The notes beneath the pieces are model-generated. The model had not been told where the DNA came from and did not search any database. It worked only from the letters and a program-made list of their open reading frames with translations. A stretch of 64,000 bases of DNA from an uncultured Winogradskyella sp. Its GTDB lineage: Bacteria > Bacteroidota > Bacteroidia > Flavobacteriales > Flavobacteriaceae. The translations under genes and the position numbers were made by a program. Positions 1-64,000 of this stretch are shown here, piece by piece. The stretch lies in contig NZ_CANLYI010000003.1 of assembly GCF_947495255.1 (NCBI RefSeq), positions 310,001 to 374,000 of the forward strand, written 5' to 3'. The first letter of the stretch is position 1, and each line of letters begins with the position of its first letter.

Positions 1-1
1 A

Positions 2-1039
2 GCCGAAGAATTACTTAGCGGAATTAAGAAAACACAACAGAAATTAGGTAGTGCCGTAATGCTCCCAGACGATAAAATTAAAGCCGAAATTCTATACAAC
101 GATTACGATATTTTTAAACGTTTGTTTAGTTGGTATATGTATGCTAGTACAGTGTTATTTATCCTTATTATAGTTCAGATTTTTAAATATAGAAGTAATT
201 GGATTAATATAGCTATTAAAGTACTTATTGGTGTAATTATAGCATTGTTTGTATTGCATTTAGGTGGTTTAATATTACGTTGGTATTTGTCTGGTCATGC
301 ACCTTGGAGTGATGCTTATGAATCTATGATATATGTTGCATGGTCTGTAATGTTATTCGGATTGTTGCTCGGTATAAAGAAGAGTAGTTTAACAGTTGCA
401 GCATCTGCATTTGTATGTTCTATGATATTAATGGTGGCACATTGGAATTGGATGGATCCAGCCATTGCAAATTTACAGCCTGTTTTACAAGGTTATTGGT
501 TAATGATTCATGTATCTGTAATTGTCGCTAGTTATGGACCATTTGCCATCGGAATGATTTTAGGAGTTGTAGCTCTATTGCTAATGATATTAACAACTGA
601 AGAAAATAAAGAGCGTATGCTCATTAATATTAAAGAGCTAACCATAATTAATGAAATGGCTTTAACTGTCGGTTTAGTAATGCTAACGATTGGGAATTTT
701 CTTGGTGGAATGTGGGCTAATGAAAGTTGGGGAAGATATTGGGGTTGGGATCCAAAGGAAACTTGGGCACTTATTAGTATAATGATTTATGCTTTTGTAA
801 TACACATGCGTCTTATACCTGGTTTAAGAGGTCGTTGGATCTATAGTTTATTATCTATAGTGGCCTTTGCAAGTATTTTAATGACTTATTTTGGTGTTAA
901 TTTTTATTTATCAGGTTTGCATGCTTATGCAAGTGGAGACCAAATATTAAGCTTTCAGTTTATAGCAATCACAATCGTCGCAGTGGCTGTACTTGGTTTC
1001 TTCTCTTTTCTGAAGTATAAGAGATATTACAAGAAATAA
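2..1039 (+). CDS. ccsA: Cytochrome c biogenesis protein CcsA/CcsBA, C-terminal part (5' end outside window)
   Basis: The reading frame is open to the left edge, so only the C-terminal 345 residues are present. The visible part is the CcsA (HemeC-synthase) half of a system II cytochrome c maturation protein, an integral membrane protein that presents heme to apocytochrome c outside the cytoplasmic membrane. It shows about eight hydrophobic segments and the tryptophan-rich WWD heme-handling signature around WGRYWGWDPKETW, followed by a conserved His in YAFVIHMRL. In Bacteroidota the ResB (CcsB) and CcsA halves are usually one fused polypeptide, which fits a frame running in from the left. A Met exists at position 59, but codons upstream stay in frame, so I do not take it as the true start. 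The next gene is over 300 bp away. Confidence 0.9.
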   Translation, partial: AEELLSGIKKTQQKLGSAVMLPDDKIKAEILYNDYDIFKRLFSWYMYASTVLFILIIVQIFKYRSNWINIAIKVLIGVIIALFVLHLGGLILRWYLSGHAPWSDAYESMIYVAWSVMLFGLLLGIKKSSLTVAASAFVCSMILMVAHWNWMDPAIANLQPVLQGYWLMIHVSVIVASYGPFAIGMILGVVALLLMILTTEENKERMLINIKELTIINEMALTVGLVMLTIGNFLGGMWANESWGRYWGWDPKETWALISIMIYAFVIHMRLIPGLRGRWIYSLLSIVAFASILMTYFGVNFYLSGLHAYASGDQILSFQFIAITIVAVAVLGFFSFLKYKRYYKK

Positions 1040-1094
1040 TTAGTAGATTGGTTATTTTTAGATTTTATTTTGTGGTAATTATGGATACCATTAG

Positions 1095-1379
1095 AGACAA
1101 GTATTATCTGTTTCTCAAACTGAATTTGAAGATATAAAAATATGGCATTCAGCACTACAGAATGAATTAAATATAAATGGACTTTCAAAATACAACGGTT
1201 CAATTGCTATAATGCTGCATAGTATTGATGGTAAACGAATTATTGACGAAAAAATCTCAGGTAATAACAATTCAAATACTATAAAACTCCCAACTATAGA
1301 TATTACTGCAGGTGTTTATATTCTAATAATAGAATCAGATACGTATTCATACACAACTAAATTTTGTATTGAGAATTAA
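1095..1379 (+). pseudogene. Orphan T9SS type A C-terminal sorting domain remnant
   Basis: An open frame with no plausible start codon runs to a stop at 1377-1379 and follows a stop at 1092-1094. The last ~80 residues follow the pattern of type A type IX secretion sorting domains: a beta-strand-rich segment with SIAIMLHSIDGKRI, then KLPTIDITAGVYILII, then a short charged C-terminus (FCIEN). In intact proteins the matching pieces are v-x-i-y-d-x-x-G-k-x-v and l-x-x-G-x-Y-x-l. No secreted passenger domain precedes it; the preceding gene is an unrelated membrane protein. The simplest reading is the tail of a deleted or decayed secreted protein. A frameshifted short gene is the alternative. Confidence 0.55.
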
Positions 1380-1427
1380 GATTCTACTGACTATTTTCAT
1401 TAATTTTATTAAATTAATAATTATAAG

Positions 1428-2582
1428 ATGTCAGAAAACAAGAATCTTGGTTTAAACACCATTTGTGCACATATTGGAGAAGTAAAAGATGAACAATTTA
1501 AAGGTGCAATTTCACCAATGTACTTAAGTTCATCTTATGAGTATTTAGATGTTGACGTAAAACGTTACCCTCGTTATTTTAATACACCAAATCAAGAATT
1601 TTTAGCTAAAAAAATAGCAGCTTTAGAACATACAGAAACCGCAATGATTTTTGGGTCTGGTATGGCTGCAATTAGCACTATGTTTTTAGCATTTTTAAAA
1701 CAAGGTGACCATCTTGTGGTTCAGAATACATTGTATGGAGGAACCGTTAATTTTATAAAAGAAGAATTTCCAAAATACGGCATAGAATTTACGTTTACGA
1801 ACGGTTATAAAGTTGAAGATTTTGAGGTTGCTATACAAAGTAATACCAAACTCATTCATATTGAAACTCCTTCTAATCCTTTATTAACTATTACAGATAT
1901 TAAAGCAATTGCAAAATTCGGTAAGTCTCAAGGGATTTTAACTTCTATAGACAATACGTTTGCATCACCTGTAAACCAAAAACCTATGGATTTAGGTATA
2001 GATATGGTAATGCATTCGGCTACAAAATATTTTGGTGGTCATAGTGATATTTGTGCAGGAGCTGTAGCCAGTTCAGCTGAACATATAGAACGCATTTGGA
2101 ATGTCGGAAAAAACCTTGGTGGAAGCTTAAGTGATATGACGGTTTGGATGTTAGAACGTAGTATGAAAACCTTAGGACTGCGGGTAAAAGCGCAAACGAA
2201 GAATGCTATGAAACTTGCGAAATGGTTGGATAAACATTCAAAGGTTTCAAAAGTGTATTACCCAGGATTAAAATCACATCCAGAATATAAATTAGCAAAA
2301 TTGCAAATGAGTGGTTTTGGAGCAATGCTTTCTTTTGAATTGATAGATGGCTTAGATTCGCTACAATTTCAACAAGAATTAAAATTAATAAAATCTTCAA
2401 TGAGTTTAGCAGGTGTAGAGAGTACAATGATATCACCACATCTTACTTCTCATGCTTTATTAAGTCAAGATGAGCGTGATGCTGTAGGTATCAGTGATCA
2501 ATTGATTCGTTTTTCTGTAGGTATTGAGAATACTAAAGATTTAAAAGAAGATATTAACCAAGCTATTGAGAAATTAAAATAA
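1428..2582 (+). CDS. PLP-dependent trans-sulfuration family enzyme (cystathionine gamma-synthase / methionine gamma-lyase type)
   Basis: A full-length (384 aa) member of the Cys/Met metabolism PLP-enzyme family, fold type I. The Schiff-base lysine is K200 in SATKYFGGHSD, the PLP-phosphate loop is FGSGMAAIS (about 75-83), and the cofactor Asp is in TSIDNTF. Family members perform gamma- or beta-replacement or elimination on homoserine esters, cystathionine or methionine in the cytosol. The sequence alone does not separate cystathionine gamma-synthase from methionine gamma-lyase or O-acetylhomoserine sulfhydrylase. The ATG at 1428 gives the normal family N-terminus (LNTICAH). It appears monocistronic, with a convergent gene downstream and a hairpin at 2587-2606 between them. 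Confidence 0.88.
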   Translation: MSENKNLGLNTICAHIGEVKDEQFKGAISPMYLSSSYEYLDVDVKRYPRYFNTPNQEFLAKKIAALEHTETAMIFGSGMAAISTMFLAFLKQGDHLVVQNTLYGGTVNFIKEEFPKYGIEFTFTNGYKVEDFEVAIQSNTKLIHIETPSNPLLTITDIKAIAKFGKSQGILTSIDNTFASPVNQKPMDLGIDMVMHSATKYFGGHSDICAGAVASSAEHIERIWNVGKNLGGSLSDMTVWMLERSMKTLGLRVKAQTKNAMKLAKWLDKHSKVSKVYYPGLKSHPEYKLAKLQMSGFGAMLSFELIDGLDSLQFQQELKLIKSSMSLAGVESTMISPHLTSHALLSQDERDAVGISDQLIRFSVGIENTKDLKEDINQAIEKLK

Positions 2583-2606
2583 AAAAGAGGCTAAATACTT
2601 AGTCTC
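2581..2606 (-). terminator. Intrinsic terminator for the DUF2490 gene
   Basis: Eight-base-pair stem (2587-2594 with 2599-2606, one G-U pair, 4-nt loop) followed on the minus strand by a run of T (2586-2581). It sits about 45 nt after the stop of the minus-strand gene and may also end the convergent plus-strand gene. Confidence 0.5.
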
Positions 2607-2650
2607 AATTCAATGTATCCAAACAATATTTGGCAGAAAAATGATTTTTT

Positions 2651-3337
2651 TTATTGTTTTTTCTCTTTTCTAAAGTCGAATTTTAAATTAAGTTGAACTG
2701 ATAATCGGTTAAAGCTTTTAGTTTTAAATGAATGTCGGGCATAGCCAAATTCTGCTTTTATATTTTTATCAAAACTAAAACCTAAACCAACGAAAACCCT
2801 GTTTTGTTGAAAATCGAATTGATTTAAATAAAAGTGAATTTCATCATAAATAGATACAAACAAAGTATTGTTAATAGGTATTTTTCCTTTAAATCTATAG
2901 CGTAATCTATGCTTAAGGATATTTTCAGTTTCATATTCTAAAAAACGCTGTTCTAATCTAAATCTTTGAGAAAGTTTAATTTTATTTAGTTTGTGATTAA
3001 ATACAAGTTGTTCTAAAATACGGTGTTCTTTAGTGTGAGGTGTGTTATTAACTTCAAAAGAAGAGTCAATATCACCATAAGCATAGCCAATACCAATAGA
3101 AGTTTTTGTGTTTAAATGATAATTAGCACCTACTATACCCAAGAGTAAATGCGTTTTTTCTGCTGGCAACTCGTAATTCCAACTCGTTAGTGAGCCAAAC
3201 AAGCTATACTTATCGCTAACTCTGTTAGATGAAGTGATTTCGTACCAAGAACCTAGTTTACTTTCTCCAGTATTTTGAGCTTGTAATTGGGTTTGAGTGA
3301 AAATAGCAATAATGAATATGTATATGTAATTTTTCAT
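2651..3337 (-). CDS. DUF2490-type outer membrane beta-barrel protein
   Basis: 228 residues with a cleavable signal peptide (MKNYIYIFIIAIFTQTQLQAQ, Gln-ending as is common in Flavobacteriaceae). The rest is a string of alternating amphipathic beta-strands such as RLRYRFKGKI, FVSIYDEIHF and VFVGLGFSFD, ending with a strand that finishes close to the C-terminus, as in outer membrane barrels. The pattern matches the DUF2490 family, whose function is unknown. It is encoded convergently to the PLP-enzyme gene and downstream of pckA on the same strand, but a strong hairpin after pckA separates them, so an independent transcript is likely. The role of the barrel cannot be derived from sequence. Confidence 0.75.
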   Translation of the reverse strand: MKNYIYIFIIAIFTQTQLQAQNTGESKLGSWYEITSSNRVSDKYSLFGSLTSWNYELPAEKTHLLLGIVGANYHLNTKTSIGIGYAYGDIDSSFEVNNTPHTKEHRILEQLVFNHKLNKIKLSQRFRLEQRFLEYETENILKHRLRYRFKGKIPINNTLFVSIYDEIHFYLNQFDFQQNRVFVGLGFSFDKNIKAEFGYARHSFKTKSFNRLSVQLNLKFDFRKEKKQ

Positions 3338-3349
3338 AAAAGATGTAAT

Positions 3350-3379
3350 AAAAAAAGAGCCCTAAAAAGGACTCTTTTT
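3350..3379 (-). terminator. Intrinsic terminator after pckA
   Basis: Inverted repeat of about 10 bp with one mismatch (AAAAAGAG / CTCTTTTT arms plus an inner CC/GG), T-rich on the minus strand, located 14 nt after the pckA stop codon. Confidence 0.7.
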
Positions 3380-3392
3380 AGTCATGGAATTA

Positions 3393-5030
3393 TTAAACAT
3401 GGTCGTTTAAGTGATGGTGTTCATCAATTAATGGACCGCCTTCAATAATTTGTTCTGATGCTTCACTCGCAAATTTTTCAAAATTTAAATGGAATGAATG
3501 TGCTAATTGAATTGCTTTACTAATGTATCCACCTTTTTGTAACCAAGTATTCATTGGGTCTAAAATTTCAGTAGGAACATTAGGACAGTATTTTGGCATG
3601 TGTAATCCAAATATTGGATGTTGGTCATAATCCACTTTGTCTAAATCACCGTTTAAAATTGCAGTAATCATAGCTCTAGTATATTTTAGTTTTATACGAG
3701 ATCCAACACCATAAGGACCACCACTCCAGCCCGTGTTAATTAGCCAAACGTTAACACCTGCTTCTTGCATTTTTTTACTTAGCATTTCTGCATAAACTGT
3801 TGGGTGTAATGGCATAAATGGCTCTCCAAAACAAGCAGAGAACGATGGTACTGGTTCTGTTATACCTGCTTCTGTACCTGCAACTTTAGCTGTGTAACCA
3901 GAAATAAAGTGGTATGCAGCTTGACCTGGTGTTAATTTAGAAACTGGAGGTAATACACCAAAAGCATCTGCAGTTAAAAAGAAAATATTTTTTGGGTTAT
4001 CTGCGTAAGAAGGTTTTTGAATATTATCTATATGGTATATTGGGTAACTTACACGTGTATTTTGCGTAATGCTACTATCCATATAATCAACTTCTCCATT
4101 GTCTTTAAAAACAACATTTTCTAAAATCGCACCTGGCTTAATAGCTCTAAAAATATCTGGTTCTTTTTCTTCAGAAAGGTCAATTACTTTTGCGTAGCAA
4201 CCACCTTCAAAGTTAAAAATATTGTTGTTTGCAGTCCAACCGTGTTCATCATCACCAATTAATTTACGTGTAGGATCGGCTGATAATGTCGTTTTTCCTG
4301 TGCCAGATAATCCAAAGAAAATAGCAGTATCACCATCTTCACCAACATTAGCAGAACAGTGCATTGGTAATACATCTCTCTCTACAGGAAGAATAAAGTT
4401 TAAAGAAGAGAAAATCCCTTTTTTAATTTCACCTGTATAACCAGAACCACCAATTAAGGCAATTTTTTTAGAAAAATTAAGAATTGAAAAATTTCCTTGA
4501 CGTAAGCCAACAGCCTTTGGATCTGGTGCTACATAACCAGGAGCACAAAGAACCAACCATTCTTCTTTGAAATTTTCTAATTCAGATTCATCTGATCTTA
4601 AAAACATATTATAAGTAAACATGCTAGACCAAGGGTATTCTGTAATGGTTCTTACGTTTGTTTTGTATTCTGGATCAGCACATACATAAGCATCTCTCGC
4701 ATAAATTTCTTTACCACTTAAGTATTTAACGATTTCAGATTCTAATTTGTCAAAATTTTCAGGTGAGATAGCTTTGTTTGTTTTTCCCCACCATACTTTA
4801 TCTGCTGTGTAATCATCTTTTACAATAAAGCGGTCTTGAGGAGAACGACCAGTAAATTTACCAGTATTAATAGCTAAAGTTCCGTTAGCGGTTTCTTTTC
4901 CCATTCCTTTTTCAACAGTAAAGGCTTGTAATTCTTCAGGACTTAAGTTCCATTTTGCAATGGCGTCTTTAATTCCGTATTTGGTTAGGTCTCTTGTTTT
5001 CATAACTAATTTGTTTAATAAAGTTTCCAT
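3393..5030 (-). CDS. pckA: ATP-dependent phosphoenolpyruvate carboxykinase
   Basis: Cytosolic gluconeogenic enzyme converting oxaloacetate + ATP to phosphoenolpyruvate + CO2 + ADP. At 545 aa it has the usual family length. The ATP-binding P-loop is FGLSGTGKTTLS, with the lysine near residue 246, followed by the metal and nucleotide motif LIGDDEHGW and the substrate-site segment TGRSPQDR. An alternative start at Met10 (MKTRDL) would fit many homologues; codon 1 is kept because the frame is open. It lies 31 bp downstream of an SLC13 transporter on the same strand, so the two probably form an operon. That operon is headed by a TGAY-box promoter at 6928-6970, which would couple gluconeogenesis to the stress regulon of this window. 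Confidence 0.97.
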   Translation of the reverse strand: METLLNKLVMKTRDLTKYGIKDAIAKWNLSPEELQAFTVEKGMGKETANGTLAINTGKFTGRSPQDRFIVKDDYTADKVWWGKTNKAISPENFDKLESEIVKYLSGKEIYARDAYVCADPEYKTNVRTITEYPWSSMFTYNMFLRSDESELENFKEEWLVLCAPGYVAPDPKAVGLRQGNFSILNFSKKIALIGGSGYTGEIKKGIFSSLNFILPVERDVLPMHCSANVGEDGDTAIFFGLSGTGKTTLSADPTRKLIGDDEHGWTANNNIFNFEGGCYAKVIDLSEEKEPDIFRAIKPGAILENVVFKDNGEVDYMDSSITQNTRVSYPIYHIDNIQKPSYADNPKNIFFLTADAFGVLPPVSKLTPGQAAYHFISGYTAKVAGTEAGITEPVPSFSACFGEPFMPLHPTVYAEMLSKKMQEAGVNVWLINTGWSGGPYGVGSRIKLKYTRAMITAILNGDLDKVDYDQHPIFGLHMPKYCPNVPTEILDPMNTWLQKGGYISKAIQLAHSFHLNFEKFASEASEQIIEGGPLIDEHHHLNDHV

Positions 5031-5061
5031 AATTAAAAATTTTTATAATTCGACGTTCGAT

Positions 5062-6900
5062 TTAAAATGGCCAAATTAATGGCACTAATAATAATGTTGT
5101 TATTAAAAAGAGTAGAAGCAGTGGTGCACCTACTTTTAAATAATCCATAAATTTGTATCCACCTGCTGTCATTACCATTGCGTTGGTTGTTGTACCTACA
5201 GGAGTTAAAAATGCTGTTGAAGCACTAATAGCAACCACAATCATAAATGGTGCAGGAGAAATGTTTAATGTATTTGCTGCTATAATTACAATTGGAGCCA
5301 TTAATACAGCTGTTGCTGAGTTGTTTATTACTTGACTGAAAGTTGTTGTTAGTAAAAAGACACCTCCTAGTAAAACTACCGGATGAAAACTACCTAATGA
5401 GCTTACGAGTCCATTGGCAATTAATTCTGCTGTTCCTGTTTTTTGTAAAGCTATTCCCATGGGTATCATGGCAGCAATCATTACTACACTAATCCAACTA
5501 ATTCCTTTATATGCTTTTACCATTGGTACGCAACCTGTAATTAAAATAATACCTGCAGAAATCAATGCTGCTATTGCACCAGGTACAATTTTAAAGACTA
5601 ACATTACTATCATAAGTAATAGTGAAAATAAAGCAATGTAAGATCTTATAGAAAGAGTAGTTACTGTTTTTGCCATACCTTCTGGACTACCACAAATTAC
5701 AAGATGTTGGTAATGATTTTTTAGTTCATCAATAGCACTCCATTCACCTCTAACTAAAAATGCATCGCCTGCTTTTACTGTAATATCTTGTCCGTCTAAT
5801 GGTCTAGAATTTCTTGAAGCTGCCATTAATTGTAGATTATATCTTTCAAAGAAATGGCTAGATTTTATTTTTTTGCCAACCCAAGCAGATTGAGGAGTAA
5901 CTAAAACTTCGGTCATACCAACTTCTTGATTGATAAGATTTTCTCTTAATTCATTTTCAATGGGATTTAGAGGTAACAAACCAAGTCTAAATGTTATCAT
6001 TAGAGCATTTATGGCTTCGGTATTTCCTTTTACAGTAATAATATCGTGGTAAAGAAATTCTGTATCACCTGTTGGTAATTCAATAAATGGACTGTTACCC
6101 TTTAAACGATTAGGATGTCTTCTTTTTATACGAAGGATTGAAACATTAAACTTATTTTCAAAATCCCAATCACTTAATTTTGTATTTAATAATGGAGAAA
6201 CTGACCTTACTCTTAATCTGTAGTATTCACCATCAACTTGGTAAGCTCCAATCCATTGGTGAAGTGTAGTGCTAATGTTTACAGGCTTGTTATTAGTTTT
6301 GTTACTTGGTAAAAGTCTATAACCAATAAATCTAAAATAGAGTAGTGCTAATATTAGTAAGGGTAGACCAATAAGACCAAATTCAAAGAATGAGAAACCT
6401 TCTAAACCACTTTCTATCATTGTGTTGTTTACAATAATATTAGGAGGTGTACCTGTTAAGGTTAGTAAACCACCTGTATTAGATCCAAAGGCAACTGGCA
6501 TTAATAGTTTTGATGGCAATGTACCAATACTCCAAGCTGAAGATATAGTAACAGGCATTAAAGTCGCCACTGTACCAGTATTACTAACAACTCCAGAAAG
6601 TAGTCCTGAACCTAACGTTGTAATCAGTAAAAGTTTTACTTTACTTTTACCTGCTAGTTTTATAAATTTTTCACCAGCTAAAGCTGTCCAACCCGTTTGA
6701 GATAATCCTTCTCCTATAATAAAGAGCGCAGCAATCATAATTACAGTTGGGTTACTAAAACCACTTAAAGTTTCAGTTAGGTCTAATATTCCGAAAATAA
6801 ATAGACTCAACATTGAAAGAAGTGCAATAATATCTGGAGTGAATTTTCCCCAAATGAAGAGAGAAATAGTGATGATTAGTATGGCTATCATTAAGCTCAT
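5062..6900 (-). CDS. SLC13/DASS-family anion transporter with two TrkA-C (RCK_C) domains
   Basis: 612-residue inner membrane protein. Two hydrophobic transport halves flank a cytosolic insert of about residues 205-400 that resembles two TrkA-C domains (EYYRLRVRSVSPLLN and EVLVTPQSAWVGKKI, with G-D-x-F/Y-L-V-R-G closings). The transport halves carry the SLC13 hairpin signatures SNTGTVATLMP (near 105) and NSATAVLMAPI (near 525), each containing the S-N-T / N-S-A substrate and Na+ loop. Family substrates are dicarboxylates, citrate or sulfate; the exact one cannot be read here. Co-transcription with pckA makes uptake of C4-dicarboxylates that feed oxaloacetate attractive, but this is inference. 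The promoter at 6928-6970 is one of fifteen with the TGAY operator. Confidence 0.85.
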   Translation of the reverse strand: MSLMIAILIITISLFIWGKFTPDIIALLSMLSLFIFGILDLTETLSGFSNPTVIMIAALFIIGEGLSQTGWTALAGEKFIKLAGKSKVKLLLITTLGSGLLSGVVSNTGTVATLMPVTISSAWSIGTLPSKLLMPVAFGSNTGGLLTLTGTPPNIIVNNTMIESGLEGFSFFEFGLIGLPLLILALLYFRFIGYRLLPSNKTNNKPVNISTTLHQWIGAYQVDGEYYRLRVRSVSPLLNTKLSDWDFENKFNVSILRIKRRHPNRLKGNSPFIELPTGDTEFLYHDIITVKGNTEAINALMITFRLGLLPLNPIENELRENLINQEVGMTEVLVTPQSAWVGKKIKSSHFFERYNLQLMAASRNSRPLDGQDITVKAGDAFLVRGEWSAIDELKNHYQHLVICGSPEGMAKTVTTLSIRSYIALFSLLLMIVMLVFKIVPGAIAALISAGIILITGCVPMVKAYKGISWISVVMIAAMIPMGIALQKTGTAELIANGLVSSLGSFHPVVLLGGVFLLTTTFSQVINNSATAVLMAPIVIIAANTLNISPAPFMIVVAISASTAFLTPVGTTTNAMVMTAGGYKFMDYLKVGAPLLLLFLITTLLLVPLIWPF

Positions 6901-6927
6901 ATGGTGTGGTTCTTTTTAATTATAGTG

Positions 6928-6970
6928 TAAAGGTAGAATCAATAGGAACTATTATATATGACGAATGTCA
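6928..6970 (-). promoter_or_regulatory. TGAY-box promoter 1 (SLC13-pckA operon)
   Basis: Read on the minus strand: operator TGACATTCGTCA (6970-6959), exactly 23 nt, then -7 box TACCTTTA (6935-6928), about 27 nt before the start codon at 6900. Architecture identical to the other fourteen sites. Confidence 0.8.
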
Positions 6971-7122
6971 TACTTTGGTTGTATTGTGAATTTTTCAATT
7001 TTGATTAGTTTTTTTTATGAATTTGTAACTTTAATTCAGTCGATAACGTTTGCGAATTAAAAAGTAAGCTGATATCTACCTTCTTTTTAATATTTTTGGT
7101 ATTCAGAAAAACAAAAACGAGC

Positions 7123-7845
7123 ATGAAATTAGACATATTGGCTATTGGAGCACATCCGGATGATGTTGAATTAAGTTGTGGAGCAACCTTAGCAAAGGAA
7201 GTTGCTAATGGTAAAAAAGTTGGAATTATAGATCTAACACGAGGGGAATTAGGAACAAGAGGAACTGCAGAAACGCGTGATGAAGAAGCCTCTAATGCAG
7301 CAAAAATTTTAGGAGTACATACAAGAGCAAATATGCGATTTGCAGATGGCTTCTTTATTAATGACAAAGCTCATCAAATAGAAATCATAAAGATGATTCG
7401 TTATTATCGGCCAGAAATAATTATTTGTAATGCTGTTGATGATAGACATATTGATCATCCTAAGGGCAGTCAATTAGTAAGTGATGCTTGTTTTTTAAGT
7501 GGGTTAAAAAAAATCGAGACTAAATATAAGGATAGCAATCAGCTTCAAGAACCTTGGCGTCCTAAACAGGTATACCATTATATACAATGGAAAGATATAG
7601 AGCCAGACCTTGTCGTAGATGTAACTGGTTTTATGGATATTAAGGTAAAATCTGTTTTAGCTTATAAAACTCAATTTTTTGATCCAAACAGTAAAGAGCC
7701 TGAAACTCCGATTTCTAGCAAGAATTTTACGGATAGTGTTGATTATAGGGCAAGAAATTTAGGACGATTAGTTGGTGTGGAACATGCTGAGGGTTATACA
7801 GTTGAGCGTTTTGTTGCAGTAGATTCGATATTTGATTTAAAATAA
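7123..7845 (+). CDS. bshB1: Bacillithiol biosynthesis deacetylase BshB1
   Basis: 240-residue LmbE/PIG-L family zinc deacetylase that removes acetate from GlcNAc-malate in bacillithiol synthesis, a cytosolic low-molecular-weight thiol pathway used by many Bacteroidota. The N-terminal metal motif is AHPDD (H11-D14), and the second site is RHIDHPKG with H112. The frame is open 27 nt further upstream to a TTG, but the ATG at 7123 gives the family N-terminus MKLDILAIGAHPDD and is chosen. A possible -7 box TATTTTTG lies at 7091-7098; I see no clear -33 element. It is monocistronic and divergent from the SLC13 operon. Confidence 0.92.
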   Translation: MKLDILAIGAHPDDVELSCGATLAKEVANGKKVGIIDLTRGELGTRGTAETRDEEASNAAKILGVHTRANMRFADGFFINDKAHQIEIIKMIRYYRPEIIICNAVDDRHIDHPKGSQLVSDACFLSGLKKIETKYKDSNQLQEPWRPKQVYHYIQWKDIEPDLVVDVTGFMDIKVKSVLAYKTQFFDPNSKEPETPISSKNFTDSVDYRARNLGRLVGVEHAEGYTVERFVAVDSIFDLK

Positions 7846-7858
7846 TTATAAAAAGTCT

Positions 7859-7888
7859 TTGTAGAAAAATGTAAATATTTTACATTTG
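7859..7888 (+). promoter_or_regulatory. Constitutive promoter of tRNA-His
   Basis: TTG (7859-7861), 19 nt, TACATTTG (7881-7888): the standard Bacteroidota -33/-7 arrangement, 17 nt before the tRNA. Confidence 0.7.
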
Positions 7889-7904
7889 CAATCCAATTTA
7901 AAAT

Positions 7905-7979
7905 GGTGGTTGTAGCTCAGCTGGTTAGAGCGTCGGTTTGTGGTACCGAAAGTCGCCGGTTCGAACCCGGTCTTCCACC
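7905..7979 (+). tRNA. tRNA-His (anticodon GTG)
   Basis: Cloverleaf with D-stem GCTC/GAGC, anticodon arm TCGGT-TTGTGGT-ACCGA (anticodon GTG), and T-arm GCCGG-TTCGAAC-CCGGT. The histidine identity elements G-1 (7905) and discriminator C73 (7979) are both present; CCA is not encoded. The acceptor stem GTGGTTG/CTTCCAC contains tandem U-U mismatches at pairs 5-68 and 6-67. Confidence 0.96.
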
Positions 7980-7990
7980 CAGAAGTAATA

Positions 7991-8018
7991 AGCCTTTCAG
8001 AAATGAAGGGCTTTTTTT
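7991..8018 (+). terminator. Intrinsic terminator of tRNA-His
   Basis: Nine-base-pair stem (7991-7999 with 8004-8012, one G-U) capped by a GAAA tetraloop and followed by seven T. Confidence 0.85.
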
Positions 8019-8030
8019 GTGGATAGAATT

Positions 8031-8065
8031 AAAAAAGTCCTTCATTGTGTTAGTGAAGGACTTTT
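8031..8065 (-). terminator. Intrinsic terminator of the M28 peptidase gene
   Basis: Perfect 12-bp stem (8033-8044 with 8054-8065) and 9-nt loop, followed by T residues on the minus strand; 26 nt after the stop codon at 8091. Confidence 0.85.
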
Positions 8066-8090
8066 AATATGTATTTGATGAGATTGAAAT

Positions 8091-9668
8091 CTATTCGCTA
8101 GCTTTATCAACAATAACTCTTTCAGCTCTGTTAGCTACTTCCCAAGCCGTATAGAAGACTAAACGTGATCTTGTTTCTAATAAGTCGTATTCAATTTTAT
8201 CTGGCGTGTCCGATGGTTTATGGTAATCATCATGTGTTCCATTAAAATAGAAAATTACAGGAATATTATTCTTTGCAAAATTGTAATGATCCGATCGGTA
8301 GTAAAAACGATTTGGATCATTGTCGTCATTAAACTTATAATCCAACTCCATTTGGGTGTATTTTGTATTTGCTTCTTCAGAGATGTTATGTAACTCTTTG
8401 CTTAATTTATCACTACCAATAAGATATATATAATTTCTAGTACCGATAGTTCGTTTAGGGTCAGTTCTACCTATCATATCTATATTTAAATCGGCTACAG
8501 TATTTTCTAACGGAAAAATAGGGTCATTATCTGCATAATGCTTTGATCCAAGAAGCCCTTTTTCTTCACCCGTAACATGTAAAAACAGGATTGTACGCTT
8601 TGGTCCATGTCCTGCTTTTTCAGCTGCTTTAAAAGCTTGAGCTATCTCTAAAATCGCAACAGTACCAGAGCCATCATCATCTGCACCATTATATATTTCA
8701 CCATTTTTAATACCTTCGTGATCTAAGTGAGCAGAGATTACAAGAATTTCATCTGGTTTTTCAGAACCTTTAATGTAAGCTACTACATTTTCTGAAATAA
8801 CTGATTCAGATTTGTTTTCAACTTCAATATTAACATTTACATTAATTTGTTTGGCTGTAGCATCATCTAGAATAGTAGAATTAAGTGCTTTTCCTAAGTC
8901 TTCATTAATCATTAACATAAGAATGTTGTCTTCATTACTTTTTAAAGTTAAGCGACCTGTTGAGCCAGATTCTGCTTGTCTTTGGTAAAAAGGCGCATAT
9001 TTAGAAAACGATTCGCTATTCATATATAAAAGCGCTTTAGCACCATTTGTTTTTGCGGCTTCTTTTTTACTAGAAAGCGCTTGTCGACCATTAGTCCATT
9101 TTGTATCATCAGTTTTACTAGAAGTAATAAAATTTCCTTCTTCGTCTTTAGGTTCACCAGCTTTTGCTAATACTATTTTATCGGTAACATCAATATTTTT
9201 ATAGTCTGAATAGTTTTCATCATCAATACCATAGCCAACGTATACAATTTCATCTGCAGAAATCGTCATGCTCTTTGAAGCAGCTAAAACAATATGATTT
9301 TTAAAATTTTCGAATTCTTTTCCGTTAACGGATAATTCTGCTTCTGAAACTTGTTGTTTTTCTAAAGGAACTTCTTGAAAATAATCTTCTCCACCTAAAG
9401 GCGAAGGAATACCCATTGCCTGATATTTCTCTTTTAGATATTCAACTGCCATTTTCTGACCTTTATCACCAGTGTTTCGTCCTTCAAATTCATCTGACGC
9501 ATATTTGTATAACATGGTTTTTAACTCATCTGAAGTAATGGTAGAAGCATAATCTGTAGGGGCAGCAATTACTTCTTTTTCAACCTGTGTATTGGTTTTG
9601 TTCTTTGTTGAGCTACCACAACCTAGAATAAGAAATGCACTACAACCTAGAATTAGTATTTTTTTCAT
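8091..9668 (-). CDS. M28-family zinc aminopeptidase-like lipoprotein with PA-type insert
   Basis: 525-residue exported lipoprotein (lipobox LILGC, Cys17). The order is: signal peptide, helical N-terminal part with EFEGRNTGDKG (near 62), a protease-associated-like insert of about residues 105-285, then the M28 peptidase domain. Metal-site motifs are SAHLDHEG, NGADDDGSG, HVTGEEKG, NIDMIG and YHKPSD (H483), the complete co-catalytic di-zinc set of the M28 family, which cleaves N-terminal amino acids or dipeptides. It probably acts in the periplasm or on the outer membrane. The neighbouring upstream gene (9799-10830) is a shorter paralogue, so this is a tandem duplication. It has its own terminator at 8031-8065. 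Confidence 0.9.
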   Translation of the reverse strand: MKKILILGCSAFLILGCGSSTKNKTNTQVEKEVIAAPTDYASTITSDELKTMLYKYASDEFEGRNTGDKGQKMAVEYLKEKYQAMGIPSPLGGEDYFQEVPLEKQQVSEAELSVNGKEFENFKNHIVLAASKSMTISADEIVYVGYGIDDENYSDYKNIDVTDKIVLAKAGEPKDEEGNFITSSKTDDTKWTNGRQALSSKKEAAKTNGAKALLYMNSESFSKYAPFYQRQAESGSTGRLTLKSNEDNILMLMINEDLGKALNSTILDDATAKQINVNVNIEVENKSESVISENVVAYIKGSEKPDEILVISAHLDHEGIKNGEIYNGADDDGSGTVAILEIAQAFKAAEKAGHGPKRTILFLHVTGEEKGLLGSKHYADNDPIFPLENTVADLNIDMIGRTDPKRTIGTRNYIYLIGSDKLSKELHNISEEANTKYTQMELDYKFNDDNDPNRFYYRSDHYNFAKNNIPVIFYFNGTHDDYHKPSDTPDKIEYDLLETRSRLVFYTAWEVANRAERVIVDKASE

Positions 9669-9798
9669 GTTTAAGTTTTATTAAAAAGTTTGAGCAATTA
9701 GAAAGTTAATTTATCCTCAAATTGGTTTATTGTAAAAATATATAAAAAACAGTAATGCTTGTTGTGTTACTTATTTATAAAGGAATAATTTTTTTTAA

Positions 9799-10830
9799 TT
9801 ATATAATTTCGGGCTTTAGTCGTTCTTTAGAGTTTGCCAAATACCAAGCTGTTGCAAATATCAATTTAGCACGTTTTTCTAGAAGTGGATAATTTATTTT
9901 TTCCGCTGTATCAGTGGGTTTTGTGTAATCTTCGTGCTCACCATTAAAAAAGAAAATAACAGGTACACCCTTTAATGCAAAGTTATAATGGTCTGATCTG
10001 TAGTAATACTGATTTGGATCACTGTCATCATTGTATATATAATCTAATTCTAAATTTGTAAAAGTTGAATTCGCTTCTTGAACGATAAAATCGAGTTCAG
10101 TACTAATTTTATTTGATCCAATTAGATAAATGTAGTCTTCATTGTCTATATGTCTTGGATCTACGCGACCAATCATATCTATATTTAAAGTGGCAACTGC
10201 ATCTTCTAATGGGAAAATAGGATTTTCTGTATAATACCTCGATCCATGAAGACCGACTTCTTCACCAGTTACATGTAAGAATATAACACTTCGTTTTGGT
10301 CTGTGACCATCTATAACAGCTTGGCTAAAAGCTTCTGCCATTTCTAGAACTGCAGCTGTACCAGAGCCATTATCGTCAGCACCATTATAGATTTGTCCAT
10401 CTTTTATGCCTTCATGATCAGAATGTGCGGAAATATAAACATATTCATCAGGGAATTCAGATCCTTTTATATAAGCGATAATGTTTTGAGAATCGTTGAG
10501 ATTGTTAGGCAGTGTTTCCTTTGGTACAACTTGGTAATAATTAGGATTTGTTTTTGGAGCAATTATATTTAAACCTATATATTGATTTCTTATAAAATCG
10601 CATACTTGGTTATGACCTTCTTCACCAGTCATTCTGCCTTTATATTTATCTGCAGATACTTCTACAACATAAGATTTTAGTTGTTCTGTATTAATAGTAT
10701 TGAGATACTTCTCTACGATATCTTTATCATTATAATGAATACTATCTTTAAGATTGTCAATTTTCTCGCTATGTCTTAATGTGGCGCAAGAACCAACTAA
10801 AAGTAGAGCAGAGGCAATGAGTGTTTTCAT
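9799..10830 (-). CDS. Short M28-family peptidase paralogue lacking the PA insert and one zinc ligand
   Basis: 343-residue probable lipoprotein (LLVGSC lipobox). It aligns with the neighbouring 525-residue M28 peptidase through YKGRMTGEEGH and then directly from SQNIIAYIKGSE onward, so about 180 residues of the PA-type insert are missing. SAHSDHEG, NGADDNGSG, HVTGEEVG and NIDMIG are kept. The last metal motif reads DYTKPTDT instead of DYHKPSDT, so the His that normally binds zinc is Thr303. It may be inactive, altered in metal content, or use a nearby residue such as His in GEHED. It is separated from its paralogue by 130 bp. Duplication followed by divergence is the likely history. Confidence 0.85.
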   Translation of the reverse strand: MKTLIASALLLVGSCATLRHSEKIDNLKDSIHYNDKDIVEKYLNTINTEQLKSYVVEVSADKYKGRMTGEEGHNQVCDFIRNQYIGLNIIAPKTNPNYYQVVPKETLPNNLNDSQNIIAYIKGSEFPDEYVYISAHSDHEGIKDGQIYNGADDNGSGTAAVLEMAEAFSQAVIDGHRPKRSVIFLHVTGEEVGLHGSRYYTENPIFPLEDAVATLNIDMIGRVDPRHIDNEDYIYLIGSNKISTELDFIVQEANSTFTNLELDYIYNDDSDPNQYYYRSDHYNFALKGVPVIFFFNGEHEDYTKPTDTAEKINYPLLEKRAKLIFATAWYLANSKERLKPEII

Positions 10831-10999
10831 GTGTTTTTATCTATAGTTCTTAGTGGTCACATGCTGTTAGCAACAAATCAATTTACTTGATACTTGGAGT
10901 TCTTTCTACTCTTGTTTCGTTTAAAAAAATGATTTGGGTAAAAATAAGTTAATTTGAGAGAAGATATTTCTACAAATGAAACCAAAACTTAAAATCTAA

Positions 11000-11356
11000 T
11001 TAAATTTTTCCTTTTGGTTGACTTAATTGTGGATCTATTAATTCAATATTTTTTTGATCATCTTTGTCTACTTGATCAGTTTGATCAGTTTGTTTTATTT
11101 GTTCTGTTTCTATAGTTTTTGGTATAATAGTAATGTTTTTATAGATAGTAAGTCCTAAAGACATTATAACAAGTAGAAATATATACTGAATAGGTTTTGT
11201 TTTGCTTTGTGCCTTTTTTGTAATAAATAATAAAACTAAACCACTGATAAAAGCTATTATAATAGGAAGAACGGAAAAGCTATAAAATTTAGTCGCTGAT
11301 AAAACGGTTGCTAATATTGCTGTGATAAACCCGACGATAATCAATATGTTTTTCAT
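11000..11356 (-). CDS. Small three-helix membrane protein of unknown function
   Basis: 118 residues with three hydrophobic helices (about 3-22, 26-45 and 59-74) and a polar C-terminal tail rich in Q, T, D and K (ETEQIKQTDQTDQVDKDDQK), which probably lies in the cytoplasm or periplasm as an unstructured extension. No family is recognised. A 169-bp gap separates it from the M28 paralogue downstream, and no operator box is seen upstream. Coding potential is supported by an ATG start, consistent codon use and a clean hydrophobic pattern. Confidence 0.6.
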   Translation of the reverse strand: MKNILIIVGFITAILATVLSATKFYSFSVLPIIIAFISGLVLLFITKKAQSKTKPIQYIFLLVIMSLGLTIYKNITIIPKTIETEQIKQTDQTDQVDKDDQKNIELIDPQLSQPKGKI

Positions 11357-11552
11357 GTTTTTTTCAATTTTATTTTATTAATAAATTATTTCAATGTGAT
11401 TAAAGAATTTCTTAGATTAAGATAATTCGTAAATTTAAACATAAAGTCATCATTTATTATGCCGAAAAAGATTAAATAGCCTTAAAAAGTATTGAATATT
11501 AACGTACTATAAACTGAATTTATATTTTTTCGAAAAAACTAGTCAAAAATAT

Positions 11553-11582
11553 TTGTCTAAAACAAAAAGGGGCTTATATTTG
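11553..11582 (+). promoter_or_regulatory. Constitutive promoter of tRNA-Ser
   Basis: TTG (11553-11555), 19 nt, TATATTTG (11575-11582). Same spacing as the tRNA-His promoter. It serves as an internal reference for the unregulated promoter form of this genome. Confidence 0.75.
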
Positions 11583-11620
11583 CAGCCGCAATCAGGCAAA
11601 TAGCTTGATGAGGCACTCAA

Positions 11621-11705
11621 GGAGAAATGGCAGAGTGGTCGAATGCGGCAGTCTTGAAAACTGTTGAGGGTCACACCTCCGGGGGTTCGAATCCCTCTTT
11701 CTCCG
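11621..11705 (+). tRNA. tRNA-Ser (anticodon TGA)
   Basis: 85-nt class II tRNA: acceptor GGAGAAA/TTTCTCC, anticodon loop CTTGAAA (anticodon TGA), long variable arm (GAGGGTCACACCTC), T-loop TTCGAAT, discriminator G. CCA is not encoded. Confidence 0.97.
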
Positions 11706-11712
11706 CAAAACG

Positions 11713-11747
11713 AAACCCATAACGAAAGTTATGGGTTTTTTGTTTTT
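11713..11747 (+). terminator. Intrinsic terminator of tRNA-Ser
   Basis: Eleven-base-pair perfect stem (11713-11723 with 11728-11738) with a GAAA tetraloop, followed by a T-rich tract. Confidence 0.88.
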
Positions 11748-11850
11748 ACTATTATTTTAACCTCATTTCATAAATATCCAAAAACAAGAAAACTATATAG
11801 AACGGTATTTTTTTTAGTTTTTTCTGTTGAAGTTAATATTCTGCTCTAAA

Positions 11851-11893
11851 TGACCTAGATCATTTTAAAGCCAAAATCACCAATTTATCTTTA
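11851..11893 (+). promoter_or_regulatory. TGAY-box promoter 2 (helical protein operon)
   Basis: Operator TGACCTAGATCA (11851-11862), 23 nt, -7 box TATCTTTA (11886-11893); start codon at 11913. No TTG occurs at the -33 position, so the promoter looks activator-dependent. Confidence 0.8.
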
Positions 11894-11912
11894 CACTATA
11901 AAATTTCTTATC

Positions 11913-12371
11913 ATGAATGATTTTAGATACAGACCAAAAGATAAATATATTCAACAAGCCGACTGGCAAAAATTATATGTACTTACAGATCATTGGAAAT
12001 CAGACCTTTTATTTTATAATGATGATTTAAGATTTTTACATCATCTTATTGATAAGTATTTTCTATGGATTTCAAAAAAAGAAAATATAGATATGGTGGA
12101 AGAGATAGAAGTTAATTTACTAAAAATAGATAAACAATGTGCTTTGTTATCCGAAAGAGTAAACACGCATTTACATCATCTTAAAGAATTAATTGATAAT
12201 CCATTTGTATTTGTATCCGAAAAATTTAGAGATGAACACGAACTTTTAGAAGACGACTTAGCCCAGTTTTTAAAGGACTTTAGGGATAATCGAAAAGAAA
12301 TTTTTAAAATTACAGAATACATAGTAAAACGGGAAGAATTGGAGGGGAAACTAAGCCGTGTTATAAAATAG
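11913..12371 (+). CDS. Helical protein of unknown function, paralogue 1 of 3
   Basis: 152 residues, cytosolic, almost entirely predicted helix, with no signal or membrane segment. Near the N-terminus it carries the pattern H-W-x-x-x-L-x-F-x-x-D-D-L-R-F-L (residues about 29-44). The pattern is shared with the products at 13094-13480 and 28039-28446, which also have a W/F-rich first helix, acidic middle helices and a final helix with FxKDFR/F-type aromatics. I do not recognise a named domain; a four-helix-bundle fold is a guess. It heads an operon with 12398-12622 and 12633-12998 (gaps of 26 and 10 bp) under TGAY-box promoter 2. All three paralogues sit behind such boxes, which points to a common stress role. 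Confidence 0.7.
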   Translation: MNDFRYRPKDKYIQQADWQKLYVLTDHWKSDLLFYNDDLRFLHHLIDKYFLWISKKENIDMVEEIEVNLLKIDKQCALLSERVNTHLHHLKELIDNPFVFVSEKFRDEHELLEDDLAQFLKDFRDNRKEIFKITEYIVKREELEGKLSRVIK

Positions 12372-12397
12372 TCACAGTTGAGAAAACAATTTGTATT

Positions 12398-12622
12398 ATG
12401 AAAGATTTACATAACATGCTAAAAGAGATAACGGAACTCACAACTGATATAGAAACTAATTATCCAGAATTGTATCGCTCATTAGAGGAAATTCCAATGA
12501 CTATCCCTACAAACGAAAACCCTAATGTAGATAAAGTAGTTATGCAAGACTATTTAGAAAGTTTAAAGCAATTATTAGAACATTACTTAAAAGAAGAAAA
12601 AGTAAGAGTTAGCAAGCCTTAA
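12398..12622 (+). CDS. Small acidic helical protein of unknown function
   Basis: 74 residues, cytosolic, with two probable amphipathic helices: MKDLHNMLKEITELTTDIET and DYLESLKQLLEHYLKEEKV. A short loop containing prolines (IPMTIPTNENPN) joins them. The second helix has a leucine heptad-like spacing compatible with dimerisation or with binding its operon partners. No family is recognised. It is the middle gene of the operon driven from 11851-11893, 26 bp after the helical protein and 10 bp before the ArsC-like gene. A real gene is supported by tight operonic spacing, ATG start and codon use. Confidence 0.65.
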   Translation: MKDLHNMLKEITELTTDIETNYPELYRSLEEIPMTIPTNENPNVDKVVMQDYLESLKQLLEHYLKEEKVRVSKP

Positions 12623-12632
12623 AATCATAATT

Positions 12633-12998
12633 ATGGGAGAAATAGCAACATCCAACAGACAAGTTACTTTGTTTTACAATTCAGATTCACCAAGAGGAGA
12701 AAAAACTTTGGCTTATGCTAAAGCAAAACACTTAAAACTGGAAGAGATTGATATGCTAAAAACAAAACTTACAGGAACCCAAATTGTAGAGTTGGCACAT
12801 AAATTACATTTAGAAGTTACTGATCTTATAAATCAAAACCATCCTGCATACGCTTCACATTTTGAGTATCATAATTTTTCTGAGGATGATTGGATTAAAA
12901 TGATTCAGCATAATCCAGAGATTATGAAACAACCAATAGCTCTAAAAGGAGATAAGACTATTATAGTAGAAACGCCAACTGATATACTTAAAATCTAG
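12633..12998 (+). CDS. ArsC/Spx-like thioredoxin-fold protein without the catalytic cysteine
   Basis: 121 residues resembling the ArsC family: an N-terminal VTLFYNSDSPRGEKTLAYAK in place of the usual y-h-N-P-x-C-x-x-S-R motif, a linker LTGTQIVELAHKL, and a C-terminal QPIALKGDKTIIVETP matching the family's R-P-I-v-x-x-g-x-x-a-x-i-g-r-p. Where ArsC has its nucleophilic Cys there is Ser19, and the protein contains no Cys, so classical glutaredoxin-linked arsenate reductase chemistry is not possible. It may be a binding or regulatory protein of the Spx kind, which also keeps the fold for protein contacts. It is the last gene of the operon from 11851-11893. Confidence 0.7.
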   Translation: MGEIATSNRQVTLFYNSDSPRGEKTLAYAKAKHLKLEEIDMLKTKLTGTQIVELAHKLHLEVTDLINQNHPAYASHFEYHNFSEDDWIKMIQHNPEIMKQPIALKGDKTIIVETPTDILKI

Positions 12999-13023
12999 AA
13001 CCTTAAAAGGATTTGCTTGAGTC

Positions 13024-13066
13024 TGACTTAGGTCATTTGAAACCTTCTATTATTGATCAACCTTTG
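13024..13066 (+). promoter_or_regulatory. TGAY-box promoter 3 (helical protein - MgtC/DUF4010)
   Basis: Operator TGACTTAGGTCA (13024-13035), 23 nt, -7 box AACCTTTG (13059-13066, one mismatch to TAnnTTTG); start codon at 13094, 24 nt after the predicted transcription start. A TTG also falls 19 nt before the -7 box (13037-13039). Confidence 0.75.
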
Positions 13067-13093
13067 TTAAACAAATCATTAAAATCAAATACC

Positions 13094-13480
13094 ATGGAAA
13101 CTAAAATTTTATATAATTCAAACATGCATTTTGAACACAAACTTTGGAAAGGAGAACTCGACTTTTGGAAAGATGAATTAAAATCATTTAATAATCGTTT
13201 AAGTGAACTAGTAACGCGCTGGACCAACAAAGATGTTTTAGCGCAATTAGAACATTTTCAAAATGAATTTGTGCTTCATGGTTCAGTGATTGAAGATTTA
13301 GAAGAAACCATTAATGAACATGAAGAACGCATAGCTGGCCAAAGTATAGAAGGTGAAGATGCTATCGATGTGCCATTAGCTAAACAGCACGTTGAATTTA
13401 GAAACCGTATAGAGACACAACGTGAAATCTATTCAAAACTTAAAAAAGACTTTTTTAGTTTTCTAGAAAAATATATGTAA
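13094..13480 (+). CDS. Helical protein of unknown function, paralogue 2 of 3
   Basis: 128 residues from ATG 13094 (METKILYNSN). An in-frame extension to 13013 would read through operator and promoter sequence and is rejected. The N-terminal motif HFEHKLWKGELDFWKDELKSF parallels HFESREWLDTINFHKDEVRFF in the product at 28039-28446 and DHWKSDLLFYNDDLRFL at 11913. The middle is acidic helix (EDLEETINEHEERI) and the end is FFSFLEKYM. It is cytosolic, with no known domain. It is transcribed from TGAY-box promoter 3 together with the MgtC/DUF4010 transporter 6 bp downstream. A stress-related binding function is inference only. Confidence 0.72.
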   Translation: METKILYNSNMHFEHKLWKGELDFWKDELKSFNNRLSELVTRWTNKDVLAQLEHFQNEFVLHGSVIEDLEETINEHEERIAGQSIEGEDAIDVPLAKQHVEFRNRIETQREIYSKLKKDFFSFLEKYM

Positions 13481-13486
13481 TGCTAT

Positions 13487-14761
13487 ATGCAAATAGCTCA
13501 AGAAATAAACGAACTAGTTGAGTCCTATATTCTTGGGGTATTAATAAGTATGGGAATTGGTCTCATAATAGGTTTAGAAAGAGAATACGACAAAATTAAG
13601 GAAGACCAAGGATTTGCAGGAATACGAACTTTTCCTATTGTTGCAATTCTTGGTTTTTCTTTAGCTAGCCTAACAGAGTTTTTTACGCCTTGGTTATTAA
13701 TAATTAGTCTAGGTTCGTTTATTCTATTTTTGGCGTTTAATCACTTTAAACAAGAAAAGGAAGAACATGGACAAGGATTAACCACTAATTTAGCTTTAAT
13801 AGCAACATTTGTTTTAGGTGTAATGGTTTCTGTACAATATTATAGAGATGCCGTTGCAACGGCTGTTATTATAGTAACATTACTTTCTCTTAAAACGCGT
13901 TTTCGTTTATTCATAAGTAATATCACGTCCGAAGAACTTTTCGCATTTATAAAATTCTCAATAATTGCCTTATTAATTCTTCCTTTTTTACCGAACAAGG
14001 ATTACGGTCCAGATAGCTTATTAAATCCTTTTGAAATAGGTTCAATTATTGTAATCGTTTCTTTTTTAAACTTTATAGGTTACTTTTTAGTAAAATTTGT
14101 GGGTTCTAAAAAAGGTATAATTCTTACTGCAATATTGGGCGGACTTATATCGAGTACAGCAGTGGCTTGGAACTACGCATCAAGAAGTAAAGAATCACCA
14201 GAACTTTCAAAAAAATATAGCGCAGGTATAATAGCAGCATCAGCAATTATGTTTCCAAGGCTAGCTTTACTAGCCTATATTTTTAATGTTGAAATCTTAA
14301 AATATTTAGCGCTGCCCTTTACTTTATTAACATTAGTATGTATTACAGCGACTTTAATATTGATAAGAAAAGACGACAATAAACCTGATACAAATATTAA
14401 ATTAGGTAATCCTTTAAATATTTTAAATGCCATAGGATTTGGTGTAATGTACGTCGTTATTCTATTCGCAGTTTTTTATAGCAATCAATTTTTTGGAGAA
14501 CGTGGTTTATACTATTCTGCTTTAATTGCTGGTTTGGCAGATACAGATGCCATTACAATAAGTATGTCAAAATTCTCTCTAGATGGCGACAAGTTAACGC
14601 TCGCATCATCCGTAATCATTGCAGCTACCATAAGTAATATGTTAGTAAAATTGGGTATAACCGCATTTAAAGGCTCTAAAATAACAGGCAAACTTGTTGG
14701 TTATGCCTTTGGTAGTGTTATCCTAGTCGGTATCATTTACATCCTTATTATTAGAGGCTAG
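13487..14761 (+). CDS. MgtC/SapB-DUF4010 family membrane protein
   Basis: 424-residue inner membrane protein with about 12 helices. The N-terminal third matches MgtC/SapB (GIGLIIGLEREY, then GFAGIRTFPIVAILG), and the C-terminal two thirds match DUF4010 (GGLISSTAVAWNYA and ALIAGLADTDAITIS, with the conserved Asp pair in the membrane). Such proteins are implicated in Mg2+ homeostasis or in small-ion transport. The substrate is not established, and nothing in the sequence fixes it. It follows a helical protein by 6 bp and shares its TGAY-box promoter. A structured repeat (14782-14880) follows the stop codon. Confidence 0.85.
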   Translation: MQIAQEINELVESYILGVLISMGIGLIIGLEREYDKIKEDQGFAGIRTFPIVAILGFSLASLTEFFTPWLLIISLGSFILFLAFNHFKQEKEEHGQGLTTNLALIATFVLGVMVSVQYYRDAVATAVIIVTLLSLKTRFRLFISNITSEELFAFIKFSIIALLILPFLPNKDYGPDSLLNPFEIGSIIVIVSFLNFIGYFLVKFVGSKKGIILTAILGGLISSTAVAWNYASRSKESPELSKKYSAGIIAASAIMFPRLALLAYIFNVEILKYLALPFTLLTLVCITATLILIRKDDNKPDTNIKLGNPLNILNAIGFGVMYVVILFAVFYSNQFFGERGLYYSALIAGLADTDAITISMSKFSLDGDKLTLASSVIIAATISNMLVKLGITAFKGSKITGKLVGYAFGSVILVGIIYILIIRG

Positions 14762-14781
14762 TTACAATTCAATATTTAAAA

Positions 14782-14880
14782 TTTGGGCGTGACCACAAGG
14801 GTCAGGCTTTTCGTTACAATTCCTCGCATCTCCTGCGTCGAGCTGTGGGATTTCCACTGCAATCCTTCACGCAAACCCCA
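14782..14880 (+). repeat. GC-richer structured intergenic repeat-like element
   Basis: About 99 nt, markedly richer in GC than its surroundings. It is bounded by inverted GCGTGA (14787-14792) and TCACGC (near 14868-14873) and contains small hairpins: GACC/GGTC near 14791-14803, CGCA/TGCG near 14825-14837, and GTGGGA with TTTCCAC near 14845-14857. The layout GGGCGT...CACGCA with TTTCCACTGCAAT recalls an interspersed intergenic element common in Flavobacteriaceae genomes; this is recollection, not a search. It lies between the DUF4010 stop and TGAY-box 4. Whether it is transcribed is unknown. Confidence 0.6.
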
Positions 14881-14923
14881 AAAATCAAAATAACCTTCAA
14901 TAAAACATTCCTTTTCATCATGC

Positions 14924-14966
14924 TGACCCAAGTCAGTGTTGGTATTCTTTTAGAAAAGTAATTTTA
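14924..14966 (+). promoter_or_regulatory. TGAY-box promoter 4 (DUF5661-like gene)
   Basis: Operator TGACCCAAGTCA (14924-14935), 23 nt, -7 box TAATTTTA (14959-14966); start codon at 15023. Confidence 0.8.
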
Positions 14967-15022
14967 TACTAGAAATTGTGACACTGGTCCTTTGAGATTT
15001 CTGTCAAATAAATAGTAATACC

Positions 15023-15289
15023 ATGAAAAAATTAAATGCACAAGAAGCAAAAGAGATAGGTAATACTCTTGGTATTCATTGGGAAGATATACCATTAGAT
15101 GAATTCACAAAAGGCATAAATGTCGAATTTGAACATGGTACCAGATATCCAGAAACCAATGTTACTAATAACGATAAAGCCTTAACAGGAAAAATAGCTT
15201 GGGCTCATTTAAAAGAGTTTCCAGATTACTATACACGCTTAGAAAAAATGGAAAATGAAGCGGAAGACTATTGGAACAAAAATAAGTAA
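15023..15289 (+). CDS. DUF5661-like small protein
   Basis: 88 residues, cytosolic and soluble. The stretch around FEHGTRYPETNVTNND, followed by LTGKIAWAHLKEFPDYYTRL and a charged C-terminal helix (KMENEAEDYWNKN), matches my recollection of the DUF5661 family, small proteins of unknown function found in many environmental bacteria. Several His, Glu and Asp residues (E37, H38, H78-type positions) could bind metal, but that is speculation. It is transcribed alone from TGAY-box promoter 4. A 26-bp near-perfect palindrome (15285-15310) overlaps the stop codon and may act as a weak terminator. Confidence 0.72.
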   Translation: MKKLNAQEAKEIGNTLGIHWEDIPLDEFTKGINVEFEHGTRYPETNVTNNDKALTGKIAWAHLKEFPDYYTRLEKMENEAEDYWNKNK

Positions 15290-15310
15290 ACTGATTTAAA
15301 TTAGTTTACT
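15285..15310. repeat. 26-bp palindrome at the end of the DUF5661-like gene
   Basis: AGTAAACT (15285-15292) and AGTTTACT (15303-15310) flank a self-complementary ATTTAAAT core, with a single G/T imperfection. There is no T-tract, so it could be a weak transcript-end hairpin; it lies 6 bp before operator 5. Confidence 0.5.
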
Positions 15311-15315
15311 CACTC

Positions 15316-15358
15316 TGACTTAGGTCAGTGTGCCTCTCTTGATAACATTCTAATTTTG
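15316..15358 (+). promoter_or_regulatory. TGAY-box promoter 5 (ferritin - oleate hydratase operon)
   Basis: Operator TGACTTAGGTCA (15316-15327), identical to site 3, then 23 nt and a perfect -7 box TAATTTTG (15351-15358); start codon at 15426. Confidence 0.85.
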
Positions 15359-15425
15359 AAGTGTAAACAGATAACAATAGTTAGATGTACAATAGCAAAA
15401 AATAATTTATTTAAATAATAAGAAA

Positions 15426-15935
15426 ATGAAAACTAAATCAGAATTTTTAAGTGAAGCAATGGTGAAATTGCTGAATTATAGAGTAGAGCAAGAAGAGTTT
15501 TCTGCGAGAATTTATTTAGCAATGTCCACATGGTTAGATGACAAAGGATTTGTAGGAGCCGCAAAGCTTTTTAAACAATATAGTGATGAAGAACTTATAC
15601 ATGCAGATAAAGCTAAGAAAATGCTTTCAGCTAATGGAATAAGACCTATTACACCAGCTTTAAAACAGCCAAAACAAGATTTTATTAGTCTTCCAGATGT
15701 TATAATATCAGCTTTGGCACACGAAAAAGAAATTACCACACAATGTTACGCACTTACTAAAGCTGCACATAAAGAAGAAAACTTTATGGTGGTAGAACTT
15801 GGTTTGTGGTATTGCAAAGAGCAAGCAGAAGAATTAAGTAAGGTACAATACTTAATAGATAGATTAGAAGCATTTGGCGAAGAACCAAGTATGCTCAGAA
15901 AATTAGATGAAGAAATGGGAGAGCTAGCAAATTAA
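15426..15935 (+). CDS. ftnA: Ferritin (iron-storage ferroxidase)
   Basis: 169-residue non-heme ferritin that oxidises Fe2+ and stores it as ferric mineral in a 24-mer cage in the cytosol. Ferroxidase ligands line up with the E. coli FtnA set: E24, E56, H59, E100, Q133 and E136, in FSARIYLAMSTW, SDEELIHADK, LAHEKEITTQ and KEQAEELSK. It is first in a likely long operon (32 bp to oleate hydratase) behind TGAY-box promoter 5. No Fur-like box was looked for by computation. Storage of iron, which limits Fenton chemistry, fits a stress or starvation regulon. Confidence 0.93.
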   Translation: MKTKSEFLSEAMVKLLNYRVEQEEFSARIYLAMSTWLDDKGFVGAAKLFKQYSDEELIHADKAKKMLSANGIRPITPALKQPKQDFISLPDVIISALAHEKEITTQCYALTKAAHKEENFMVVELGLWYCKEQAEELSKVQYLIDRLEAFGEEPSMLRKLDEEMGELAN

Positions 15936-15967
15936 TTAGCTAGTTAAAAATCTTAAAATATTGTATT

Positions 15968-17569
15968 ATGAATTTTTATAATAAAGATAGAAAAGCCTAC
16001 TTCATAGGAGGAGGTATTGGATCATTAGCAGGAGCAGCATTTTTAATTCGTGATGGAGGATTCTTAGGAGATAATATTACAATCTTTGAGAGTTTACCTC
16101 TTCTTGGCGGAAGTTTAGATGCAGGCGGAAACCCAGAACAAGGTTATACTTTAAGAGGTTCTCGTATGTTCACATTAAATATTTATGAATGTACTTGGGA
16201 CTTGTTTAAATCCATCCCTTCGCTCACAGACCCTAATACATCTGTAACCGAAGAAACCATTGCTTTTAATAAAAAAGTAATATCAAATTCAAAAGCCAGA
16301 CTTATAGATAAAAACAGAGCAATTGTAGATTCGTCTAAATTGGGTTTTTCAAATTCTGATCGATTAGAACTATTAAAGCTAAGTGAAGCAAGCGAAGAGA
16401 AATTAGGTAATAGTTCAATTTACGACTGGTTTTCTCCCTCTTTTTTCGAAACAAATTTTTGGTTTATGTGGCGAACAAGTTTTGCATTCTCACCATGGCA
16501 TAGTGCAGTAGAATTTAAACGTTATCTGCATCGTTTTATGCAAGAGTTTCCAAATGTAGAAACTATGACAGGTGTTAAAAGAACAATTTATAATCAGTAT
16601 GATTCTATGGTTCTTCCTTTACAGGTTTGGCTAAAATCTCATGGTGTTAATTTTAAAAAAGAGAGTACTGTTACTGATTTAGATACTGTATATGCTTTAG
16701 ATCCAGATACAGAAACTGAAAAGGTGGTAGTAAAACATATTACTTATAAAAATGCAGGAAACATAAAGACTATAGAAATTAAAGACAGTGATTTAGTGTT
16801 CCATCAAAATGGATCAATGACAGATGCTTCAAGCTATGGTTCAATGACAAGTGCACCAAAATTCTTTAATAAAGAAGATAGTCAAGGTTGGAGGTTATGG
16901 GAAAAATTAGCAAATAAATATCCTGGCTTTGGTAAACCTGAAGTGTTCAATTCTAATATAGCAGAGTCCTTTTGGGAATCTTTTACAATAACCTTAAAAG
17001 ACACAGCTTTCTTTGATCAAATGGAAAAATTTTCTGGGAACAAAGCAGGTACAGGTAGCCAAGTAACCCTAAAAGATTCTAATTGGTTTATGAGTTTTTC
17101 ATTAAATAATCAACCTCATTACAAAGATCAGCCATCTAATGTGCAAGTATTTTTTACCTATGGTCTACATCCGGATCGTGCTGGGAATTTTGTTGGTAAA
17201 CCAATGACAGAATGTACAGGAGAAGAAATTCTTAAAGAACTATGCGGTCATTTAAAATTCGATTATGATGTTGTGTTTGCAAACGCAATTTGTATTCCAT
17301 GCAGAATGCCATATATCACTAGTATGTTTATGCCACGTCTAAAAACAGACAGACCACTTCCGGTACCTAAAAATTCTAAGAATTTAGCATTTATTAGTCA
17401 GTTTGTTGAAATCCCAGATGATTGTGTATTTACAGTAGAGTATTCAATTAGAGCTGCACAAATGGCTGTTTACGAATTATTAGACATCGATTTAGAAATT
17501 CCACCAATAACAAAATTCGATAAAAAACTAAAAGTAGAATTAGAAACAGTTGCGAAAGCATTTCACTAA
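15968..17569 (+). CDS. ohyA: Oleate hydratase (fatty acid double-bond hydratase)
   Basis: 533-residue FAD-binding protein of the oleate hydratase (myosin-cross-reactive antigen) family. It adds water to the cis-9 double bond of unsaturated fatty acids, giving 10-hydroxy acids, and is cytosolic or peripherally membrane-bound. The dinucleotide-binding motif FIGGGIGSLAGAAFL starts at residue 12. The family segments GGSLDAGG, GYTLRGSRMF, ECTWDLFKSIPSL, FMWRTSFAFSPWHSA and the C-terminal CRMPYITSMFMPR are all present, and the length is near normal (family about 530-650). It lies 32 bp after ferritin and 26 bp before a DUF1269-like gene. Detoxification of free unsaturated fatty acids released by membrane damage is a reasonable inference. 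Confidence 0.93.
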   Translation: MNFYNKDRKAYFIGGGIGSLAGAAFLIRDGGFLGDNITIFESLPLLGGSLDAGGNPEQGYTLRGSRMFTLNIYECTWDLFKSIPSLTDPNTSVTEETIAFNKKVISNSKARLIDKNRAIVDSSKLGFSNSDRLELLKLSEASEEKLGNSSIYDWFSPSFFETNFWFMWRTSFAFSPWHSAVEFKRYLHRFMQEFPNVETMTGVKRTIYNQYDSMVLPLQVWLKSHGVNFKKESTVTDLDTVYALDPDTETEKVVVKHITYKNAGNIKTIEIKDSDLVFHQNGSMTDASSYGSMTSAPKFFNKEDSQGWRLWEKLANKYPGFGKPEVFNSNIAESFWESFTITLKDTAFFDQMEKFSGNKAGTGSQVTLKDSNWFMSFSLNNQPHYKDQPSNVQVFFTYGLHPDRAGNFVGKPMTECTGEEILKELCGHLKFDYDVVFANAICIPCRMPYITSMFMPRLKTDRPLPVPKNSKNLAFISQFVEIPDDCVFTVEYSIRAAQMAVYELLDIDLEIPPITKFDKKLKVELETVAKAFH

Positions 17570-17595
17570 ATAATAACACTTAAAATATAAACAAA

Positions 17596-18414
17596 ATGGC
17601 AAATATTATCGTCGTTTCTTTTAAGGAAGAAACAAAAGCTATTGAAGCTTTGCATAGAATTAAAGAATTAGCTGTTTATGGAGATATTACACTCTACGAA
17701 CACATAATGATTCGTAAAAAAGACAACAATCAATTCGAAGTTTTAAATGACCAAACAGATGGAGAAGGCTGGAGAACCTTAACAGGTATGGCTATTGGTG
17801 GTCTTGTTGGAGCATTTGCAGGACCTGTAGGTTTTGTCGTAGGGCTTCTTACAGGATCAGCAGCAGGTGCAATTTGGGATGTAAATCACTTTGATTTTGA
17901 AAATAACTTTATAAAAAAAGTAAGTGCCAAAATGAATGTAGGTACCATTACTATTATAGCAGAAGTAAATGAAGATAGTTCGGTATTTATTGATGATGCT
18001 CTTAAACCTTTTAGTTCAGAAATAATTAGAAGTGAAGCAGACCTTGAGTATAATGATTATATGGATGAGCAGGTAGAAGATTTAGAAGAGGAAATTGAAG
18101 AACAACGCGAAAAATTGAAAAAAGCTACTGCAGATGAAAAAACTAAAATCAATGCAAAAATAGCAGCTTTAAAAGCTAAACGTAAAGCTAAAATAAACGA
18201 ATTAGAAGCTAAACGAAAAGCAACTCTAAAAGACATAAAAGATAAAACTAACGCCAAAATCAAAAAATTAGAAACACGTTTAGATGGCTATGAGAAAGCT
18301 GTCACTGATTCATTTGCAAAAGCGAGAAGAAATAGATTAGAAAAGAGAATTAAAAGAGAAGAAGAAAAATTATATCAACTCCATAATGCACTAGGAGAAG
18401 ATATTGTGGATTGA
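17596..18414 (+). CDS. DUF1269-like stress protein with glycine-zipper hairpin and long coiled coil
   Basis: 272 residues. The N-terminal 130 match the DUF1269 type of membrane-associated stress proteins: IIVVSFKEETKAIEAL, then a glycine-rich hydrophobic hairpin GMAIGGLVGAFAGPVGFVVG. The C-terminal 120 residues are a highly charged coiled coil (EDLEEEIEEQREKLKK through KAKRKAKINELEAKRK). The hairpin may insert into or sit on the inner membrane while the coiled coil projects into the cytosol. Function is unknown. It is in the ferritin/oleate hydratase operon, 26 bp after ohyA. A related, shorter protein without the coiled coil is encoded at 32237-32719, also behind a TGAY box. Confidence 0.78.
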   Translation: MANIIVVSFKEETKAIEALHRIKELAVYGDITLYEHIMIRKKDNNQFEVLNDQTDGEGWRTLTGMAIGGLVGAFAGPVGFVVGLLTGSAAGAIWDVNHFDFENNFIKKVSAKMNVGTITIIAEVNEDSSVFIDDALKPFSSEIIRSEADLEYNDYMDEQVEDLEEEIEEQREKLKKATADEKTKINAKIAALKAKRKAKINELEAKRKATLKDIKDKTNAKIKKLETRLDGYEKAVTDSFAKARRNRLEKRIKREEEKLYQLHNALGEDIVD

Positions 18415-18519
18415 TTTAATGCTAATAGTGATTCAATGCCTTTGTTAGTCTTATTTAAAAAGGAAATTTTTTTACCAGAGCTGTAGAGTTTAGGGTTGTA
18501 ATCATAAAATTGAATAAAA

Positions 18520-19230
18520 ATGGGAAAGTTAATTTTAGTAAGACACGGAAAAAGCATCTGGAATATGGAAAATATTTTTACAGGTTGGACAGATGTAGAC
18601 CTCGCGTCACAAGGTATTGAAGAAGCTAAAATAGCAGGTGAAATTATTAAAGACCATAGTGTAAATATTGATATCTGCTTTTCTTCTTATTTAAAAAGAG
18701 CAATTAAAACAGCTTCGATTATTATGGAGACAGCAGATATTATGCATATTGATTTTATTAAAAGTTGGAAATTAAATGAACGCAACTATGGTGCTTGGCA
18801 AGGGCGAAATAAGGATGAAGTAAGAAGTGAAGTTGGCGAAGACCTTTTCTGGAAAGTTAGAAGAGGCTATAGTGACGCTGCTCCTGCACTTTCATTAAAT
18901 GATAAAAGATATCCAAAATTTGATTATAAATATCAAAGTCTAAATAGTTCAGATTTACCAGTAACGGAATCTCTAAAGGATACAAAGCAAAGAGCTGTTC
19001 AATATTATTTTGAAACTATTGTACCACAATTAGTAAACGGTAAAACAGTTCTCGTTTCTGCTCACGGAAATTCTATTAGAGCATTAATGACCGAAATATT
19101 AAATATTCCGGCAACTGAAATCTCAAAAGTTGAAGTACAAACAGGCGTCTTAAATATTTATGATTTTGATAGTACAATGATCTTAAAAGATCACTATAAA
19201 TTAGAGCAAAAGGTTGAATTAGTAATGTAA
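18520..19230 (+). CDS. gpmA: 2,3-bisphosphoglycerate-dependent phosphoglycerate mutase
   Basis: 236-residue cofactor-dependent phosphoglycerate mutase interconverting 3- and 2-phosphoglycerate in glycolysis and gluconeogenesis. The phospho-His is H9 in LVRHGKS; LNERNYGAWQG gives the acid-base Glu, and SAHGNSIR supplies the second catalytic His (H182). It lies 105 bp after the DUF1269-like gene with no TGAY box in the gap, so it is probably read from promoter 5, or has a weak promoter of its own. It is 4 bp before the next lipoprotein gene. Together with pckA it gives the regulon two gluconeogenic steps. Confidence 0.93.
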   Translation: MGKLILVRHGKSIWNMENIFTGWTDVDLASQGIEEAKIAGEIIKDHSVNIDICFSSYLKRAIKTASIIMETADIMHIDFIKSWKLNERNYGAWQGRNKDEVRSEVGEDLFWKVRRGYSDAAPALSLNDKRYPKFDYKYQSLNSSDLPVTESLKDTKQRAVQYYFETIVPQLVNGKTVLVSAHGNSIRALMTEILNIPATEISKVEVQTGVLNIYDFDSTMILKDHYKLEQKVELVM

Positions 19231-19234
19231 AATC

Positions 19235-19693
19235 ATGCTAAAAAAAGCAAACATATTATTCTTGATGATAATAGCGATTCTTATGTCTACTATGCCAATT
19301 CGTTGTGGTTCTGTAGCAAAAAAAGATACGGATTCATCAAGAGATTCTCAAAAAGAAATTAAAGTTACTGAAAAAGTAGATTGGGAAGAATTTAATAAAG
19401 ATGCTCAGATTGCCATAAAAGAAAGAGAATCTCAAATAGAAGAATTACGAAAAGAAATTTTAATAAACAGAAAAAAGGAACAACAAAAATTGAATACTAC
19501 GCTCGATTCGTTAGAGCGAAAAAAGAACAATTTAAAAACGAATTTAACACGTATTAATAAAAAACTTAAAACAAACTTAGATAATATTAATGAATCAGAT
19601 AACGTCTTAAAATCAGCTTTTGAGAATGCATTTGTAAAAGATATGAATGAACTTTTAGATGGACTTAGAGATTTTTGGAAAACAAGCAAATGA
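19235..19693 (+). CDS. Exported coiled-coil protein, paralogue 1 of 2
   Basis: 152 residues: an N-terminal hydrophobic signal (ANILFLMIIAILMSTMPIRCGS) whose Cys could be lipidated although the preceding Pro-Ile-Arg is a poor lipobox, then a charged coiled coil (about 65-115) ending in FVKDMNELLDGLRDFWK. The same ending occurs in the next gene product (FTHDMNELGTALKDLFK), so the two are divergent duplicates. It is probably periplasmic and envelope-attached. No known domain, but the shape recalls small periplasmic coiled-coil lipoproteins. It is 4 bp after gpmA and 23 bp before its paralogue. Confidence 0.7.
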   Translation: MLKKANILFLMIIAILMSTMPIRCGSVAKKDTDSSRDSQKEIKVTEKVDWEEFNKDAQIAIKERESQIEELRKEILINRKKEQQKLNTTLDSLERKKNNLKTNLTRINKKLKTNLDNINESDNVLKSAFENAFVKDMNELLDGLRDFWKTSK

Positions 19694-19716
19694 AATAATT
19701 TTTAAAACAATTAATT

Positions 19717-20217
19717 ATGAAAACAAATATTATATCCTTAATCATAATAGTATTTATGACAGGAACAGTTTTAACAAGCTGCGGAGAAGCCTCTAAACAA
19801 GATGCAAAAGCGGCTAAAGAAGATGCAAAAGAACTTAGTAAAGATTTAAAGCAAGGCGCAGAAGACACGAGTAAAGAAATTAAGACTGCAGTAAGTGCAG
19901 ACTGGCAAAAATTTAAAGCAGAATCTGAAACAGCTATTGAAAATTCAGAAAAAGAAATTAAAGTACTAAGAGAAAAAATTTCAAAAGCAAGTAAAAGTGA
20001 AAAAGAAAAGTTGACTCAACAACTCGATAAGCTTGAACAAAAAAGTAATGAACTAAAAGAAAAATTAGCAAAAAGAGGCAAAGCATTTAAAGACGGAGTA
20101 ATTTCTTTTAATGAGGCTTCTATCGCTACAGAGCGAAAATTTGAACGCGAGTTTACTCACGATATGAATGAACTAGGTACAGCCTTAAAAGATCTTTTTA
20201 AAAATAACGTAAATTAA
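19717..20217 (+). CDS. Coiled-coil lipoprotein, paralogue 2 of 2
   Basis: 166-residue lipoprotein with a good lipobox (VLTSC, Cys21). It has an Ala/Lys/Asp-rich spacer (SKQDAKAAKEDAKELSKDL) and then a long charged coiled coil (about 55-130). The C-terminal EREFTHDMNELGTALKDLF is shared with the preceding gene. A + charged, Ala-rich helical lipoprotein like this could bridge membrane and cell wall, but no family is recognised. It belongs to the operon from 15316-15358, 8 bp before the HdeD gene. Function is unknown; co-transcription with envelope and iron-stress genes is the only clue. Confidence 0.72.
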   Translation: MKTNIISLIIIVFMTGTVLTSCGEASKQDAKAAKEDAKELSKDLKQGAEDTSKEIKTAVSADWQKFKAESETAIENSEKEIKVLREKISKASKSEKEKLTQQLDKLEQKSNELKEKLAKRGKAFKDGVISFNEASIATERKFEREFTHDMNELGTALKDLFKNNVN

Positions 20218-20225
20218 AAAATGTC

Positions 20226-20795
20226 ATGGCAACTACAGTATTCAGTTCAGCACAATCTGCAGTGAGAAATTGGTGGATATCACTCTTAATAGGGGTTTTA
20301 TACATCATAGCTGGAGTTTGGGTGTTTCAAACGCCATTAACAAGCTATGTGTCATTAAGTATTGTTTTTAGTGTATTCATTTTTATTTCAGGTATATCTC
20401 AAATTTTGTTTTCTATTTCTAATAAAAACGACATAAATAATTGGGGTTGGTATCTCGCAGGTGGTATTCTAGATCTTATTATAGGCATATTATTAATATC
20501 ACATCCATTAATGACTATGGCAATTCTACCTTTCTACGTTGGTTTTTGGCTATTATTTCAGGGCTTTATGGCCATTGGGCTATCGTTTCAGTTTAAAGCT
20601 GTTGATGTTCCAAATTGGGGATGGTTATTGTTTTTAGGGTTTCTTACATTAGTTTTTGCATTTCTACTATTGGCGAATCCTGTTTTTGCAGGTTTAAGCA
20701 TTGTATATATGACAGCGATGGCATTTGTAAGTGCAGGTATATTTAGAATATTTCTGGCATTTGGTTTAAGGAGAATTAAGAACGACTTTAGTTAA
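20226..20795 (+). CDS. HdeD-family (DUF308) membrane protein
   Basis: 189-residue inner membrane protein with six helices in three repeated pairs. Each pair carries the DUF308 pattern (WWISLLIGVLYIIAGVWVF, WGWYLAGGILDLIIGILLI and WGWLLFLGFLTLVFAFLLL), with W-x-x-L/G-G at the start of each hairpin. HdeD of E. coli belongs to an acid-resistance island, but the molecular role of the family is not known. It is 8 bp downstream of the coiled-coil lipoprotein and 30 bp upstream of a YjdF-like gene, within the promoter 5 operon. Confidence 0.85.
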   Translation: MATTVFSSAQSAVRNWWISLLIGVLYIIAGVWVFQTPLTSYVSLSIVFSVFIFISGISQILFSISNKNDINNWGWYLAGGILDLIIGILLISHPLMTMAILPFYVGFWLLFQGFMAIGLSFQFKAVDVPNWGWLLFLGFLTLVFAFLLLANPVFAGLSIVYMTAMAFVSAGIFRIFLAFGLRRIKNDFS

Positions 20796-20825
20796 AACAG
20801 CATTATTATATAGAATTATTTTGAA

Positions 20826-21470
20826 ATGAAATGGAAGCACAGTGTTATAACTGTAATCGGACATAAGGTTTTTTGGTATGGTTTGCTATTTTGTATTGTT
20901 TGGACAAATTCTCTAATTGGCACTACGGACCTTAAGAATTGGCTTATAGAAAATACGTTAACAGTTATTTCACTGCTCTTTTTAATATTTAGCTATGAAA
21001 AATACAAATTTAGCAACTTTAGTTATTTGCTGATTTGTATTTTTTTATGCCTTCATGTTTATGGTTCCAAATACACTTATGCTCATAATAATTTTGGTTA
21101 TTGGCTTCAACATATAATGCATTCTTCACGAAATCAATACGACAGGTTGGTACATTTTTCTTTTGGCTTATTATTATACTATCCACTTCAAGAATTCCTT
21201 TTTAAAGGGTTTAAAATGACAAAACAGATAGCACTTAAAATTCCTGTATTAATAATTCTTTCAGCAAGTGGATTATATGAAATTATAGAGTGGCTAGTTG
21301 CCGATATTTTTTTCGTAGAAGAAGGTGTTTCTTATCTAGGTACACAAGGTGATGTTTGGGATTCGCAAAAGGATATGGTAATTGCTTTTTTTGGTGTTGT
21401 GATTGCTGCTACCCTCTATTATGTGTACGCAAAATTAATAAATACAAGAAAAGATTCAATACTGATTTAG
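20826..21470 (+). CDS. DUF2238 (YjdF-like) membrane protein
   Basis: 214 residues with about six membrane helices. The family markers are a His/Tyr-rich loop (HVYGSKYTYAHNNFG), NQYDRLVHFSFGLLLYYPLQE and a C-terminal YEIIEWLVADIF with GDVWDSQKDM. These fit DUF2238, an uncharacterised inner membrane family with conserved acidic and His residues. It is the last gene of the run that begins with ferritin. Its stop codon (21468-21470) lies inside TGAY operator 6, so the operator for the next gene overlaps the end of this one. Confidence 0.8.
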   Translation: MKWKHSVITVIGHKVFWYGLLFCIVWTNSLIGTTDLKNWLIENTLTVISLLFLIFSYEKYKFSNFSYLLICIFLCLHVYGSKYTYAHNNFGYWLQHIMHSSRNQYDRLVHFSFGLLLYYPLQEFLFKGFKMTKQIALKIPVLIILSASGLYEIIEWLVADIFFVEEGVSYLGTQGDVWDSQKDMVIAFFGVVIAATLYYVYAKLINTRKDSILI

Positions 21471-21505
21471 GTCAGGTCTATTGTTAATTCCATCTAATAT
21501 ATTTA
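21463..21505 (+). promoter_or_regulatory. TGAY-box promoter 6 (ferric-reductase-like gene)
   Basis: Operator TGATTTAGGTCA (21463-21474), 23 nt, -7 box TATATTTA (21498-21505). The operator overlaps the last codons of the preceding gene; the downstream leader is long, about 115 nt to the ATG at 21625. Confidence 0.75.
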
Positions 21506-21624
21506 CTTGTAAGTAATTAAACGTGCTACATAACGTCTCTATTATTTCATCCTTAAAAATGGATAAAAACGTTATAATAATCTATAAATATTTACCGTAT
21601 ACGTTTGTTTATAGCCTAAAATAA

Positions 21625-22983
21625 ATGACTATGCTTAGAAATATAAAAATCTCATTGTGGATAGTTTTAGTAGGTTTAACTAGTTTATGGGTATTTGCAA
21701 ATATACCTTTTCTAGATACAATGTCAGGTAAAACTATTCGCGGTTTATTCATTCAATATTCTGGTGTCATTGGTATTGGTGTAATGAGTATTGCGATGCT
21801 GTTGGCACTTCGTCCTGTTTGGTTAGAACCCATTCTTGGTGGACTAGATAAATCTTATAGGCTTCACAAATGGTTGGGAATTATTGGTTTTGGAGCTACG
21901 ATTTTTCATTGGGTAGCTACAAAAGCACCACATTGGTTATCTAGCCTTGGATTAATAGAGGGTAGTCATGGTCGTGGTGGTGCTGGCTCACATTTAAAAT
22001 CCAATTCACTAAATCAAGTTCAGGCATTTTTTGATAGTCTACATGGACCTTCAAAAATCATTGGAGAATGGGCTTTCTATGGTTTGGTTCTACTAATTAT
22101 ATTGGCTTTAATCAAGCGATTTCCCTACCGACTTTTTGCCAAGACACACACTGTAATTGCATTGGTTTATCTCGCTTTGGTATTTCACACAGTAGTATTA
22201 TTTAACTTTACTTCATGGACAGAGCCATTGGGTATTGTAATGGGATTTTTGTTAATAGTTGGAGTAGTATCAGCTATACTTGTTTTGACACAGCAGGTTG
22301 GTAAACGACGAAAAGTAGAAGGTACTATAGAGTCACAACACTACTTTTCAAAAATGAAGGTACTAGAAACTTTGATTCTACTTAAAGATGGTTGGAAAGG
22401 ACATAAAAGTGGTCAATTCGCTTTTGTTAGTTTTGATAAGAAAGAAGGGCAGCATCCCTATACGATTGCCTCTGATTGGGATGCAAATAACCCACGTATT
22501 ATGTTTATCACCAAAGCATTGGGTGATTACACAAATCACTTACCCGAAAAACTAAAAGTTGGTGACAAAGCAATTGTTGAAGGTCCTTATGGCTGTTTTA
22601 CATTTACAGATGATGCTAAACGTCAAATCTGGATAGGTGGAGGAATAGGAATAACACCTTTTATTTCTCGGATGAAATACCTTTTTCATAATCCAAAAGC
22701 TCAACCTATCGATTTATTCCACTGTACAAGTGAAATAGAACCTGATGCGCTGAACAAACTAACTACTGATGCTACTGCTGCCAATGTGAATTTACATGTG
22801 ATAATTGACAGTAGAGATGGTCAATTAAATGGAGAAAAGATTCGAAAATTAGTGCCAGATTGGAAATCGGCAAGCGTTTGGTTCTGTGGTCCTATTGGAT
22901 TTGGGAAAGCACTACATAAAGATTTGTTGAAAAACGGTCTATCTCCTAAATCTTTCCATCAAGAGCTTTTTAGTATGCGTTAA
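21625..22983 (+). CDS. Ferric-reductase-like transmembrane flavocytochrome (FRD + FAD/NAD(P) domains)
   Basis: 452 residues. The N-terminal half has six membrane helices of the ferric reductase-like domain with heme-ligand-type histidines in RLHKWLGI, IFHWVA, KTHTVIALVY and VFHTVV. The C-terminal half is a ferredoxin-reductase module: FAD site HPYTIAS (about 285), pyridine-nucleotide site GGGIGITPFISR, and C-terminal WFCGPIGFGKAL. The protein would move electrons from cytosolic NAD(P)H across the membrane to an acceptor such as ferric iron or oxygen. The electron acceptor is not visible from sequence. It is transcribed alone from TGAY-box promoter 6 and ends at the terminator 23057-23086. Confidence 0.87.
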   Translation: MTMLRNIKISLWIVLVGLTSLWVFANIPFLDTMSGKTIRGLFIQYSGVIGIGVMSIAMLLALRPVWLEPILGGLDKSYRLHKWLGIIGFGATIFHWVATKAPHWLSSLGLIEGSHGRGGAGSHLKSNSLNQVQAFFDSLHGPSKIIGEWAFYGLVLLIILALIKRFPYRLFAKTHTVIALVYLALVFHTVVLFNFTSWTEPLGIVMGFLLIVGVVSAILVLTQQVGKRRKVEGTIESQHYFSKMKVLETLILLKDGWKGHKSGQFAFVSFDKKEGQHPYTIASDWDANNPRIMFITKALGDYTNHLPEKLKVGDKAIVEGPYGCFTFTDDAKRQIWIGGGIGITPFISRMKYLFHNPKAQPIDLFHCTSEIEPDALNKLTTDATAANVNLHVIIDSRDGQLNGEKIRKLVPDWKSASVWFCGPIGFGKALHKDLLKNGLSPKSFHQELFSMR

Positions 22984-23056
22984 GAATATTTGCAAATATA
23001 TCTGAGGATATTAGGAAATACGCATTCTTTTTATAGATTGCTAGGTTTATCATTAT

Positions 23057-23086
23057 AAGCTTTGAGAATAATTTCGAAGCTTTTTT
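23057..23086 (+). terminator. Intrinsic terminator after the flavocytochrome gene
   Basis: Eleven-base-pair stem (23057-23067 with 23072-23082, including G-U pairs) followed by T residues. It lies in the 307-bp gap 22984-23290, which otherwise holds only AT-rich DNA and TGAY-box promoter 7. Confidence 0.7.
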
Positions 23087-23213
23087 ATGGTTGAAAAAGG
23101 AAGCTCAGATTGAGTTAAATATGATAATAACTTTTACTTAGTAATTCTTTTTATTTCATATTCTATCTAAAAAATAAAATCTATGTTAAAACTTTCAGAA
23201 AAATAATTCCTTC

Positions 23214-23256
23214 TGATGTGTGTCATTGTCAGTGCTTTAAATCTAAAATATCTTTG
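23214..23256 (+). promoter_or_regulatory. TGAY-box promoter 7 (BON protein 1)
   Basis: Operator TGATGTGTGTCA (23214-23225), 23 nt, perfect -7 box TATCTTTG (23249-23256); start codon at 23294. The spacer-proximal half fits best; the distal half is the weakest of the set. Confidence 0.75.
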
Positions 23257-23293
23257 ATGTATTCAAACAAAGTTTAATTTAAATCATAAAATG

Positions 23294-23947
23294 ATGAGAA
23301 CAGATTCAAGTATCAAACAAGATGTATTAGATGAACTAGAATGGCAACCAAGTATCGATGAAACTCAAATCGGAGTCGTTGTAAAAGATGGTGTTGTTAC
23401 ACTATCCGGAACCGTTGATAGTTATGTAAAGAAACGAGAAGCAGAAAATGCAGTTAAAAGCGTTGTTGGCGTAAAAGCGGTTGCAGAAGATATAGAAGTG
23501 CACTATGGAAACGGCTATAAGAAATCTGATACGGAAATAGCATCTGCAGCAGTAAATGCCTTAAAATGGAATATTTCAGTACCTGAGAACAAAGTTGATG
23601 TAAAAGTCGAAAATGGCTGGGTTTACTTAACTGGTGAAGTGAAGTGGGATTTTGAAAAAAATGCTGCAAAAAAATCGGTAGAGAATCTACAAGGTGTAAA
23701 ATATGTAGTTAATAATATCTCACTGAAAAATTTAGTAGATACAGGAGATATAAAAACTAAAATCAGAAAGGCTTTTGAGCGTTCTGCAGATATTGATTCT
23801 AAAGGTATTAATGTAACGGCTGAAGGTCATACGGTTAAATTAACAGGGAAAGTACATTCTTTAAAAGAAAAAGATGATGCCAGAAAAACAGCGTATTACT
23901 CACCTGGAGTTTGGACTGTGGATAATGAACTAGAAGTTGCTTATTAG
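23294..23947 (+). CDS. Cytosolic triple-BON protein 1
   Basis: 217 residues from the second of two adjacent ATG codons, chosen because the three paralogues begin M-R/K-x-D. It has three BON domains (about 2-70, 76-145 and 148-216), each with the pattern I/V-x-V-x-x-G-x-V-x-L-x-G-x-V and a closing G-V-x-x-V-x-N-x-I/L. BON domains bind phospholipid or glycan-like ligands and are usually periplasmic or outer membrane; this one has no signal peptide, so it should be cytosolic. Its closest relatives are at 24123, 25815 and 30368 in this window. It is preceded by TGAY-box 7 and followed by a hairpin at 23998-24037, so it is likely monocistronic. Confidence 0.9.
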   Translation: MRTDSSIKQDVLDELEWQPSIDETQIGVVVKDGVVTLSGTVDSYVKKREAENAVKSVVGVKAVAEDIEVHYGNGYKKSDTEIASAAVNALKWNISVPENKVDVKVENGWVYLTGEVKWDFEKNAAKKSVENLQGVKYVVNNISLKNLVDTGDIKTKIRKAFERSADIDSKGINVTAEGHTVKLTGKVHSLKEKDDARKTAYYSPGVWTVDNELEVAY

Positions 23948-23997
23948 CATTATTTTTTTGAATTACTCAAGGATTCAATATGTATTGCTTAAACAAA

Positions 23998-24037
23998 AAA
24001 AACAGCACTTGTCTTTACGAAGATTAGGGCTGTTTTT
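23998..24037 (+). terminator. Intrinsic terminator after BON protein 1
   Basis: Arms AAAAACAGC (23998-24006) and GCTGTTTTT (24029-24037) with an inner loop of 22 nt and a T-rich end. Confidence 0.65.
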
Positions 24038-24041
24038 ATAA

Positions 24042-24084
24042 TGATCTAAGTCATTATCTAGCACGCTAAAGTGTGCTAATTTTA
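24042..24084 (+). promoter_or_regulatory. TGAY-box promoter 8 (BON protein 2 operon)
   Basis: Operator TGATCTAAGTCA (24042-24053), 23 nt, -7 box TAATTTTA (24077-24084); start codon at 24123. The operator begins five bases after the preceding terminator. Confidence 0.8.
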
Positions 24085-24122
24085 CATTAAAATTAGTGTT
24101 ATTTATTTAAAATAAATGCAAA

Positions 24123-24785
24123 ATGAGAACAGATTCAGAAATAAAACAAGACGTACTAGAGGAGTTAATTTGGCAACCACTTCTAAAGGAAAAACTATTA
24201 TGTATCGAAGTTAAATATGGTGTAGTTAGGCTTTCTGGTACAGTGAATAATTTAGCAGAGAAAGAAGTAGTTGAAAATGCAGTTAAAAAAGTAAAAGGTG
24301 TAAAGGCTGTTGAAGAAAATATTGAAGTTGAGTATAAAAGTAGTATCAATGACAAAGACCTTTTTAAAAAAATAAAATCGGATTTAGAATGGAACACCTC
24401 TGTACCACAAGAAAAAATTAATGTGCAAGTTAAGGATGGCCATGTTTTCTTATCAGGTATAGTAAAATGGGCATATCAAAAAAGTGAAGCAGAAAAAAGC
24501 TTAGAATATATTGATGGGATAAAAAGTATATCTAATGATATCACTATTGCGGCAAAAGTTCCGCCTATTGATATAGCGCATAATATCTTAAAGGCTTTTG
24601 AGCGTTCGGCAACAATTGATGCTAATAATATTACTGTTACAGTTGAAGGTAATACCGCAATCTTAAGAGGTGAAGTAAATTCAATTAAGGAAAAGGATGA
24701 TGCTTTAAGAGCAGCCTATATGGCAGAAGGTATTACTGATGTTAAAAATGAACTACAAGTAGAATATGTTGCCATCTATATGTGA
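24123..24785 (+). CDS. Cytosolic triple-BON protein 2
   Basis: 220 residues with three BON domains in the same order and spacing as the product at 23294. It starts MRTDSEIKQDVLEELIWQP and has no signal peptide. The first domain is more divergent: KEKLLCIEVKYGVVRLSG has lost the D-E-T-x-I-G segment seen in the paralogues. It is followed after 55 bp by a hydroxyacyl-CoA dehydrogenase gene and probably shares its transcript, read from TGAY-box promoter 8. Function is unknown; ligand binding at the inner leaflet or to cytosolic polymers is possible. Confidence 0.88.
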   Translation: MRTDSEIKQDVLEELIWQPLLKEKLLCIEVKYGVVRLSGTVNNLAEKEVVENAVKKVKGVKAVEENIEVEYKSSINDKDLFKKIKSDLEWNTSVPQEKINVQVKDGHVFLSGIVKWAYQKSEAEKSLEYIDGIKSISNDITIAAKVPPIDIAHNILKAFERSATIDANNITVTVEGNTAILRGEVNSIKEKDDALRAAYMAEGITDVKNELQVEYVAIYM

Positions 24786-24840
24786 TTAATAGAAGATTAT
24801 TTAAAATTCAATAAAACACAAGTAACTATTAAAAATTATT

Positions 24841-25740
24841 ATGATGAATTACAAAAATATTACCATAGCAGGAAGTGGTGTTTTAGGATACCAAATAGCA
24901 TTTCAAACTGCATTTTATGGATTTAATGTAACTATTTATGACATTACTGATGCAAATTTAGAGAAAGCTAAAACAAAATTTAATACGTTAAGTGAGGCTT
25001 ATAAAAGAGATGTAAATGCAACACAAAAACAAATTGATAGTACGTTTAAAAACTTAAGTTATACTTCAAATTTAGCTGAAGCTGTTAAAGATGCTGATTT
25101 ACTTATTGAAGCTGTACCAGAAAACTCTAAAATTAAATTAGATTTTTATCAAAAATTAGCAAAAGTAGCTCCGAAAAAAACGGTATTTGCTACCAATTCT
25201 TCAACACTTTTACCGAGTCAATTTGCAGAAGTAACAGGGCGACCTTCTCAGTTTTTGGCATTACATTTTGCTAATACTATTTGGGTTCATAATACCGCAG
25301 AAATTATGGGTCATGCTACTACAGACTCAAAAGTTTTTAATGATGTTGTTGCTTTTGCAAAGGCAATTGGAATGTTGGCATTACCGCTTCACAAAGAACA
25401 ACCAGGCTATATTCTTAACTCATTATTAGTGCCATTATTAAGTGCAGCAACAAGCTTATTAGTTAATGACATAGCAGATACTGAAACTATAGATAAAACA
25501 TGGATGAAAGCAACTGGTGCACCAGTAGGACCTTTTGGTATACTTGATGTTGTAGGTATTACAACAGCTTATAATATTGATAAAATGGCGGCTGATAAGA
25601 CCGAAGATCCCTTAAAAATAAAAACGGTAAAATACTTAAAAGAAAATTTTATAGATAAGAACAAATTAGGCGTTGCAACAAGCGAAGGGTTTTATAAATA
25701 TCCTAATCCAACCTATAAGAAACCAGATTTTTTGAAATAG
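24841..25740 (+). CDS. 3-hydroxyacyl-CoA dehydrogenase family protein
   Basis: 299 residues. An N-terminal Rossmann domain (ITIAGSGVLGYQIAFQTA; GxGxxG at 11-16) and a C-terminal helical 3HCDH dimerisation domain follow the L-3-hydroxyacyl-CoA dehydrogenase pattern. Active-site features include the NSSTLLPSQ loop, LHFANTIW with the conserved His, and the E-x-x-P-x-N...K loop (EAVPENSKIK). Members oxidise 3-hydroxyacyl-CoA (beta-oxidation) or 3-hydroxybutyryl-CoA with NAD+. Length suits a stand-alone enzyme. No other beta-oxidation gene is nearby, so the substrate is open. It probably lies in the operon from promoter 8 between two BON genes. Confidence 0.87.
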   Translation: MMNYKNITIAGSGVLGYQIAFQTAFYGFNVTIYDITDANLEKAKTKFNTLSEAYKRDVNATQKQIDSTFKNLSYTSNLAEAVKDADLLIEAVPENSKIKLDFYQKLAKVAPKKTVFATNSSTLLPSQFAEVTGRPSQFLALHFANTIWVHNTAEIMGHATTDSKVFNDVVAFAKAIGMLALPLHKEQPGYILNSLLVPLLSAATSLLVNDIADTETIDKTWMKATGAPVGPFGILDVVGITTAYNIDKMAADKTEDPLKIKTVKYLKENFIDKNKLGVATSEGFYKYPNPTYKKPDFLK

Positions 25741-25814
25741 GTTGTTTATAGTTTAAAAGGCTAAGGTAAAAGTTTTTAAAACTTCAATAAATAATTACAT
25801 AAATCCAGTAAATC

Positions 25815-26468
25815 ATGAAAACAGATTTAGAAATTAAAAATAGCATTTTAAAAGAATTGGCATGGCAGCCCAATGTAAATGAAACTCAAATTGGAGTTGT
25901 AGTAGAAGATGGAACAGTCATGCTCACAGGTGTTTTAAACGACTATCTTAAAAAAGTGGAAGCAGAAGAAGCTGTTAAAAGAGTAAAAGGAGTAAAAGCT
26001 TTGGTTGGGAATATTCAGGTGAAGTATGGCACTAAATATAAACAAACAGATAAGGAAATTGCTAAGGCTATTGTACAGGCTTTTAAATGGAACACTGCAG
26101 TCCCTGAAGACAAAATTGATATTGAAGTACGAGACGGTTGGATTTCGCTTTCTGGTGTAGTTGCATCAGCTTACCAAAAAGATGCGGCTAAGCGTGTAGC
26201 AGAAGATGTCACAGGTGCAAAATGGGTAAATAATACCATAACTGTAAAAAATTCAGTTAACGTAAATGATATTAAAGACAGAATAGCAAATGCATTAAAG
26301 CATACTGCAGATATTGAAGCTAGTGGTATCACAGTAGAAGCAACCGAAGACTTAATTAAGTTATACGGCACAGTACATTCTATAGCAGAAATGAAAGCAG
26401 CTGAAAATGCAGCATATTTATTACCAGGTGTTGATGTTGTAATAAATGAATTAGATGTTTTAGATTAA
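25815..26468 (+). CDS. Cytosolic triple-BON protein 3
   Basis: 217 residues with three BON domains and no signal peptide; it opens MKTDLEIKNSILKELAWQP, closely matching the other three paralogues. The 74-bp gap after the dehydrogenase gene contains no TGAY box and no strong terminator, so it is probably read through from promoter 8. It is 31 bp before the exonuclease III gene on the same strand. The last domain (TVHSIAEMKAAENAAYLLPG) differs from the KEKDDARKTAYY version in BON proteins 1 and 4. Function is unknown. Confidence 0.88.
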   Translation: MKTDLEIKNSILKELAWQPNVNETQIGVVVEDGTVMLTGVLNDYLKKVEAEEAVKRVKGVKALVGNIQVKYGTKYKQTDKEIAKAIVQAFKWNTAVPEDKIDIEVRDGWISLSGVVASAYQKDAAKRVAEDVTGAKWVNNTITVKNSVNVNDIKDRIANALKHTADIEASGITVEATEDLIKLYGTVHSIAEMKAAENAAYLLPGVDVVINELDVLD

Positions 26469-26499
26469 TGTCTTAACTTTAAGAGAAATAAGATTTAAT

Positions 26500-27264
26500 A
26501 TGAAAATAGTTTCTTGGAATGTTAATGGGATAAGAGCCATTGTAAAGAAGGATTTTTTTGATTCTATAAAGAAATTGAATCCGGATATTTTGTGTTTACA
26601 AGAAACAAAAGCTCAAGATGCTGAAGTAGAAAAAGCTTTATTACAATTATCTGATTATGAGCAATATTCTAATTCGGCAGAAAAAAAAGGATACTCAGGG
26701 ACCGTAATTTTAAGTAAAATAAAACCTATATCAGTTACTAACGATATGGGTATAACCCAACATGATGCGGAAGGAAGACTTCAATGTGCAACGTATTTAA
26801 ATTTCTATTTAGTGAATGTCTATGTACCTAATTCCGGACAACAATTAGACCGACTTGAGTATCGAAAACAATGGGATTTAGATTTTTTGCACTATTTAAA
26901 AGAGCTAGAAAAATCGAAGCCTGTAATTATTTGTGGAGATTTTAATGTGGCTCACAAAGCAATCGATTTAAAATATTATAAATCAAATTATAACAAGACA
27001 GCAGGTTATACACAAGTAGAAATAGATGGCATGGATAACCTTATTAATGCTGGTTTTGTAGATACGTATAGGTATTTCTATCCAAGTGATATTATGTATA
27101 CTTTTTGGAGTTATCGCTTTAAGTCTAGAGAACGAAATACGGGTTGGAGAATAGACTATTTTTTAGCTCATACATTATTAATTAAAAAATTAAAATCTGC
27201 GACTATTTATACTCATATTTTAGGCTCCGACCATTGTCCAATTGCCCTAGAAGTTGATTTGTAG
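26500..27264 (+). CDS. xth: Exodeoxyribonuclease III / AP endonuclease
   Basis: 254-residue member of the exonuclease III family, which cleaves DNA at abasic sites and has 3'-5' exonuclease and 3'-phosphatase activity in base excision repair. Active-site motifs in order: WNVNGIRA (N7), LQETKAQ (catalytic metal Glu36), VYVPNSGQ, CGDFNVAH (Asp-Asn pair), WRIDYFLA and GSDHCPI with the terminal catalytic Asp-His. Length is typical. It lies 31 bp after BON protein 3, so it may be in the promoter 8 operon, giving the regulon a DNA repair function. Convergent with the thioredoxin operon. Confidence 0.93.
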   Translation: MKIVSWNVNGIRAIVKKDFFDSIKKLNPDILCLQETKAQDAEVEKALLQLSDYEQYSNSAEKKGYSGTVILSKIKPISVTNDMGITQHDAEGRLQCATYLNFYLVNVYVPNSGQQLDRLEYRKQWDLDFLHYLKELEKSKPVIICGDFNVAHKAIDLKYYKSNYNKTAGYTQVEIDGMDNLINAGFVDTYRYFYPSDIMYTFWSYRFKSRERNTGWRIDYFLAHTLLIKKLKSATIYTHILGSDHCPIALEVDL

Positions 27265-27290
27265 TTTTATCTAATGCTTCAACAAAAAAG

Positions 27291-27644
27291 TTACTTATTG
27301 AGATAATCATTTAAAATATCAACCTGAAATTCACTAACTACAGGTAAACTAGGATCCGCATTCATCATCACCAATCCATAACCTAAATCAGAAAGTTTAC
27401 AGTCTTGAATAATTCCATCCTTTAATCCACTAAAAACTGGCATAAAATGCTTGTGTGCTTCAATTCCTGAAGAATTTGCTACTTTAATTGCAGCAGAAAT
27501 AGCATCAGAGATTTGTACTGGTGACAAGCCTTTATCTAGAAGGTCACTTGCCAAATATTTCATGTGTGTAGCATAATAAATATTCATAAAATTTTGAACT
27601 GTATCTGCTATATCATAGGTTGTTGTATATATTGCTAATTCCAT
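27291..27644 (-). CDS. Small helical protein of unknown function
   Basis: 117 residues, cytosolic, mostly helical, with no domain I recognise. Visible features are an N-terminal helix MELAIYTTTYDIADTVQNF, a His/Tyr patch (YYATHMKYL), a segment LSPVQISDAISAAIKVANS, and HKHFMPVFSGLKDGII. It is the last gene of the five-gene minus-strand operon (sigma-like, CbpA, helical protein, thioredoxin, this) that starts at TGAY-box promoter 9, 25 bp after thioredoxin. Convergent with xth with a 26-bp gap. It may be a partner of thioredoxin or the CbpA chaperone; there is no direct sign of this. Confidence 0.65.
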   Translation of the reverse strand: MELAIYTTTYDIADTVQNFMNIYYATHMKYLASDLLDKGLSPVQISDAISAAIKVANSSGIEAHKHFMPVFSGLKDGIIQDCKLSDLGYGLVMMNADPSLPVVSEFQVDILNDYLNK

Positions 27645-27669
27645 AATACTATTTTTTAAAGATTTATAT

Positions 27670-27981
27670 TTATCCCAATACAGAGGTGTGTTGCTTAATT
27701 ACATTTATAAGTTGCGACTTACTATGTACACCAGATTGTCGCCAAACTATTTCTCCCGCTTGGAACAAAACTAAAGTCGGTACGCCTCTTACATTGTAAC
27801 GTTGTGCTACAGCTTGATTTTTATCAATATCTATTTTGATAATACGCACTTTTCCGTTTACTTCTTGTGCAAGTTCTTTAATAATTGGAGACTGCGCTTT
27901 GCAAGGACCACACCATTCTGCAAAGAAATCTACCAAAACAGGTGTTTGTTCATTTACTATTTTATAAAATTCTCCTTTCAT
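27670..27981 (-). CDS. trxA: Thioredoxin
   Basis: 103-residue cytosolic thioredoxin with the redox motif WCGPC (C24, C27), the cis-Pro loop RGVPTLVLF, and the core VDFFAEWCGPCKAQSP. It reduces disulfides in target proteins using thioredoxin reductase. It is probably an extra, stress-related copy rather than the housekeeping one, because it sits in the operon behind TGAY-box promoter 9. A 34-bp inverted repeat (27996-28029) lies just upstream of its start codon and may influence its expression relative to the preceding genes. Confidence 0.95.
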   Translation of the reverse strand: MKGEFYKIVNEQTPVLVDFFAEWCGPCKAQSPIIKELAQEVNGKVRIIKIDIDKNQAVAQRYNVRGVPTLVLFQAGEIVWRQSGVHSKSQLINVIKQHTSVLG

Positions 27982-27995
27982 TGTTTTTAATGTTA

Positions 27996-28029
27996 ATCCA
28001 ACTATTAATTCACTGATTAATAGTTGGAT
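27996..28029 (-). repeat. Perfect 14-bp inverted repeat between helical protein 3 and trxA
   Basis: Arms 27996-28009 and 28016-28029 are perfectly complementary with a 6-nt loop. On the minus strand it is followed by AT-rich sequence but no T-run and then by the trxA start 15 nt later, so mRNA processing or a 5' stem-loop is more likely than termination. Confidence 0.6.
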
Positions 28030-28038
28030 GATTTAATG

Positions 28039-28446
28039 TTATAGACCTTTAGAATAATCAAAAACTATTTTTTTAAAGGTTTTAAAATCATTAGAAAACG
28101 TGTCCATTTTGTTATGGATGTGCTGATGTTTCTGTCTGTAATCATTGTCTGATAATCCTTTCTCAGAAAGTTCTATTCTAGATAATAATTGTTCGTGTTC
28201 TATGATGCTTTCTTCTAAATCGTTAAACAAATCATTATGAATTTTGTCTAAATTTTTTAGCATGTTTTCATAGTCTGAATTGTTCTTTTTAGAAGCTTCT
28301 TTTTTAGTTAAAAGGTCTTCGAAAAATCTAACTTCATCTTTGTGAAAGTTAATAGTATCTAACCATTCTCTGCTTTCAAAGTGTAATACATCTAGTCCTG
28401 CACCTAATAGATATTGTGCTTTTGGGTTTGAAATTAATATGTCCAT
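28039..28446 (-). CDS. Helical protein of unknown function, paralogue 3 of 3
   Basis: 135 residues, cytosolic, helical. The signature HFESREWLDTINFHKDEVRFF (about 22-42) lines up with the paralogues at 11913 and 13094. Later comes an acidic helix with His (NDLFNDLEESIIEHEQLL) matching EDLEETINEHEERI in the 13094 product, and a C-terminal aromatic helix FSNDFKTFKKIVFDYS. The conserved W/F, D-E and E-H-E positions across all three suggest a shared fold and perhaps a metal or protein site. It is the third gene of the operon from TGAY-box promoter 9, 11 bp after the CbpA gene. Confidence 0.72.
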   Translation of the reverse strand: MDILISNPKAQYLLGAGLDVLHFESREWLDTINFHKDEVRFFEDLLTKKEASKKNNSDYENMLKNLDKIHNDLFNDLEESIIEHEQLLSRIELSEKGLSDNDYRQKHQHIHNKMDTFSNDFKTFKKIVFDYSKGL

Positions 28447-28457
28447 AATTGTATTTT

Positions 28458-29414
28458 TTATAATGCATTTGTTGTTTGTGGTTCTCTTAAACTTTGTAAT
28501 TTTCTAAATAAATCTTGTTCTTCTTCAGTAAGTTTTTTTGGCATACTGATGGTTAATTTTACCAGTAAATCCCCATAAGTTGAAGGCTTACTATATTTAG
28601 GCATTCCTTTCCCTTTTAATCTTAGCGTTTTACCTGTTTCACTTCCTTTAGGGATGTTTACTTTTACACTGCCAGAAAGTGTTGGTACTTCTATTTTTCC
28701 TCCTAAAAGCGCTGTATATAAATCTACAGTTGCATTGTAAATAAGATTATCTCCTTTTCTTTCAAATTGAGGGTCTTGTTGTACGCGCAGAATAATGTAT
28801 AAATCTCCTCTATGACCACCATTAACGCCTTGTTGTCCTTTTCCTTTTATTTTTAATTGCAGACCATCGTAAGAGCCTGGTTTAATGGTGATACGTAATT
28901 TTTTATTATGTATTTCAAAGGTGCGTTTGCTTCCTTGGTAGGCTTCTAAAAGTGTTATAGGCATTTCTGCTTTTGTATCCCCTCCAGAGTTATTAGTCCT
29001 TTGACCTTTTGCACTTTGTCTACCTGCTCCAAAAAATGTTTCAAAGAAGCTAGAAAAATCTTCGCCTCCTTGTGCACGTTGACCAAAGAAATCAGAAGGG
29101 TCACCTTGGTAAGAATAGCTATTTCTGCGGTTTTGTTGTTGATTAGCATTATTGGCGTAATCTCTCCAATCATCTCCTGTATTTTGATAAGCTTCCCAGT
29201 TAGAACCTAGCGTATCGTATTTTTCTCGCTTTTCTTTATCGCTGAGAACTTCATTGGCTTCATTTATTTCTTTAAATTTTTCTTCAGCTAACTTATCATC
29301 AGGATTCTTATCCGGATGATGTTTAGCTGCCAATTTTCGATATGCTTTTTTTATATCTTTAGCAGAAGCATCTTTTTTAACTCCTAATATTTTATAATAA
29401 TCCTTGTAGTTCAT
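28458..29414 (-). CDS. cbpA: DnaJ-family co-chaperone, CbpA type
   Basis: 318 residues: J domain (1-70) with the HPD motif (H33-P34-D35 in [10 protein letters not shown]), a Gly/Ser/Asn/Gln-rich linker containing [20 protein letters not shown], and two C-terminal substrate-binding beta domains ([30 protein letters not shown]). The cysteine-rich zinc finger of DnaJ is absent, so it is a class B/CbpA protein, acting with DnaK. It follows the sigma-like gene by 14 bp. E. coli CbpA is also stationary-phase induced, which fits the surrounding regulon; that link is inference. Confidence 0.93.
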
Positions 29415-29428
29415 CTTACAAAGTGATT

Positions 29429-30199
29429 TTATTGTACAGGATATCTATTTATAAAGCTGACTTGTAAGGCTTTTTTAGCATCCTTTAAAAGTTGTTGTAC
29501 GTCAATAAGTGTATTGTTTCTTATCTGTGCAATTTCATCTAAACTTAAATGTTGAGTAGTGGAGAGTTGATATACAATTCGCATTTCTAAAGGCATATTA
29601 TATAACATCATTTCTATGTGGTTATTAATATCTTTAGTACTTAAATCTTTATCAATTTTTTTAATCCAGTCGTTTTCATCATTCTCAATAAATACATGGT
29701 TTAATGTATAATCATTGTGATTATAAGATTGGTCATCTAATTCTTCAATAAGTAATAAATCACCACCACCATCTGTACTGTATTTTTCTTGCATTTCATC
29801 CCATTCAGGTCTTGTGTAATCGTCAATGTTTTTAAAGAAAAATTCGTCAAACTCTTCTTCAACCGTTATATCTTCTAACAGATTATTGGTTTTTTTAAAT
29901 AGCCATAGGTAAAAGTCTTTTTCTTGCTTAACCTCTTCAATATGGTCATAGATTTCTATAAATAGTTGATCTATAATATCATCAGCTTTAAACTTGTTCT
30001 TAGAAAAGTGTCCTTTTTTTATAGCCGTATTTAATTGCGTATTTACATACTGTCTAATTTGTGGCATAATCTTAATCACTAAGGTATTAAAAGAGGCTTG
30101 GTTGCCTTCTTTTTTTAGTTGAACTAAATCCGAGTAAGATTTAGTTACAAATAGTCTAAACTCCTTTTTGTTTTGATAATAAGAAACATCGGTTTGCAT
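29429..30199 (-). CDS. Divergent sigma-70-like protein heading a chaperone operon
   Basis: 256 residues. The N-terminal part resembles sigma region 2 ([16 protein letters not shown], then [17 protein letters not shown] and [16 protein letters not shown], like the region 2 pattern with D-x-x-Q and W-L-x-x-x-x-x-N). The C-terminal part resembles region 4 ([12 protein letters not shown], then [28 protein letters not shown], a helix-turn-helix of ECF type). A long acidic linker of about 90 residues ([14 protein letters not shown] and [12 protein letters not shown]) between them is unusual. It could be a real sigma factor, or a protein that lost promoter binding. It is first in an operon under TGAY-box promoter 9. 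Confidence 0.72.
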
Positions 30200-30225
30200 A
30201 ATACTAATTCTTAATAATTATAATG

Positions 30226-30268
30226 TAAAGGTGCAAACTTCAGCCCTATAATGAAATGATCCAGATCA
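30226..30268 (-). promoter_or_regulatory. TGAY-box promoter 9 (sigma-like/cbpA/trxA operon)
   Basis: Minus strand: operator TGATCTGGATCA (30268-30257), 23 nt, -7 box CACCTTTA (30233-30226), start codon at 30199. Divergent from promoter 10, whose operator starts 22 bp away. Confidence 0.72.
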
Positions 30269-30289
30269 GTGTGATAATTTATTTTGTTC

Positions 30290-30332
30290 TGATCTCAATC
30301 ATTTCCAATGGCTTAATAGCGAGCTACTTTTG
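30290..30332 (+). promoter_or_regulatory. TGAY-box promoter 10 (BON protein 4)
   Basis: Operator TGATCTCAATCA (30290-30301), 23 nt, perfect -7 box TACTTTTG (30325-30332); start codon at 30368. Confidence 0.78.
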
Positions 30333-30367
30333 ACTAGAAATAAAGTATAATTAAAACTTAGAATATT

Positions 30368-31018
30368 ATGAGATCAGATTTAAGTATTAAGGAAGATGTT
30401 CTTGATGAGTTAGCTTGGCAACCCAACATAGACGAAACGGAAATTGGTGTTACTGTTAAAAACGGAGTTGTAACTCTAAATGGTATTGTAGATAATTACA
30501 CAAAAAAGAGAGCAGTAGAAAATGCTGTAAAGAATGTAACAGGCGTAAAAGCTGTTGCAGAAGAAATAAAGGTTCAGTATTCAGTAAATGATAAACAGAC
30601 TGATGCCGATATTGCTAAAGCAGCTTTTAATGCTATAAAGTGGCACTCTTCTCTGCCTGATGATGTTGTAAATGTTAAAGTAGAAGATGGTTGGGTTTAC
30701 CTCACTGGAGAGGTTGAGTGGGAATATCAGAAAACGTCCGCTATTAATTCCGTTGAAGAAATTAAAGGTGTACACGGAGTATCAGATAGTATAACCTTAA
30801 AACGAGCGGTTAAGCCTGTTGAAATTAAAGAGAAAATAAAACGCGCTTTTGAACGAATGGCAGATGTAGAAGCTAAAAATATTATTGTTGAGGTAGAAGG
30901 GCATACAGTGAAGCTTATAGGTAAGGTAAACTCAATCTTAGAAAAAGATGAAGCCAGAAAAACGGCCTATTATGCTCCTGGTGTTTATGAAGTGAAAAAT
31001 GAATTAGAAGTAATTTAA
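30368..31018 (+). CDS. Cytosolic triple-BON protein 4
   Basis: 216 residues, three BON domains and no signal peptide, starting MRSDLSIKEDVLDELAWQP. It is the closest relative of BON protein 1: both share DETxIGV(V/T)VKxGVVTL, DGWVYLTGEV / NGWVYLTGEV and a KDDARKTAYY / KDEARKTAYY ending. It lies 17 bp before an exported protein gene and is transcribed from TGAY-box promoter 10, divergently from the sigma-like operon. Four paralogues within 8 kb point to repeated duplication and perhaps a shared multimeric role. Confidence 0.9.
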   Translation: MRSDLSIKEDVLDELAWQPNIDETEIGVTVKNGVVTLNGIVDNYTKKRAVENAVKNVTGVKAVAEEIKVQYSVNDKQTDADIAKAAFNAIKWHSSLPDDVVNVKVEDGWVYLTGEVEWEYQKTSAINSVEEIKGVHGVSDSITLKRAVKPVEIKEKIKRAFERMADVEAKNIIVEVEGHTVKLIGKVNSILEKDEARKTAYYAPGVYEVKNELEVI

Positions 31019-31035
31019 TTATAAATATAAAAAAA

Positions 31036-31581
31036 ATGAAGAAAATTTTTTTAGGCCTATTAACATTAGGAATAACAATGCATTCCTATGGTCAAGACAC
31101 GTTTTTTAAAGTAAAAATCAAAAAGGAAACTGTTCCTACAACTATTATTGAATCTATTGATAATGATTATGGTAATTTAGAGGTTATTGAGTTTTATGCA
31201 CTACCTATAGAATATATAGAAGAAGATGTATACATAAACGATGATATTGAATCCGAAGAAGATTATGAAACCTTTCAGGTCAAATTTAAAGGAGAACAAG
31301 GTAGTTTAGTAGTCACTTATAATAAAGAAGGAGAGGAATTAAGTACTGTAGAGCATTTAAAAAATGTGGCACCTAATATTGAAGTTAGAGAGGCTGTGGC
31401 TAAAAGTTTCCCAGGCTGGACTCTAAAAAAAGATTATTATAAAATGATTCATTTTGCTAATAAGAAATCTAAAGAGCGTTACAAACTTATTCTTAAAAAA
31501 GGAGATGATGAAAAAGTAGTATTTATGGATGAAAAAGGTGAAATTTTAAAAGTTCATAAAAAAATAAATATCAACCTTTAA
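31036..31581 (+). CDS. Exported protein of unknown function, PepSY-like
   Basis: 181 residues with a signal peptide (KIFLGLLTLGITMHSYGQD). The mature part shows two alternating beta-alpha-beta units: DTFFKVKIKKETVPTTIIES and AVAKSFPGWTLKKDYYKMIHF. The phrase ...SFPGW(T)... with a following strand resembles PepSY-like or putative beta-lactamase-inhibitor-like periplasmic domains common in Bacteroidota. No catalytic motif is visible, and the family call is tentative. It lies 17 bp after BON protein 4, so it is probably co-transcribed from promoter 10 and terminated at 31724-31759. The intervening 140 bp hold nothing recognisable. Confidence 0.6.
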   Translation: MKKIFLGLLTLGITMHSYGQDTFFKVKIKKETVPTTIIESIDNDYGNLEVIEFYALPIEYIEEDVYINDDIESEEDYETFQVKFKGEQGSLVVTYNKEGEELSTVEHLKNVAPNIEVREAVAKSFPGWTLKKDYYKMIHFANKKSKERYKLILKKGDDEKVVFMDEKGEILKVHKKININL

Positions 31582-31723
31582 TAACGTTAAATTGATAGCT
31601 GAAATGGTATTTGTACTATGAGTTATCAACTTAAAACTCATAATTTGTAGTGAAAATTATCAGTTTAGAAATAACTAATTATTTGGCTAATTGATATGTT
31701 AAGCTATTAGTTTTAGGTTGGGA

Positions 31724-31759
31724 AAAGGAAGCCTTGGTTGGTTGGCTTCCTTTTTTTTT
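31724..31759 (+). terminator. Intrinsic terminator of the BON 4 operon
   Basis: Seven-base-pair GC-rich stem GGAAGCC/GGCTTCC (31727-31733 with 31744-31750), 10-nt loop, flanking A-run and a nine-T tail. Confidence 0.88.
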
Positions 31760-31787
31760 ATTCTAACGTTTTACAAGACAAAACACT

Positions 31788-32171
31788 ATGAAACTTAATT
31801 ATTTAAATCTAAAAATTATTGCGACCTTACTAATTACTTTGATGTTAGTTAGCTGTTCTGGTCCAATTACTTACAAGTCTAATAACAAAACGATTGAGCT
31901 CAGTGAGGATGATCCTTTTCAAATTGTATTAGAAGGTGATTCAAACTCTGACTATCAGTGGGAATTGATTTCTAAAAAAACCTATGTTAAACTGCTAAAA
32001 CCAGTAACCATATCAACAGAGACTGATAAAACAACCTACACATTCGATTTTAAGACACTTTCAGACGGTGAGCAAATTATTAAATTAATATATACTGATG
32101 GTGAAATAATAGAGGATGAATTTACTGTGACTATTATTGTAGGAACTATTGGTCTTATTACTGCAGATTAA
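31788..32171 (+). CDS. Lipoprotein with chagasin-like (I42) protease-inhibitor fold
   Basis: 127 residues with a lipobox LVSC (Cys22). The mature domain fits the I42 chagasin type: an opening strand KTIELSEDDPFQIVLEGD, the loop SNSDYQWEL in place of the usual N-P-T-T-G-Y-x-W, then TYTFDFKTLSDGEQIIKLIY (GxxxxxF...G...L.L.Y). Members inhibit papain-family cysteine proteases in the periplasm or outside. The key NPTTGY loop is degenerate, so the function is uncertain. No TGAY box is found upstream; it follows the terminator at 31724-31759. Confidence 0.55.
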   Translation: MKLNYLNLKIIATLLITLMLVSCSGPITYKSNNKTIELSEDDPFQIVLEGDSNSDYQWELISKKTYVKLLKPVTISTETDKTTYTFDFKTLSDGEQIIKLIYTDGEIIEDEFTVTIIVGTIGLITAD

Positions 32172-32236
32172 ATTATCAGCTATTAGTTAAATTACAATAA
32201 AATTGTATAGTACAATTAAGAAATTAGGTTGTTTTT

Positions 32237-32719
32237 CTATTTTTTTAAACTGTCTTCTAATGAAATTAATTCATTTTTATTTCCTCTAACTATTAATAAG
32301 AAATTGTTTTTATTTAGAGTTTTTAAATAACTACTTACACTGTTTGGTTCTATACCAAGACCTCTTAAAATGCCGAATATTGCGGTAGGCATTTCTCCTA
32401 TTTGTTTTTTATTTACTTCTTGTAAAAACAAAGGCGCTAAAAATCCTGCTATAAAAATAGTGCCTATTTCAGGGTTTGAGATGATTCCGAAATTTGAAGA
32501 TAGTTTCAATTCATTGTCACAGTATCTTTTTAAATCTAACCAAGAGTCTCCATGGTGTGTTTCTAAATCCATGCTCTCTAATTTTCCTAAAACTGAAATC
32601 TGGACAGTTTTAATATCCATTTTACAAATACGTTTTATTAAGTTTTCTATCAGTCGGATTTTTGGAAAGGATTGTATAAGTACTTTTTTCTCTCTTGCTA
32701 TTTCTAATTTGGAGGCCAT
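32237..32719 (-). CDS. Short DUF1269/general-stress-17M-like protein
   Basis: 160 residues without a signal peptide. A central hydrophobic glycine/alanine hairpin (EIGTIFIAGFLAPLF) is followed by an EMPTAIFGILRGLGIEPNSVSSYLKTLNKNNFLLIVRGN segment; such glycine-hairpin proteins end with the same L-G-I-x-x-x-x-x-x-x-Y...G-x-x-L-l-x-V-r-g pattern. Residues TVQISVLGKLES form the usual leading strand. Compared with the product at 17596-18414 the C-terminal coiled coil is absent. Cytosolic or membrane-associated; function unknown. Transcribed alone from TGAY-box promoter 11. Confidence 0.65.
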   Translation of the reverse strand: MASKLEIAREKKVLIQSFPKIRLIENLIKRICKMDIKTVQISVLGKLESMDLETHHGDSWLDLKRYCDNELKLSSNFGIISNPEIGTIFIAGFLAPLFLQEVNKKQIGEMPTAIFGILRGLGIEPNSVSSYLKTLNKNNFLLIVRGNKNELISLEDSLKK

Positions 32720-32759
32720 CTCTTTTGTATTATTTACTGCATTAAATCTTAATACCCTA

Positions 32760-32802
32760 CTAAATTACTGCCATTAAGCTTTGTACGAAATGACCTATAT
32801 CA
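32760..32802 (-). promoter_or_regulatory. TGAY-box promoter 11 (general-stress-17M-like gene)
   Basis: Minus strand: operator TGATATAGGTCA (32802-32791), 23 nt, -7 box TAATTTAG (32767-32760, weaker than consensus), start codon at 32719. Divergent from promoter 12. Confidence 0.7.
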
Positions 32803-32842
32803 ATTTGGTAATTTTTAGCTTGTCTATATTTTTTTTTGAGAA

Positions 32843-32885
32843 TGATGTAGGTCATTCTAATAAAGGGGTGTTTGCACTAATTTTG
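32843..32885 (+). promoter_or_regulatory. TGAY-box promoter 12 (YtxH/holin-X operon)
   Basis: Operator TGATGTAGGTCA (32843-32854), 23 nt, perfect -7 box TAATTTTG (32878-32885); start codon at 32948. Confidence 0.82.
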
Positions 32886-32947
32886 ATGTATAAAAGTTAG
32901 TTAACCAGACCTTATTGCATTTGCATAGGTTTTAAATTATAGTAATC

Positions 32948-33280
32948 ATGACAAATAATAGCGAAAACACATTATTGGCTTTATTAACAGGAGCAGTAAT
33001 AGGAGCAGGAATTGGAATTTTGTACGCACCAGATAAAGGTTCTAAAACCAGAGGAAAAATTAAACAAAAAACAGAAGAAACTAAACATGAAATTGCAGAG
33101 CGTATTGCGCATGCAAAAGCAGACCTTACAAAAACTGTAAATGACAAAAAAGTAGAGTTTGAACAGAAATTAGATGATACCATTTCTAATATGAGTGGCA
33201 AGGCAGAAGATATTATTTCTAGTTTAGAACATAAGTTAGAAGAACTTAAATATAAAAATTCACACGCTCAAAAAAACTAA
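32948..33280 (+). CDS. YtxH-domain protein
   Basis: 110 residues. The N-terminal glycine-rich membrane helix (LLALLTGAVIGAGIGILYAPDKG) and the following basic and acidic coiled coil (KTRGKIKQKTEETKHEIAER) are the YtxH domain pattern (G-x-x-x-G-x-x-Y/F-A-P-x-x-G). Members are general stress proteins, named from Bacillus ytxH, of unknown mechanism. It is anchored in the inner membrane by one helix. First gene of a three-gene operon behind TGAY-box promoter 12; 2 bp before the holin-X gene. Confidence 0.85.
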   Translation: MTNNSENTLLALLTGAVIGAGIGILYAPDKGSKTRGKIKQKTEETKHEIAERIAHAKADLTKTVNDKKVEFEQKLDDTISNMSGKAEDIISSLEHKLEELKYKNSHAQKN

Positions 33281-33282
33281 TC

Positions 33283-33648
33283 ATGGCTTTTGAGGAATTT
33301 AAAGAAAACTTATTGCAAGCAGATGTAAATATTCACGGATACATTGAGAGTAGTGAAGAATACATTAAGCTAAAAAGTTTTAAGGCACTTATGATTGGCG
33401 TTTTATATATTACTAAAATTATAATCATAGGTGCTCTATTAGGTATTACATTATTAATTTTATCTTTTGCTTTTGCATTTAGATTGGCGCAAGTTTTAGA
33501 CAATACATTTTATGGATTCTTAATTGTAGGTGGTTTTTATGCTTTAGTTGCACTAATTACATATGTGTTTAGATCAAAACTAAATGGACCTTTATTGAGA
33601 AAATTTTCTAATTATTATTTTACTAAAGATGATACCAAAAAGCTATAA
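33283..33648 (+). CDS. Phage_holin_3_6 / holin-X-like membrane protein
   Basis: 121 residues with a soluble N-terminal helix (MAFEEFKENLLQADVNIHGYI) followed by two membrane hairpin helices (MIGVLYITKIIIIGALLGITLL and GFLIVGGFYALVALITYVF). This is the layout of the Actinobacterial holin-X / Phage_holin_3_6 family, which is widely found in bacterial stress operons next to YtxH genes and is not evidence of a prophage. It lies 2 bp after the YtxH gene and overlaps the next gene by 20 bp. Probably acts in the inner membrane with the YtxH protein. Confidence 0.78.
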   Translation: MAFEEFKENLLQADVNIHGYIESSEEYIKLKSFKALMIGVLYITKIIIIGALLGITLLILSFAFAFRLAQVLDNTFYGFLIVGGFYALVALITYVFRSKLNGPLLRKFSNYYFTKDDTKKL

Positions 33649-33847
33649 TTCGTTTAACGAAATAGACAACCAATTAAAGATACTTAGTTTGCAAAAGCAA
33701 ATTTATAAGGAGGGTTTAAAATTGAGTTTAAAAAATTCTAAATTAAACTTAAAGCCCTTGACAATTAAAAATGAATTGAAAGGATTTTTGCAAAATGAAC
33801 TTTTAAGTTTAGTGACTGAAAAAGTTTTGAATAAATTCAAAAAATAA
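33629..33847 (+). CDS. Small basic protein overlapping the holin-X gene
   Basis: 72 residues, basic and helical, with no membrane segment: SFNEIDNQLKILSLQKQIYKEGLK and then ELKGFLQNELLSLVTEKVLNKF. It overlaps the holin-X gene by 20 bp, suggesting translational coupling. The same trio of YtxH, holin-X and a small basic protein recurs, as I recall, in other Flavobacteriaceae (DUF6327-like). Its stop codon is 1 bp from the stop codon of the convergent response regulator gene. Function is unknown. Confidence 0.65.
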   Translation: MIPKSYNSFNEIDNQLKILSLQKQIYKEGLKLSLKNSKLNLKPLTIKNELKGFLQNELLSLVTEKVLNKFKK

Positions 33848-33848
33848 C

Positions 33849-34919
33849 TTAACCAAATTCAGCAATATCCTTTAAGCTTTCTTTATCTAATAATACGAGC
33901 CTTCTGTTGGTCTCTACCGTGATTAATCCTTCGTTTTTAAACTCTGTTAGCATTCTAATAGCCGTTTCTGTTGCGGTGCCAATTAAGCCAGCAAAATCTT
34001 CTCTTGGTATACTTATACCTTTATGAGTTTCATCTGCAATCATACCTTTTGCATCTAGTTCTAACAAGGCTTTAGCTGTTTTTTGTCTTACAGAGGCAAA
34101 AGCCATATCTACTAAATGTTCTTGTAGGTCAATTAAATTATGAGACATCATCTCAATAAATTTATTAGACACTTCTTTATTACCATAGAGCAATTTTGTA
34201 AAGTCTGCTTTTGGAATACCACAGATTTCTGCATCCTCTAAAACACTAGCTGTTTCTATGTAAACACCAGAGTCACCAAGCAAAGATAATTGACCAATAA
34301 AATCTCCTTCGCCAAAAAAGCCAGTAACAAATTCTTTTCCAGATTCAGTAGTTCTGTATGTTTTTATAGTTCCGCTGTGTATATAAAATAATTGGTGTGC
34401 AGCGTTACCTTCATCAAAAATGCGTTCTTTACTCTTGTAAAATTCTTGTTTACGATTTTTAGATAATGCTTCTAAGTTGAGATATTCTGAAGCTTCATTT
34501 AGAAATTGAGTAATTCCTTCTGTGTTTTTAGAGAATTCTTTCTTTAGAAAGTCATTTTTTTTAATTCTACATTCAATAGCCTCCAGTAATTCATCTTCCT
34601 CAAATGGTTTAGTTAAATAATCATCAGCACCTAAATTCATGCCTTTTCTCATATCTGCTTTTTCAGATTTGGCTGTTAAAAAAATGAAAGGAATGCTTGC
34701 CGTTTTTGGGTTGTTACTTAAGCTTTTAAACACACCATAACCGTCTAACACAGGCATCATAATATCGCATATTATTAAATCTGGAATATTATTCAATGCT
34801 TTGTCTACACCTATTTTACCGTTTTCAGCAGTAGTTACCTCGTAATTTTCTAATTCAAGAATTTCGGATGTATTCTCTCTAACATCGTTGTTGTCTTCTA
34901 TTAATAGTATTTTTTTCAT
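33849..34919 (-). CDS. REC-cNMP-HTH response regulator of the CRP/FNR family (candidate TGAY-box regulator)
   Basis: 356 residues: a receiver domain (1-120) with the phospho-acceptor D52 in CDIMMP and K104 in YLTKPF; a cyclic-nucleotide-binding-like beta barrel (about 150-260; FYIHSGTIKTYR, GEGDFIGQLSLLG); and a CRP-type winged helix (about 275-350). In the recognition helix TATETAIRMLTEF, E318 and R322 match the Glu and Arg that in CRP and FNR read the TGA half-site; FNR's Ser is Ile. It lies 1 bp after a histidine kinase gene, which is therefore the likely partner. The mscS-kinase-regulator operon itself carries a TGAY box (38764-38775), consistent with autoregulation. Confidence 0.93.
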   Translation of the reverse strand: MKKILLIEDNNDVRENTSEILELENYEVTTAENGKIGVDKALNNIPDLIICDIMMPVLDGYGVFKSLSNNPKTASIPFIFLTAKSEKADMRKGMNLGADDYLTKPFEEDELLEAIECRIKKNDFLKKEFSKNTEGITQFLNEASEYLNLEALSKNRKQEFYKSKERIFDEGNAAHQLFYIHSGTIKTYRTTESGKEFVTGFFGEGDFIGQLSLLGDSGVYIETASVLEDAEICGIPKADFTKLLYGNKEVSNKFIEMMSHNLIDLQEHLVDMAFASVRQKTAKALLELDAKGMIADETHKGISIPREDFAGLIGTATETAIRMLTEFKNEGLITVETNRRLVLLDKESLKDIAEFG

Positions 34920-34920
34920 T

Positions 34921-37638
34921 TTATTTTTTATTTAGAGGAAACTCAACCCAAAAAGTTGTGCCTACATTTAATTCGCTTTTAAATGAAATTGTGCCTCCCA
35001 TAAGTTCGGTGTATTGTTTTACAATATTTAATCCTAATCCTGTGCCTTGAATATTGGTTGTGTTATTTGCGCGATAAAAACGTTGAAACATATTGTTTAA
35101 ATCTTCTTTTGGGATACCAATACCTTCATCTTTAATTTCTATAACTAAATATTGGTTGGTTGATTCTATATTAAATGTAATCGGTTTATGTTCTTCGGAA
35201 TATTTAATGGCATTAGATAATAGATTAAAGATGATATGTTTCAATAACTTTTGATCTAAAAATGCCGTAATATTTGGTTGTTGGTGATTAAAATAGATGT
35301 CTTGACCTTCTTTTTTAATGCCTTGGATTTCTTCAATAACAGATTTTGAAAAGTCAATAAAATTAAAAGATGATGGTTGTGCTATAATTTTTCCTTCTTG
35401 GAGTTTACTCAATGATAGAAAATCATTAAGTATTATCACTAAGTCTTTTACATTAGATCTAATTTTTGAGACATGCTTTAATCTTTTTTCCTCTTTACCA
35501 GGTGCGTTTAATTTTTCTATTAGTATGGCAGATGATAGTATAGCGCTAAGTGGTGTTCTAAACTCGTGCGATGCCATTGAAATAAAACGAGATTTTAATT
35601 CACTTAGCTCTTGTTCTTTTTTTAAGCTTTTTAATATTTTAGATTCTGCAGTTTTTTGAAGTGTAATATTGTTATGCACTAACAAAACTTGTTCTATTTT
35701 CTTTTCTGCATTGTATAAAGGTGTTGTGTTTACTAAAAATGTTCGGTTTTGATAGGAGATTTCAAAAGAACAATGTTCACCTTTAAATGTTTTTATAATG
35801 TGGGCTTTTACTTTGTTTTTCACATTATCCGGAACACCTATAAAATTGTCTAATAAAGTTTTTGATTCGGCTAATCCTTTAAATCCTAATTCTTCAACTT
35901 CTTCTCCTTCAACTAATAGTGTGTTAAAATCAGAGTCAAAAACAGCCACAAATCCTTTTGGGAAATTTTGAGAAATATTATCAAGTAAATATTTGTTCTT
36001 TTCTCTTTCGTTTTCTGCAGACTTAGTTATTAAAATTTGATCTTCTAAGCTCAAGTTAGATTCTATTAATTTCTGAACCGTAGATGTGAGTTCGTGGGTG
36101 CGTTCTTTTACCTTGTTTTCTAATTTTTCGGTATAATTACGTAAGGCTTCCTCATCTTCTTTTAGTTTTTGTTTTGTTATCTTTTTTGCAGTAATATCGT
36201 GGGTTACACCAATGATTCTTACTGGTTTTCCTGTTTTGTTTTTGAAAATTTTTCCTTTTTCGTGTAACCAGTGAACCGATTTGTCATTATGTATTACTCT
36301 ATATTCTAAAGTATAAGTACTTGCTGTTTTTATAGCTTCTGATACTTTTGATTTTACATACGTTCTATCTTTAGGATGAACCTTATTTGTAAACGATTGG
36401 TACGTATCTGTATCGTTATTTATATCTAATAAATTCTCTTGAAAAGCATCTCTAACTATTTGGTCGGTAATTAAGTTCCACTCCCAAGAGCCAAATTCAC
36501 CTACTTCTAAGGCCAGTCTTTTTCGTTCTTCATTTTCTAAAATACTCTTTTCAATGTCTTTTTTTTCTGTAACATCGCGAATTATAGTTAAAAAATTTCC
36601 TTCATCCGTTTGGATTATTCGCGATTCAAGATGTACTAATTTATTATTAATTTGAAGTGAGTACTCAATAGTTTGAATCTCCTTTGTTAGTTCACAATTA
36701 GTAAAACCTTGTCTAATTATTGTACAAACGTCTTTAGGAAGAATAGCATCAATATTTTTACCAATATGGTCATCGTAAGGTACTACAAGTTGATGGTTTT
36801 CGGGCGCATGTAACTCAAGGTGATTGCCGTGTTTGTCATAAACTATCATAACGTCTGGTAACGTTTTTAAGAGAACTCTTATCTGCGCTTCGTTCTTAAT
36901 AATTTGCTTTTCTGCAATCTTACGTTCGGTAACGTCTCTAACAATAGTAAGAACGCCATGTGTATTTAAATGGACTACTCGAGCCTCAAAAAAATCTTCT
37001 CTAGCTTCAGTCTTAACGCTAAACTCTTCAATTTGTAATTCTCCGCTTTTAATGGCAAGACTATGAGCCTTTCTCATGATTTTAAATACATGAGAAGGTA
37101 ATATTTCTTTCATGTTCTTACCTATAAACTTATCGGGAGATACAAACAGTTTTTCATCTTGTGGAGCATAACAATCGAGGTAATTTCCTTCTAAATCTTG
37201 AATGAATAGCATATCTGGCATAGCTTCTAATAAAGCCTTATTTCTAGCTTCCTTTTCAAATAATTGCCTTTCTGTTTCTTTCTGTTTTGTAATGTCTTGT
37301 ATAAAACCTTCTAAAGCAGTTAAATTGCCATTAGTGTCATAAACACCTTGACCTTGTTCTAAAAAACTCCTAACTGTTCCGTTTTTATGCGTTATTTGGT
37401 ATTCAATATTAAAAAGCACTTTGTTAATGATTGCTTTTTGTAGCTGTTTAGAAATTGAATTAAAATCTTTAGCTATAATCATTTGAGCTAAAGTTACTGT
37501 TCCATTTAAGAAATCCTCACGTGTGTATCCTGTTAAGGCAAAACAACCTTTACTTATAGCTTCTATTGTCCAGTTTTTATCGTTCTTTCTACGATAAAAT
37601 AGACCTGATAGATTATTGATAAGGTTATCTAATTTCAT
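34921..37638 (-). CDS. Soluble multi-PAS histidine kinase
   Basis: 905 residues, no transmembrane helix, so a cytosolic sensor. About five PAS/PAC units occupy the first 630 residues (opening GCFALTGYTREDFLNGT; repeated P-D-x-x-x-x-x-D-x-x-G-x-x-L units; a PAC pair with YTLEYRVIHNDKSVHWLHEKG), plus a coiled coil near 500-560. The HisKA domain has the phospho-His H691 in ASHEFRTPLS, and the ATPase domain has FNLLSNAIKYS, IKDEGIGIPKED and GTGLGLNIVKQY. No receiver domain is attached; the adjacent REC-CRP gene supplies it. The ligand cannot be told from sequence; no heme-PAS or Cys cluster is evident. Confidence 0.93.
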   Translation of the reverse strand: MKLDNLINNLSGLFYRRKNDKNWTIEAISKGCFALTGYTREDFLNGTVTLAQMIIAKDFNSISKQLQKAIINKVLFNIEYQITHKNGTVRSFLEQGQGVYDTNGNLTALEGFIQDITKQKETERQLFEKEARNKALLEAMPDMLFIQDLEGNYLDCYAPQDEKLFVSPDKFIGKNMKEILPSHVFKIMRKAHSLAIKSGELQIEEFSVKTEAREDFFEARVVHLNTHGVLTIVRDVTERKIAEKQIIKNEAQIRVLLKTLPDVMIVYDKHGNHLELHAPENHQLVVPYDDHIGKNIDAILPKDVCTIIRQGFTNCELTKEIQTIEYSLQINNKLVHLESRIIQTDEGNFLTIIRDVTEKKDIEKSILENEERKRLALEVGEFGSWEWNLITDQIVRDAFQENLLDINNDTDTYQSFTNKVHPKDRTYVKSKVSEAIKTASTYTLEYRVIHNDKSVHWLHEKGKIFKNKTGKPVRIIGVTHDITAKKITKQKLKEDEEALRNYTEKLENKVKERTHELTSTVQKLIESNLSLEDQILITKSAENEREKNKYLLDNISQNFPKGFVAVFDSDFNTLLVEGEEVEELGFKGLAESKTLLDNFIGVPDNVKNKVKAHIIKTFKGEHCSFEISYQNRTFLVNTTPLYNAEKKIEQVLLVHNNITLQKTAESKILKSLKKEQELSELKSRFISMASHEFRTPLSAILSSAILIEKLNAPGKEEKRLKHVSKIRSNVKDLVIILNDFLSLSKLQEGKIIAQPSSFNFIDFSKSVIEEIQGIKKEGQDIYFNHQQPNITAFLDQKLLKHIIFNLLSNAIKYSEEHKPITFNIESTNQYLVIEIKDEGIGIPKEDLNNMFQRFYRANNTTNIQGTGLGLNIVKQYTELMGGTISFKSELNVGTTFWVEFPLNKK

Positions 37639-37662
37639 ATTTAGAGCTTTGTTTTAAGCATT

Positions 37663-38724
37663 TTAGTCTATGTTTCTACTGATATTAATTTGTCTTATTT
37701 TAGGAAGATTGTCTGCATGATTTTCTTGAATAAATTTAATTAGTTTTTCCCTTACATTACATCTTAAATTCCAAATATCACTTGCGTTTTTTGCACTAAA
37801 TGTTGCCCTTAGTTCCATGGTATTTGAATCTGTATTTGTGACGAGTAACTCAGCGACATTCTTATCCCATAAGGCATCATTTTTTAGGACGTGCAATAGC
37901 TTTTTTCTTATATCAATAACAGGAAACATATAATCTACATGTAAGAATACGGTACCAATTAAGTCTTGTGTGCTAAATGTCCAATTAACAAAAGAGTTAT
38001 CATTAAAATAATTAAGAGGAAGAACTAGACGTCTCCAATCCCATGTTTTAATAACAACATAGGTCAGTGTTATGTCTTCTACGACACCAAACTCACCTTG
38101 TATAACCACTTCGTCGTCAATTTTTATGGGTTGTGTAAATGCTATTTGAAAACCTGTAATGAGGTTGGCTATTGATTTTTGAGCGGCAACACCTGCTATG
38201 ATTCCTATAACACCAGCAGAAGTTAATATGGTAGTACCAAGTTTTCTTACTGAAGGGATATTCCACAAAATTGCAGCAACAGCCAGCGTAATAATTATAA
38301 CTACAGATAGGCTTTTTATAAAACGCAACTGCGTTAAAACTTTTCTTTCCTCTATTTTATGAATATCATTATTAGTAAATTTTTCTTTAACAACATTTTC
38401 TATTGCATTTAATGAAGCGATTAATAACCAAGAAAAATTAATGATGATGAGACTTTCAAAAACCTTTTGCCAAGAGGCGTTTATATCTAGAATATTAAAC
38501 GCACTAAAAATAAATAGAATAGGAAATAGAAATTTGGCAGGTAGCGTTAAATGTTTGAGCAGTTGCTTCTTTAGAATTGTGGACTTTCTTTTAATAGAGA
38601 GTTTAATAAGTAAAAAAAGAATCCATTGTACAAGTAGACCAAGTAGTATGCAACAAAGAATTACTAAACTATAGGTAATCCAAGAATCTAAATGTGTTAG
38701 TAATTCCATTTGGCTGAAAATCAT
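37663..38724 (-). CDS. MscS-family mechanosensitive channel
   Basis: 353 residues with four N-terminal membrane helices (extending beyond the three of small MscS) and the MscS core: the pore helix with repeated Ala/Gly (SAGVIGIIAGVAAQKSIANLI), followed by the cytosolic beta domain (GEFGVVEDITLTYVVI, TWDWRRLVLPLNYF). It opens at membrane tension to release solutes under hypo-osmotic shock. Met6 (38709) is likely the true start, because the predicted transcription start (about 38728) lies only about 4 bp before the Met at 38724. First gene of the operon with the PAS kinase and REC-CRP regulator, driven by TGAY-box promoter 13. Confidence 0.9.
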   Translation of the reverse strand: MIFSQMELLTHLDSWITYSLVILCCILLGLLVQWILFLLIKLSIKRKSTILKKQLLKHLTLPAKFLFPILFIFSAFNILDINASWQKVFESLIIINFSWLLIASLNAIENVVKEKFTNNDIHKIEERKVLTQLRFIKSLSVVIIITLAVAAILWNIPSVRKLGTTILTSAGVIGIIAGVAAQKSIANLITGFQIAFTQPIKIDDEVVIQGEFGVVEDITLTYVVIKTWDWRRLVLPLNYFNDNSFVNWTFSTQDLIGTVFLHVDYMFPVIDIRKKLLHVLKNDALWDKNVAELLVTNTDSNTMELRATFSAKNASDIWNLRCNVREKLIKFIQENHADNLPKIRQINISRNID

Positions 38725-38732
38725 GTCGTTTA

Positions 38733-38775
38733 CAAAACTAGATGAACCCTTTTCTAATTAAAATGACCTATGTCA
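38733..38775 (-). promoter_or_regulatory. TGAY-box promoter 13 (mscS-kinase-regulator operon)
   Basis: Minus strand: operator TGACATAGGTCA (38775-38764), 23 nt, perfect -7 box TAGTTTTG (38740-38733). This operator is identical to site 15 and heads the regulator's own operon. Confidence 0.87.
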
Positions 38776-38810
38776 TTTTAATTAGAAAAAGAAAGAATGG
38801 AAGCGCTAAT

Positions 38811-39578
38811 TTATTTTTTAAATAAAGCTTTGTTTTCTGCTAATATCGTTTTTGTAGAAGTGTAGCCTAAGTTGAAAATAGCATCAATATTATTCATGTT
38901 AAAAGTGCCATATTTCACTAAGTCCTTCGGATTTATTACCATATCACAATCAGGAAATTTGCACATTGATTCTGCGGCAACTTTAATTTTATAAGCTCTT
39001 TCAACTATGGAATATGAATGTCTTAAATCCTTAATGGTAACTTCTTTTAATGGGTTAACATAAACGCCAATAATTTTATCACAAGTTACTTTTAACGGTT
39101 CTACAGGGAAATTATTTAAAGTTCCACCATCTACATAGTATTCACCATTGATTTCGGTAGGTGTAAAAACACCAGGAAAAGATGCTGAAGCAATAATGGG
39201 TTTAATGAGTTCGCCTTTGCTAAATATTTTTGAAGTGCCATCTACAATATTTGCAGCAGTAACAAACAATGGCTTTTTTAAAGTATCAAAATTATCCTCA
39301 GGAAAAAAGGCTTTAAGGTCATCATAAAAGTTCACGGAATTTAAGAAACCAGGTTTGTTGCGTGCATATCTGTAAGCACTAAAAATAGTTATGGTTTTAA
39401 AGAAACGTAATATTTCGGACCAAGAAACGCCTGCTGCGTATAAACTACCTACAATGGCACCTGCACTAGCGCCAGAAATATGTGTTGGATGTATGCCTTC
39501 TTCTTCTAAAGCTTTAATTACGCCTATATGAGCTGCACCTCGCGCACCACCTCCAGAAAGTACCAATCCAATATTCAT
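38811..39578 (-). CDS. Patatin-like phospholipase
   Basis: 255-residue patatin-family hydrolase, likely a phospholipase or lysophospholipase, of bacterial NTE/YchK type. The oxyanion hole is SGGGARG (8-14), the nucleophile S38 is in GASAG, and the Asp of the dyad is D150 in YVDGG. No signal peptide is visible, so it should act in the cytosol at the inner membrane. It lies 83 bp downstream of the cardiolipin synthase gene on the same strand and may be its operon partner; together they could remodel phospholipids. Confidence 0.9.
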   Translation of the reverse strand: MNIGLVLSGGGARGAAHIGVIKALEEEGIHPTHISGASAGAIVGSLYAAGVSWSEILRFFKTITIFSAYRYARNKPGFLNSVNFYDDLKAFFPEDNFDTLKKPLFVTAANIVDGTSKIFSKGELIKPIIASASFPGVFTPTEINGEYYVDGGTLNNFPVEPLKVTCDKIIGVYVNPLKEVTIKDLRHSYSIVERAYKIKVAAESMCKFPDCDMVINPKDLVKYGTFNMNNIDAIFNLGYTSTKTILAENKALFKK

Positions 39579-39661
39579 TTAACGACTTATTATTTGTTTT
39601 ATAAAGGTATTATGATGATAGTTATTCAATTTGACATCTAAATTAATCTAAAAATATGATA

Positions 39662-41089
39662 TTATAAAACAGGACTAAATACTTTGGCGATGCCTTCTTT
39701 TAATCGTTCTGTTTTTGGTCTTTTTAGATATTGTTCATAATCTAATGGCTCACTTTTTTTACAATCTTTTAAAAAGTCTTGCTTTAATTCTGTGGTAATA
39801 TTGCTATCGTAAATTAAAACGTTGACTTCATAATTCTCTTCGAAACTTCTAATATCTAGATTTGCAGTTCCTATCGTGGCAAGTTCATCATCTGAGATAA
39901 TTACCTTGCCATGTAAAAAACCATCAGGATATAAATAGATTTTAACACCTGCGGCTAACAAATCTTCAAAGCTTGAGCGCACAGTCCATTTTACCAAAAG
40001 GCTATCTGAATTTGCAGATAATAATAATCTAATATCTACACCACTCATTGCTGCAACTTGTAAAGCTTCTTTTAAAGCTTCTCCAGGAATTATATAAGGA
40101 TTGGTTATGTAAACATATTTTTTTGCACTGTTAATTATTGAAAAATAATGTTGATGTATGGAAGAGAAATCAGAATCTGGACCACCAGCAACAACTTGCG
40201 CAATAGAATTATTATCTGTTGTGTGTTTTACTAAGTATTTTGTATTTAATAAGTTATCTGTACCACTAGCAAAACTCCAATCCATAGCAAAAACGGCTTG
40301 TAGACTATTCACAACATTGCCTTTTAATTGCAAGTGCATATCGTACCAATTCCCCAATATAGGATCACCAGAGATGTATTTGTCAGCGACGTTAATACCA
40401 CCTGTAAAACCATAAATACCATCTACAATAACTATTTTTCGATGGTTTCTGTAATTTATGGATGAAATAAATTTACCAAAATGCATAGGTAAAAATCCAT
40501 AAACTTCTATGCCTTCTGCTTTAAGGCTATTAATATATTTATTACTTAATGATCGGCTTCCTAAAGCATCGTATAGAAAACGTACTTCAATACCTTCTCT
40601 TACTTTTTGAATTAGAATGGATTTAAATTTTTCGGCTAAATCACCTTCTTCAAAAATATAATACTGAATATGAATGAACTTTTTTGCTGTTTCCATAGCT
40701 AAAAAAATAGCTTCAAACGTAGAAGCCCCATTTTTTAAAGGAATTAATTCATTTCCAAAAGTAGGATTGAAGTTAGAACCTTTAGTGACAAGTTTAACTA
40801 GTTTTAAATGGTTTTTAATGGCTATAGGTACATTGTTTACTTTGTCTATATGATCATTGTTTTCAACCTTTTCTAGATATTCTGAAATAGCCTTAGTTTT
40901 CTTAAGTGTATAGAATTTATTCTTTTTTCGGTTTCTGCCAAGTATAAAATAAAACAACATACCACCAACCGGAATTGTAAAAATAGCTAACAGCCAAGCC
41001 AACGTTTTTGTGGGACGCACACCATAAAGCAACAATCTGCCCATTAAAACGAACGCTATAAGAAAATATATAATTAGAGCTATCGTCAT
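39662..41089 (-). CDS. cls: Cardiolipin synthase (phospholipase D family)
   Basis: 475-residue membrane enzyme making cardiolipin from two phosphatidylglycerol molecules. Two N-terminal membrane helices (IALIIYFLIAFVLMG and LAWLLAIFTIPVGGMLFYF) precede two PLD domains with HKD motifs, HRKIVIVDG (first) and HGKVIISDD with T-x-N-x-D-x-R-S-F-E (second). The length and layout fit Cls rather than a soluble phospholipase D. It lies 14 bp after the DUF6134-like gene and is upstream of the patatin gene in the operon from TGAY-box promoter 14. Confidence 0.93.
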   Translation of the reverse strand: MTIALIIYFLIAFVLMGRLLLYGVRPTKTLAWLLAIFTIPVGGMLFYFILGRNRKKNKFYTLKKTKAISEYLEKVENNDHIDKVNNVPIAIKNHLKLVKLVTKGSNFNPTFGNELIPLKNGASTFEAIFLAMETAKKFIHIQYYIFEEGDLAEKFKSILIQKVREGIEVRFLYDALGSRSLSNKYINSLKAEGIEVYGFLPMHFGKFISSINYRNHRKIVIVDGIYGFTGGINVADKYISGDPILGNWYDMHLQLKGNVVNSLQAVFAMDWSFASGTDNLLNTKYLVKHTTDNNSIAQVVAGGPDSDFSSIHQHYFSIINSAKKYVYITNPYIIPGEALKEALQVAAMSGVDIRLLLSANSDSLLVKWTVRSSFEDLLAAGVKIYLYPDGFLHGKVIISDDELATIGTANLDIRSFEENYEVNVLIYDSNITTELKQDFLKDCKKSEPLDYEQYLKRPKTERLKEGIAKVFSPVL

Positions 41090-41103
41090 AATTTTAAGTT
41101 GTA

Positions 41104-41703
41104 TTAGTTTTTGGCAATAATTTCGAATTTAATTAATCCGCTATCTATAGTTGCCTTTTTTAAAATCCCTTTGTTGTAGTAGTAAATGTTTTCTCGTCCT
41201 TTAGAATTAATTTTTTTATACGAATGATTTCCTAATGCCATTATGGTATTAAAACTTCCATCTTGTTCAGAAAAGCACTTTTTTATGTTTTTTGGCTCTT
41301 TAAAATAAAGTTGAACCGTTGTATAATTAATTGAGTCTGTTAAGATTTCATTGTCTTCATCATTTTTTATAATTTGATAATCTGAATCATTCCTCAGCGT
41401 CTGCGTTTTGGCATGTGGCTTTTCATTTACGGTAATATCTACTTTAGAGGATTCTAACATGTTGTTTTCAAAAGCGACATCATATTTGTAGTGTACTCGT
41501 ATTTCTTTTATAATTCGAGTTTCAATTGTTGTTGAACTCTGATAGTAAGTTATAGAGTCTTTCAAAGTTTTCGTGGCATTTAGGCTACCAATTACTTTTC
41601 CATTATGAACGACATCAAAATAAAGGTTTTTGTTTAAAGTGTTATTGGTACTTCCCCAAAAAACAAATAAACTTATCACTAGCAGATTTCGAAATATGTG
41701 CAT
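41104..41703 (-). CDS. Exported DUF6134-like protein
   Basis: 199 residues with an N-terminal hydrophobic export signal (FRNLLVISLFVFWGSTNNT). The mature part is beta-rich, with the order YFDVVHNGKVIGSLNATKTL, IRVHYKYDVAFENNMLES, TVQLYFKEPKNIKKCFSEQDGSF and a final KKATIDSGLIKFEIIAKN. The Y-D-V-x-x-x-G-x-x-I-G motif and the closing strand resemble DUF6134 (periplasmic, function unknown). It heads an operon with cls and the patatin, behind TGAY-box promoter 14, so a role in envelope or lipid maintenance is inferred. Confidence 0.65.
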   Translation of the reverse strand: MHIFRNLLVISLFVFWGSTNNTLNKNLYFDVVHNGKVIGSLNATKTLKDSITYYQSSTTIETRIIKEIRVHYKYDVAFENNMLESSKVDITVNEKPHAKTQTLRNDSDYQIIKNDEDNEILTDSINYTTVQLYFKEPKNIKKCFSEQDGSFNTIMALGNHSYKKINSKGRENIYYYNKGILKKATIDSGLIKFEIIAKN

Positions 41704-41724
41704 GCTTAATTCTCTTATTTAATA

Positions 41725-41767
41725 CAAATTAAGGTAAAAATAAAAAGGTGAACAATGACCTTAATCA
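41725..41767 (-). promoter_or_regulatory. TGAY-box promoter 14 (DUF6134-cls-patatin operon)
   Basis: Minus strand: operator TGATTAAGGTCA (41767-41756), 23 nt, -7 box TTAATTTG (41732-41725, one mismatch), start codon at 41703. Confidence 0.72.
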
Positions 41768-41882
41768 TATTCAAGATTGAATTAAGTACAGGCACTAAAT
41801 CACTAGGGCAAATGAATTTATTGACACGTGCTAGAAGTGTTGGTTTTGATAGTTTTTTTTGAAATTAAAAGAAGAAAAACAC

Positions 41883-41925
41883 TGACATAGGTCATGTTTA
41901 ATTAGGCTTATGAACAGTACTTTTA
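41883..41925 (+). promoter_or_regulatory. TGAY-box promoter 15 (TolC/HlyD/ABC-2 operon)
   Basis: Operator TGACATAGGTCA (41883-41894), identical to site 13, then 23 nt and -7 box TACTTTTA (41918-41925). Confidence 0.82.
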
Positions 41926-41958
41926 CTTAAATTTTATCACTAAATGTTCAATTTACAA

Positions 41959-43452
41959 ATGAAACATTTGATTTATTTATATTCAAAAAAAACAATTAGT
42001 ATCATTAACATTATGTCACTAATGTTGCTCTGTAATTTTTATAGTTATGGTCAAGAAAGAACAATTAGTCTTTCTGAAGCTTTAGAAATTAGTTATTCTA
42101 ATAACGAGAATATAAAACGCTACGCAGAACGTGTTGAGCAAAAGAATTACGAGGATAAAGCCGCAAAGGGTAATTTTTTACCTTCCATTAATCTTCTTGG
42201 AGTTTATACTTATTTAAGTGAAAATATGGAGGTAAATACATCTCAAGTTCAAAGTTCTTTAGATGATTTAGGAGGAAAATATGGTGCTGCTTTTATACAA
42301 GCTTATGGAGATCAGATAGGCCTATCTGGAGTATCTGCAGAAAGTGCATTCAGTACTTTAGTCGGAGTTTTAGAGCAATTTCCTGCATATCCCAATGTAA
42401 TTGTAGACAACCAACAGATTTATACTGCAGCAATAACAGCAACACAACCCATTTTTACAGGTGGAAAAATTATAGCAGCTAAGAAGTATGCCAAGGCAGA
42501 ACTAGAATCTTCTGAAATAGAATTTAAACAAGTTAAAGACGAAATAGCAACTGAGCTTATAGATCGTTATCTCACAGTTGTTTTGTTAAAGCAAGTAATT
42601 AAAACACGTCAGCAGGTTTATGAAGGAATGCTAACACATAAAGCACAAACAGAACGTGCAATTGAATTAGAGATTCTGCCAAAGCATGTATTGTTAAGAG
42701 CGAAAGTAGCCGTTGCTGATGCCGAAAAAGATCTAAACAATGATAAAAACAAATTAAAATTAGCAGAATTAGCTTTGCGCACCACTATGAATTTATCTGA
42801 TGCTGTGCCACTTAAAGTAATGGATAGTATTGGCTATCAAAACCTTAATTTCAATTTTAATGAACTTTTAGAAACAGCAAATACAAATCAACCGATGTTA
42901 GAATTGATTGACCAGAAAGAAATTATGGCTAAACAGGCTTATGCGTTAGAACGATCTAAGTTTATGCCTAATATTGCTGCTTTTGGTACTTATAACATGT
43001 TTCGTGAAGATTTACCCATTATTCCTCCAAAATTTATTGTAGGTGTGCAAGCACAGCTTAATATTTTTAATGGTTTTAAAGACGTCAACAAACTTAAAGC
43101 TAGTAAGCATTTGAAAGAGGAAGTGAAAAATGCAAAAGCATACGCTTCGCAACAAATTAAACTCCTAGTAGAAAGTAATTATATGAATACGCTTAACCAA
43201 CAAAAATTATATAATAGCCAAATAACTACAGTAGAACTCGCAAAAGAAAATCTTAGAATTAATACCAGACGTTTTGAAGAAGGACTTGGTAAATCTATCG
43301 ATGTCATTGATGCCTCTTTGCTCTATGAAAAATCTAAAATAGAACAACTAGTTGCTTTAGACGGTTATTACAAAGCTATTGCTCATTTGTATAGTGCTAT
43401 TGGACAACCAGAAAAAATAATACCAATCATTAGTAATCAAATTTTACCATGA
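41959..43452 (+). CDS. TolC-family outer membrane efflux protein
   Basis: 497 residues from the ATG at 41959 (Met6 of the frame that begins at 41944; the later start gives a basic n-region for the signal peptide MKHLIYLYSKKTIS ending SYGQE and a normal leader after the TGAY promoter). The mature protein shows two OEP repeats: SLSEALEISYSNNENIKRYAERV, and TNQPMLELIDQKEIM through NIFNGFKDVNKL, joined by long helices (EIATELIDRYLTVVLLKQV). It would be the exit duct of a tripartite pump with the HlyD protein and two permeases encoded next, each overlapping or adjacent. It is the first gene of the operon from promoter 15. Confidence 0.9.
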   Translation: MKHLIYLYSKKTISIINIMSLMLLCNFYSYGQERTISLSEALEISYSNNENIKRYAERVEQKNYEDKAAKGNFLPSINLLGVYTYLSENMEVNTSQVQSSLDDLGGKYGAAFIQAYGDQIGLSGVSAESAFSTLVGVLEQFPAYPNVIVDNQQIYTAAITATQPIFTGGKIIAAKKYAKAELESSEIEFKQVKDEIATELIDRYLTVVLLKQVIKTRQQVYEGMLTHKAQTERAIELEILPKHVLLRAKVAVADAEKDLNNDKNKLKLAELALRTTMNLSDAVPLKVMDSIGYQNLNFNFNELLETANTNQPMLELIDQKEIMAKQAYALERSKFMPNIAAFGTYNMFREDLPIIPPKFIVGVQAQLNIFNGFKDVNKLKASKHLKEEVKNAKAYASQQIKLLVESNYMNTLNQQKLYNSQITTVELAKENLRINTRRFEEGLGKSIDVIDASLLYEKSKIEQLVALDGYYKAIAHLYSAIGQPEKIIPIISNQILP

Positions 43453-44423
43453 AAAAATCATACATCATATTAGCTATTCCGATACTTATTATACTATTCT
43501 CTATTGTATATTTTTTGGTTAGGTCTGCTACTCCAGAACAAGAAATATATGTTGGTATGCTAGAAACTACTGAAGTGAATGTATCATCAGAAATTCCTGG
43601 ACGTGTAAATTCTATTTTAATCGAAAAAGGAAGTGTTGTAGAAAAAGGACAAGTTTTAGCAACACTAGAAGCAGATATTTTAGATGCCAAAAAAGGACAA
43701 GCTGAAGGTATGGTAAAAGCAGCACAGTCTTTAATTGAAAAAGCACAAACAGGAGCACGTAAAGAGGAAGTTAGTGCATTACAAAATCAATACTTAATGG
43801 CTAAAAGTCAATTTGATTTTGCCGATAAAAGTTATAAACGATATCAAGCACTTTATGCAGATAGTATTATTTCTAAACAAGAGATGGATGAAGTACAGTT
43901 TAAATATGATGCTGCTAAAGAACAAATGAATGCTGCGAAATCTATGTGGGAAATGGGTAAAAAAGGGACTAGAAAAGAAGATATAAAAGCAGCACAAGGA
44001 AGTTATGAAAGAGCGCAAGGTGCGTACAATGAAGTAGAAGCTTATTATGATGAGTTAGATATTGTTGCACCAGCATCTGGTATTATTAGCAATCAAATTG
44101 CAGAAGAAGGTGAGGTTATGGCTTCAGGCTATCCAATTGTTACAATTCAAATACCCGAAAAAATATATGCTATTTTCAATATAAGAGAAGATCATTTATC
44201 TGATTTTAAAATGGGAACAACATACAAGGCTAAGGTGCCTGGATTAAATAATGAATTCGTTAATTTTAAAGTCACTTATATTTCTCCTATGGCAGATTTT
44301 GCAACTTGGGTGCCTATAAAAGCAAAAGGTGAATATGAACTTAAATCATTTGAAATTCATCTAAAACCACAAGAACGTATTGCAGATTTGCGTCCAGGAA
44401 TGTCGATTCAAATTATTAAATAA
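43449..44423 (+). CDS. HlyD-family periplasmic adaptor
   Basis: 324 residues with one N-terminal membrane anchor (YIILAIPILIILFSIVYFLVR). It has a biotinyl-lipoyl hairpin (PGRVNSILIEKGSVVEKGQVLATLEADILDAKKGQ), an alpha-helical hairpin of about 100 residues (YKRYQALYADSIISKQEMDE), and a barrel domain with APASGIISNQIAEEGEV. It bridges inner membrane permeases and the TolC duct. The start overlaps the TolC stop by 4 bp (ATGA), showing translational coupling. 8 bp before the first ABC-2 permease gene. Confidence 0.9.
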   Translation: MKKSYIILAIPILIILFSIVYFLVRSATPEQEIYVGMLETTEVNVSSEIPGRVNSILIEKGSVVEKGQVLATLEADILDAKKGQAEGMVKAAQSLIEKAQTGARKEEVSALQNQYLMAKSQFDFADKSYKRYQALYADSIISKQEMDEVQFKYDAAKEQMNAAKSMWEMGKKGTRKEDIKAAQGSYERAQGAYNEVEAYYDELDIVAPASGIISNQIAEEGEVMASGYPIVTIQIPEKIYAIFNIREDHLSDFKMGTTYKAKVPGLNNEFVNFKVTYISPMADFATWVPIKAKGEYELKSFEIHLKPQERIADLRPGMSIQIIK

Positions 44424-44431
44424 TCATCTCC

Positions 44432-45613
44432 ATGAAATGGTCTGTATACCATATTTTTAAAAGGGAAATGAAAAGATTGTCTCGGCAAAAATCTGCCAGA
44501 AATCTATTTTTAATAATTCCTTTTGTTGTCTTTATTTTATTGGGTTTAATTTACTCTAAAGGTGCACTAAGAGAAGTTTCTATTGCAGTTTATGATAATG
44601 ATAATAGTGAATTAAGCAGAACTTACATTCGTTCATTAGAGGCGTCTCCTAACTTAGACGTTATCTACTATATGTCTTCAGAAGACGATTTAGAATCTGT
44701 GTTTGTAGAAAACGAAGTTCAAGGTATATTCTATATTCCAAAAGACTTTTATAAAGATGTACTTAAAGGTATTCCTGTTGATGTAAAAATTTATATCAAC
44801 TCTACAAATATTGTTTTTGGAAATCTGTTGTATAAGTCGGCATCAGAAGTGACACAACTAATGAGTGCTGCTGTTGTTGTGAAAAATATAGCATCTTTAG
44901 GTATAAATCCCAATAAAATATTGGGAACTGTAATGCCAATAGATGTTAATACTAAAGTTTTAGCAAACCCTCAGTACAACTATATTTATTATCTATTACC
45001 TGGTTTGGCAACGGTTTTAATACAGATGATTCTATTTTTTGCCGCTTCAAGAGCCTTTAATAACGAATGGAAATTAGATACCTATTCAGATTTATATGCC
45101 ACTGCTAATGGAAATATTATTACCATGATTTTAGGTAAATATTTAGCCTATCTTGTATTTGGTTTAAGTCTATGTGGGTTTTTATTTGCAATAGTATTTC
45201 CCATTTTTCAGATTCCTATTTATGGTAGTATAGGTTCACTTTTAGTACTACTTTTAATTTTTCTTACCGTTAATATTTTTCTGGGTTTTGGAGTCTCGTT
45301 TCTCTTTAAAAATGAAATAATTGCTTTAGATGTGGCTATTTTTTATAATTCACCAGCCTTTGTGTTTAGCGGTTTTACGTTTCCTATTTGGGCCATGCCT
45401 TGGTTTAATAGTGTGTATGCTCAAGTTATCCCTTATACACACTTTTTAACAGGCTTCTTAAAAATTTACCAACTAAATACACCTTTCAAGTTTATAGTAC
45501 CCGAAATACAGAGGCTCTTTGTATTTCTTTTAATTGGCGTATTGATTATTGGTATTGGATTAATAGTTAATAGAAAGACTATATTTCTGCACCCCAAAAT
45601 GAGTACGATATGA
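44432..45613 (+). CDS. ABC-2-type permease, first of a pair
   Basis: 393-residue inner membrane protein of ABC-2 permease layout (YhhJ/YbhR type): one N-terminal helix (NLFLIIPFVVFILLGLIYS), an extracytoplasmic domain of about 150 residues (EVSIAVYDNDNSELSRTYI), then five C-terminal helices. It overlaps the following permease gene by 4 bp (stop within ATGA). Such permeases normally need a cytosolic ATPase, but none is encoded in this operon or anywhere in the window. Substrate unknown; drug or lipid export is usual for the family. Confidence 0.88.
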   Translation: MKWSVYHIFKREMKRLSRQKSARNLFLIIPFVVFILLGLIYSKGALREVSIAVYDNDNSELSRTYIRSLEASPNLDVIYYMSSEDDLESVFVENEVQGIFYIPKDFYKDVLKGIPVDVKIYINSTNIVFGNLLYKSASEVTQLMSAAVVVKNIASLGINPNKILGTVMPIDVNTKVLANPQYNYIYYLLPGLATVLIQMILFFAASRAFNNEWKLDTYSDLYATANGNIITMILGKYLAYLVFGLSLCGFLFAIVFPIFQIPIYGSIGSLLVLLLIFLTVNIFLGFGVSFLFKNEIIALDVAIFYNSPAFVFSGFTFPIWAMPWFNSVYAQVIPYTHFLTGFLKIYQLNTPFKFIVPEIQRLFVFLLIGVLIIGIGLIVNRKTIFLHPKMSTI

Positions 45614-46791
45614 ACTTAAAACTCATTTGGATATTGCTCAAAAAAGAAGCCAGCTTGGTCTACAACGACCATAGTATTCTATTGGCTTTGTTGGCGGCAC
45701 CTTTACTTTATTTTGCTTTAATGGGTTCTACTTATTTTAATAAAGATGAAGAGGAGGTAAGTGTAGGTATTGTAGATTTAGATAACTCGCAAAGCAGCAA
45801 GTCCTTTTTAAATAAAATTAACGCCACTCAAAAAATAAATATAACGAATAGTTACATCAACTTGGCTGAAGCTAAAAACGGATTTTACAGTTTTGATGTG
45901 CAAGGATTAATACATATACCAAAAGGGTTTGAAGAGAAATTAATAGCGCAAGAGAGTACACCAATTGGTTTAATTCTTAATAATTCTAAATTTCTGTCTT
46001 CTAACGATATTAACAAAGCGGTCAATTTGGTCGCTATGGAATATGCCGTAAACTCTCGTCAAAAGTTTTTTGAATCTAAAGGTATAAACCCTTCTTTGGC
46101 AGAATTAAAAGCGCAACCTATAACGGCACAAATTAATGCAGTTTATAACCCAACTAATAATTATGGTAATTTTTTACTACCAGCATTATTTATTCTTATT
46201 TTACATCAGACGTTACTAATTGGTATGTCTGAAAGTGTCGCCTACGACCGAGAAAATAATGTTCTAAAATCTAATTTTGAAGAAAGTAATTACAGTTTCC
46301 TTAATTATATATTAGGTAAAACAAGTTTTTATCTATTACTCTATTTTGCTTATATGCTGCTTACTTTTTTTGTTGTGTTTCCTGTTTTTGATTTACCATT
46401 AAATGGAAGTTTTTTTACATTGATTATGGTCTCTTTTTTGTTTTTTATGGCGACCATATTATATGGATGGTTTGTGTCGTCTTTTTTTAAATCTCAAGCC
46501 AAGGTTATGGAGATAATGGCATTTATATCGTATCCTGTTTTTTTAATTACCGGAATCACTTGGTCCTTTAAAGATATGCCACTAGTATTACAATATGTTT
46601 CAAATTTAATTCCATTAAAACCTTATTTCGAATTTTTAAAGAAACATACTATAATGGGTGTGGATAGTAGATTATACAATTCTGAAATCATTCACATACT
46701 TCTTTTACTATTAGTTGGGTATGTTGCTGCTTTATTGAGATTCTATTATTTGAAAAATCGAGTTTTAGAATTAAAGTCAAAACCGATTTAA
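45610..46791 (+). CDS. ABC-2-type permease, second of a pair
   Basis: 393 residues, same layout as the preceding permease: N-terminal helix (HSILLALLAAPLLYFALMGS), extracytoplasmic domain (EVSVGIVDLDNSQSSKSFL) and five C-terminal helices with FISYPVFLITGITWSFKDMP, the conserved loop of the family. It is equal in length to its partner but diverged. It likely forms a heterodimer with the first permease in a TolC-linked exporter. The ATPase is absent from the operon. It is the last gene of the TGAY-box promoter 15 operon, which ends 28 bp before a convergent gene; no strong terminator is seen. Confidence 0.88.
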   Translation: MNLKLIWILLKKEASLVYNDHSILLALLAAPLLYFALMGSTYFNKDEEEVSVGIVDLDNSQSSKSFLNKINATQKINITNSYINLAEAKNGFYSFDVQGLIHIPKGFEEKLIAQESTPIGLILNNSKFLSSNDINKAVNLVAMEYAVNSRQKFFESKGINPSLAELKAQPITAQINAVYNPTNNYGNFLLPALFILILHQTLLIGMSESVAYDRENNVLKSNFEESNYSFLNYILGKTSFYLLLYFAYMLLTFFVVFPVFDLPLNGSFFTLIMVSFLFFMATILYGWFVSSFFKSQAKVMEIMAFISYPVFLITGITWSFKDMPLVLQYVSNLIPLKPYFEFLKKHTIMGVDSRLYNSEIIHILLLLLVGYVAALLRFYYLKNRVLELKSKPI

Positions 46792-46819
46792 TAAATGATT
46801 GTAATAGGTTAAAGACTTT

Positions 46820-47503
46820 CTACAATGCTCCATTAATGGTAGCTATAAATGCTATTATAACAAGGAGTGTTAATATTCCTAATGCTAAAGCATAAATTTT
46901 TACTAAGGTATTTTTTACGGTTTTATTAGGACTAAAGTACTTCTGAAAAAAAGGAATACTGATAGGTATAAAAATAAGTAATAAAGTATATGCTGTAGAA
47001 TTAACAAATGTTGCGTCGCTATTATTCTTTTTAACATAAATAGCTCTTGCAGAATAATGACAGATAATTGGATAGAGAACTATTAGGCCAACAAAATTGA
47101 TAGTTTCTCTTGTTGCATATAAAACCCAAGTATAATTATCGTAAGAGTTGCTTAGAAAAGCAAATAAAGCCTCATAGACTAAATTATATAGTAGATAAAA
47201 CAGAAATAACCCAAATGCAATACGAAACCATTTTACAGGAATGCCAAGTTTAGAATGTTCTACCGAAAGCGTTGTTGCTCTCAACCATAAAATCCAGAGT
47301 AAAAAAACTAAGGCAAAAAGTATAAAAACAACAATTAAAAGAATAGAAATCACTTGTATTTGTGATTCGAGTCCTTCCTTTAAATTACGAAGAGAAACCG
47401 AAAGAATGGTATGAAAGGCTATGACTATTAGCGGAAAAATAATTAGATAAATTGCTAATTTTTTAGGAGATAGCTTTAAGATATAATTTGAAATTTTATG
47501 CAT
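46820..47503 (-). CDS. Six-helix membrane protein of unknown function
   Basis: 227 residues with six predicted membrane helices (about 17-37, 47-69, 92-110, 137-153, 171-187 and 203-222) and short loops; a Tyr/Asn-rich segment (FLSNSYDNYTWVLYATRE) lies between helices 3 and 4. No conserved family is recognised. It is convergent with the ABC-2 operon and lies 50 bp downstream of a lipoprotein gene on the same strand, so the two may be transcribed together from the promoter at 48126-48154. Function is unknown. Confidence 0.65.
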   Translation of the reverse strand: MHKISNYILKLSPKKLAIYLIIFPLIVIAFHTILSVSLRNLKEGLESQIQVISILLIVVFILFALVFLLWILWLRATTLSVEHSKLGIPVKWFRIAFGLFLFYLLYNLVYEALFAFLSNSYDNYTWVLYATRETINFVGLIVLYPIICHYSARAIYVKKNNSDATFVNSTAYTLLLIFIPISIPFFQKYFSPNKTVKNTLVKIYALALGILTLLVIIAFIATINGAL

Positions 47504-47553
47504 ACAATTGTTAACCTGTGTGTAATGAATAGATTGTTGAGGTTTTAGATTAA

Positions 47554-48093
47554 TTAGTAACGAGAAACCTCAATACCATTAGCTTTTGCATAAGGAATTG
47601 CAATATCCATTAAATTTGAATGTAAATCCCAAAAATCATCTAAATTGGATTTTTCAAACAAGATTATTTCTTGGTGAATCTCAGATTTTGGGGCATTGTT
47701 ATCTATAAGTTTAGCAATTTTTATGTATTCTGATTTGTATTTGTCTAAGGTGAATTCATGCAGTTTTAAAGAGGCATTTATCATTGCTTCTGTACTTGCT
47801 GTTACTTTTAAATCTTTAATCTCATTGATACTTTTTTCCATATTAGGAATGACGTATGTTGTTAAATGAGGAACAAGCATATCTTGCATATCATAAGTTT
47901 CATTTTCAAGTTTAATATACAATGCCTTTTGTGATTTTGCATTCATGTAGTTCTCAAAATCTTGTTCTCCAAATCCACCCAATAAATTAGTGTTTAGAGC
48001 AACTTTACCAAAATATTTTTCAGGACTTACGCTAAAACTGCACGACTGTGCTATTAAAATGAGAATTAAAATTGTAAAAAGTTTTGTTTTCAT
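47554..48093 (-). CDS. Lipoprotein of unknown function
   Basis: 179 residues with a lipobox IAQSC (Cys18). The mature protein is helical with a repeated hydrophobic/acidic pattern (NMEKSINEIKDLKVTAS, DKYKSEYIKIAKLIDNN, NLDDFWDLHSNLMDIAIPYAK). A His in LHSNLMD and another in LKLHEFTLD are noticeable, but no domain is recognised. Its promoter belongs to a pair of near-identical elements in this window, the other one lying upstream of the giant repeat-protein gene, so the two may share a regulator. Confidence 0.68.
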   Translation of the reverse strand: MKTKLFTILILILIAQSCSFSVSPEKYFGKVALNTNLLGGFGEQDFENYMNAKSQKALYIKLENETYDMQDMLVPHLTTYVIPNMEKSINEIKDLKVTASTEAMINASLKLHEFTLDKYKSEYIKIAKLIDNNAPKSEIHQEIILFEKSNLDDFWDLHSNLMDIAIPYAKANGIEVSRY

Positions 48094-48124
48094 GATGGTT
48101 AAATTTTTGATTTTTTTTCACATT

Positions 48125-48173
48125 ACAAAACTAATTTGGATTCAAATTTCTCAATACCCTGAAAACCGTTAAA
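48125..48173 (-). promoter_or_regulatory. 49-bp duplicated promoter element, copy 1 (lipoprotein gene)
   Basis: Minus strand: conserved block ending in TTTAACGGTTTTCAGGG, TTG at 48154-48152, 18 nt, -7 box TAGTTTTG (48133-48126), leader of about 27 nt to the start at 48093. It matches 44 of 49 bases of the copy at 57084-57132; the differences fall in the spacer. Confidence 0.78.
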
Positions 48174-48212
48174 ATATAAATGTAAACAGGGATTATTTAG
48201 TTACGTTTAATG

Positions 48213-49145
48213 TTACTTATTACTATAGCCTTTGTTAAACTGATAACTTAAAATAAAACCATGAGTATTACCTAAGGGTGAGTTGTTTGTTGTTAAATTA
48301 TAATTATAAATAAGTCGAAAATTATTAAATAAATATACACCAGCTAATAGATTAAGTGAGTTATTAGTTCTGTAACCACCACCAAGCTCAAATTTGTTTC
48401 TAACACTAACAGCAATATTAAAATCTACTTGTAAAGGAGCACCTTTTTCATGTTTTAATAACACATTTGGTTTAATAAGTAAATCTTGAAAACGGTTGTT
48501 AAAAAATCGATATCCAAAATAACCGTAATAGGTATTAGAAATATTAAAACTCTTATCAGACACCAGAGCATCACCTATAACATTAGGTGAAGAAAAACCA
48601 ACATAAAACGTATTGTGATTAAATAAAAACCCAATACCTATTGTTGGTACAGTAGCACTAATATCTTCAGCGAAAATATGATCATTGGTAATACCTAATT
48701 CTGTGAGGTTGTCTTGGTATTGTTGTAGGCCTGCAGTCACACCAAAAGAAAGTACACCTGGATAATAGTTTTGCCAATAAGGACGGTCACTATCAAAATC
48801 AAAATATATTTTATAAGCGTATGCTGCAAAGAAACTTGTAGATTTTGTTACACCAATCTCATCACTAACAATACCAGCTCCAAGTCCTACCTTTTTTCGG
48901 TTAATAGAACCGTGTCCACTTAACGAAAAACTCTTTGGACTGCCATCAAACGGACTAAAATAACCCGAATTGCTTATAGAAAACTCCGTGTTTGACGTGA
49001 GTCCTGCATAAGCCGGATTTATAATAAATGGATTATAGTTGTATTCTGAAAACGAAGGTGTTTGCTGCGCAATAACCGTATTTGTCAAAAGCGTTGTTAA
49101 TCCAATAATTGTAGTAATAACTATTATTTTTCTTCTAAAATTCAT
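48213..49145 (-). CDS. PorP/SprF-family T9SS outer membrane protein
   Basis: 310 residues with a signal peptide (IIGLTTLLTNTVIAQQ) and the family N-terminus P-x-F-S-E-Y-N-Y-N-P-F-I-I-N-P-A-Y-A-G, then beta-barrel strands to the end (FRLIYNYNLTTNNSPLGNTHGFILSYQF). PorP/SprF proteins attach to type B sorting domains and help place secreted proteins on the cell surface. It follows the giant protein gene by 4 bp, and that protein ends with such a domain, so they are a matched secretion pair in one operon. Named as a family member only; this is not necessarily the gliding SprF. Confidence 0.93.
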   Translation of the reverse strand: MNFRRKIIVITTIIGLTTLLTNTVIAQQTPSFSEYNYNPFIINPAYAGLTSNTEFSISNSGYFSPFDGSPKSFSLSGHGSINRKKVGLGAGIVSDEIGVTKSTSFFAAYAYKIYFDFDSDRPYWQNYYPGVLSFGVTAGLQQYQDNLTELGITNDHIFAEDISATVPTIGIGFLFNHNTFYVGFSSPNVIGDALVSDKSFNISNTYYGYFGYRFFNNRFQDLLIKPNVLLKHEKGAPLQVDFNIAVSVRNKFELGGGYRTNNSLNLLAGVYLFNNFRLIYNYNLTTNNSPLGNTHGFILSYQFNKGYSNK

Positions 49146-49149
49146 CTAA

Positions 49150-52100
49150 TTATCTTTTAATAACAACGTAACCTTTTAAAGTTTTAAAATTGTGCTCACC
49201 ACTAATTGAAAATTGAAAGAAGTAGGTGCCATCAGGTAGTTTACCAGCTCCCATTTTAGTCTTTTTATTAGCGACTCCTCTAAATACATTAGATGTGTTA
49301 TTATAATCATCAATCTGAAAAACTAAATCGCCCCATCTATTGTAAATACTTACGGTGTTATTAGGATGGTCTTCAATGCCTTCAATATTCCAAAAATCGT
49401 TAACACCATCACTATTTGGTGAAAAACCATATTTGACATCATTTTTCGGAACGAGTAGTGTAGTAAATTCGCTTTCTGAACAGTTTTCAGCTTCTCCATT
49501 TATGTTATACGGAATGATTGTGATGTAGTAAGTTGTTATGCTTTCTAGCTCATCGTCAAAACTATAGGTTGTTGTAAAACCTACATCTAAATTATCAACA
49601 ATGTCAGTACCTCCAGATTCTGTACCTACAGATAATATATAACCATCAGCATTTGATATGGCTTCCCATGTTAAGTCAGTTTCTATAAAGACATCAATTT
49701 CACTATCGTACGGACTTAATAGTTCAGTACAAACAGGCGTTTTAACAATATCAAATATCTCTGAACTACAGCCTATTGCTTCAATAGTTCCATTAATAGG
49801 AATGATTGTTACAGCTACTATTTCATTGCTTAAAAATAAACTTGAAAAGTCGTAAAATGTATCTGTGGTTTCAAAATCTGAAACATTATTACTTGAAGTT
49901 CCGGTAATAGTGACTTTATAACTCGTTGCATTAGATACAGGATTCCATGTAATTTGAGTCAGATTAGTCGCAACATCAAAAGCACCATTTAATGGACTCG
50001 CAAGAGTAGTACAACTTGGTATTTCAGGAATAATAGTAAAACTTTCTAATGTACAACCAATAGCTTCAACAGTTTGATTAATAGGAGTTATAGTTACCGT
50101 TACAACCTCATCATTAACAAATGGATTAGTAAAATTGTAAAAAGTATCAGTAGTTTCAAAATCGGTAATATTGTTATAGGCAGTACCAGAAATAGTTACT
50201 TTGTAAGATGTTGCATTTGTTGCAGCATTCCATGTGATTTGATTGAAGTCTATAGCAACGTTAGTTTCACCATCTAAAGGACTAGCTAGAGCAGTACAAT
50301 CTGGTGTTACAGGAATAATAGTAAAACTTTCAGTAGAACAACCTAAAGCTTCTACAATTCCATCCATAGGAATAATAGTTATAGAAACTACTTCGCTATT
50401 TATGAATGGATTTGTGAAATTGTAGAAGGTATCTGAAGTTTCAAAATCGGTAGCATCATTATTAGTAGTGCCAGAAATAGTGATTTTATAAGAAGTCGCG
50501 TTTGTCACAGCACTCCAAGTGATTTGATTTAAATCTGTAGCAATGTTAGTAGCTTCATTAAGAGGGCTCGCAAGAGTAGTACAACTTGGTATTTCAGGAA
50601 TAATAGTAAAACTTTCTGATGTACAACCAATAGCTTCAACAGTTTGATTAATAGAAGTTATAGTTACCGTTACAACCTCATCATTAACAAATGGATTAGT
50701 AAAATTGTAAAAAGTATCAGTAGTTTCAAAATCAGTAATATTGTTATTGGCAGTACCAGAGATAGTTACTTTGTAAGACGTTGCATTTGTTGCAGCATTC
50801 CATGTAATTTGATTGAAGTCTATAGCAACATTAGTCTCACCATCTAAAGGATTAGCTAGAGCAGTACAATCTGGCGTTACAGGAATAATAGTAAAACTTT
50901 CAGTAGAACAACCCAAAGCTTCTACAATTCCATCTATAGGTATAATAGTTATAGAAACTATTTCGCTATTTATGAACGGATTTGTAAAGTTGTAGTAGGT
51001 ATCTGAAGTTTCAAAATCGGTAACATCATTATTAGAAGTACCAGAAATAGTGACTTTATAAGAAGTCGCGTTTGTCACGGCATTCCAAGTGATTTGGTTT
51101 AAATCTGTAGCAATGTTAGTAGCTCCATTAAGAGGGCTCTCAAGAGTAGTACAACTTGGTGTTTCAGGAACAATAGTAAAACTCTCAGGTATACAACCAA
51201 TAGCTTCAACAGTTTGATTAATAGGTATGATAGTTACCGTTACAACTTCATCATTAACAAATGGATTAGTAAAATTGTAAAAAGTATCAGTAGTTTCAAA
51301 ATCGGTAATATTGTTATTGGCAGTACCAGAGATAGTTACTTTGTAAGACGTTGCATTTGTTGCAGCGTTCCATGTAATTTGATTTAAATCAACTGCTACA
51401 TTTACAGCACTATCCAAAGGACTTGCAAGTGTAGTACAGTTTGGTGTTTCAGGAATAATAGTGAAACTTTCTGATGAACAACCTATAGCACTTTCCGTTG
51501 TATTGAATGGGATAATGGTTACTGTAACTATTTCACCATTTAAAAATGGATTGGAGAAATCATAAAACGTTTCTATTGTTTCAAAATCTGTTATATCATT
51601 GTTTGAAGTGCCTGAAATTGTTATACGATAAGATGTTGCATTTGTAGCGACATTCCAAGTAATTTGATTTAGATCTACAGCAATATTTGTTGTGCCATCT
51701 GTAGGACTTGTGAGATTTGTACAAACAGGCGTAGTAGAAATTGGGTCTTCAGTAGTAAATGTTTCTTCACTACATCCCGTTGCATCACCTATGGCGTTAT
51801 AAGGAATTATAGTAACATAATAAGTCCGAGTATTCTCTAAATCATTAGGAATGTCGTAAGTAGTCATGTTGCCAACATCTATACTATTAGCAACTTCAAT
51901 ACCATTGCTCGTAGTACCTATACTAATCAAGTATCCTGTTGCATCTGCAACAGCATTCCAAGAAATATTTGTGTCTATTAGAACGTCTATTTCATTATTA
52001 ATAGGACTAATTATACTTGTACATAATGGAGGACGAGGAATAGTTTGTGTTGTAAAACTATCTGTAGAACAACTGTTGGCATCACCTTCATCATTGTATG

Positions 52101-55100
52101 GTGTAATTGTAACCTCTATTAATGTTTCTTCAGGTAAATCCGTAGTGAAATCATAGGTAGTTATATTTCCAACATCTTCATTATTTAAAATAGTAACTCC
52201 TCCAGGATTGGTCACTGCAGTAATTCTGTACCCATTAGCATTGGTAATTGGTGCCCAATTTAAATCTGTACCAACTTCAACTTCAGTAGCTCCATTTATC
52301 GGGAACGTAAGATTTGTACAATCCGGAATTGTTGCTGCATCTGTTGATATTGTAAAGCTTTCTTCAGTGCATGGTCCAATAGCATCGCCTTCATCATTAT
52401 AAGGGATAATGGTTACATATACAGTTTCTCCACCAACAAAATCACTAGGAAATTCGTATGAAGTAACATCACCTAAGGTCTCATTAATAACAGTTCCGCT
52501 TGGTTGTATAGTGATTTCTAATTTGTATCCACTGGCAAATAACACGTCTTCCCAAGTTAAATTGGTATTTACTGGTACGTCTGTAGCTGCATTTAGCGGT
52601 AAAATTAGTTGCGTACATTCTGGGATAGGACAATCTAAAATATCACCAACTATTGTCCAGCCATAATTATCTATTATTGCTTGTCGTTCTTGCAATGCAT
52701 CACAATAGAGTAGAGTATTGGCACCTAGTGTAAGTCCTGGTGTTAATATAAGGTCTGACCAAGCAATTAAAGTTGCATCATAGTTTTCTCTAGTTAATGC
52801 AGTATCATCTAGCATGTTATTTACATTTGTAACATTACTCATATCCCAAGACACCAAGTTTTGATTAAAAGCTGTAGCATCTCTAAACATACTTCTCATG
52901 GTTACAGTACCTATATTCCAGGTATCCATGGATTGATTATAAGCTATAGCATCTCTAAACATATTCTCCATGCTCTCAACACCAGTTACGCGCCAATTAT
53001 TTAAAGTTTGATTGAATACTGATGCACCATAGAACATATTCTCCATCGTAATTACTTTACGTACATTCCAACTATTTATTTCGCTATTAAAAGACGTCGC
53101 ATCCTGAAACATACCTTCCATAGTTGTAACAGAGGCTACATTCCAACTATTCATTGCTTGGTTGTAGGTTGAGGCATCTCTAAACATTTCCTCCATAGTG
53201 GTTACAAACGATACATCCCAAGCATCTATATCTTGATTAAATAGTGTTGCACCTTTAAACATTTCTTGCATATTTTGGACTTCTCCTGTATCCCAACTAT
53301 TTAATGGTTGGTCGAATGCAACAGCGTCTTCAAACATGGACATCATATTTGTTACCGAAGCAACGTCCCAATTATTTATTGGGTTGTTAAATAGGGTAGC
53401 GCCTTTAAACATAGCATTGGTAAGTGTTACTGAACTTACGTCCCATGAACTTAAAGGCTGATCAAAGCTTGTAGCATCTTCAAACATAGAAGACATAGTA
53501 GCAACAGCACTAACATCCCAATTATCAATAGGTTGATTAAAAAGCGTTGCACCTTCAAACATAGAACTCATATTAACGACAGAGTTAACGTCCCATTGAT
53601 TTAAAGGTTCATTAAAGGCTATAGCGTTTTCAAACATGCTGGATGTTGTGAGTACATTTGTAACGTTCCAGCTATTAATATTCTGATTAAATAGAACAGC
53701 GCTAAAGAACATACCGTTCATGTTAGTTACTGAAGAAACATTCCAAGCATTTAAAGGTTGATTAAATGATGAAGCACTCGAAAACATTCTATACATTGTA
53801 GTAACACTGTTAACATTCCAATTGTTTAACGGCTGATTAAAATCTGAAGCACTAGCAAACATTTGACTCATATTTGATACATTACTAACATTCCATGCAT
53901 CTATTGATTGGTTAAAAGTGTCTGCCGAGTAAAACATTTCTTGCATATCATTAACGTTGATAACATCCCAACTACTTATATCGTTATCAAAAGCATCGGC
54001 ATTTTCAAACATTTCTTCCATTGTAGAAACACTAGTAACGTCCCAATTGGTTAATGGTTGATTAAATGCAGTTGCACCCTTAAACATGCTCTCCATGGTT
54101 GTAACATTAGCAACGTTCCAATTGTTTATAAGTTGATTAAAGGCTGTTGCTGTTTCAAACATTCGTTGCATATTGGTGACATTAGCAGTATTCCAATTGT
54201 CAATATTTTGATTAAAAGTGTTTGTTCTAAAGAACATTAAAGACATGTTAGTCACATTGCTAACATCCCAATTGTTAAGCGGCTGATTAAATATTTCGGC
54301 AACACCAAACATCCCATACATATTAGTAACATTACTTACGTCCCAAGAATTTATATTACCATCAAAATTTCTACAAACTATAAACATTCTGCTCATATCG
54401 GTAACGATAGAAATGTTGGGTATATCAGTTGCTAGATATTCCATGTTTGTACAACCTGCAAAAGCACCTTGCATGCTCTCCCAAATTTGTGTTCCCCATT
54501 GATCTATAGATAATAATTTATAGGAGTCACTATTAAATTCTTCGTGTCGTGGTGCAGGAAAATCACCAATTATACTAATCGTATAAATACCTGGAATTAA
54601 ATACGTATGAGTTAGGTCTCCTGTAACATTATTGTTGTACTGACCATCTCCCCAATCTATAGAATAGTTATAAGTTATTCCTGATCTTGTTTGAAGTTTA
54701 AGTTGATTGATTGGTGTCGTTTGATTGCTATATTGAAGTTGCGTATCATACGTTAATTTAAAGGCGTCTGGGCTATTAACCCAACTATCAACTGTTTTAA
54801 AATAAATTTCTTCGCATCCAACAGCTGGTCCTTCATCGTTGTATGGAATTACAGTGACGTAAACATTATCACCAGGAAGAAACTCGTTGGTAAAAGTGAC
54901 GCTTACAACATTGCCAACATCTTCATTATCAAAAATTACTTGTATTATATTACCCATATCATCTTCGCGACGTATACTTACATAATAACCTGTGGCGTTT
55001 GGTGCAGGATCCCAAATAATATTTGAGTTTGCTGGGACATTAAGATCACCATCAATTGGTGAAATTATAGTTGTACAAATTACATAGGAGCAATCAACAC

Positions 55101-56838
55101 TATCACCTGTGATGTTCCAGTTATTATTATCGATAAGGTTTTGTCTTTCATCCAAACTGTCACAATAGGTAAGTGAAGTAGCACCTAAAGACACGTTGTT
55201 TTGTACGTTTTGAGCAGACCAACTAATTAATGTATTGTCATAATTTTCTAATGTGAGATTAGAATTACTTAGCATATTAGTCATAGTCGTTACGCTAGTA
55301 ACATTCCAAGATCCTAAGTTTTGATTAAATACAGAAGCACTATTAAATGTACTTGTCATATTTGTAACGTTGCTAACATCCCAATTATCTAAAGGTTGAT
55401 TAAATACAGGAGAATTATAGAACATACTACTTATATTAGTAAGCGCAGTTGTGGTCCAATTGTTTAATGGCTGATTAAATTGTTCAGCTTGATTGAACAT
55501 ACTACTCATGTTATTTACCAGAGTTACATTCCAGTTTTCTATAGGTTGATTAAAATTTGGTGCGTAATTAAACATTGAAGACATATTGGTAACGTTAGCA
55601 ACATTCCAATTACCAATTGATTGATTAAAAGAACAACGTCTAAACATTGCACTCATATCTGTAACATTATTCGTTACCCAATTATCTAATGGCTGATTAA
55701 AAGCAGTGCTGCCAAATAAGCCATCAAACATACTTCGCATGCTAGTTACGTTACTGACGTCCCAACTATTTATAGGTTGATTGAAATCTCTTGCTCTTTC
55801 AAACATTGAAATCATTGAGGTAACGTTACTTACATCCCAATTACCTATAGGTTGATTGAATACTGTAGCTTCATCAAACATATTATCCATTAAAGTTACA
55901 TTAGAAACAACCCATTGGTCTAACGGTTGATTAAAATCATTAGCATCGCTAAACATACTGGTCATGTTGGTGACATTACTTACATTCCAGTCGTTTATAG
56001 GTTGATTAAAATCTCTAGCATCTTCAAACATTTCAGCCATGTCTGTAACATTTGCCACATTCCAAGAGTTTAATGGCGAATTATAAGTTGACGCATTTTT
56101 AAACATGCGGTACATTGTAGTTACTTGATTAACACTCCAATTATCTATATTTTGATTAAATGAAGAGGCTTCGTTAAACATGTTAGACATATCAGTAACC
56201 GAAGAAGTGTTCCAGCTATCTAAAGGTTCATTAAAGTTTCCTGCGTCATAGAATGTTTCAGACATATTAGTAATAGCACTCACATTCCAATTATCTAATG
56301 GTCTATTGAAAATAGTAGCATCTGCGAACATTCCCGATATATTGGTAATAGTTGAGGTATTCCAGTTATTGAGAATTCCATTAAAAGAACTACAATTTCT
56401 AAACATGTTTTGTAAACTAGTAACCTGCGATAAGTCAGGTGCATCTATGGCATCAAAATTTAAGTTAATACAGCCCCAAAATGCATTTTCCATACTTTGC
56501 CATTGTATATTTCCCCAACTAAGAATCTCTTCAATTTTTAATTTATCACCTGTATTATTAAAATAGATTTGAGGGAAAATTCCAGATACATTAATGGTAT
56601 AAGTACCTGTAGTGGTGTAAGTATGCGTAATGTTTCCGTTAACGTTAGTATCTGTATTACCATCTCCCCAATCTACAGTGAAATTATAGGTTAAAGTTGG
56701 GTTTGTTGGTATTTCAATCTGGTTGTCTAGAGTGGAATTATTAGTTGTATTAGTAGTGTTCCAAATAGCACTAAAATCTTGTGAGAAAGCATTAATGCTA
56801 AATACAAAAGTTAGAAATAATATAAGTTTTTTAATCAT
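49150..56838 (-). CDS. Giant T9SS surface protein: PKD-like, BspA (DUF285) and Ig/FN3-like repeats, type B sorting domain
   Basis: 2562 residues with a signal peptide (KKLILFLTFVFSINAFSQ). Order: a PKD-like domain (YNFTVDWGDG, 51-90); DUF285/BspA repeats, about 16 copies of a 25-residue N-M-F-x-x-A-x-x-F-N-Q-x-x-x-x-W-x-V unit (137-528); one Ig/FN3-like domain (~583); a second PKD-like domain (~690-750); about 22 more DUF285 repeats (~800-1350); Ig/FN3-like units to about 2464, seven of them a near-identical 95-residue type; and a type B sorting domain (YGFSPNSDGVNDFW, IYNRWGDLVFQ, LPDGTYFFQF, KGYVVIKR). It would be exported through the type IX system and fixed on the surface by the adjacent PorP/SprF protein; adhesion is a reasonable guess. 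The order PKD-DUF285-Ig occurs twice, indicating internal duplication. Confidence 0.95.
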   Translation of the reverse strand: MIKKLILFLTFVFSINAFSQDFSAIWNTTNTTNNSTLDNQIEIPTNPTLTYNFTVDWGDGNTDTNVNGNITHTYTTTGTYTINVSGIFPQIYFNNTGDKLKIEEILSWGNIQWQSMENAFWGCINLNFDAIDAPDLSQVTSLQNMFRNCSSFNGILNNWNTSTITNISGMFADATIFNRPLDNWNVSAITNMSETFYDAGNFNEPLDSWNTSSVTDMSNMFNEASSFNQNIDNWSVNQVTTMYRMFKNASTYNSPLNSWNVANVTDMAEMFEDARDFNQPINDWNVSNVTNMTSMFSDANDFNQPLDQWVVSNVTLMDNMFDEATVFNQPIGNWDVSNVTSMISMFERARDFNQPINSWDVSNVTSMRSMFDGLFGSTAFNQPLDNWVTNNVTDMSAMFRRCSFNQSIGNWNVANVTNMSSMFNYAPNFNQPIENWNVTLVNNMSSMFNQAEQFNQPLNNWTTTALTNISSMFYNSPVFNQPLDNWDVSNVTNMTSTFNSASVFNQNLGSWNVTSVTTMTNMLSNSNLTLENYDNTLISWSAQNVQNNVSLGATSLTYCDSLDERQNLIDNNNWNITGDSVDCSYVICTTIISPIDGDLNVPANSNIIWDPAPNATGYYVSIRREDDMGNIIQVIFDNEDVGNVVSVTFTNEFLPGDNVYVTVIPYNDEGPAVGCEEIYFKTVDSWVNSPDAFKLTYDTQLQYSNQTTPINQLKLQTRSGITYNYSIDWGDGQYNNNVTGDLTHTYLIPGIYTISIIGDFPAPRHEEFNSDSYKLLSIDQWGTQIWESMQGAFAGCTNMEYLATDIPNISIVTDMSRMFIVCRNFDGNINSWDVSNVTNMYGMFGVAEIFNQPLNNWDVSNVTNMSLMFFRTNTFNQNIDNWNTANVTNMQRMFETATAFNQLINNWNVANVTTMESMFKGATAFNQPLTNWDVTSVSTMEEMFENADAFDNDISSWDVINVNDMQEMFYSADTFNQSIDAWNVSNVSNMSQMFASASDFNQPLNNWNVNSVTTMYRMFSSASSFNQPLNAWNVSSVTNMNGMFFSAVLFNQNINSWNVTNVLTTSSMFENAIAFNEPLNQWDVNSVVNMSSMFEGATLFNQPIDNWDVSAVATMSSMFEDATSFDQPLSSWDVSSVTLTNAMFKGATLFNNPINNWDVASVTNMMSMFEDAVAFDQPLNSWDTGEVQNMQEMFKGATLFNQDIDAWDVSFVTTMEEMFRDASTYNQAMNSWNVASVTTMEGMFQDATSFNSEINSWNVRKVITMENMFYGASVFNQTLNNWRVTGVESMENMFRDAIAYNQSMDTWNIGTVTMRSMFRDATAFNQNLVSWDMSNVTNVNNMLDDTALTRENYDATLIAWSDLILTPGLTLGANTLLYCDALQERQAIIDNYGWTIVGDILDCPIPECTQLILPLNAATDVPVNTNLTWEDVLFASGYKLEITIQPSGTVINETLGDVTSYEFPSDFVGGETVYVTIIPYNDEGDAIGPCTEESFTISTDAATIPDCTNLTFPINGATEVEVGTDLNWAPITNANGYRITAVTNPGGVTILNNEDVGNITTYDFTTDLPEETLIEVTITPYNDEGDANSCSTDSFTTQTIPRPPLCTSIISPINNEIDVLIDTNISWNAVADATGYLISIGTTSNGIEVANSIDVGNMTTYDIPNDLENTRTYYVTIIPYNAIGDATGCSEETFTTEDPISTTPVCTNLTSPTDGTTNIAVDLNQITWNVATNATSYRITISGTSNNDITDFETIETFYDFSNPFLNGEIVTVTIIPFNTTESAIGCSSESFTIIPETPNCTTLASPLDSAVNVAVDLNQITWNAATNATSYKVTISGTANNNITDFETTDTFYNFTNPFVNDEVVTVTIIPINQTVEAIGCIPESFTIVPETPSCTTLESPLNGATNIATDLNQITWNAVTNATSYKVTISGTSNNDVTDFETSDTYYNFTNPFINSEIVSITIIPIDGIVEALGCSTESFTIIPVTPDCTALANPLDGETNVAIDFNQITWNAATNATSYKVTISGTANNNITDFETTDTFYNFTNPFVNDEVVTVTITSINQTVEAIGCTSESFTIIPEIPSCTTLASPLNEATNIATDLNQITWSAVTNATSYKITISGTTNNDATDFETSDTFYNFTNPFINSEVVSITIIPMDGIVEALGCSTESFTIIPVTPDCTALASPLDGETNVAIDFNQITWNAATNATSYKVTISGTAYNNITDFETTDTFYNFTNPFVNDEVVTVTITPINQTVEAIGCTLESFTIIPEIPSCTTLASPLNGAFDVATNLTQITWNPVSNATSYKVTITGTSSNNVSDFETTDTFYDFSSLFLSNEIVAVTIIPINGTIEAIGCSSEIFDIVKTPVCTELLSPYDSEIDVFIETDLTWEAISNADGYILSVGTESGGTDIVDNLDVGFTTTYSFDDELESITTYYITIIPYNINGEAENCSESEFTTLLVPKNDVKYGFSPNSDGVNDFWNIEGIEDHPNNTVSIYNRWGDLVFQIDDYNNTSNVFRGVANKKTKMGAGKLPDGTYFFQFSISGEHNFKTLKGYVVIKR
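49990..51440 (-). repeat. Higher-order 570-bp repeat in the giant gene
   Basis: Two alternating 285-bp Ig-like units (A: ...INQTVEAIGC; B: ...IDGIVEALGC) are repeated as a 570-bp dimer. Matching positions are 50009, 50579 and 51149, with only scattered differences. The order from the N-terminus is one variant unit, then A-B-A-B-A, then a variant unit. Near identity at the DNA level means recent unequal recombination. Confidence 0.85.
52790..54415 (-). repeat. DUF285 repeat block 2
   Basis: About 22 tandem 75-bp units (25 residues) reading N-M-x-x-M-F-x-x-A-x-x-F-N-Q-x-x-x-x-W-x-V-x-x-V-T, diverged at the DNA level. Confidence 0.9.
55255..56430 (-). repeat. DUF285 repeat block 1
   Basis: About 16 tandem 75-bp units of the same 25-residue type; one unit is shortened (RRCSFNQS) and one carries an insertion (DGLFGSTAFNQ). 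Confidence 0.9.
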
Positions 56839-57083
56839 ATCTTAAGGAGGTCTTAATCTAAACAAAAGCAGATTTTTAGCACATGCTTAAACCTATTAAT
56901 ATCGACGAAAATACAAAAAAATAGGTTAAACGGTAGTTTTTATCTGATTTTTAGTCAATTTTACATTTTTGGTATTAACGGAATCAATCCAGAAATAATT
57001 TTTTTACATGAAAGAGTTTTAGTTTTTGCTGTTACTATAAAATTATACTTTTTCAATATTTACGAATTCTTTATTTCTTTATA
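56839..57083 (-). promoter_or_regulatory. Long 5' leader of the giant gene
   Basis: About 240 nt separate the promoter element at 57084-57132 from the start codon. It contains an inverted repeat with 8-bp arms AACCTATT (56890-56897) and AATAGGTT (56920-56927) and no convincing coding frame. It could hold a second start point or a translational control element; this stays unproven. The rest of the gap 57133-57231 is AT-rich with a possible -7 box TAGATTTG (57184-57191) for the plus-strand nitroreductase gene. Confidence 0.4.
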
Positions 57084-57132
57084 ACAAAACTAATGTGGAT
57101 AATCATTTCTCAATACCCTGAAAACCGTTAAA
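57084..57132 (-). promoter_or_regulatory. 49-bp duplicated promoter element, copy 2 (giant surface protein operon)
   Basis: Minus strand: the same TTTAACGGTTTTCAGGG block, TTG at 57113-57111, 18 nt, -7 box TAGTTTTG (57092-57085). 44 of 49 bases match copy 1 at 48125-48173, including the non-promoter part upstream of the TTG, which suggests a common activator site. Confidence 0.72.
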
Positions 57133-57231
57133 TTTTAATTAACCTTAATTATGCTTTCAAAGTTTATATTTCAGTATGTATTGTAGATTTGACCATTGCT
57201 TAATTCCGTATTTTTACAAAAAAAAAACAAA

Positions 57232-57861
57232 ATGTCTATTATAGAAAAATTGAACTGGCGCTATGCTACCAAAAAATTTAATGACTCAGAAAAAATTTCT
57301 AAAGAACAACTTAACACCTTAAAAGAAGCATTTAATTTAACCGCTTTGTCTTATGGATTACAGACGTTAAAAATGGTTGTTGTAGAAGACAAGATTAAGC
57401 GAGAAAAACTTGTTGGTATGTCTTATGGTCAGCGTCAAGTAGCAGATGCATCTCATTTATTAGTACTCTGTATTCAAACTGAAATTGATGAAAAAGATGT
57501 GGATGAACATTTTGAAACAATTAAAACGATAAGAAATACACCAGATGCAATATTATCACCTTTTAAAGCTCAATTACAGTCATCGATTAATGAGATGACC
57601 GTGACTAAAAAAGTGGATTGGGCAACAAGACAAGCCTATATTGCTTTGGGAAATTTAATGACCGTATGTGCAGTAGAAGGTATAGATAGTTGTCCTATGG
57701 AAGGCTTTGTTCCTAAAGAATTAGATGCAGCATTAGGATTAGATAAGTTAGGACTTACTTCTGTTTTACTTTTGCCAGTTGGTTTTAGAGCCGAAGATGA
57801 TATGTTTTCAGGTTTTAAAAAAGTGAGGAAATCAATTTCTAAAACAGTTATAGAATTGTAG
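57232..57861 (+). CDS. NAD(P)H-dependent nitroreductase-family oxidoreductase
   Basis: 209 residues from ATG 57232; an in-frame TTG extension to 57196 is rejected. The protein is an FMN-dependent nitroreductase of the NfnB/YdgI type: NWRYATKKFNDSEKIS (the R-x-x-x-x-x-F FMN phosphate site), SYGLQTLKMVVVED, SYGQRQVADASHLLVLC, and AYIALGNLMTVCAVEGIDSCPMEGF with the family's helix and cofactor residues. It reduces nitro compounds, quinones or flavins with NAD(P)H in the cytosol. Monocistronic; the downstream region holds a weak CTATTTTA/TAAAATAG hairpin. Confidence 0.9.
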   Translation: MSIIEKLNWRYATKKFNDSEKISKEQLNTLKEAFNLTALSYGLQTLKMVVVEDKIKREKLVGMSYGQRQVADASHLLVLCIQTEIDEKDVDEHFETIKTIRNTPDAILSPFKAQLQSSINEMTVTKKVDWATRQAYIALGNLMTVCAVEGIDSCPMEGFVPKELDAALGLDKLGLTSVLLLPVGFRAEDDMFSGFKKVRKSISKTVIEL

Positions 57862-57924
57862 CTATTTTATTACGTTAAAGATTTTAAAATAGTATATATT
57901 TACTAGTAAAATAAAAATTTAAAT

Positions 57925-59118
57925 ATGCCAGGATTTGAATTGTTCAGTAATTTAGAACGAAAAGAAGTTAACGATGTATTAGACAATGGCGTTTTAATGC
58001 GCTATGGTTTTGATGGTATGAGAAATGGCCATTGGAAAGCAAAAGAATTGGAAGCAGAACTTGCAACCACATTTCAATCTGAGCATGTACAATTAGTATC
58101 GAGCGGAACAGCTGCAGTTTCAGTTGCATTGGCATCTGCAGGTGTTGGAGCAGGTGATGAGGTTATTATGCCAACCTTTACATTTGTAGCAAGTTTTGAA
58201 GCTATAATGATGTTAGGAGCAATTCCTGTTCTTGTTGATATCGATGATACGTTAACCTTAGACCCAAAAGCCGTTGAAGCTGCTATTACACCCAAAACCA
58301 AAGCAGTAATGATTGTACAGATGTGCGGCAGCATGGGTAATATGGATGCGTTGAGTAAAATCTGTAAGGAATATAATTTGATTTTTTTTGAAGATGCATG
58401 CCAAGCTATTGGAGGATCATACAATGGTAAACCTTTAGGAAGCATTGCTGATTTAGGTTGTTTTTCATTCGATTTTGTAAAAACGATAACATGTGGAGAA
58501 GGTGGTGCAGTCGTTACTAACAATAAAGAGTATTACATCAATGCTGATCATTTTAGCGATCATGGACACGACCATGTAGGTAATGATAGAGGTGCAGAAA
58601 CACATCCGTCTTTAGGATATAATTTCAGAATTTCAGAATTGCATGCTGCAGTTGGCTTGGCTCAAGTGAGACGCTTACCAGAGTTTATTGCAATTCAAAA
58701 AAGAAACTTTACTGTTTTAAGAAATGCTCTGGCAAAAGTACCTGGTGTAACTTTTAGAACAGTTCCTGAAGGTGGTGAAGAAAGTTATGCCTTTCTTAAT
58801 TTCTTTATGCCAGATCTAGAGTCTGCTCAAAAAGTGTCAGAATCATTTAAAGCTAATGGTATTGATGCCTGTTGGAATTACTATCATAATAACTGGCATT
58901 ATATTAGAAAATGGAACCACTTAAAAGACCTAAAATCGTTATATCCAATTTCTTCCGAAGTTAAAAAAGGGTTGGAATATCTTCAAACTAAAACCTTTGA
59001 TCAATCAGATTTTTACATTTCTCGTAACATTTCTTGTTTAATTAAATTATCTTGGACTGACGAAGAAGTTAGAGCTAGAGCAGAAAAAATGGCTCAACTT
59101 ATTCAAGCTATTAATTAA
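57925..59118 (+). CDS. DegT/DnrJ/EryC1/StrS-family aminotransferase
   Basis: 397-residue PLP enzyme of the sugar aminotransferase family (fold type I). The PLP lysine is K186 in FDFVKTITCGEGGA; other markers are SSGTAAVSVAL (PLP phosphate, about 59-69), MPTFTFVAS, EDACQAIGGSYNGKPLG and GYNFRISELHAAVG. Members transfer amino groups to nucleotide-linked keto sugars for surface polysaccharides or secondary metabolites, though some act on other carbonyls. No other sugar gene lies nearby, so the substrate is not known. It lies 63 bp after the nitroreductase and 16 bp before the DUF3857 gene, so it is possibly co-transcribed with the latter. Confidence 0.9.
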   Translation: MPGFELFSNLERKEVNDVLDNGVLMRYGFDGMRNGHWKAKELEAELATTFQSEHVQLVSSGTAAVSVALASAGVGAGDEVIMPTFTFVASFEAIMMLGAIPVLVDIDDTLTLDPKAVEAAITPKTKAVMIVQMCGSMGNMDALSKICKEYNLIFFEDACQAIGGSYNGKPLGSIADLGCFSFDFVKTITCGEGGAVVTNNKEYYINADHFSDHGHDHVGNDRGAETHPSLGYNFRISELHAAVGLAQVRRLPEFIAIQKRNFTVLRNALAKVPGVTFRTVPEGGEESYAFLNFFMPDLESAQKVSESFKANGIDACWNYYHNNWHYIRKWNHLKDLKSLYPISSEVKKGLEYLQTKTFDQSDFYISRNISCLIKLSWTDEEVRARAEKMAQLIQAIN

Positions 59119-59134
59119 TTTTTAAATCACATTT

Positions 59135-62100
59135 ATGCAGAAAACTTTATTATTTATTGCAGTTGTTTCTTTATTTTCCTTCAGCTGTATTGCACAAAAC
59201 AAAGACTACTCAAAATTTTGGGAGCATTTACTAACTAACGAAAGAGCTGAAGCGGGTAAGATAATCAGTAAAAATAAAAGTACTGATATTGAATGGCTTA
59301 TTATGACAGAGCTTCATAGAAACGAGTCTGGAAAAATTAACAGGAATGACGCTTTTTTAAAAGAATTCTTAAAAAAAGAAGACTTTGAATATTATCTATT
59401 TGCATTTTGGAATAAGTCCTTTCTTTTTGATGATTATATTGATGAAGGTTTTAACAGTAACACTTTTGAAACCTTAGATAAAATACGTGCATTGAAATTA
59501 AATAATATTGATTTAAAAGATGCAGTTACTTATATCGATGCTATAAGAAATAGACATAATAATAACTGGGAAGGATATACTGCGCTTAATGCAGAAATAA
59601 ATGCGATTAGAGACTGGCAGTATTGTGGGAGTTTTGAAAACATGAACAAAAGTGGATTAGATAAATTCTATGAGCCCGAAAAAACTTCAGCAAATAATGT
59701 AGATTTTGATGCAAAAAGTAATGGAATCATTAGATGGTACGATGGTAAGAATGAAAAGGAAGCTTATCAGTTTTTTTCAAACCATAATGAGTACGGCTCA
59801 AGTGTTAATTATGCGCAAACGTTTATAAATTCAGCAATTGATCAACGCGTTATCTTAAGAGTTGGTAGTGGGTCAGCATTTAAGATTTTTTTTAATGATG
59901 TTGAGATCTATAAATATGATAAAGATGTTTCAACAGACCTTAATGGTTATGAAGTTTTAGTTAATTTACCAAAAGGGAATAATCGTTTATTAATAAAGTC
60001 TGCAGAGAGTAATTCTAATTCTTATTTTATGGTTGGTGTTTTCGATGAAAACAAGAAACCATTAAATAATATAACGACTTCTAATAAACCGTCTAGCTAT
60101 AACACATCTGTACTTTCAGCATTAAATCCTGTTGAAAAGAAAAATGATTTCGAAAACTATTTTGAAACTAAAATTGCGTCGCAACCAGATAACTTTCTTT
60201 ATTCATATGCCTTATATAATTCTTATTTAAGAAACTCAAAATATGATGAAGCTAGAGATGTTTTAATGCCATTTTATAAAAAGTACCCAAAAAGTTCTTT
60301 ATTAAGAAGTGCATTAATGACGACTTATAATTTAGAAAAAGATTATACATCTTCTAATGAATTAAGTGAGAATATTGAGCGTGACGATCCAGATTATTAC
60401 TTGCCAATTATTAATAAATTAAATGAGTATGGTGAGCTTTCTAGGCTTTCTATGGATGAGTTTGAAGAATATATAGAAAAGTTGAAGAATGCTTTTGATT
60501 CGGAAATGATAAAAGGTGCTGCGGATTTCTTATATCATGCAAGAAAAGAAGATTTAGCAGGTATAAAAGCAACACTAGAGCATTTAAATACATTAGCAGA
60601 AGATTATAATAATACCAATCTTAAATTACGATATGCACCATTATTTGATCAAATTTTTCAAGATCAAGATAGAACTATAGCCGTTTTAGAAGAAATTTCT
60701 ACTAATAGCTTTAGTTTAAGCGCAGAAAATAAATTGATTAATTACTATGATAAGAAAAATGAAAAAGATAAAGTCATAGATTTAATTGATAAACACTACA
60801 ATGAATTAAAGAGTGACAATTCTTATTTAAAACGAATTGTTAATCGGTATGTAGAATATCAAATGTTTGATAAGGCATTGCCTTATACTGAGGAAATGCT
60901 TAAAAATTATCCATATAGTTTTACTACAATGGAACTTAGAGGTGATATTTTAAAGCAATTGGGCAAGACTAAGGAAGCTTTGGTTTATTATGAGCAAGCA
61001 CTTGCTCATAATAGTGGTGATTCGGGATTGAGAAAGAAGATTAATGATGTTTCTAAAAAATCTAATCTTATTAATGAGCTGGTTTTAGAAGAAGCGTACG
61101 ATTACATAACCGAAAACAGAAATAACATTACAACTAACAATTACGGTTTCAATATTTTATTAGATGAAGCTAATATCGAAGTTTTTGAAGAAGGTGGTTT
61201 TAAGTACCGTTATGTTTACGTTTATGAAGTAACGTCTAATAGTGGAGTAGAATCTTTTAAAGAGTATAATTTAGGTCTAGGAGGTTCTTATAAATTCTTA
61301 AAATCAGAACTTGTAAAACCAGATGGCAGTATTGTACCTGCAGCTCGTAGTGGTTCTAATTTAGTATTTAATGATATTAGTATAGGAGACGTTGTTTACA
61401 TCGATTATGAAGGTGTTGCTACAACTACAGGACGTTTTTATAAGGATATTTCAGATAAAATGCAGTTTGATTCTTTTCACCCAATGGTATTTACATCAAT
61501 GGACATATTAGTACCAAAATCTAGTCATCTTAATTATAAGTATATCAATGGAACTTTAAAACCAAAGATTACTAAAAAGAAAGACCACATATTATACCAA
61601 TGGGAATTAAAAGATGCTAAAACCACAGAATTTGCTGAGGATTACATGCCAAATTCAGTAGATCAATTAGGGTATCTTCATTTTAGTACTATAGAAAGCT
61701 GGAATGATATTGCTGTTTGGTATTCTGATTTGGTAAGAACAAGAATTGAAATTAACTCTAAGGTAGAAAGCGAATTTAAAAAGCTCTTTCCTAATGGTCA
61801 TAAAGACTTAAGCGAAGATCAGCGTGCTAAAATTATTTACGATTATATAACGTCTAACTTTAATTACAGTTATGTAAGTTTTAAGCAAAGTGGCTTTATT
61901 CCTCAAAAACCAGCGAAAACTATAAATACAAGTTTGGGTGATTGTAAGGATTTTTCAACCTTGTTTGTGACATTGGCAAAAATGGCTGATTTAGATTCTA
62001 ACTTAGTATTAGTCCTAACTTCTGATTACGGGAGAAACAATTTAGTGTTACCGAGTACAGATTTTAACCATTGTATTGCTAAAGTAATGATTGATGGTAA

Positions 62101-62896
62101 GCCGCAATACTTAGAATTAACAAGTAAGTATTTGCCTTATAAATCATTGCCAACAAGTTTAAGAGGTGCAACGGCTTTAGAAATTCCTTTTGATGCTGAA
62201 AAAACGAATGAGACTTATGATTTAATTCATTTAGATAATGTGAGTAGAATAAAATCTAAAGTGAATAATAAAATTGAAATAGATTTATCTGACGAAAGCA
62301 TGAATCTTAAGGTAGCAACAGAAGTAGTAGGACATAATACAGCTTATTATAAAGAAGTATTTAGCGAACCAAATACAGAAGTTGTAAAGAAATCTATGAC
62401 GGAAGATTTTAACGCTAAACTTGTAGATGATTTTACTTTAAATTCAGTTTCGGATTATGAGCAAAACAATGATACTGCTGCAATTTCTTATAAAGCTGAT
62501 ATAACATTGAATAAGAAAATGAGCAGTATTGGTTCAATAAAAATTCTACAATTACCAATTATTACACATCCTTATGAAAATTCTATTATACAATTAGAAG
62601 ATAGAAACTATCCTATAAATTATATACAGTATGAAACTGTAGATAGTTACTATACAGAATATAGTATTGACATAGAAGAAGGACAGATTTTTGTTGAAAT
62701 ACCAGAAAGTAGAAACTTTGAATTTAAGAATCATAAGTATTCAGTAACGTATAATAATCCAAAGCCAAATAAGCTTAATGTTGTAATTAAAGCAACAACA
62801 CCTTATGATGATGTAATACCAGAAGATTACAAAGCTTATAAAACATATGTAAAGAGTATTTTAGATGCAGAAGCTGAGTATATTGGGTTTAAGTAA
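59135..62896 (+). CDS. DUF3857 and transglutaminase-like exported protein with TPR repeats
   Basis: 1253 residues with a signal peptide (TLLFIAVVSLFSFSCIAQ). The N-terminal half holds TPR-like repeats (e.g. FDKALPYTEEMLKNYP, KTKEALVYYEQALAHNSG). Next comes DUF3857 (about 640-830), then a transglutaminase/protease-like domain with Cys937 in LGDCKDFSTLF and His979 in FNHCIAK; the third position reads YLELTSKYLP where related proteins often have YLDPT, so the Asp is Glu. The C-terminus has a DUF2569-free beta domain. Probably periplasmic; cross-linking or proteolysis is unproven. 16 bp after the aminotransferase gene; terminator at 62922-62951. Confidence 0.88.
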   Translation: MQKTLLFIAVVSLFSFSCIAQNKDYSKFWEHLLTNERAEAGKIISKNKSTDIEWLIMTELHRNESGKINRNDAFLKEFLKKEDFEYYLFAFWNKSFLFDDYIDEGFNSNTFETLDKIRALKLNNIDLKDAVTYIDAIRNRHNNNWEGYTALNAEINAIRDWQYCGSFENMNKSGLDKFYEPEKTSANNVDFDAKSNGIIRWYDGKNEKEAYQFFSNHNEYGSSVNYAQTFINSAIDQRVILRVGSGSAFKIFFNDVEIYKYDKDVSTDLNGYEVLVNLPKGNNRLLIKSAESNSNSYFMVGVFDENKKPLNNITTSNKPSSYNTSVLSALNPVEKKNDFENYFETKIASQPDNFLYSYALYNSYLRNSKYDEARDVLMPFYKKYPKSSLLRSALMTTYNLEKDYTSSNELSENIERDDPDYYLPIINKLNEYGELSRLSMDEFEEYIEKLKNAFDSEMIKGAADFLYHARKEDLAGIKATLEHLNTLAEDYNNTNLKLRYAPLFDQIFQDQDRTIAVLEEISTNSFSLSAENKLINYYDKKNEKDKVIDLIDKHYNELKSDNSYLKRIVNRYVEYQMFDKALPYTEEMLKNYPYSFTTMELRGDILKQLGKTKEALVYYEQALAHNSGDSGLRKKINDVSKKSNLINELVLEEAYDYITENRNNITTNNYGFNILLDEANIEVFEEGGFKYRYVYVYEVTSNSGVESFKEYNLGLGGSYKFLKSELVKPDGSIVPAARSGSNLVFNDISIGDVVYIDYEGVATTTGRFYKDISDKMQFDSFHPMVFTSMDILVPKSSHLNYKYINGTLKPKITKKKDHILYQWELKDAKTTEFAEDYMPNSVDQLGYLHFSTIESWNDIAVWYSDLVRTRIEINSKVESEFKKLFPNGHKDLSEDQRAKIIYDYITSNFNYSYVSFKQSGFIPQKPAKTINTSLGDCKDFSTLFVTLAKMADLDSNLVLVLTSDYGRNNLVLPSTDFNHCIAKVMIDGKPQYLELTSKYLPYKSLPTSLRGATALEIPFDAEKTNETYDLIHLDNVSRIKSKVNNKIEIDLSDESMNLKVATEVVGHNTAYYKEVFSEPNTEVVKKSMTEDFNAKLVDDFTLNSVSDYEQNNDTAAISYKADITLNKKMSSIGSIKILQLPIITHPYENSIIQLEDRNYPINYIQYETVDSYYTEYSIDIEEGQIFVEIPESRNFEFKNHKYSVTYNNPKPNKLNVVIKATTPYDDVIPEDYKAYKTYVKSILDAEAEYIGFK

Positions 62897-62921
62897 AACC
62901 TATTAAATTCAATTATAAACA

Positions 62922-62951
62922 AAAAAAGCCACTCATTTGAGTGGCTTTTTT
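62922..62951. terminator. Bidirectional intrinsic terminator
   Basis: Perfect stem of about 14 bp (AAAAAAGCCACTCA / TGAGTGGCTTTTTT) with a 2-nt centre, between convergent stops at 62896 and 62955; A- and T-runs on both sides serve both strands. Confidence 0.92.
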
Positions 62952-62954
62952 TGT

Positions 62955-64000
62955 TTAGTAATTAGTATACTCAACAATCTCTAGACCGTAGCCAATCATT
63001 CCGACACGTTTAGTTTGAAGACTATTAGATAATAATTTGAGTTTGCCAATTTTAAGATCATGTAAGATTTGAGCACCAATACCAAAATCCTTGCTATCCA
63101 TACCTAAACTTGGCGCTTTTATCAATTGACCTTCAACTTGACTCTCTTTAAGAATTGAAAGACGTGTTAATAAATTCATAGATTCAGGTTGCTGATTAAT
63201 AAATATAATAGCGCCTTTACCTTCGGTATTAATGAGATTAAACATGTCATCTAGTTTCTTATCTGCATTGTTGGTTAAAGTCCCAAGAATGTCATTATTA
63301 ACTAATGTTGAGTTTACTCGAGTTAATATAGGTTCATTAGATTTCCAATTACCTTTAGTTAAGGCAATATGGATTTGATTATTTGTAGTTTGTAAATAAG
63401 CACGTAATCTAAATTTACCAAAGCGAGTCTCAATATCAAAATCTTCTTTCTTTTCAATTAAAGAATCGTACTCCATACGGTAAGCCACTAAATCTTCAAT
63501 AGAAACTATTTTAAGATTAAACTTCTTAGCCACTTTTATTAATTGAGGTAAACGAGCCATTGAACCATCTTCGTTCATAATCTCAACGATAACGCCTGCA
63601 GGTTCAAATCCAGCTAAACGTGCAAAATCAATTGCAGCTTCTGTATGGCCTGTTCGTCTTAAAACTCCACCTTCTTTAGCTACCAATGGAAATATATGAC
63701 CAGGTCTTGCTAGTTCAAAGGGTTTTAAATCATCTTGAACTAAGGCTTTAACCGTTTTTGCTCTATCACCAGCAGAAATTCCTGTACTTACACCATTTCC
63801 TCTTAAATCTACAGAAACCGTAAAGGCAGTTTCCATTGGGTCAGTGTTGTTTCTTACCATCATGTTAAGCTCTAAATCTTCACATCTATTTTCTGTAAGA
63901 GGTGCACAGATTAAGCCACGACCATGAGTTGCCATAAAGTTAATCATCTCTGGTGTAACCATTTCTGCAGCTGCTAGAAAATCGCCTTCATTCTCACGGT
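62955..64000 (-). CDS. ribBA: 3,4-dihydroxy-2-butanone-4-phosphate synthase fused to a degenerate GTP cyclohydrolase II domain (5' end outside window)
   Basis: At least 348 residues are visible; the frame runs in from the right edge with the family segment RENEGDF before MVTPEM. The N-terminal half is DHBP synthase (riboflavin precursor from ribulose 5-phosphate): AGDRAKTVKAL, RPGHIFPLVAKEGGVLRRTGHTEAAIDFARLAG. The C-terminal half resembles GTP cyclohydrolase II in length, but the zinc motif with three Cys (normally RVHSECLTGD...RCDCG) reads RVNSTLVNND...LTNNAD, so all Cys are lost and the domain should be inactive. Activity is likely limited to RibB, with a true RibA elsewhere. Confidence 0.9.
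   Translation of the reverse strand, partial: RENEGDFLAAAEMVTPEMINFMATHGRGLICAPLTENRCEDLELNMMVRNNTDPMETAFTVSVDLRGNGVSTGISAGDRAKTVKALVQDDLKPFELARPGHIFPLVAKEGGVLRRTGHTEAAIDFARLAGFEPAGVIVEIMNEDGSMARLPQLIKVAKKFNLKIVSIEDLVAYRMEYDSLIEKKEDFDIETRFGKFRLRAYLQTTNNQIHIALTKGNWKSNEPILTRVNSTLVNNDILGTLTNNADKKLDDMFNLINTEGKGAIIFINQQPESMNLLTRLSILKESQVEGQLIKAPSLGMDSKDFGIGAQILHDLKIGKLKLLSNSLQTKRVGMIGYGLEIVEYTNY

Follow-up and report, generated by a model that had tools for sequence, protein, structure and literature searches.

In E. coli, CRP and FNR combine a cNMP-binding fold with a helix-turn-helix (HTH) domain, and their canonical class II activator position is -41.5; the phosphate-binding cassette of cAMP-responsive CRP contains Arg82-Ser83 together with Glu72 (E. 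coli numbering). The output of DosR is of the NarL type. In the rhizobial FixL-FixJ-FixK and hFixL-FxkR-FixK routes a PAS kinase acts via a receiver on a CRP/FNR-type activator, whose box, TTGAT-N4-ATCAA, has a TGAT-N4-ATCA core (PMC7888657). DevR/DosR of Mycobacterium and OsdR of Streptomyces are two-component activators whose sites crowd round their own genes; OsdR targets include universal stress proteins and pyruvate phosphate dikinase, and heat shock proteins belong to the DevR regulon as well (PMC5069765).

Here we describe a window of 64,000 nucleotides from an uncultured Winogradskyella sp. containing an operon for a receiver fused to a CRP-type output (REC-CRP), a regulator class of which searches of an open-access library gave no description. 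The arrangement resembles the Fix routes, but receiver and CRP output form one protein, so the FixJ-to-fixK transcriptional step is absent; moreover, the window kinase lacks the FixL signature (regex search), and its half-site usually has A or C, not T, at base 5. As with DosR and OsdR, REC-CRP would be a two-component activator with sites crowding round its own gene, and islands on contigs C9 and C11 of the same genome hold Usp, Hsp20 and PPDK-family genes, along with M50+CBS, P-type ATPase, phosphoribosyltransferase and Pyridox_ox genes. Unlike DosR, it has an HTH_Crp_2 (CRP/FNR-type) output, Bacteroidota TAnnTTTG promoters and a different operator. It shares with E. coli CRP and FNR the cNMP fold and HTH, the recognition Glu/Arg and the operator centre at -41.5; it differs from them in lacking the cAMP-contact residues and the N-terminal Cys cluster, in its added receiver and in a half-site AATGAYCT rather than TGTGA or TTGAT. 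It probably serves as a FixK-like activator within a two-component system, turning on a stress set like that of DosR.

The mscS-kinase-REC-CRP operon and related regulators

The open reading frames and domains match the preliminary description. The three genes share the minus strand and are preceded by the box at 38764-38775. They are listed with the genes of the surrounding cluster:

33849-34919, minus strand: REC-CRP regulator, 356 aa (Response_reg + cNMP_binding + HTH_Crp_2); receiver D52, T82, K104; recognition helix GTATETAIRML (314-324); cNMP fold without cAMP-contact residues
34921-37638, minus strand: soluble multi-PAS histidine kinase, 905 aa (PAS_9/PAS_4/PAS_3 + HisKA + HATPase_c)
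37663-38724, minus strand: MscS-type mechanosensitive channel, 353 aa (MS_channel)
38733-38740, minus strand: TAGTTTTG, sigma-A -7 element of the operon promoter
38764-38775, minus strand: TGACATAGGTCA box of the operon (minus-strand spelling), centre 29 nt upstream of the -7 element
38811-39578, minus strand: patatin-like phospholipase, upstream cluster gene; near-equal gene length and same place in loci L034, L035 and L037
39662-41089, minus strand: PLD-family protein, cluster gene; near-equal gene length in L035 and L037
41104-41703, minus strand: DUF6134 protein, first cluster gene; equal gene length in L037

The REC-CRP protein belongs to the CRP/FNR superfamily, with a cNMP-binding fold (PF00027, E 8e-20) followed by a Crp-type HTH (PF13545, E 6e-13), and its alignment with CRP spans 177 residues. 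E318 and R322, correctly numbered from the start as were T317 and I321, align with the recognition-helix Glu and Arg of E. coli CRP (predicted TGA-core contacts) and are thus kept as in CRP. The receiver has the phospho-acceptor Asp D52, Thr T82 and Lys K104; among 115 REC-CRP receivers the Asp-region motif is present in 110, the Lys motif in 111 and the Thr-region motif in 106. An earlier proposal was that phosphorylation and a ligand could both gate DNA binding. Phosphorylation is the supported input, whereas cAMP was rejected as unlikely because its contact residues are missing: the protein has no Arg-Ser at the CRP cAMP positions, the CRP Glu reads Gln, and an R[ST]A motif occurs in none of the 80 proteins (out of 115) whose corresponding region was identifiable. 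The REC-CRP translation contains no FNR-type N-terminal Cys cluster, its N-terminus being the receiver domain.

The kinase is the presumed partner, judging from operon adjacency. Its highest Kyte-Doolittle mean (19-residue window) is 0.9, compared with 2.9 for MscS; since it has no strongly hydrophobic stretch, it is taken as soluble, as first described. A FixL-like PAS was also sought in it by regex: the FixL-like His/Arg signature is absent from this kinase, and 0 of 8 kinases of the window's type (A-type) match it.

Kinase matches lie directly upstream of REC-CRP in loci L034-L039 and in other A-type loci, with MscS orthologs (64-71% identity) preceding the kinase in L034, L035, L037, L038 and L039. 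Five of six mscS-bearing clusters retain the mscS box together with TAnnTTTG at +29. In some relatives the upstream genes keep the order of the window, as judged by gene length (the patatin, PLD and DUF6134 assignments refer to the window genes alone), so that the conserved unit is larger than the operon. The window REC-CRP lineage occurs in Lacinutrix, Polaribacter, Lutibacter and Flavobacterium, again with boxes nearby.

According to the own-genome match lists, REC-CRP is the sole PF13545/PF00027 gene in the window, which agrees with the claim that no other regulator of this type is found there. Elsewhere in the genome there are six further HTH_Crp_2 matches above the cut-off, including two REC-CRP proteins. 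The paralog G000:C9:50280-51347 has the recognition helix GTATETAIRMLTEF, identical to that of the window protein, and sits in a box-rich island of its own. No box was found within 350 bp upstream of its kinase-REC-CRP operon. An FNR-like protein (G000:C3:88107-88781) has the helix TESAIR (TETAIR in A-type REC-CRP) and an N-terminal CDQC, and a box starts 47 bp before its own start codon; it probably reads boxes similar to those of REC-CRP. The view of the window REC-CRP as the one controller of the boxes was therefore abandoned.

TGAY boxes and promoter geometry

The window contains 20 matches to the pattern TGAYNNNNRTCA. Dinucleotide shuffles gave 4.1, and none of 100 shuffles reached 20. 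A 4-base spacer gave 15 intergenic matches and each other spacer from 0 to 12 gave 0-2; spacers 7 and 10, with 11 window matches each, had just two and one of them in intergenic positions and were set aside as within-gene background. The 6-base spacer variant TGAYNNNNNNRTCA, one mismatch allowed, was likewise rejected (93 matches vs 96 expected).

Promoter regions hold 15 of the 20 boxes, counting the one at 13024, for which a spurious TTG ORF covering it was disregarded. In all 15, at least four of the five TANNTTT letters are found at a distance of exactly 29 nt from the centre of the box, toward the start codon, and 11 have all five; only one of the five in-gene boxes has such a match (at least 4/5). 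Besides the operon box, these are:

6959-6970, minus strand: box; -7 TACCTTTA toward 5062-6900 (citrate/sodium-type transporter)
11851-11862, plus strand: box; -7 TATCTTTA toward 11913
13024-13035, plus strand: box; -7 AACCTTTG (4/5) toward the ATG at 13094
14924-14935, plus strand: box; -7 TAATTTTA toward 15023 (DUF5661)
15316-15327, plus strand: box; -7 TAATTTTG toward 15426 (ferritin-like) and the genes after it
21463-21474, plus strand: box; -7 TATATTTA toward 21625 (ferric-reductase-like)
23214-23225, plus strand: box; -7 TATCTTTG toward 23291 (BON-domain protein)
24042-24053, plus strand: box; -7 TAATTTTA toward 24123
30257-30268, minus strand: box; -7 CACCTTTA (4/5) toward 29429-30199, then the DnaJ gene 28458-29414
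30290-30301, plus strand: box; -7 TACTTTTG toward 30368 (BON-domain protein)
32791-32802, minus strand: box; -7 TAATTTAG (4/5) toward 32237-32719
32843-32854, plus strand: box; -7 TAATTTTG toward 32948 (YtxH)
41756-41767, minus strand: box; -7 TTAATTTG (4/5) toward 41104-41703 (DUF6134, then the PLD and patatin genes)
41883-41894, plus strand: box; -7 TACTTTTA toward 41944 (outer-membrane efflux protein; ABC-2 membrane protein gene downstream)

By eye, the N-terminus of the 24123 product resembles the BON protein at 23291.

The same spacing was seen when TANNTTTG was counted by position up to 120 nt from gene-facing box sides. Position 29 received 11 of 16 matches in three islands of the own genome (63 box sides), 55 matches in 80 loci of relatives (451 sides) and 54 in 39 further loci (274 sides). 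Secondary peaks in the 80 loci were 34 at position 51, 8 at 52 and 6 at 67; the remaining positions listed had 0-2. Mapping of transcription start sites in F. psychrophilum places a TAnnTTTG-type element at -12 to -5 (PMC9723704), which together with the 29-nt spacing puts the box centre at -41.5. With start sites taken from that mapping, the boxes are predicted class II activator sites.

The composite box-N23-TANNTTT occurs 59 times in the own genome and 1072 times in 60 genomes, against 3 and 67 in the reversed controls. In the own genome, the 158 kb around the three REC-CRP genes contain 60 boxes (380/Mb, including a C9 stretch picked after its boxes had been seen), against 63/Mb elsewhere, which equals the window shuffle rate (64/Mb). 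The C9 island holds 18 composites and the window 11, while 22 of the 59 fall outside the three REC-CRP regions. The REC-CRP control of the TGAY-box regulon proposed at the outset thus has comparative support, but the regulon extends beyond the window, to which it had been too narrowly confined. Genome-wide, AATGAYNNNNRTCATT with one mismatch allowed was barely above its reversed control (166 vs 157).

Box spelling, likely self-regulation and distribution

In seven genomes with two REC-CRP types, boxes read ATGACCT near the A-type and ATGATAT near the other (L-type). Base 9 is C in 103/172 half-sites near A-type and 39/106 near L-type genes, and base 10 is C in 74/172 and 11/106, respectively, half-sites within a box being non-independent. 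Counted by site, C at base 10 in either half was found in 61 of 86 A-type and 10 of 53 L-type sites (P 2e-9), or 29 of 46 and 9 of 45 (P 4e-5) when the own genome was left out, and the difference runs in one direction in all seven genomes. Locus L178 (genome G001, without an L-type gene) does not enter this test. The suggestion that the helix fits TGAC/TGAT agrees with the presence of T317 and I321 and with TGAC being favoured near A-type genes; the strongest contrast, however, lies one base inward, at base 10, which that suggestion does not mention.

Composites of the own genome outside the islands (20 of 22 listed) have C at base 10 in 7/40 half-sites. When 79 loci of relatives were grouped by helix residue, the base-10 C fraction was 0.41 for Ala and 0.10-0.16 for Leu, Val and Thr, a grouping confounded with phylogeny and kept out of the evidence. 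A recount of C-spelled composites used eight A-type genomes, without G019, whose helix reads GIAKETLTR, and G039, whose helix was unparsed.

Oriented composites precede 15 of 32 A-type REC-CRP operons; among the remaining first genes of these loci the figure is 158 of 830 (P 4e-4). As previously proposed, the operon is a likely target of its own regulator, with the mscS box kept in most clusters. Non-A-type operons (9/82) were not above that background; because of this, and since 354 of the 830 other first genes also have a box, self-regulation was dropped for them, even though an upstream box occurs at the REC-CRP operon in 43 of 79 loci of relatives. With a 100-bp operon gap the counts were 28/113 (A-type 18/32, others 10/81) against 118/725. 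The tally of 43 covers 79 of the 80 loci of relatives (L112 missing). Counts over the set of 39 fetched and three own regions cover the 36 in which a REC-CRP ORF was recognised (missing L153, L161, L169, L170, L174 and L177).

Of the 60 Flavobacteriaceae genera sampled, 29 have REC-CRP; at E up to 1e-60 it was found in 12 of 80 phylum-wide genomes, own genome included. The median number of composites was 1 in genera with neither REC-CRP nor the FNR-like protein (n=7), 11 with FNR-like only (n=24; up to 32, in G048), 18 with REC-CRP only (n=13) and 30.5 with both (n=16). With kinship of genera ignored, the REC-CRP effect had P 3e-4 among genera lacking the FNR-like protein and 1e-5 among those that have it.

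A predicted circuit, its alternatives and operator dialects

These comparisons support the reading that REC-CRP proteins of the window type recognise TGAY-N4-RTCA boxes and activate from them. We consider it probable that a route leads from the kinase via REC-CRP and the -41.5 boxes to a stress set that includes its own operon, with the C9 paralog as joint controller. The kinase would phosphorylate the receiver, as operon adjacency and intact receiver residues suggest; the activated dimer would bind AATGAYCT-AGRTCATT-type boxes, whose position at -41.5 comes from sequence, and would contact sigma-A RNA polymerase at promoters with a TAnnTTTG -7 element. It would thereby turn on clustered stress/dormancy-like genes in the window and in the second island on C9, as well as the mscS-kinase-REC-CRP operon, a presumed positive feedback. 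The C9 protein very likely uses the same boxes; with an identical helix, the two would be joint controllers fed by two kinases. The scheme would work as a FixL-FixJ-FixK route with FixJ receiver and FixK output fused.

The recognition helix does not separate the two paralogs, and the cell may therefore be able to do without the window gene. That C9 REC-CRP alone drives both islands, the window copy being redundant, diverged or a phosphate sink, would also suit the greater number of composites at C9 (18 vs 11). We nevertheless regard it as unlikely: the window protein retains its receiver and helix residues, its lineage is accompanied by boxes in four other genera, and the mscS box is conserved. 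The FNR-like regulator could instead read all TGAY boxes, REC-CRP genes being mere targets that travel with the regulon. Its helix, its CDQC and its own upstream box fit this, and the composites of the 24 FNR-only genera mean that the FNR-like protein may drive some share of any regulon. As a full account it is distinctly improbable, since 13 REC-CRP genera without an FNR-like match (E up to 1e-45) have 9-36 composites against 0-3 in the seven with neither, and boxes gather at REC-CRP genes. The island spelling differs as well: base 10 is C in 27/58 half-sites of the own C3 and C9 islands (29 entries, two divergent C9 boxes counted twice) and in 4/78 from composites of three of the 24 FNR-only genomes. 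CRP/FNR proteins can repress, and sequence alone carries no sign of the effect; still, a chiefly repressing REC-CRP, or boxes acting as repressor sites, is hardly credible, given that such sites are expected to scatter across the promoter, whereas these are fixed at the canonical activator spot in two locus sets (55 and 54 matches).

On the activator reading, a widespread class gains a predicted operator, promoter geometry and regulon, and box-N23-TANNTTT offers a simple target predictor per genome with little background. Beyond this, we lean slightly towards the view that several CRP-type two-component circuits operate side by side, insulated from each other, within one Bacteroidota cell, and that a fused, one-step FixL-FixJ-FixK system controls islands via operator dialects. 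Ancient REC-CRP paralogs and FNR would share the TGAY-N4-RTCA core at -41.5, with CT|AG marking the multi-PAS branch and AT|AT the FixL-like branch; each paralog would read its own central-base spelling and thus control a separate stress island. Paralogs with differing box spellings in one genome are a natural test of CRP-family insulation.

The C11 sister system (L-type) has a FixL-like PAS beside REC-CRP. Its best solved match is FixL (1d06, E 2e-13), with the heme His and a conserved Arg aligned. A strict regex for the His-Arg signature matched five of 21 L-type kinases; oxygen sensing by the whole branch is a lead rather than a result. By eye, most other L-type kinases retain the His, some without the Arg, and the kinase of L-type locus L148 starts with a LOV-like domain.

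The mscS operon and the geometry of its promoter

The preliminary description had placed a mechanosensitive channel, a kinase and a regulator in one operon, and all three genes proved genuine and, on the minus strand, have the order that it gave. The regulator, REC-CRP, combines a receiver, a cNMP fold and a Crp-type HTH in one protein. The kinase starts 24 bp and REC-CRP 1 bp past the preceding stop, so that a single transcript is likely.

37663-38724 (-), MscS, first gene in operon order
34921-37638 (-), multi-PAS histidine kinase, 905 aa, second gene
33849-34919 (-), REC-CRP protein, 356 aa, third gene
38764-38775 (-), box TGACCTATGTCA (TGAY-N4-RTCA), centred 45 bp upstream of the mscS start
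38733-38740 (-), -7 element of the operon promoter, TAGTTTTG

The pattern TGAYNNNNRTCA occurs 20 times in the window against 4.1 expected, a number reached in none of 100 shuffles. Fifteen of these 20 boxes are intergenic, and the intergenic surplus is restricted to the 4-base spacer among the spacers compared. The whole genome (4.21 Mb) contains 314 boxes versus 249 for the reversed pattern. Sixty of the 314 lie in the 158 kb around its three REC-CRP genes (the window, contig C9 from 1 to 80 kb, and 14 kb on C11), which gives 380 per Mb, the C9 part having been picked after its boxes were seen; outside these regions the density is 63 per Mb, and the shuffled window gives 64 per Mb. The exact sequence AATGAYNNNNRTCATT was found 17 times in the genome: four copies in the window, 10 on C9 (5.5-65 kb) and single copies on C2, C7 and C10. 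When one mismatch to it was allowed, no excess was revealed in the genome (166 versus 157 reversed).

The boxes stand at a fixed distance from a promoter element. Of the 16 TANNTTTG matches in the three islands of this genome, 11 put TAnnTTTG at exactly 29 nt from the centre of a box. At 80 loci of REC-CRP relatives (L034-L113) 55 such matches fall at 29 nt, 34 at 51 and 8 at 52, and at 39 loci of other family members the numbers are 54, 0 and 1. All 15 promoter-located boxes of the window have a gene-facing TANNTTT with at least four of its five letters, versus one of five in-gene boxes; the number agrees with the fifteen operons of the preliminary description. Transcription start mapping in Flavobacterium psychrophilum gives TAnnTTTG at -12 to -5 (PMC9723704), which would centre the boxes at -41.5 relative to the predicted start. 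The peak at 51-52 nt is expected if a second box lies about 22 bp further upstream, and fits a tandem pair spaced by two helical turns, with centres at -41.5 and near -63.5. The position -41.5 is that of CRP and FNR as class II activators. A variant -7 element, CACCTTTA, occupies the 29-nt position at 30226-30233 (-), ahead of a 256-270 aa gene; since it recurs in the related loci L034, L035 and L037, it is probably a genuine promoter variant rather than decay.

Candidate readers of the box

Seven HTH_Crp_2 matches above the cut-off were found in the genome, and three of them are REC-CRP proteins: that of the window, one on C9 and one on C11 (helix GIATETLIRTL). The recognition helix of the C9 paralog is identical to that of the window protein and cannot separate the two (A-type, TETAIR-like); the C11 copy represents the L-type (TETLIR-like). 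The genome also encodes an FNR-like protein (helix GTATESAIRIL), next to genes which by eye resemble cbb3 oxidase and FixI.

Among 60 Flavobacteriaceae genera, REC-CRP was found in 29 (E up to 1e-50, C11 protein as query) and the FNR-like protein in 40 (E up to 1e-45). The number of composites (box-N23-TANNTTT) and the ratio of boxes to the reversed control differ with the regulators present.

Composites per genus, median (range), and median ratio of MTGAYNNNNRTCAK to its reversed control; the reversed control for composites has a mean of 0.4-1.4, and the genus statistics ignore kinship
Neither regulator: 7 genera; composites 1 (0-3); ratio 0.79
FNR-like only: 24 genera; composites 11 (2-32); ratio 1.39
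REC-CRP only: 13 genera; composites 18 (9-36); ratio 2.52
Both: 16 genera; composites 30.5 (13-59); ratio 2.61

Exceptions to the ratios include genomes G050 (neither regulator, 3.1) and G048 (FNR-like only, 7.6). Some FNR-only genera are rich in composites (G048 with 32, G012 with 25, G005 with 17), and the flavobacterial FNR-like regulon appears sizeable too. The boxes also cluster at the genes for REC-CRP: the 80 loci of relatives hold 426 boxes versus 89 expected from shuffles, and the regions of 36 family genes (33 in other genomes, three in this one) hold 272 versus 31 reversed.

The third kind of evidence is the spelling of the box. A quickly built tree, covering 115 REC-CRP proteins, has 27 L-type proteins on one side of a branch with support 100, while 27 of 32 proteins with the helix Ala form one Flavobacteriaceae/Weeksellaceae group (support 96) and the other five are placed elsewhere. 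The predicted preference is CT|AG (AATGACCTAGGTCATT) for the window's protein and AT|AT (ATGATATATATCAT) for the C11 type. Among the sites of seven genomes that carry both types, those with C at base 10 in either half make up 61 of 86 around A-type genes and 10 of 53 around L-type genes (P 2e-9; 29/46 versus 9/45, P 4e-5, without our own genome), and the direction is identical in all seven genomes, although some counts are small. Base 9 is C in 69/86 versus 29/53 sites (P 0.002; P 0.015 without our own genome). The C-spelled composite TGAYCT was found 31 times in eight genomes with the A-type helix (16 in seven without our own) versus 14 times in 52 others (P 2e-6 with our own genome omitted). 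Half-sites with C at base 10 number only 4 of 78 in three FNR-only genomes, versus 27 of 58 in the C3 (window) and C9 islands.

A single reader common to all boxes would not explain these spelling differences well. Presence or absence, clustering and spelling all point to REC-CRP as a box reader. Some 340-380 bp ahead of the C9 kinase gene stands a composite (C9:54998-55039, -) with the AT-rich spelling TGATATATATCA instead of the C spelling, and a cascade with the C9 system under the C11 or FNR-like branch is possible. Two genomes, each of a different genus, have about 1 kb between the FNR-like gene and an L-type REC-CRP gene (G047:C1:696909-699613; G055:C1:1567938-1570631), which suggests that their pathways are linked.

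Probable self-regulation and input signals

We searched for MscS by tblastn in 29 REC-CRP loci (19 of one set and 10 others) and found it in L034, L035, L037, L038 and L039. Our genome has a box before mscS with TAnnTTTG at +29, and so have Polaribacter (L035), Lutibacter (L037), Flavobacterium frigidarium (L038) and, at L039, an uncultured relative; Lacinutrix (L034) differs, its composite preceding a 254-aa gene in the position of patatin. Judging by gene length and order, the series DUF6134-PLD-patatin-MscS-kinase-REC-CRP is represented by six genes in L037, five in L035 and four in L034. At A-type loci a composite facing the gene start was found at 15 of 32 REC-CRP operons versus 158 of 830 other first genes of those loci (P 4e-4), while for the other types it was not above background (9 of 82). 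Self-regulation, as read from these promoters, is thus supported for the A-type branch only.

The receiver of the window protein retains D52, T82 and K104. Ligand gating had also been proposed. Where CRP contacts cAMP, the aligned protein has no Arg-Ser at the positions that bind phosphate, and Gln stands in place of the Glu of the pocket. The region was identified in 80 of 115 REC-CRP proteins, and none of these 80 has the motif R[ST]A. Because the contact residues are missing, gating by cAMP is unlikely, and another ligand is possible. The best solved matches of the C11 sister kinase PAS domain are FixL and, below it, DosP, and its His and Arg align with those of FixL, which suggests that this kinase may sense oxygen; the FixL His/Arg signature was found in none of eight kinases of the window's branch. 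By eye, the kinase beside an L-type REC-CRP at locus L148 (G047) has a LOV-like start (NCRFL), and sensors may have been swapped within the L-type branch.

Predicted target genes and known systems

The box-bearing units of the window include genes for ferritin-like, BON-domain, YtxH, DnaJ, DUF5661 and ferric-reductase-like proteins, a transporter and efflux. The C9 island contains genes for peroxiredoxin, Usp, FtsH-like protease, M50+CBS protease, Pyridox_ox, a PPDK-family protein, phosphoribosyltransferase, P-type ATPase, Hsp20 and GH130, an own box having been matched for some of them only. This second stress island (C9:5499-64841, loci L129-L132) has 18 composite promoters around the second A-type REC-CRP. 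It carries paralogs of window genes, recognized partly by eye (the YtxH pair, BON, patatin, the 121-aa and 127-aa genes). Close to where the contig begins, an ORF (L129:343-1599, -) resembles a tyrosine recombinase by eye, and the island may be mobile.

By its domains REC-CRP belongs to both the CRP/FNR superfamily and the response regulators; it lies outside the cAMP-CRP, FNR (Fe-S), FixJ and DosR families. In the DevR/DosR and OsdR regulons (PMC5069765), sites crowd around the regulator and targets include Usp, as well as pyruvate phosphate dikinase for OsdR; the window and C9 gene sets are similar and their boxes likewise cluster at the regulator. Since the output domain differs, the resemblance is best described as functional analogy, not descent. 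FixL-FixJ-FixK (PMC7888657) is the nearest working model, with the receiver and a FixK-like output fused into one protein here. Searches of an open-access library listed no paper that describes such a receiver-CRP regulator or regulon in Bacteroidota, and an earlier report in a subscription journal is possible; a term search of the main text of PMC12531629, which surveyed the DNA-binding domains of CRP/FNR proteins in 2025, returned neither 'receiver' nor 'response regulator'.

The window also contains a 2562-aa ORF (49150-56838), in which near-identical 14-base matches every 570 bp (50100, 50670, 51240) mark long repeats.
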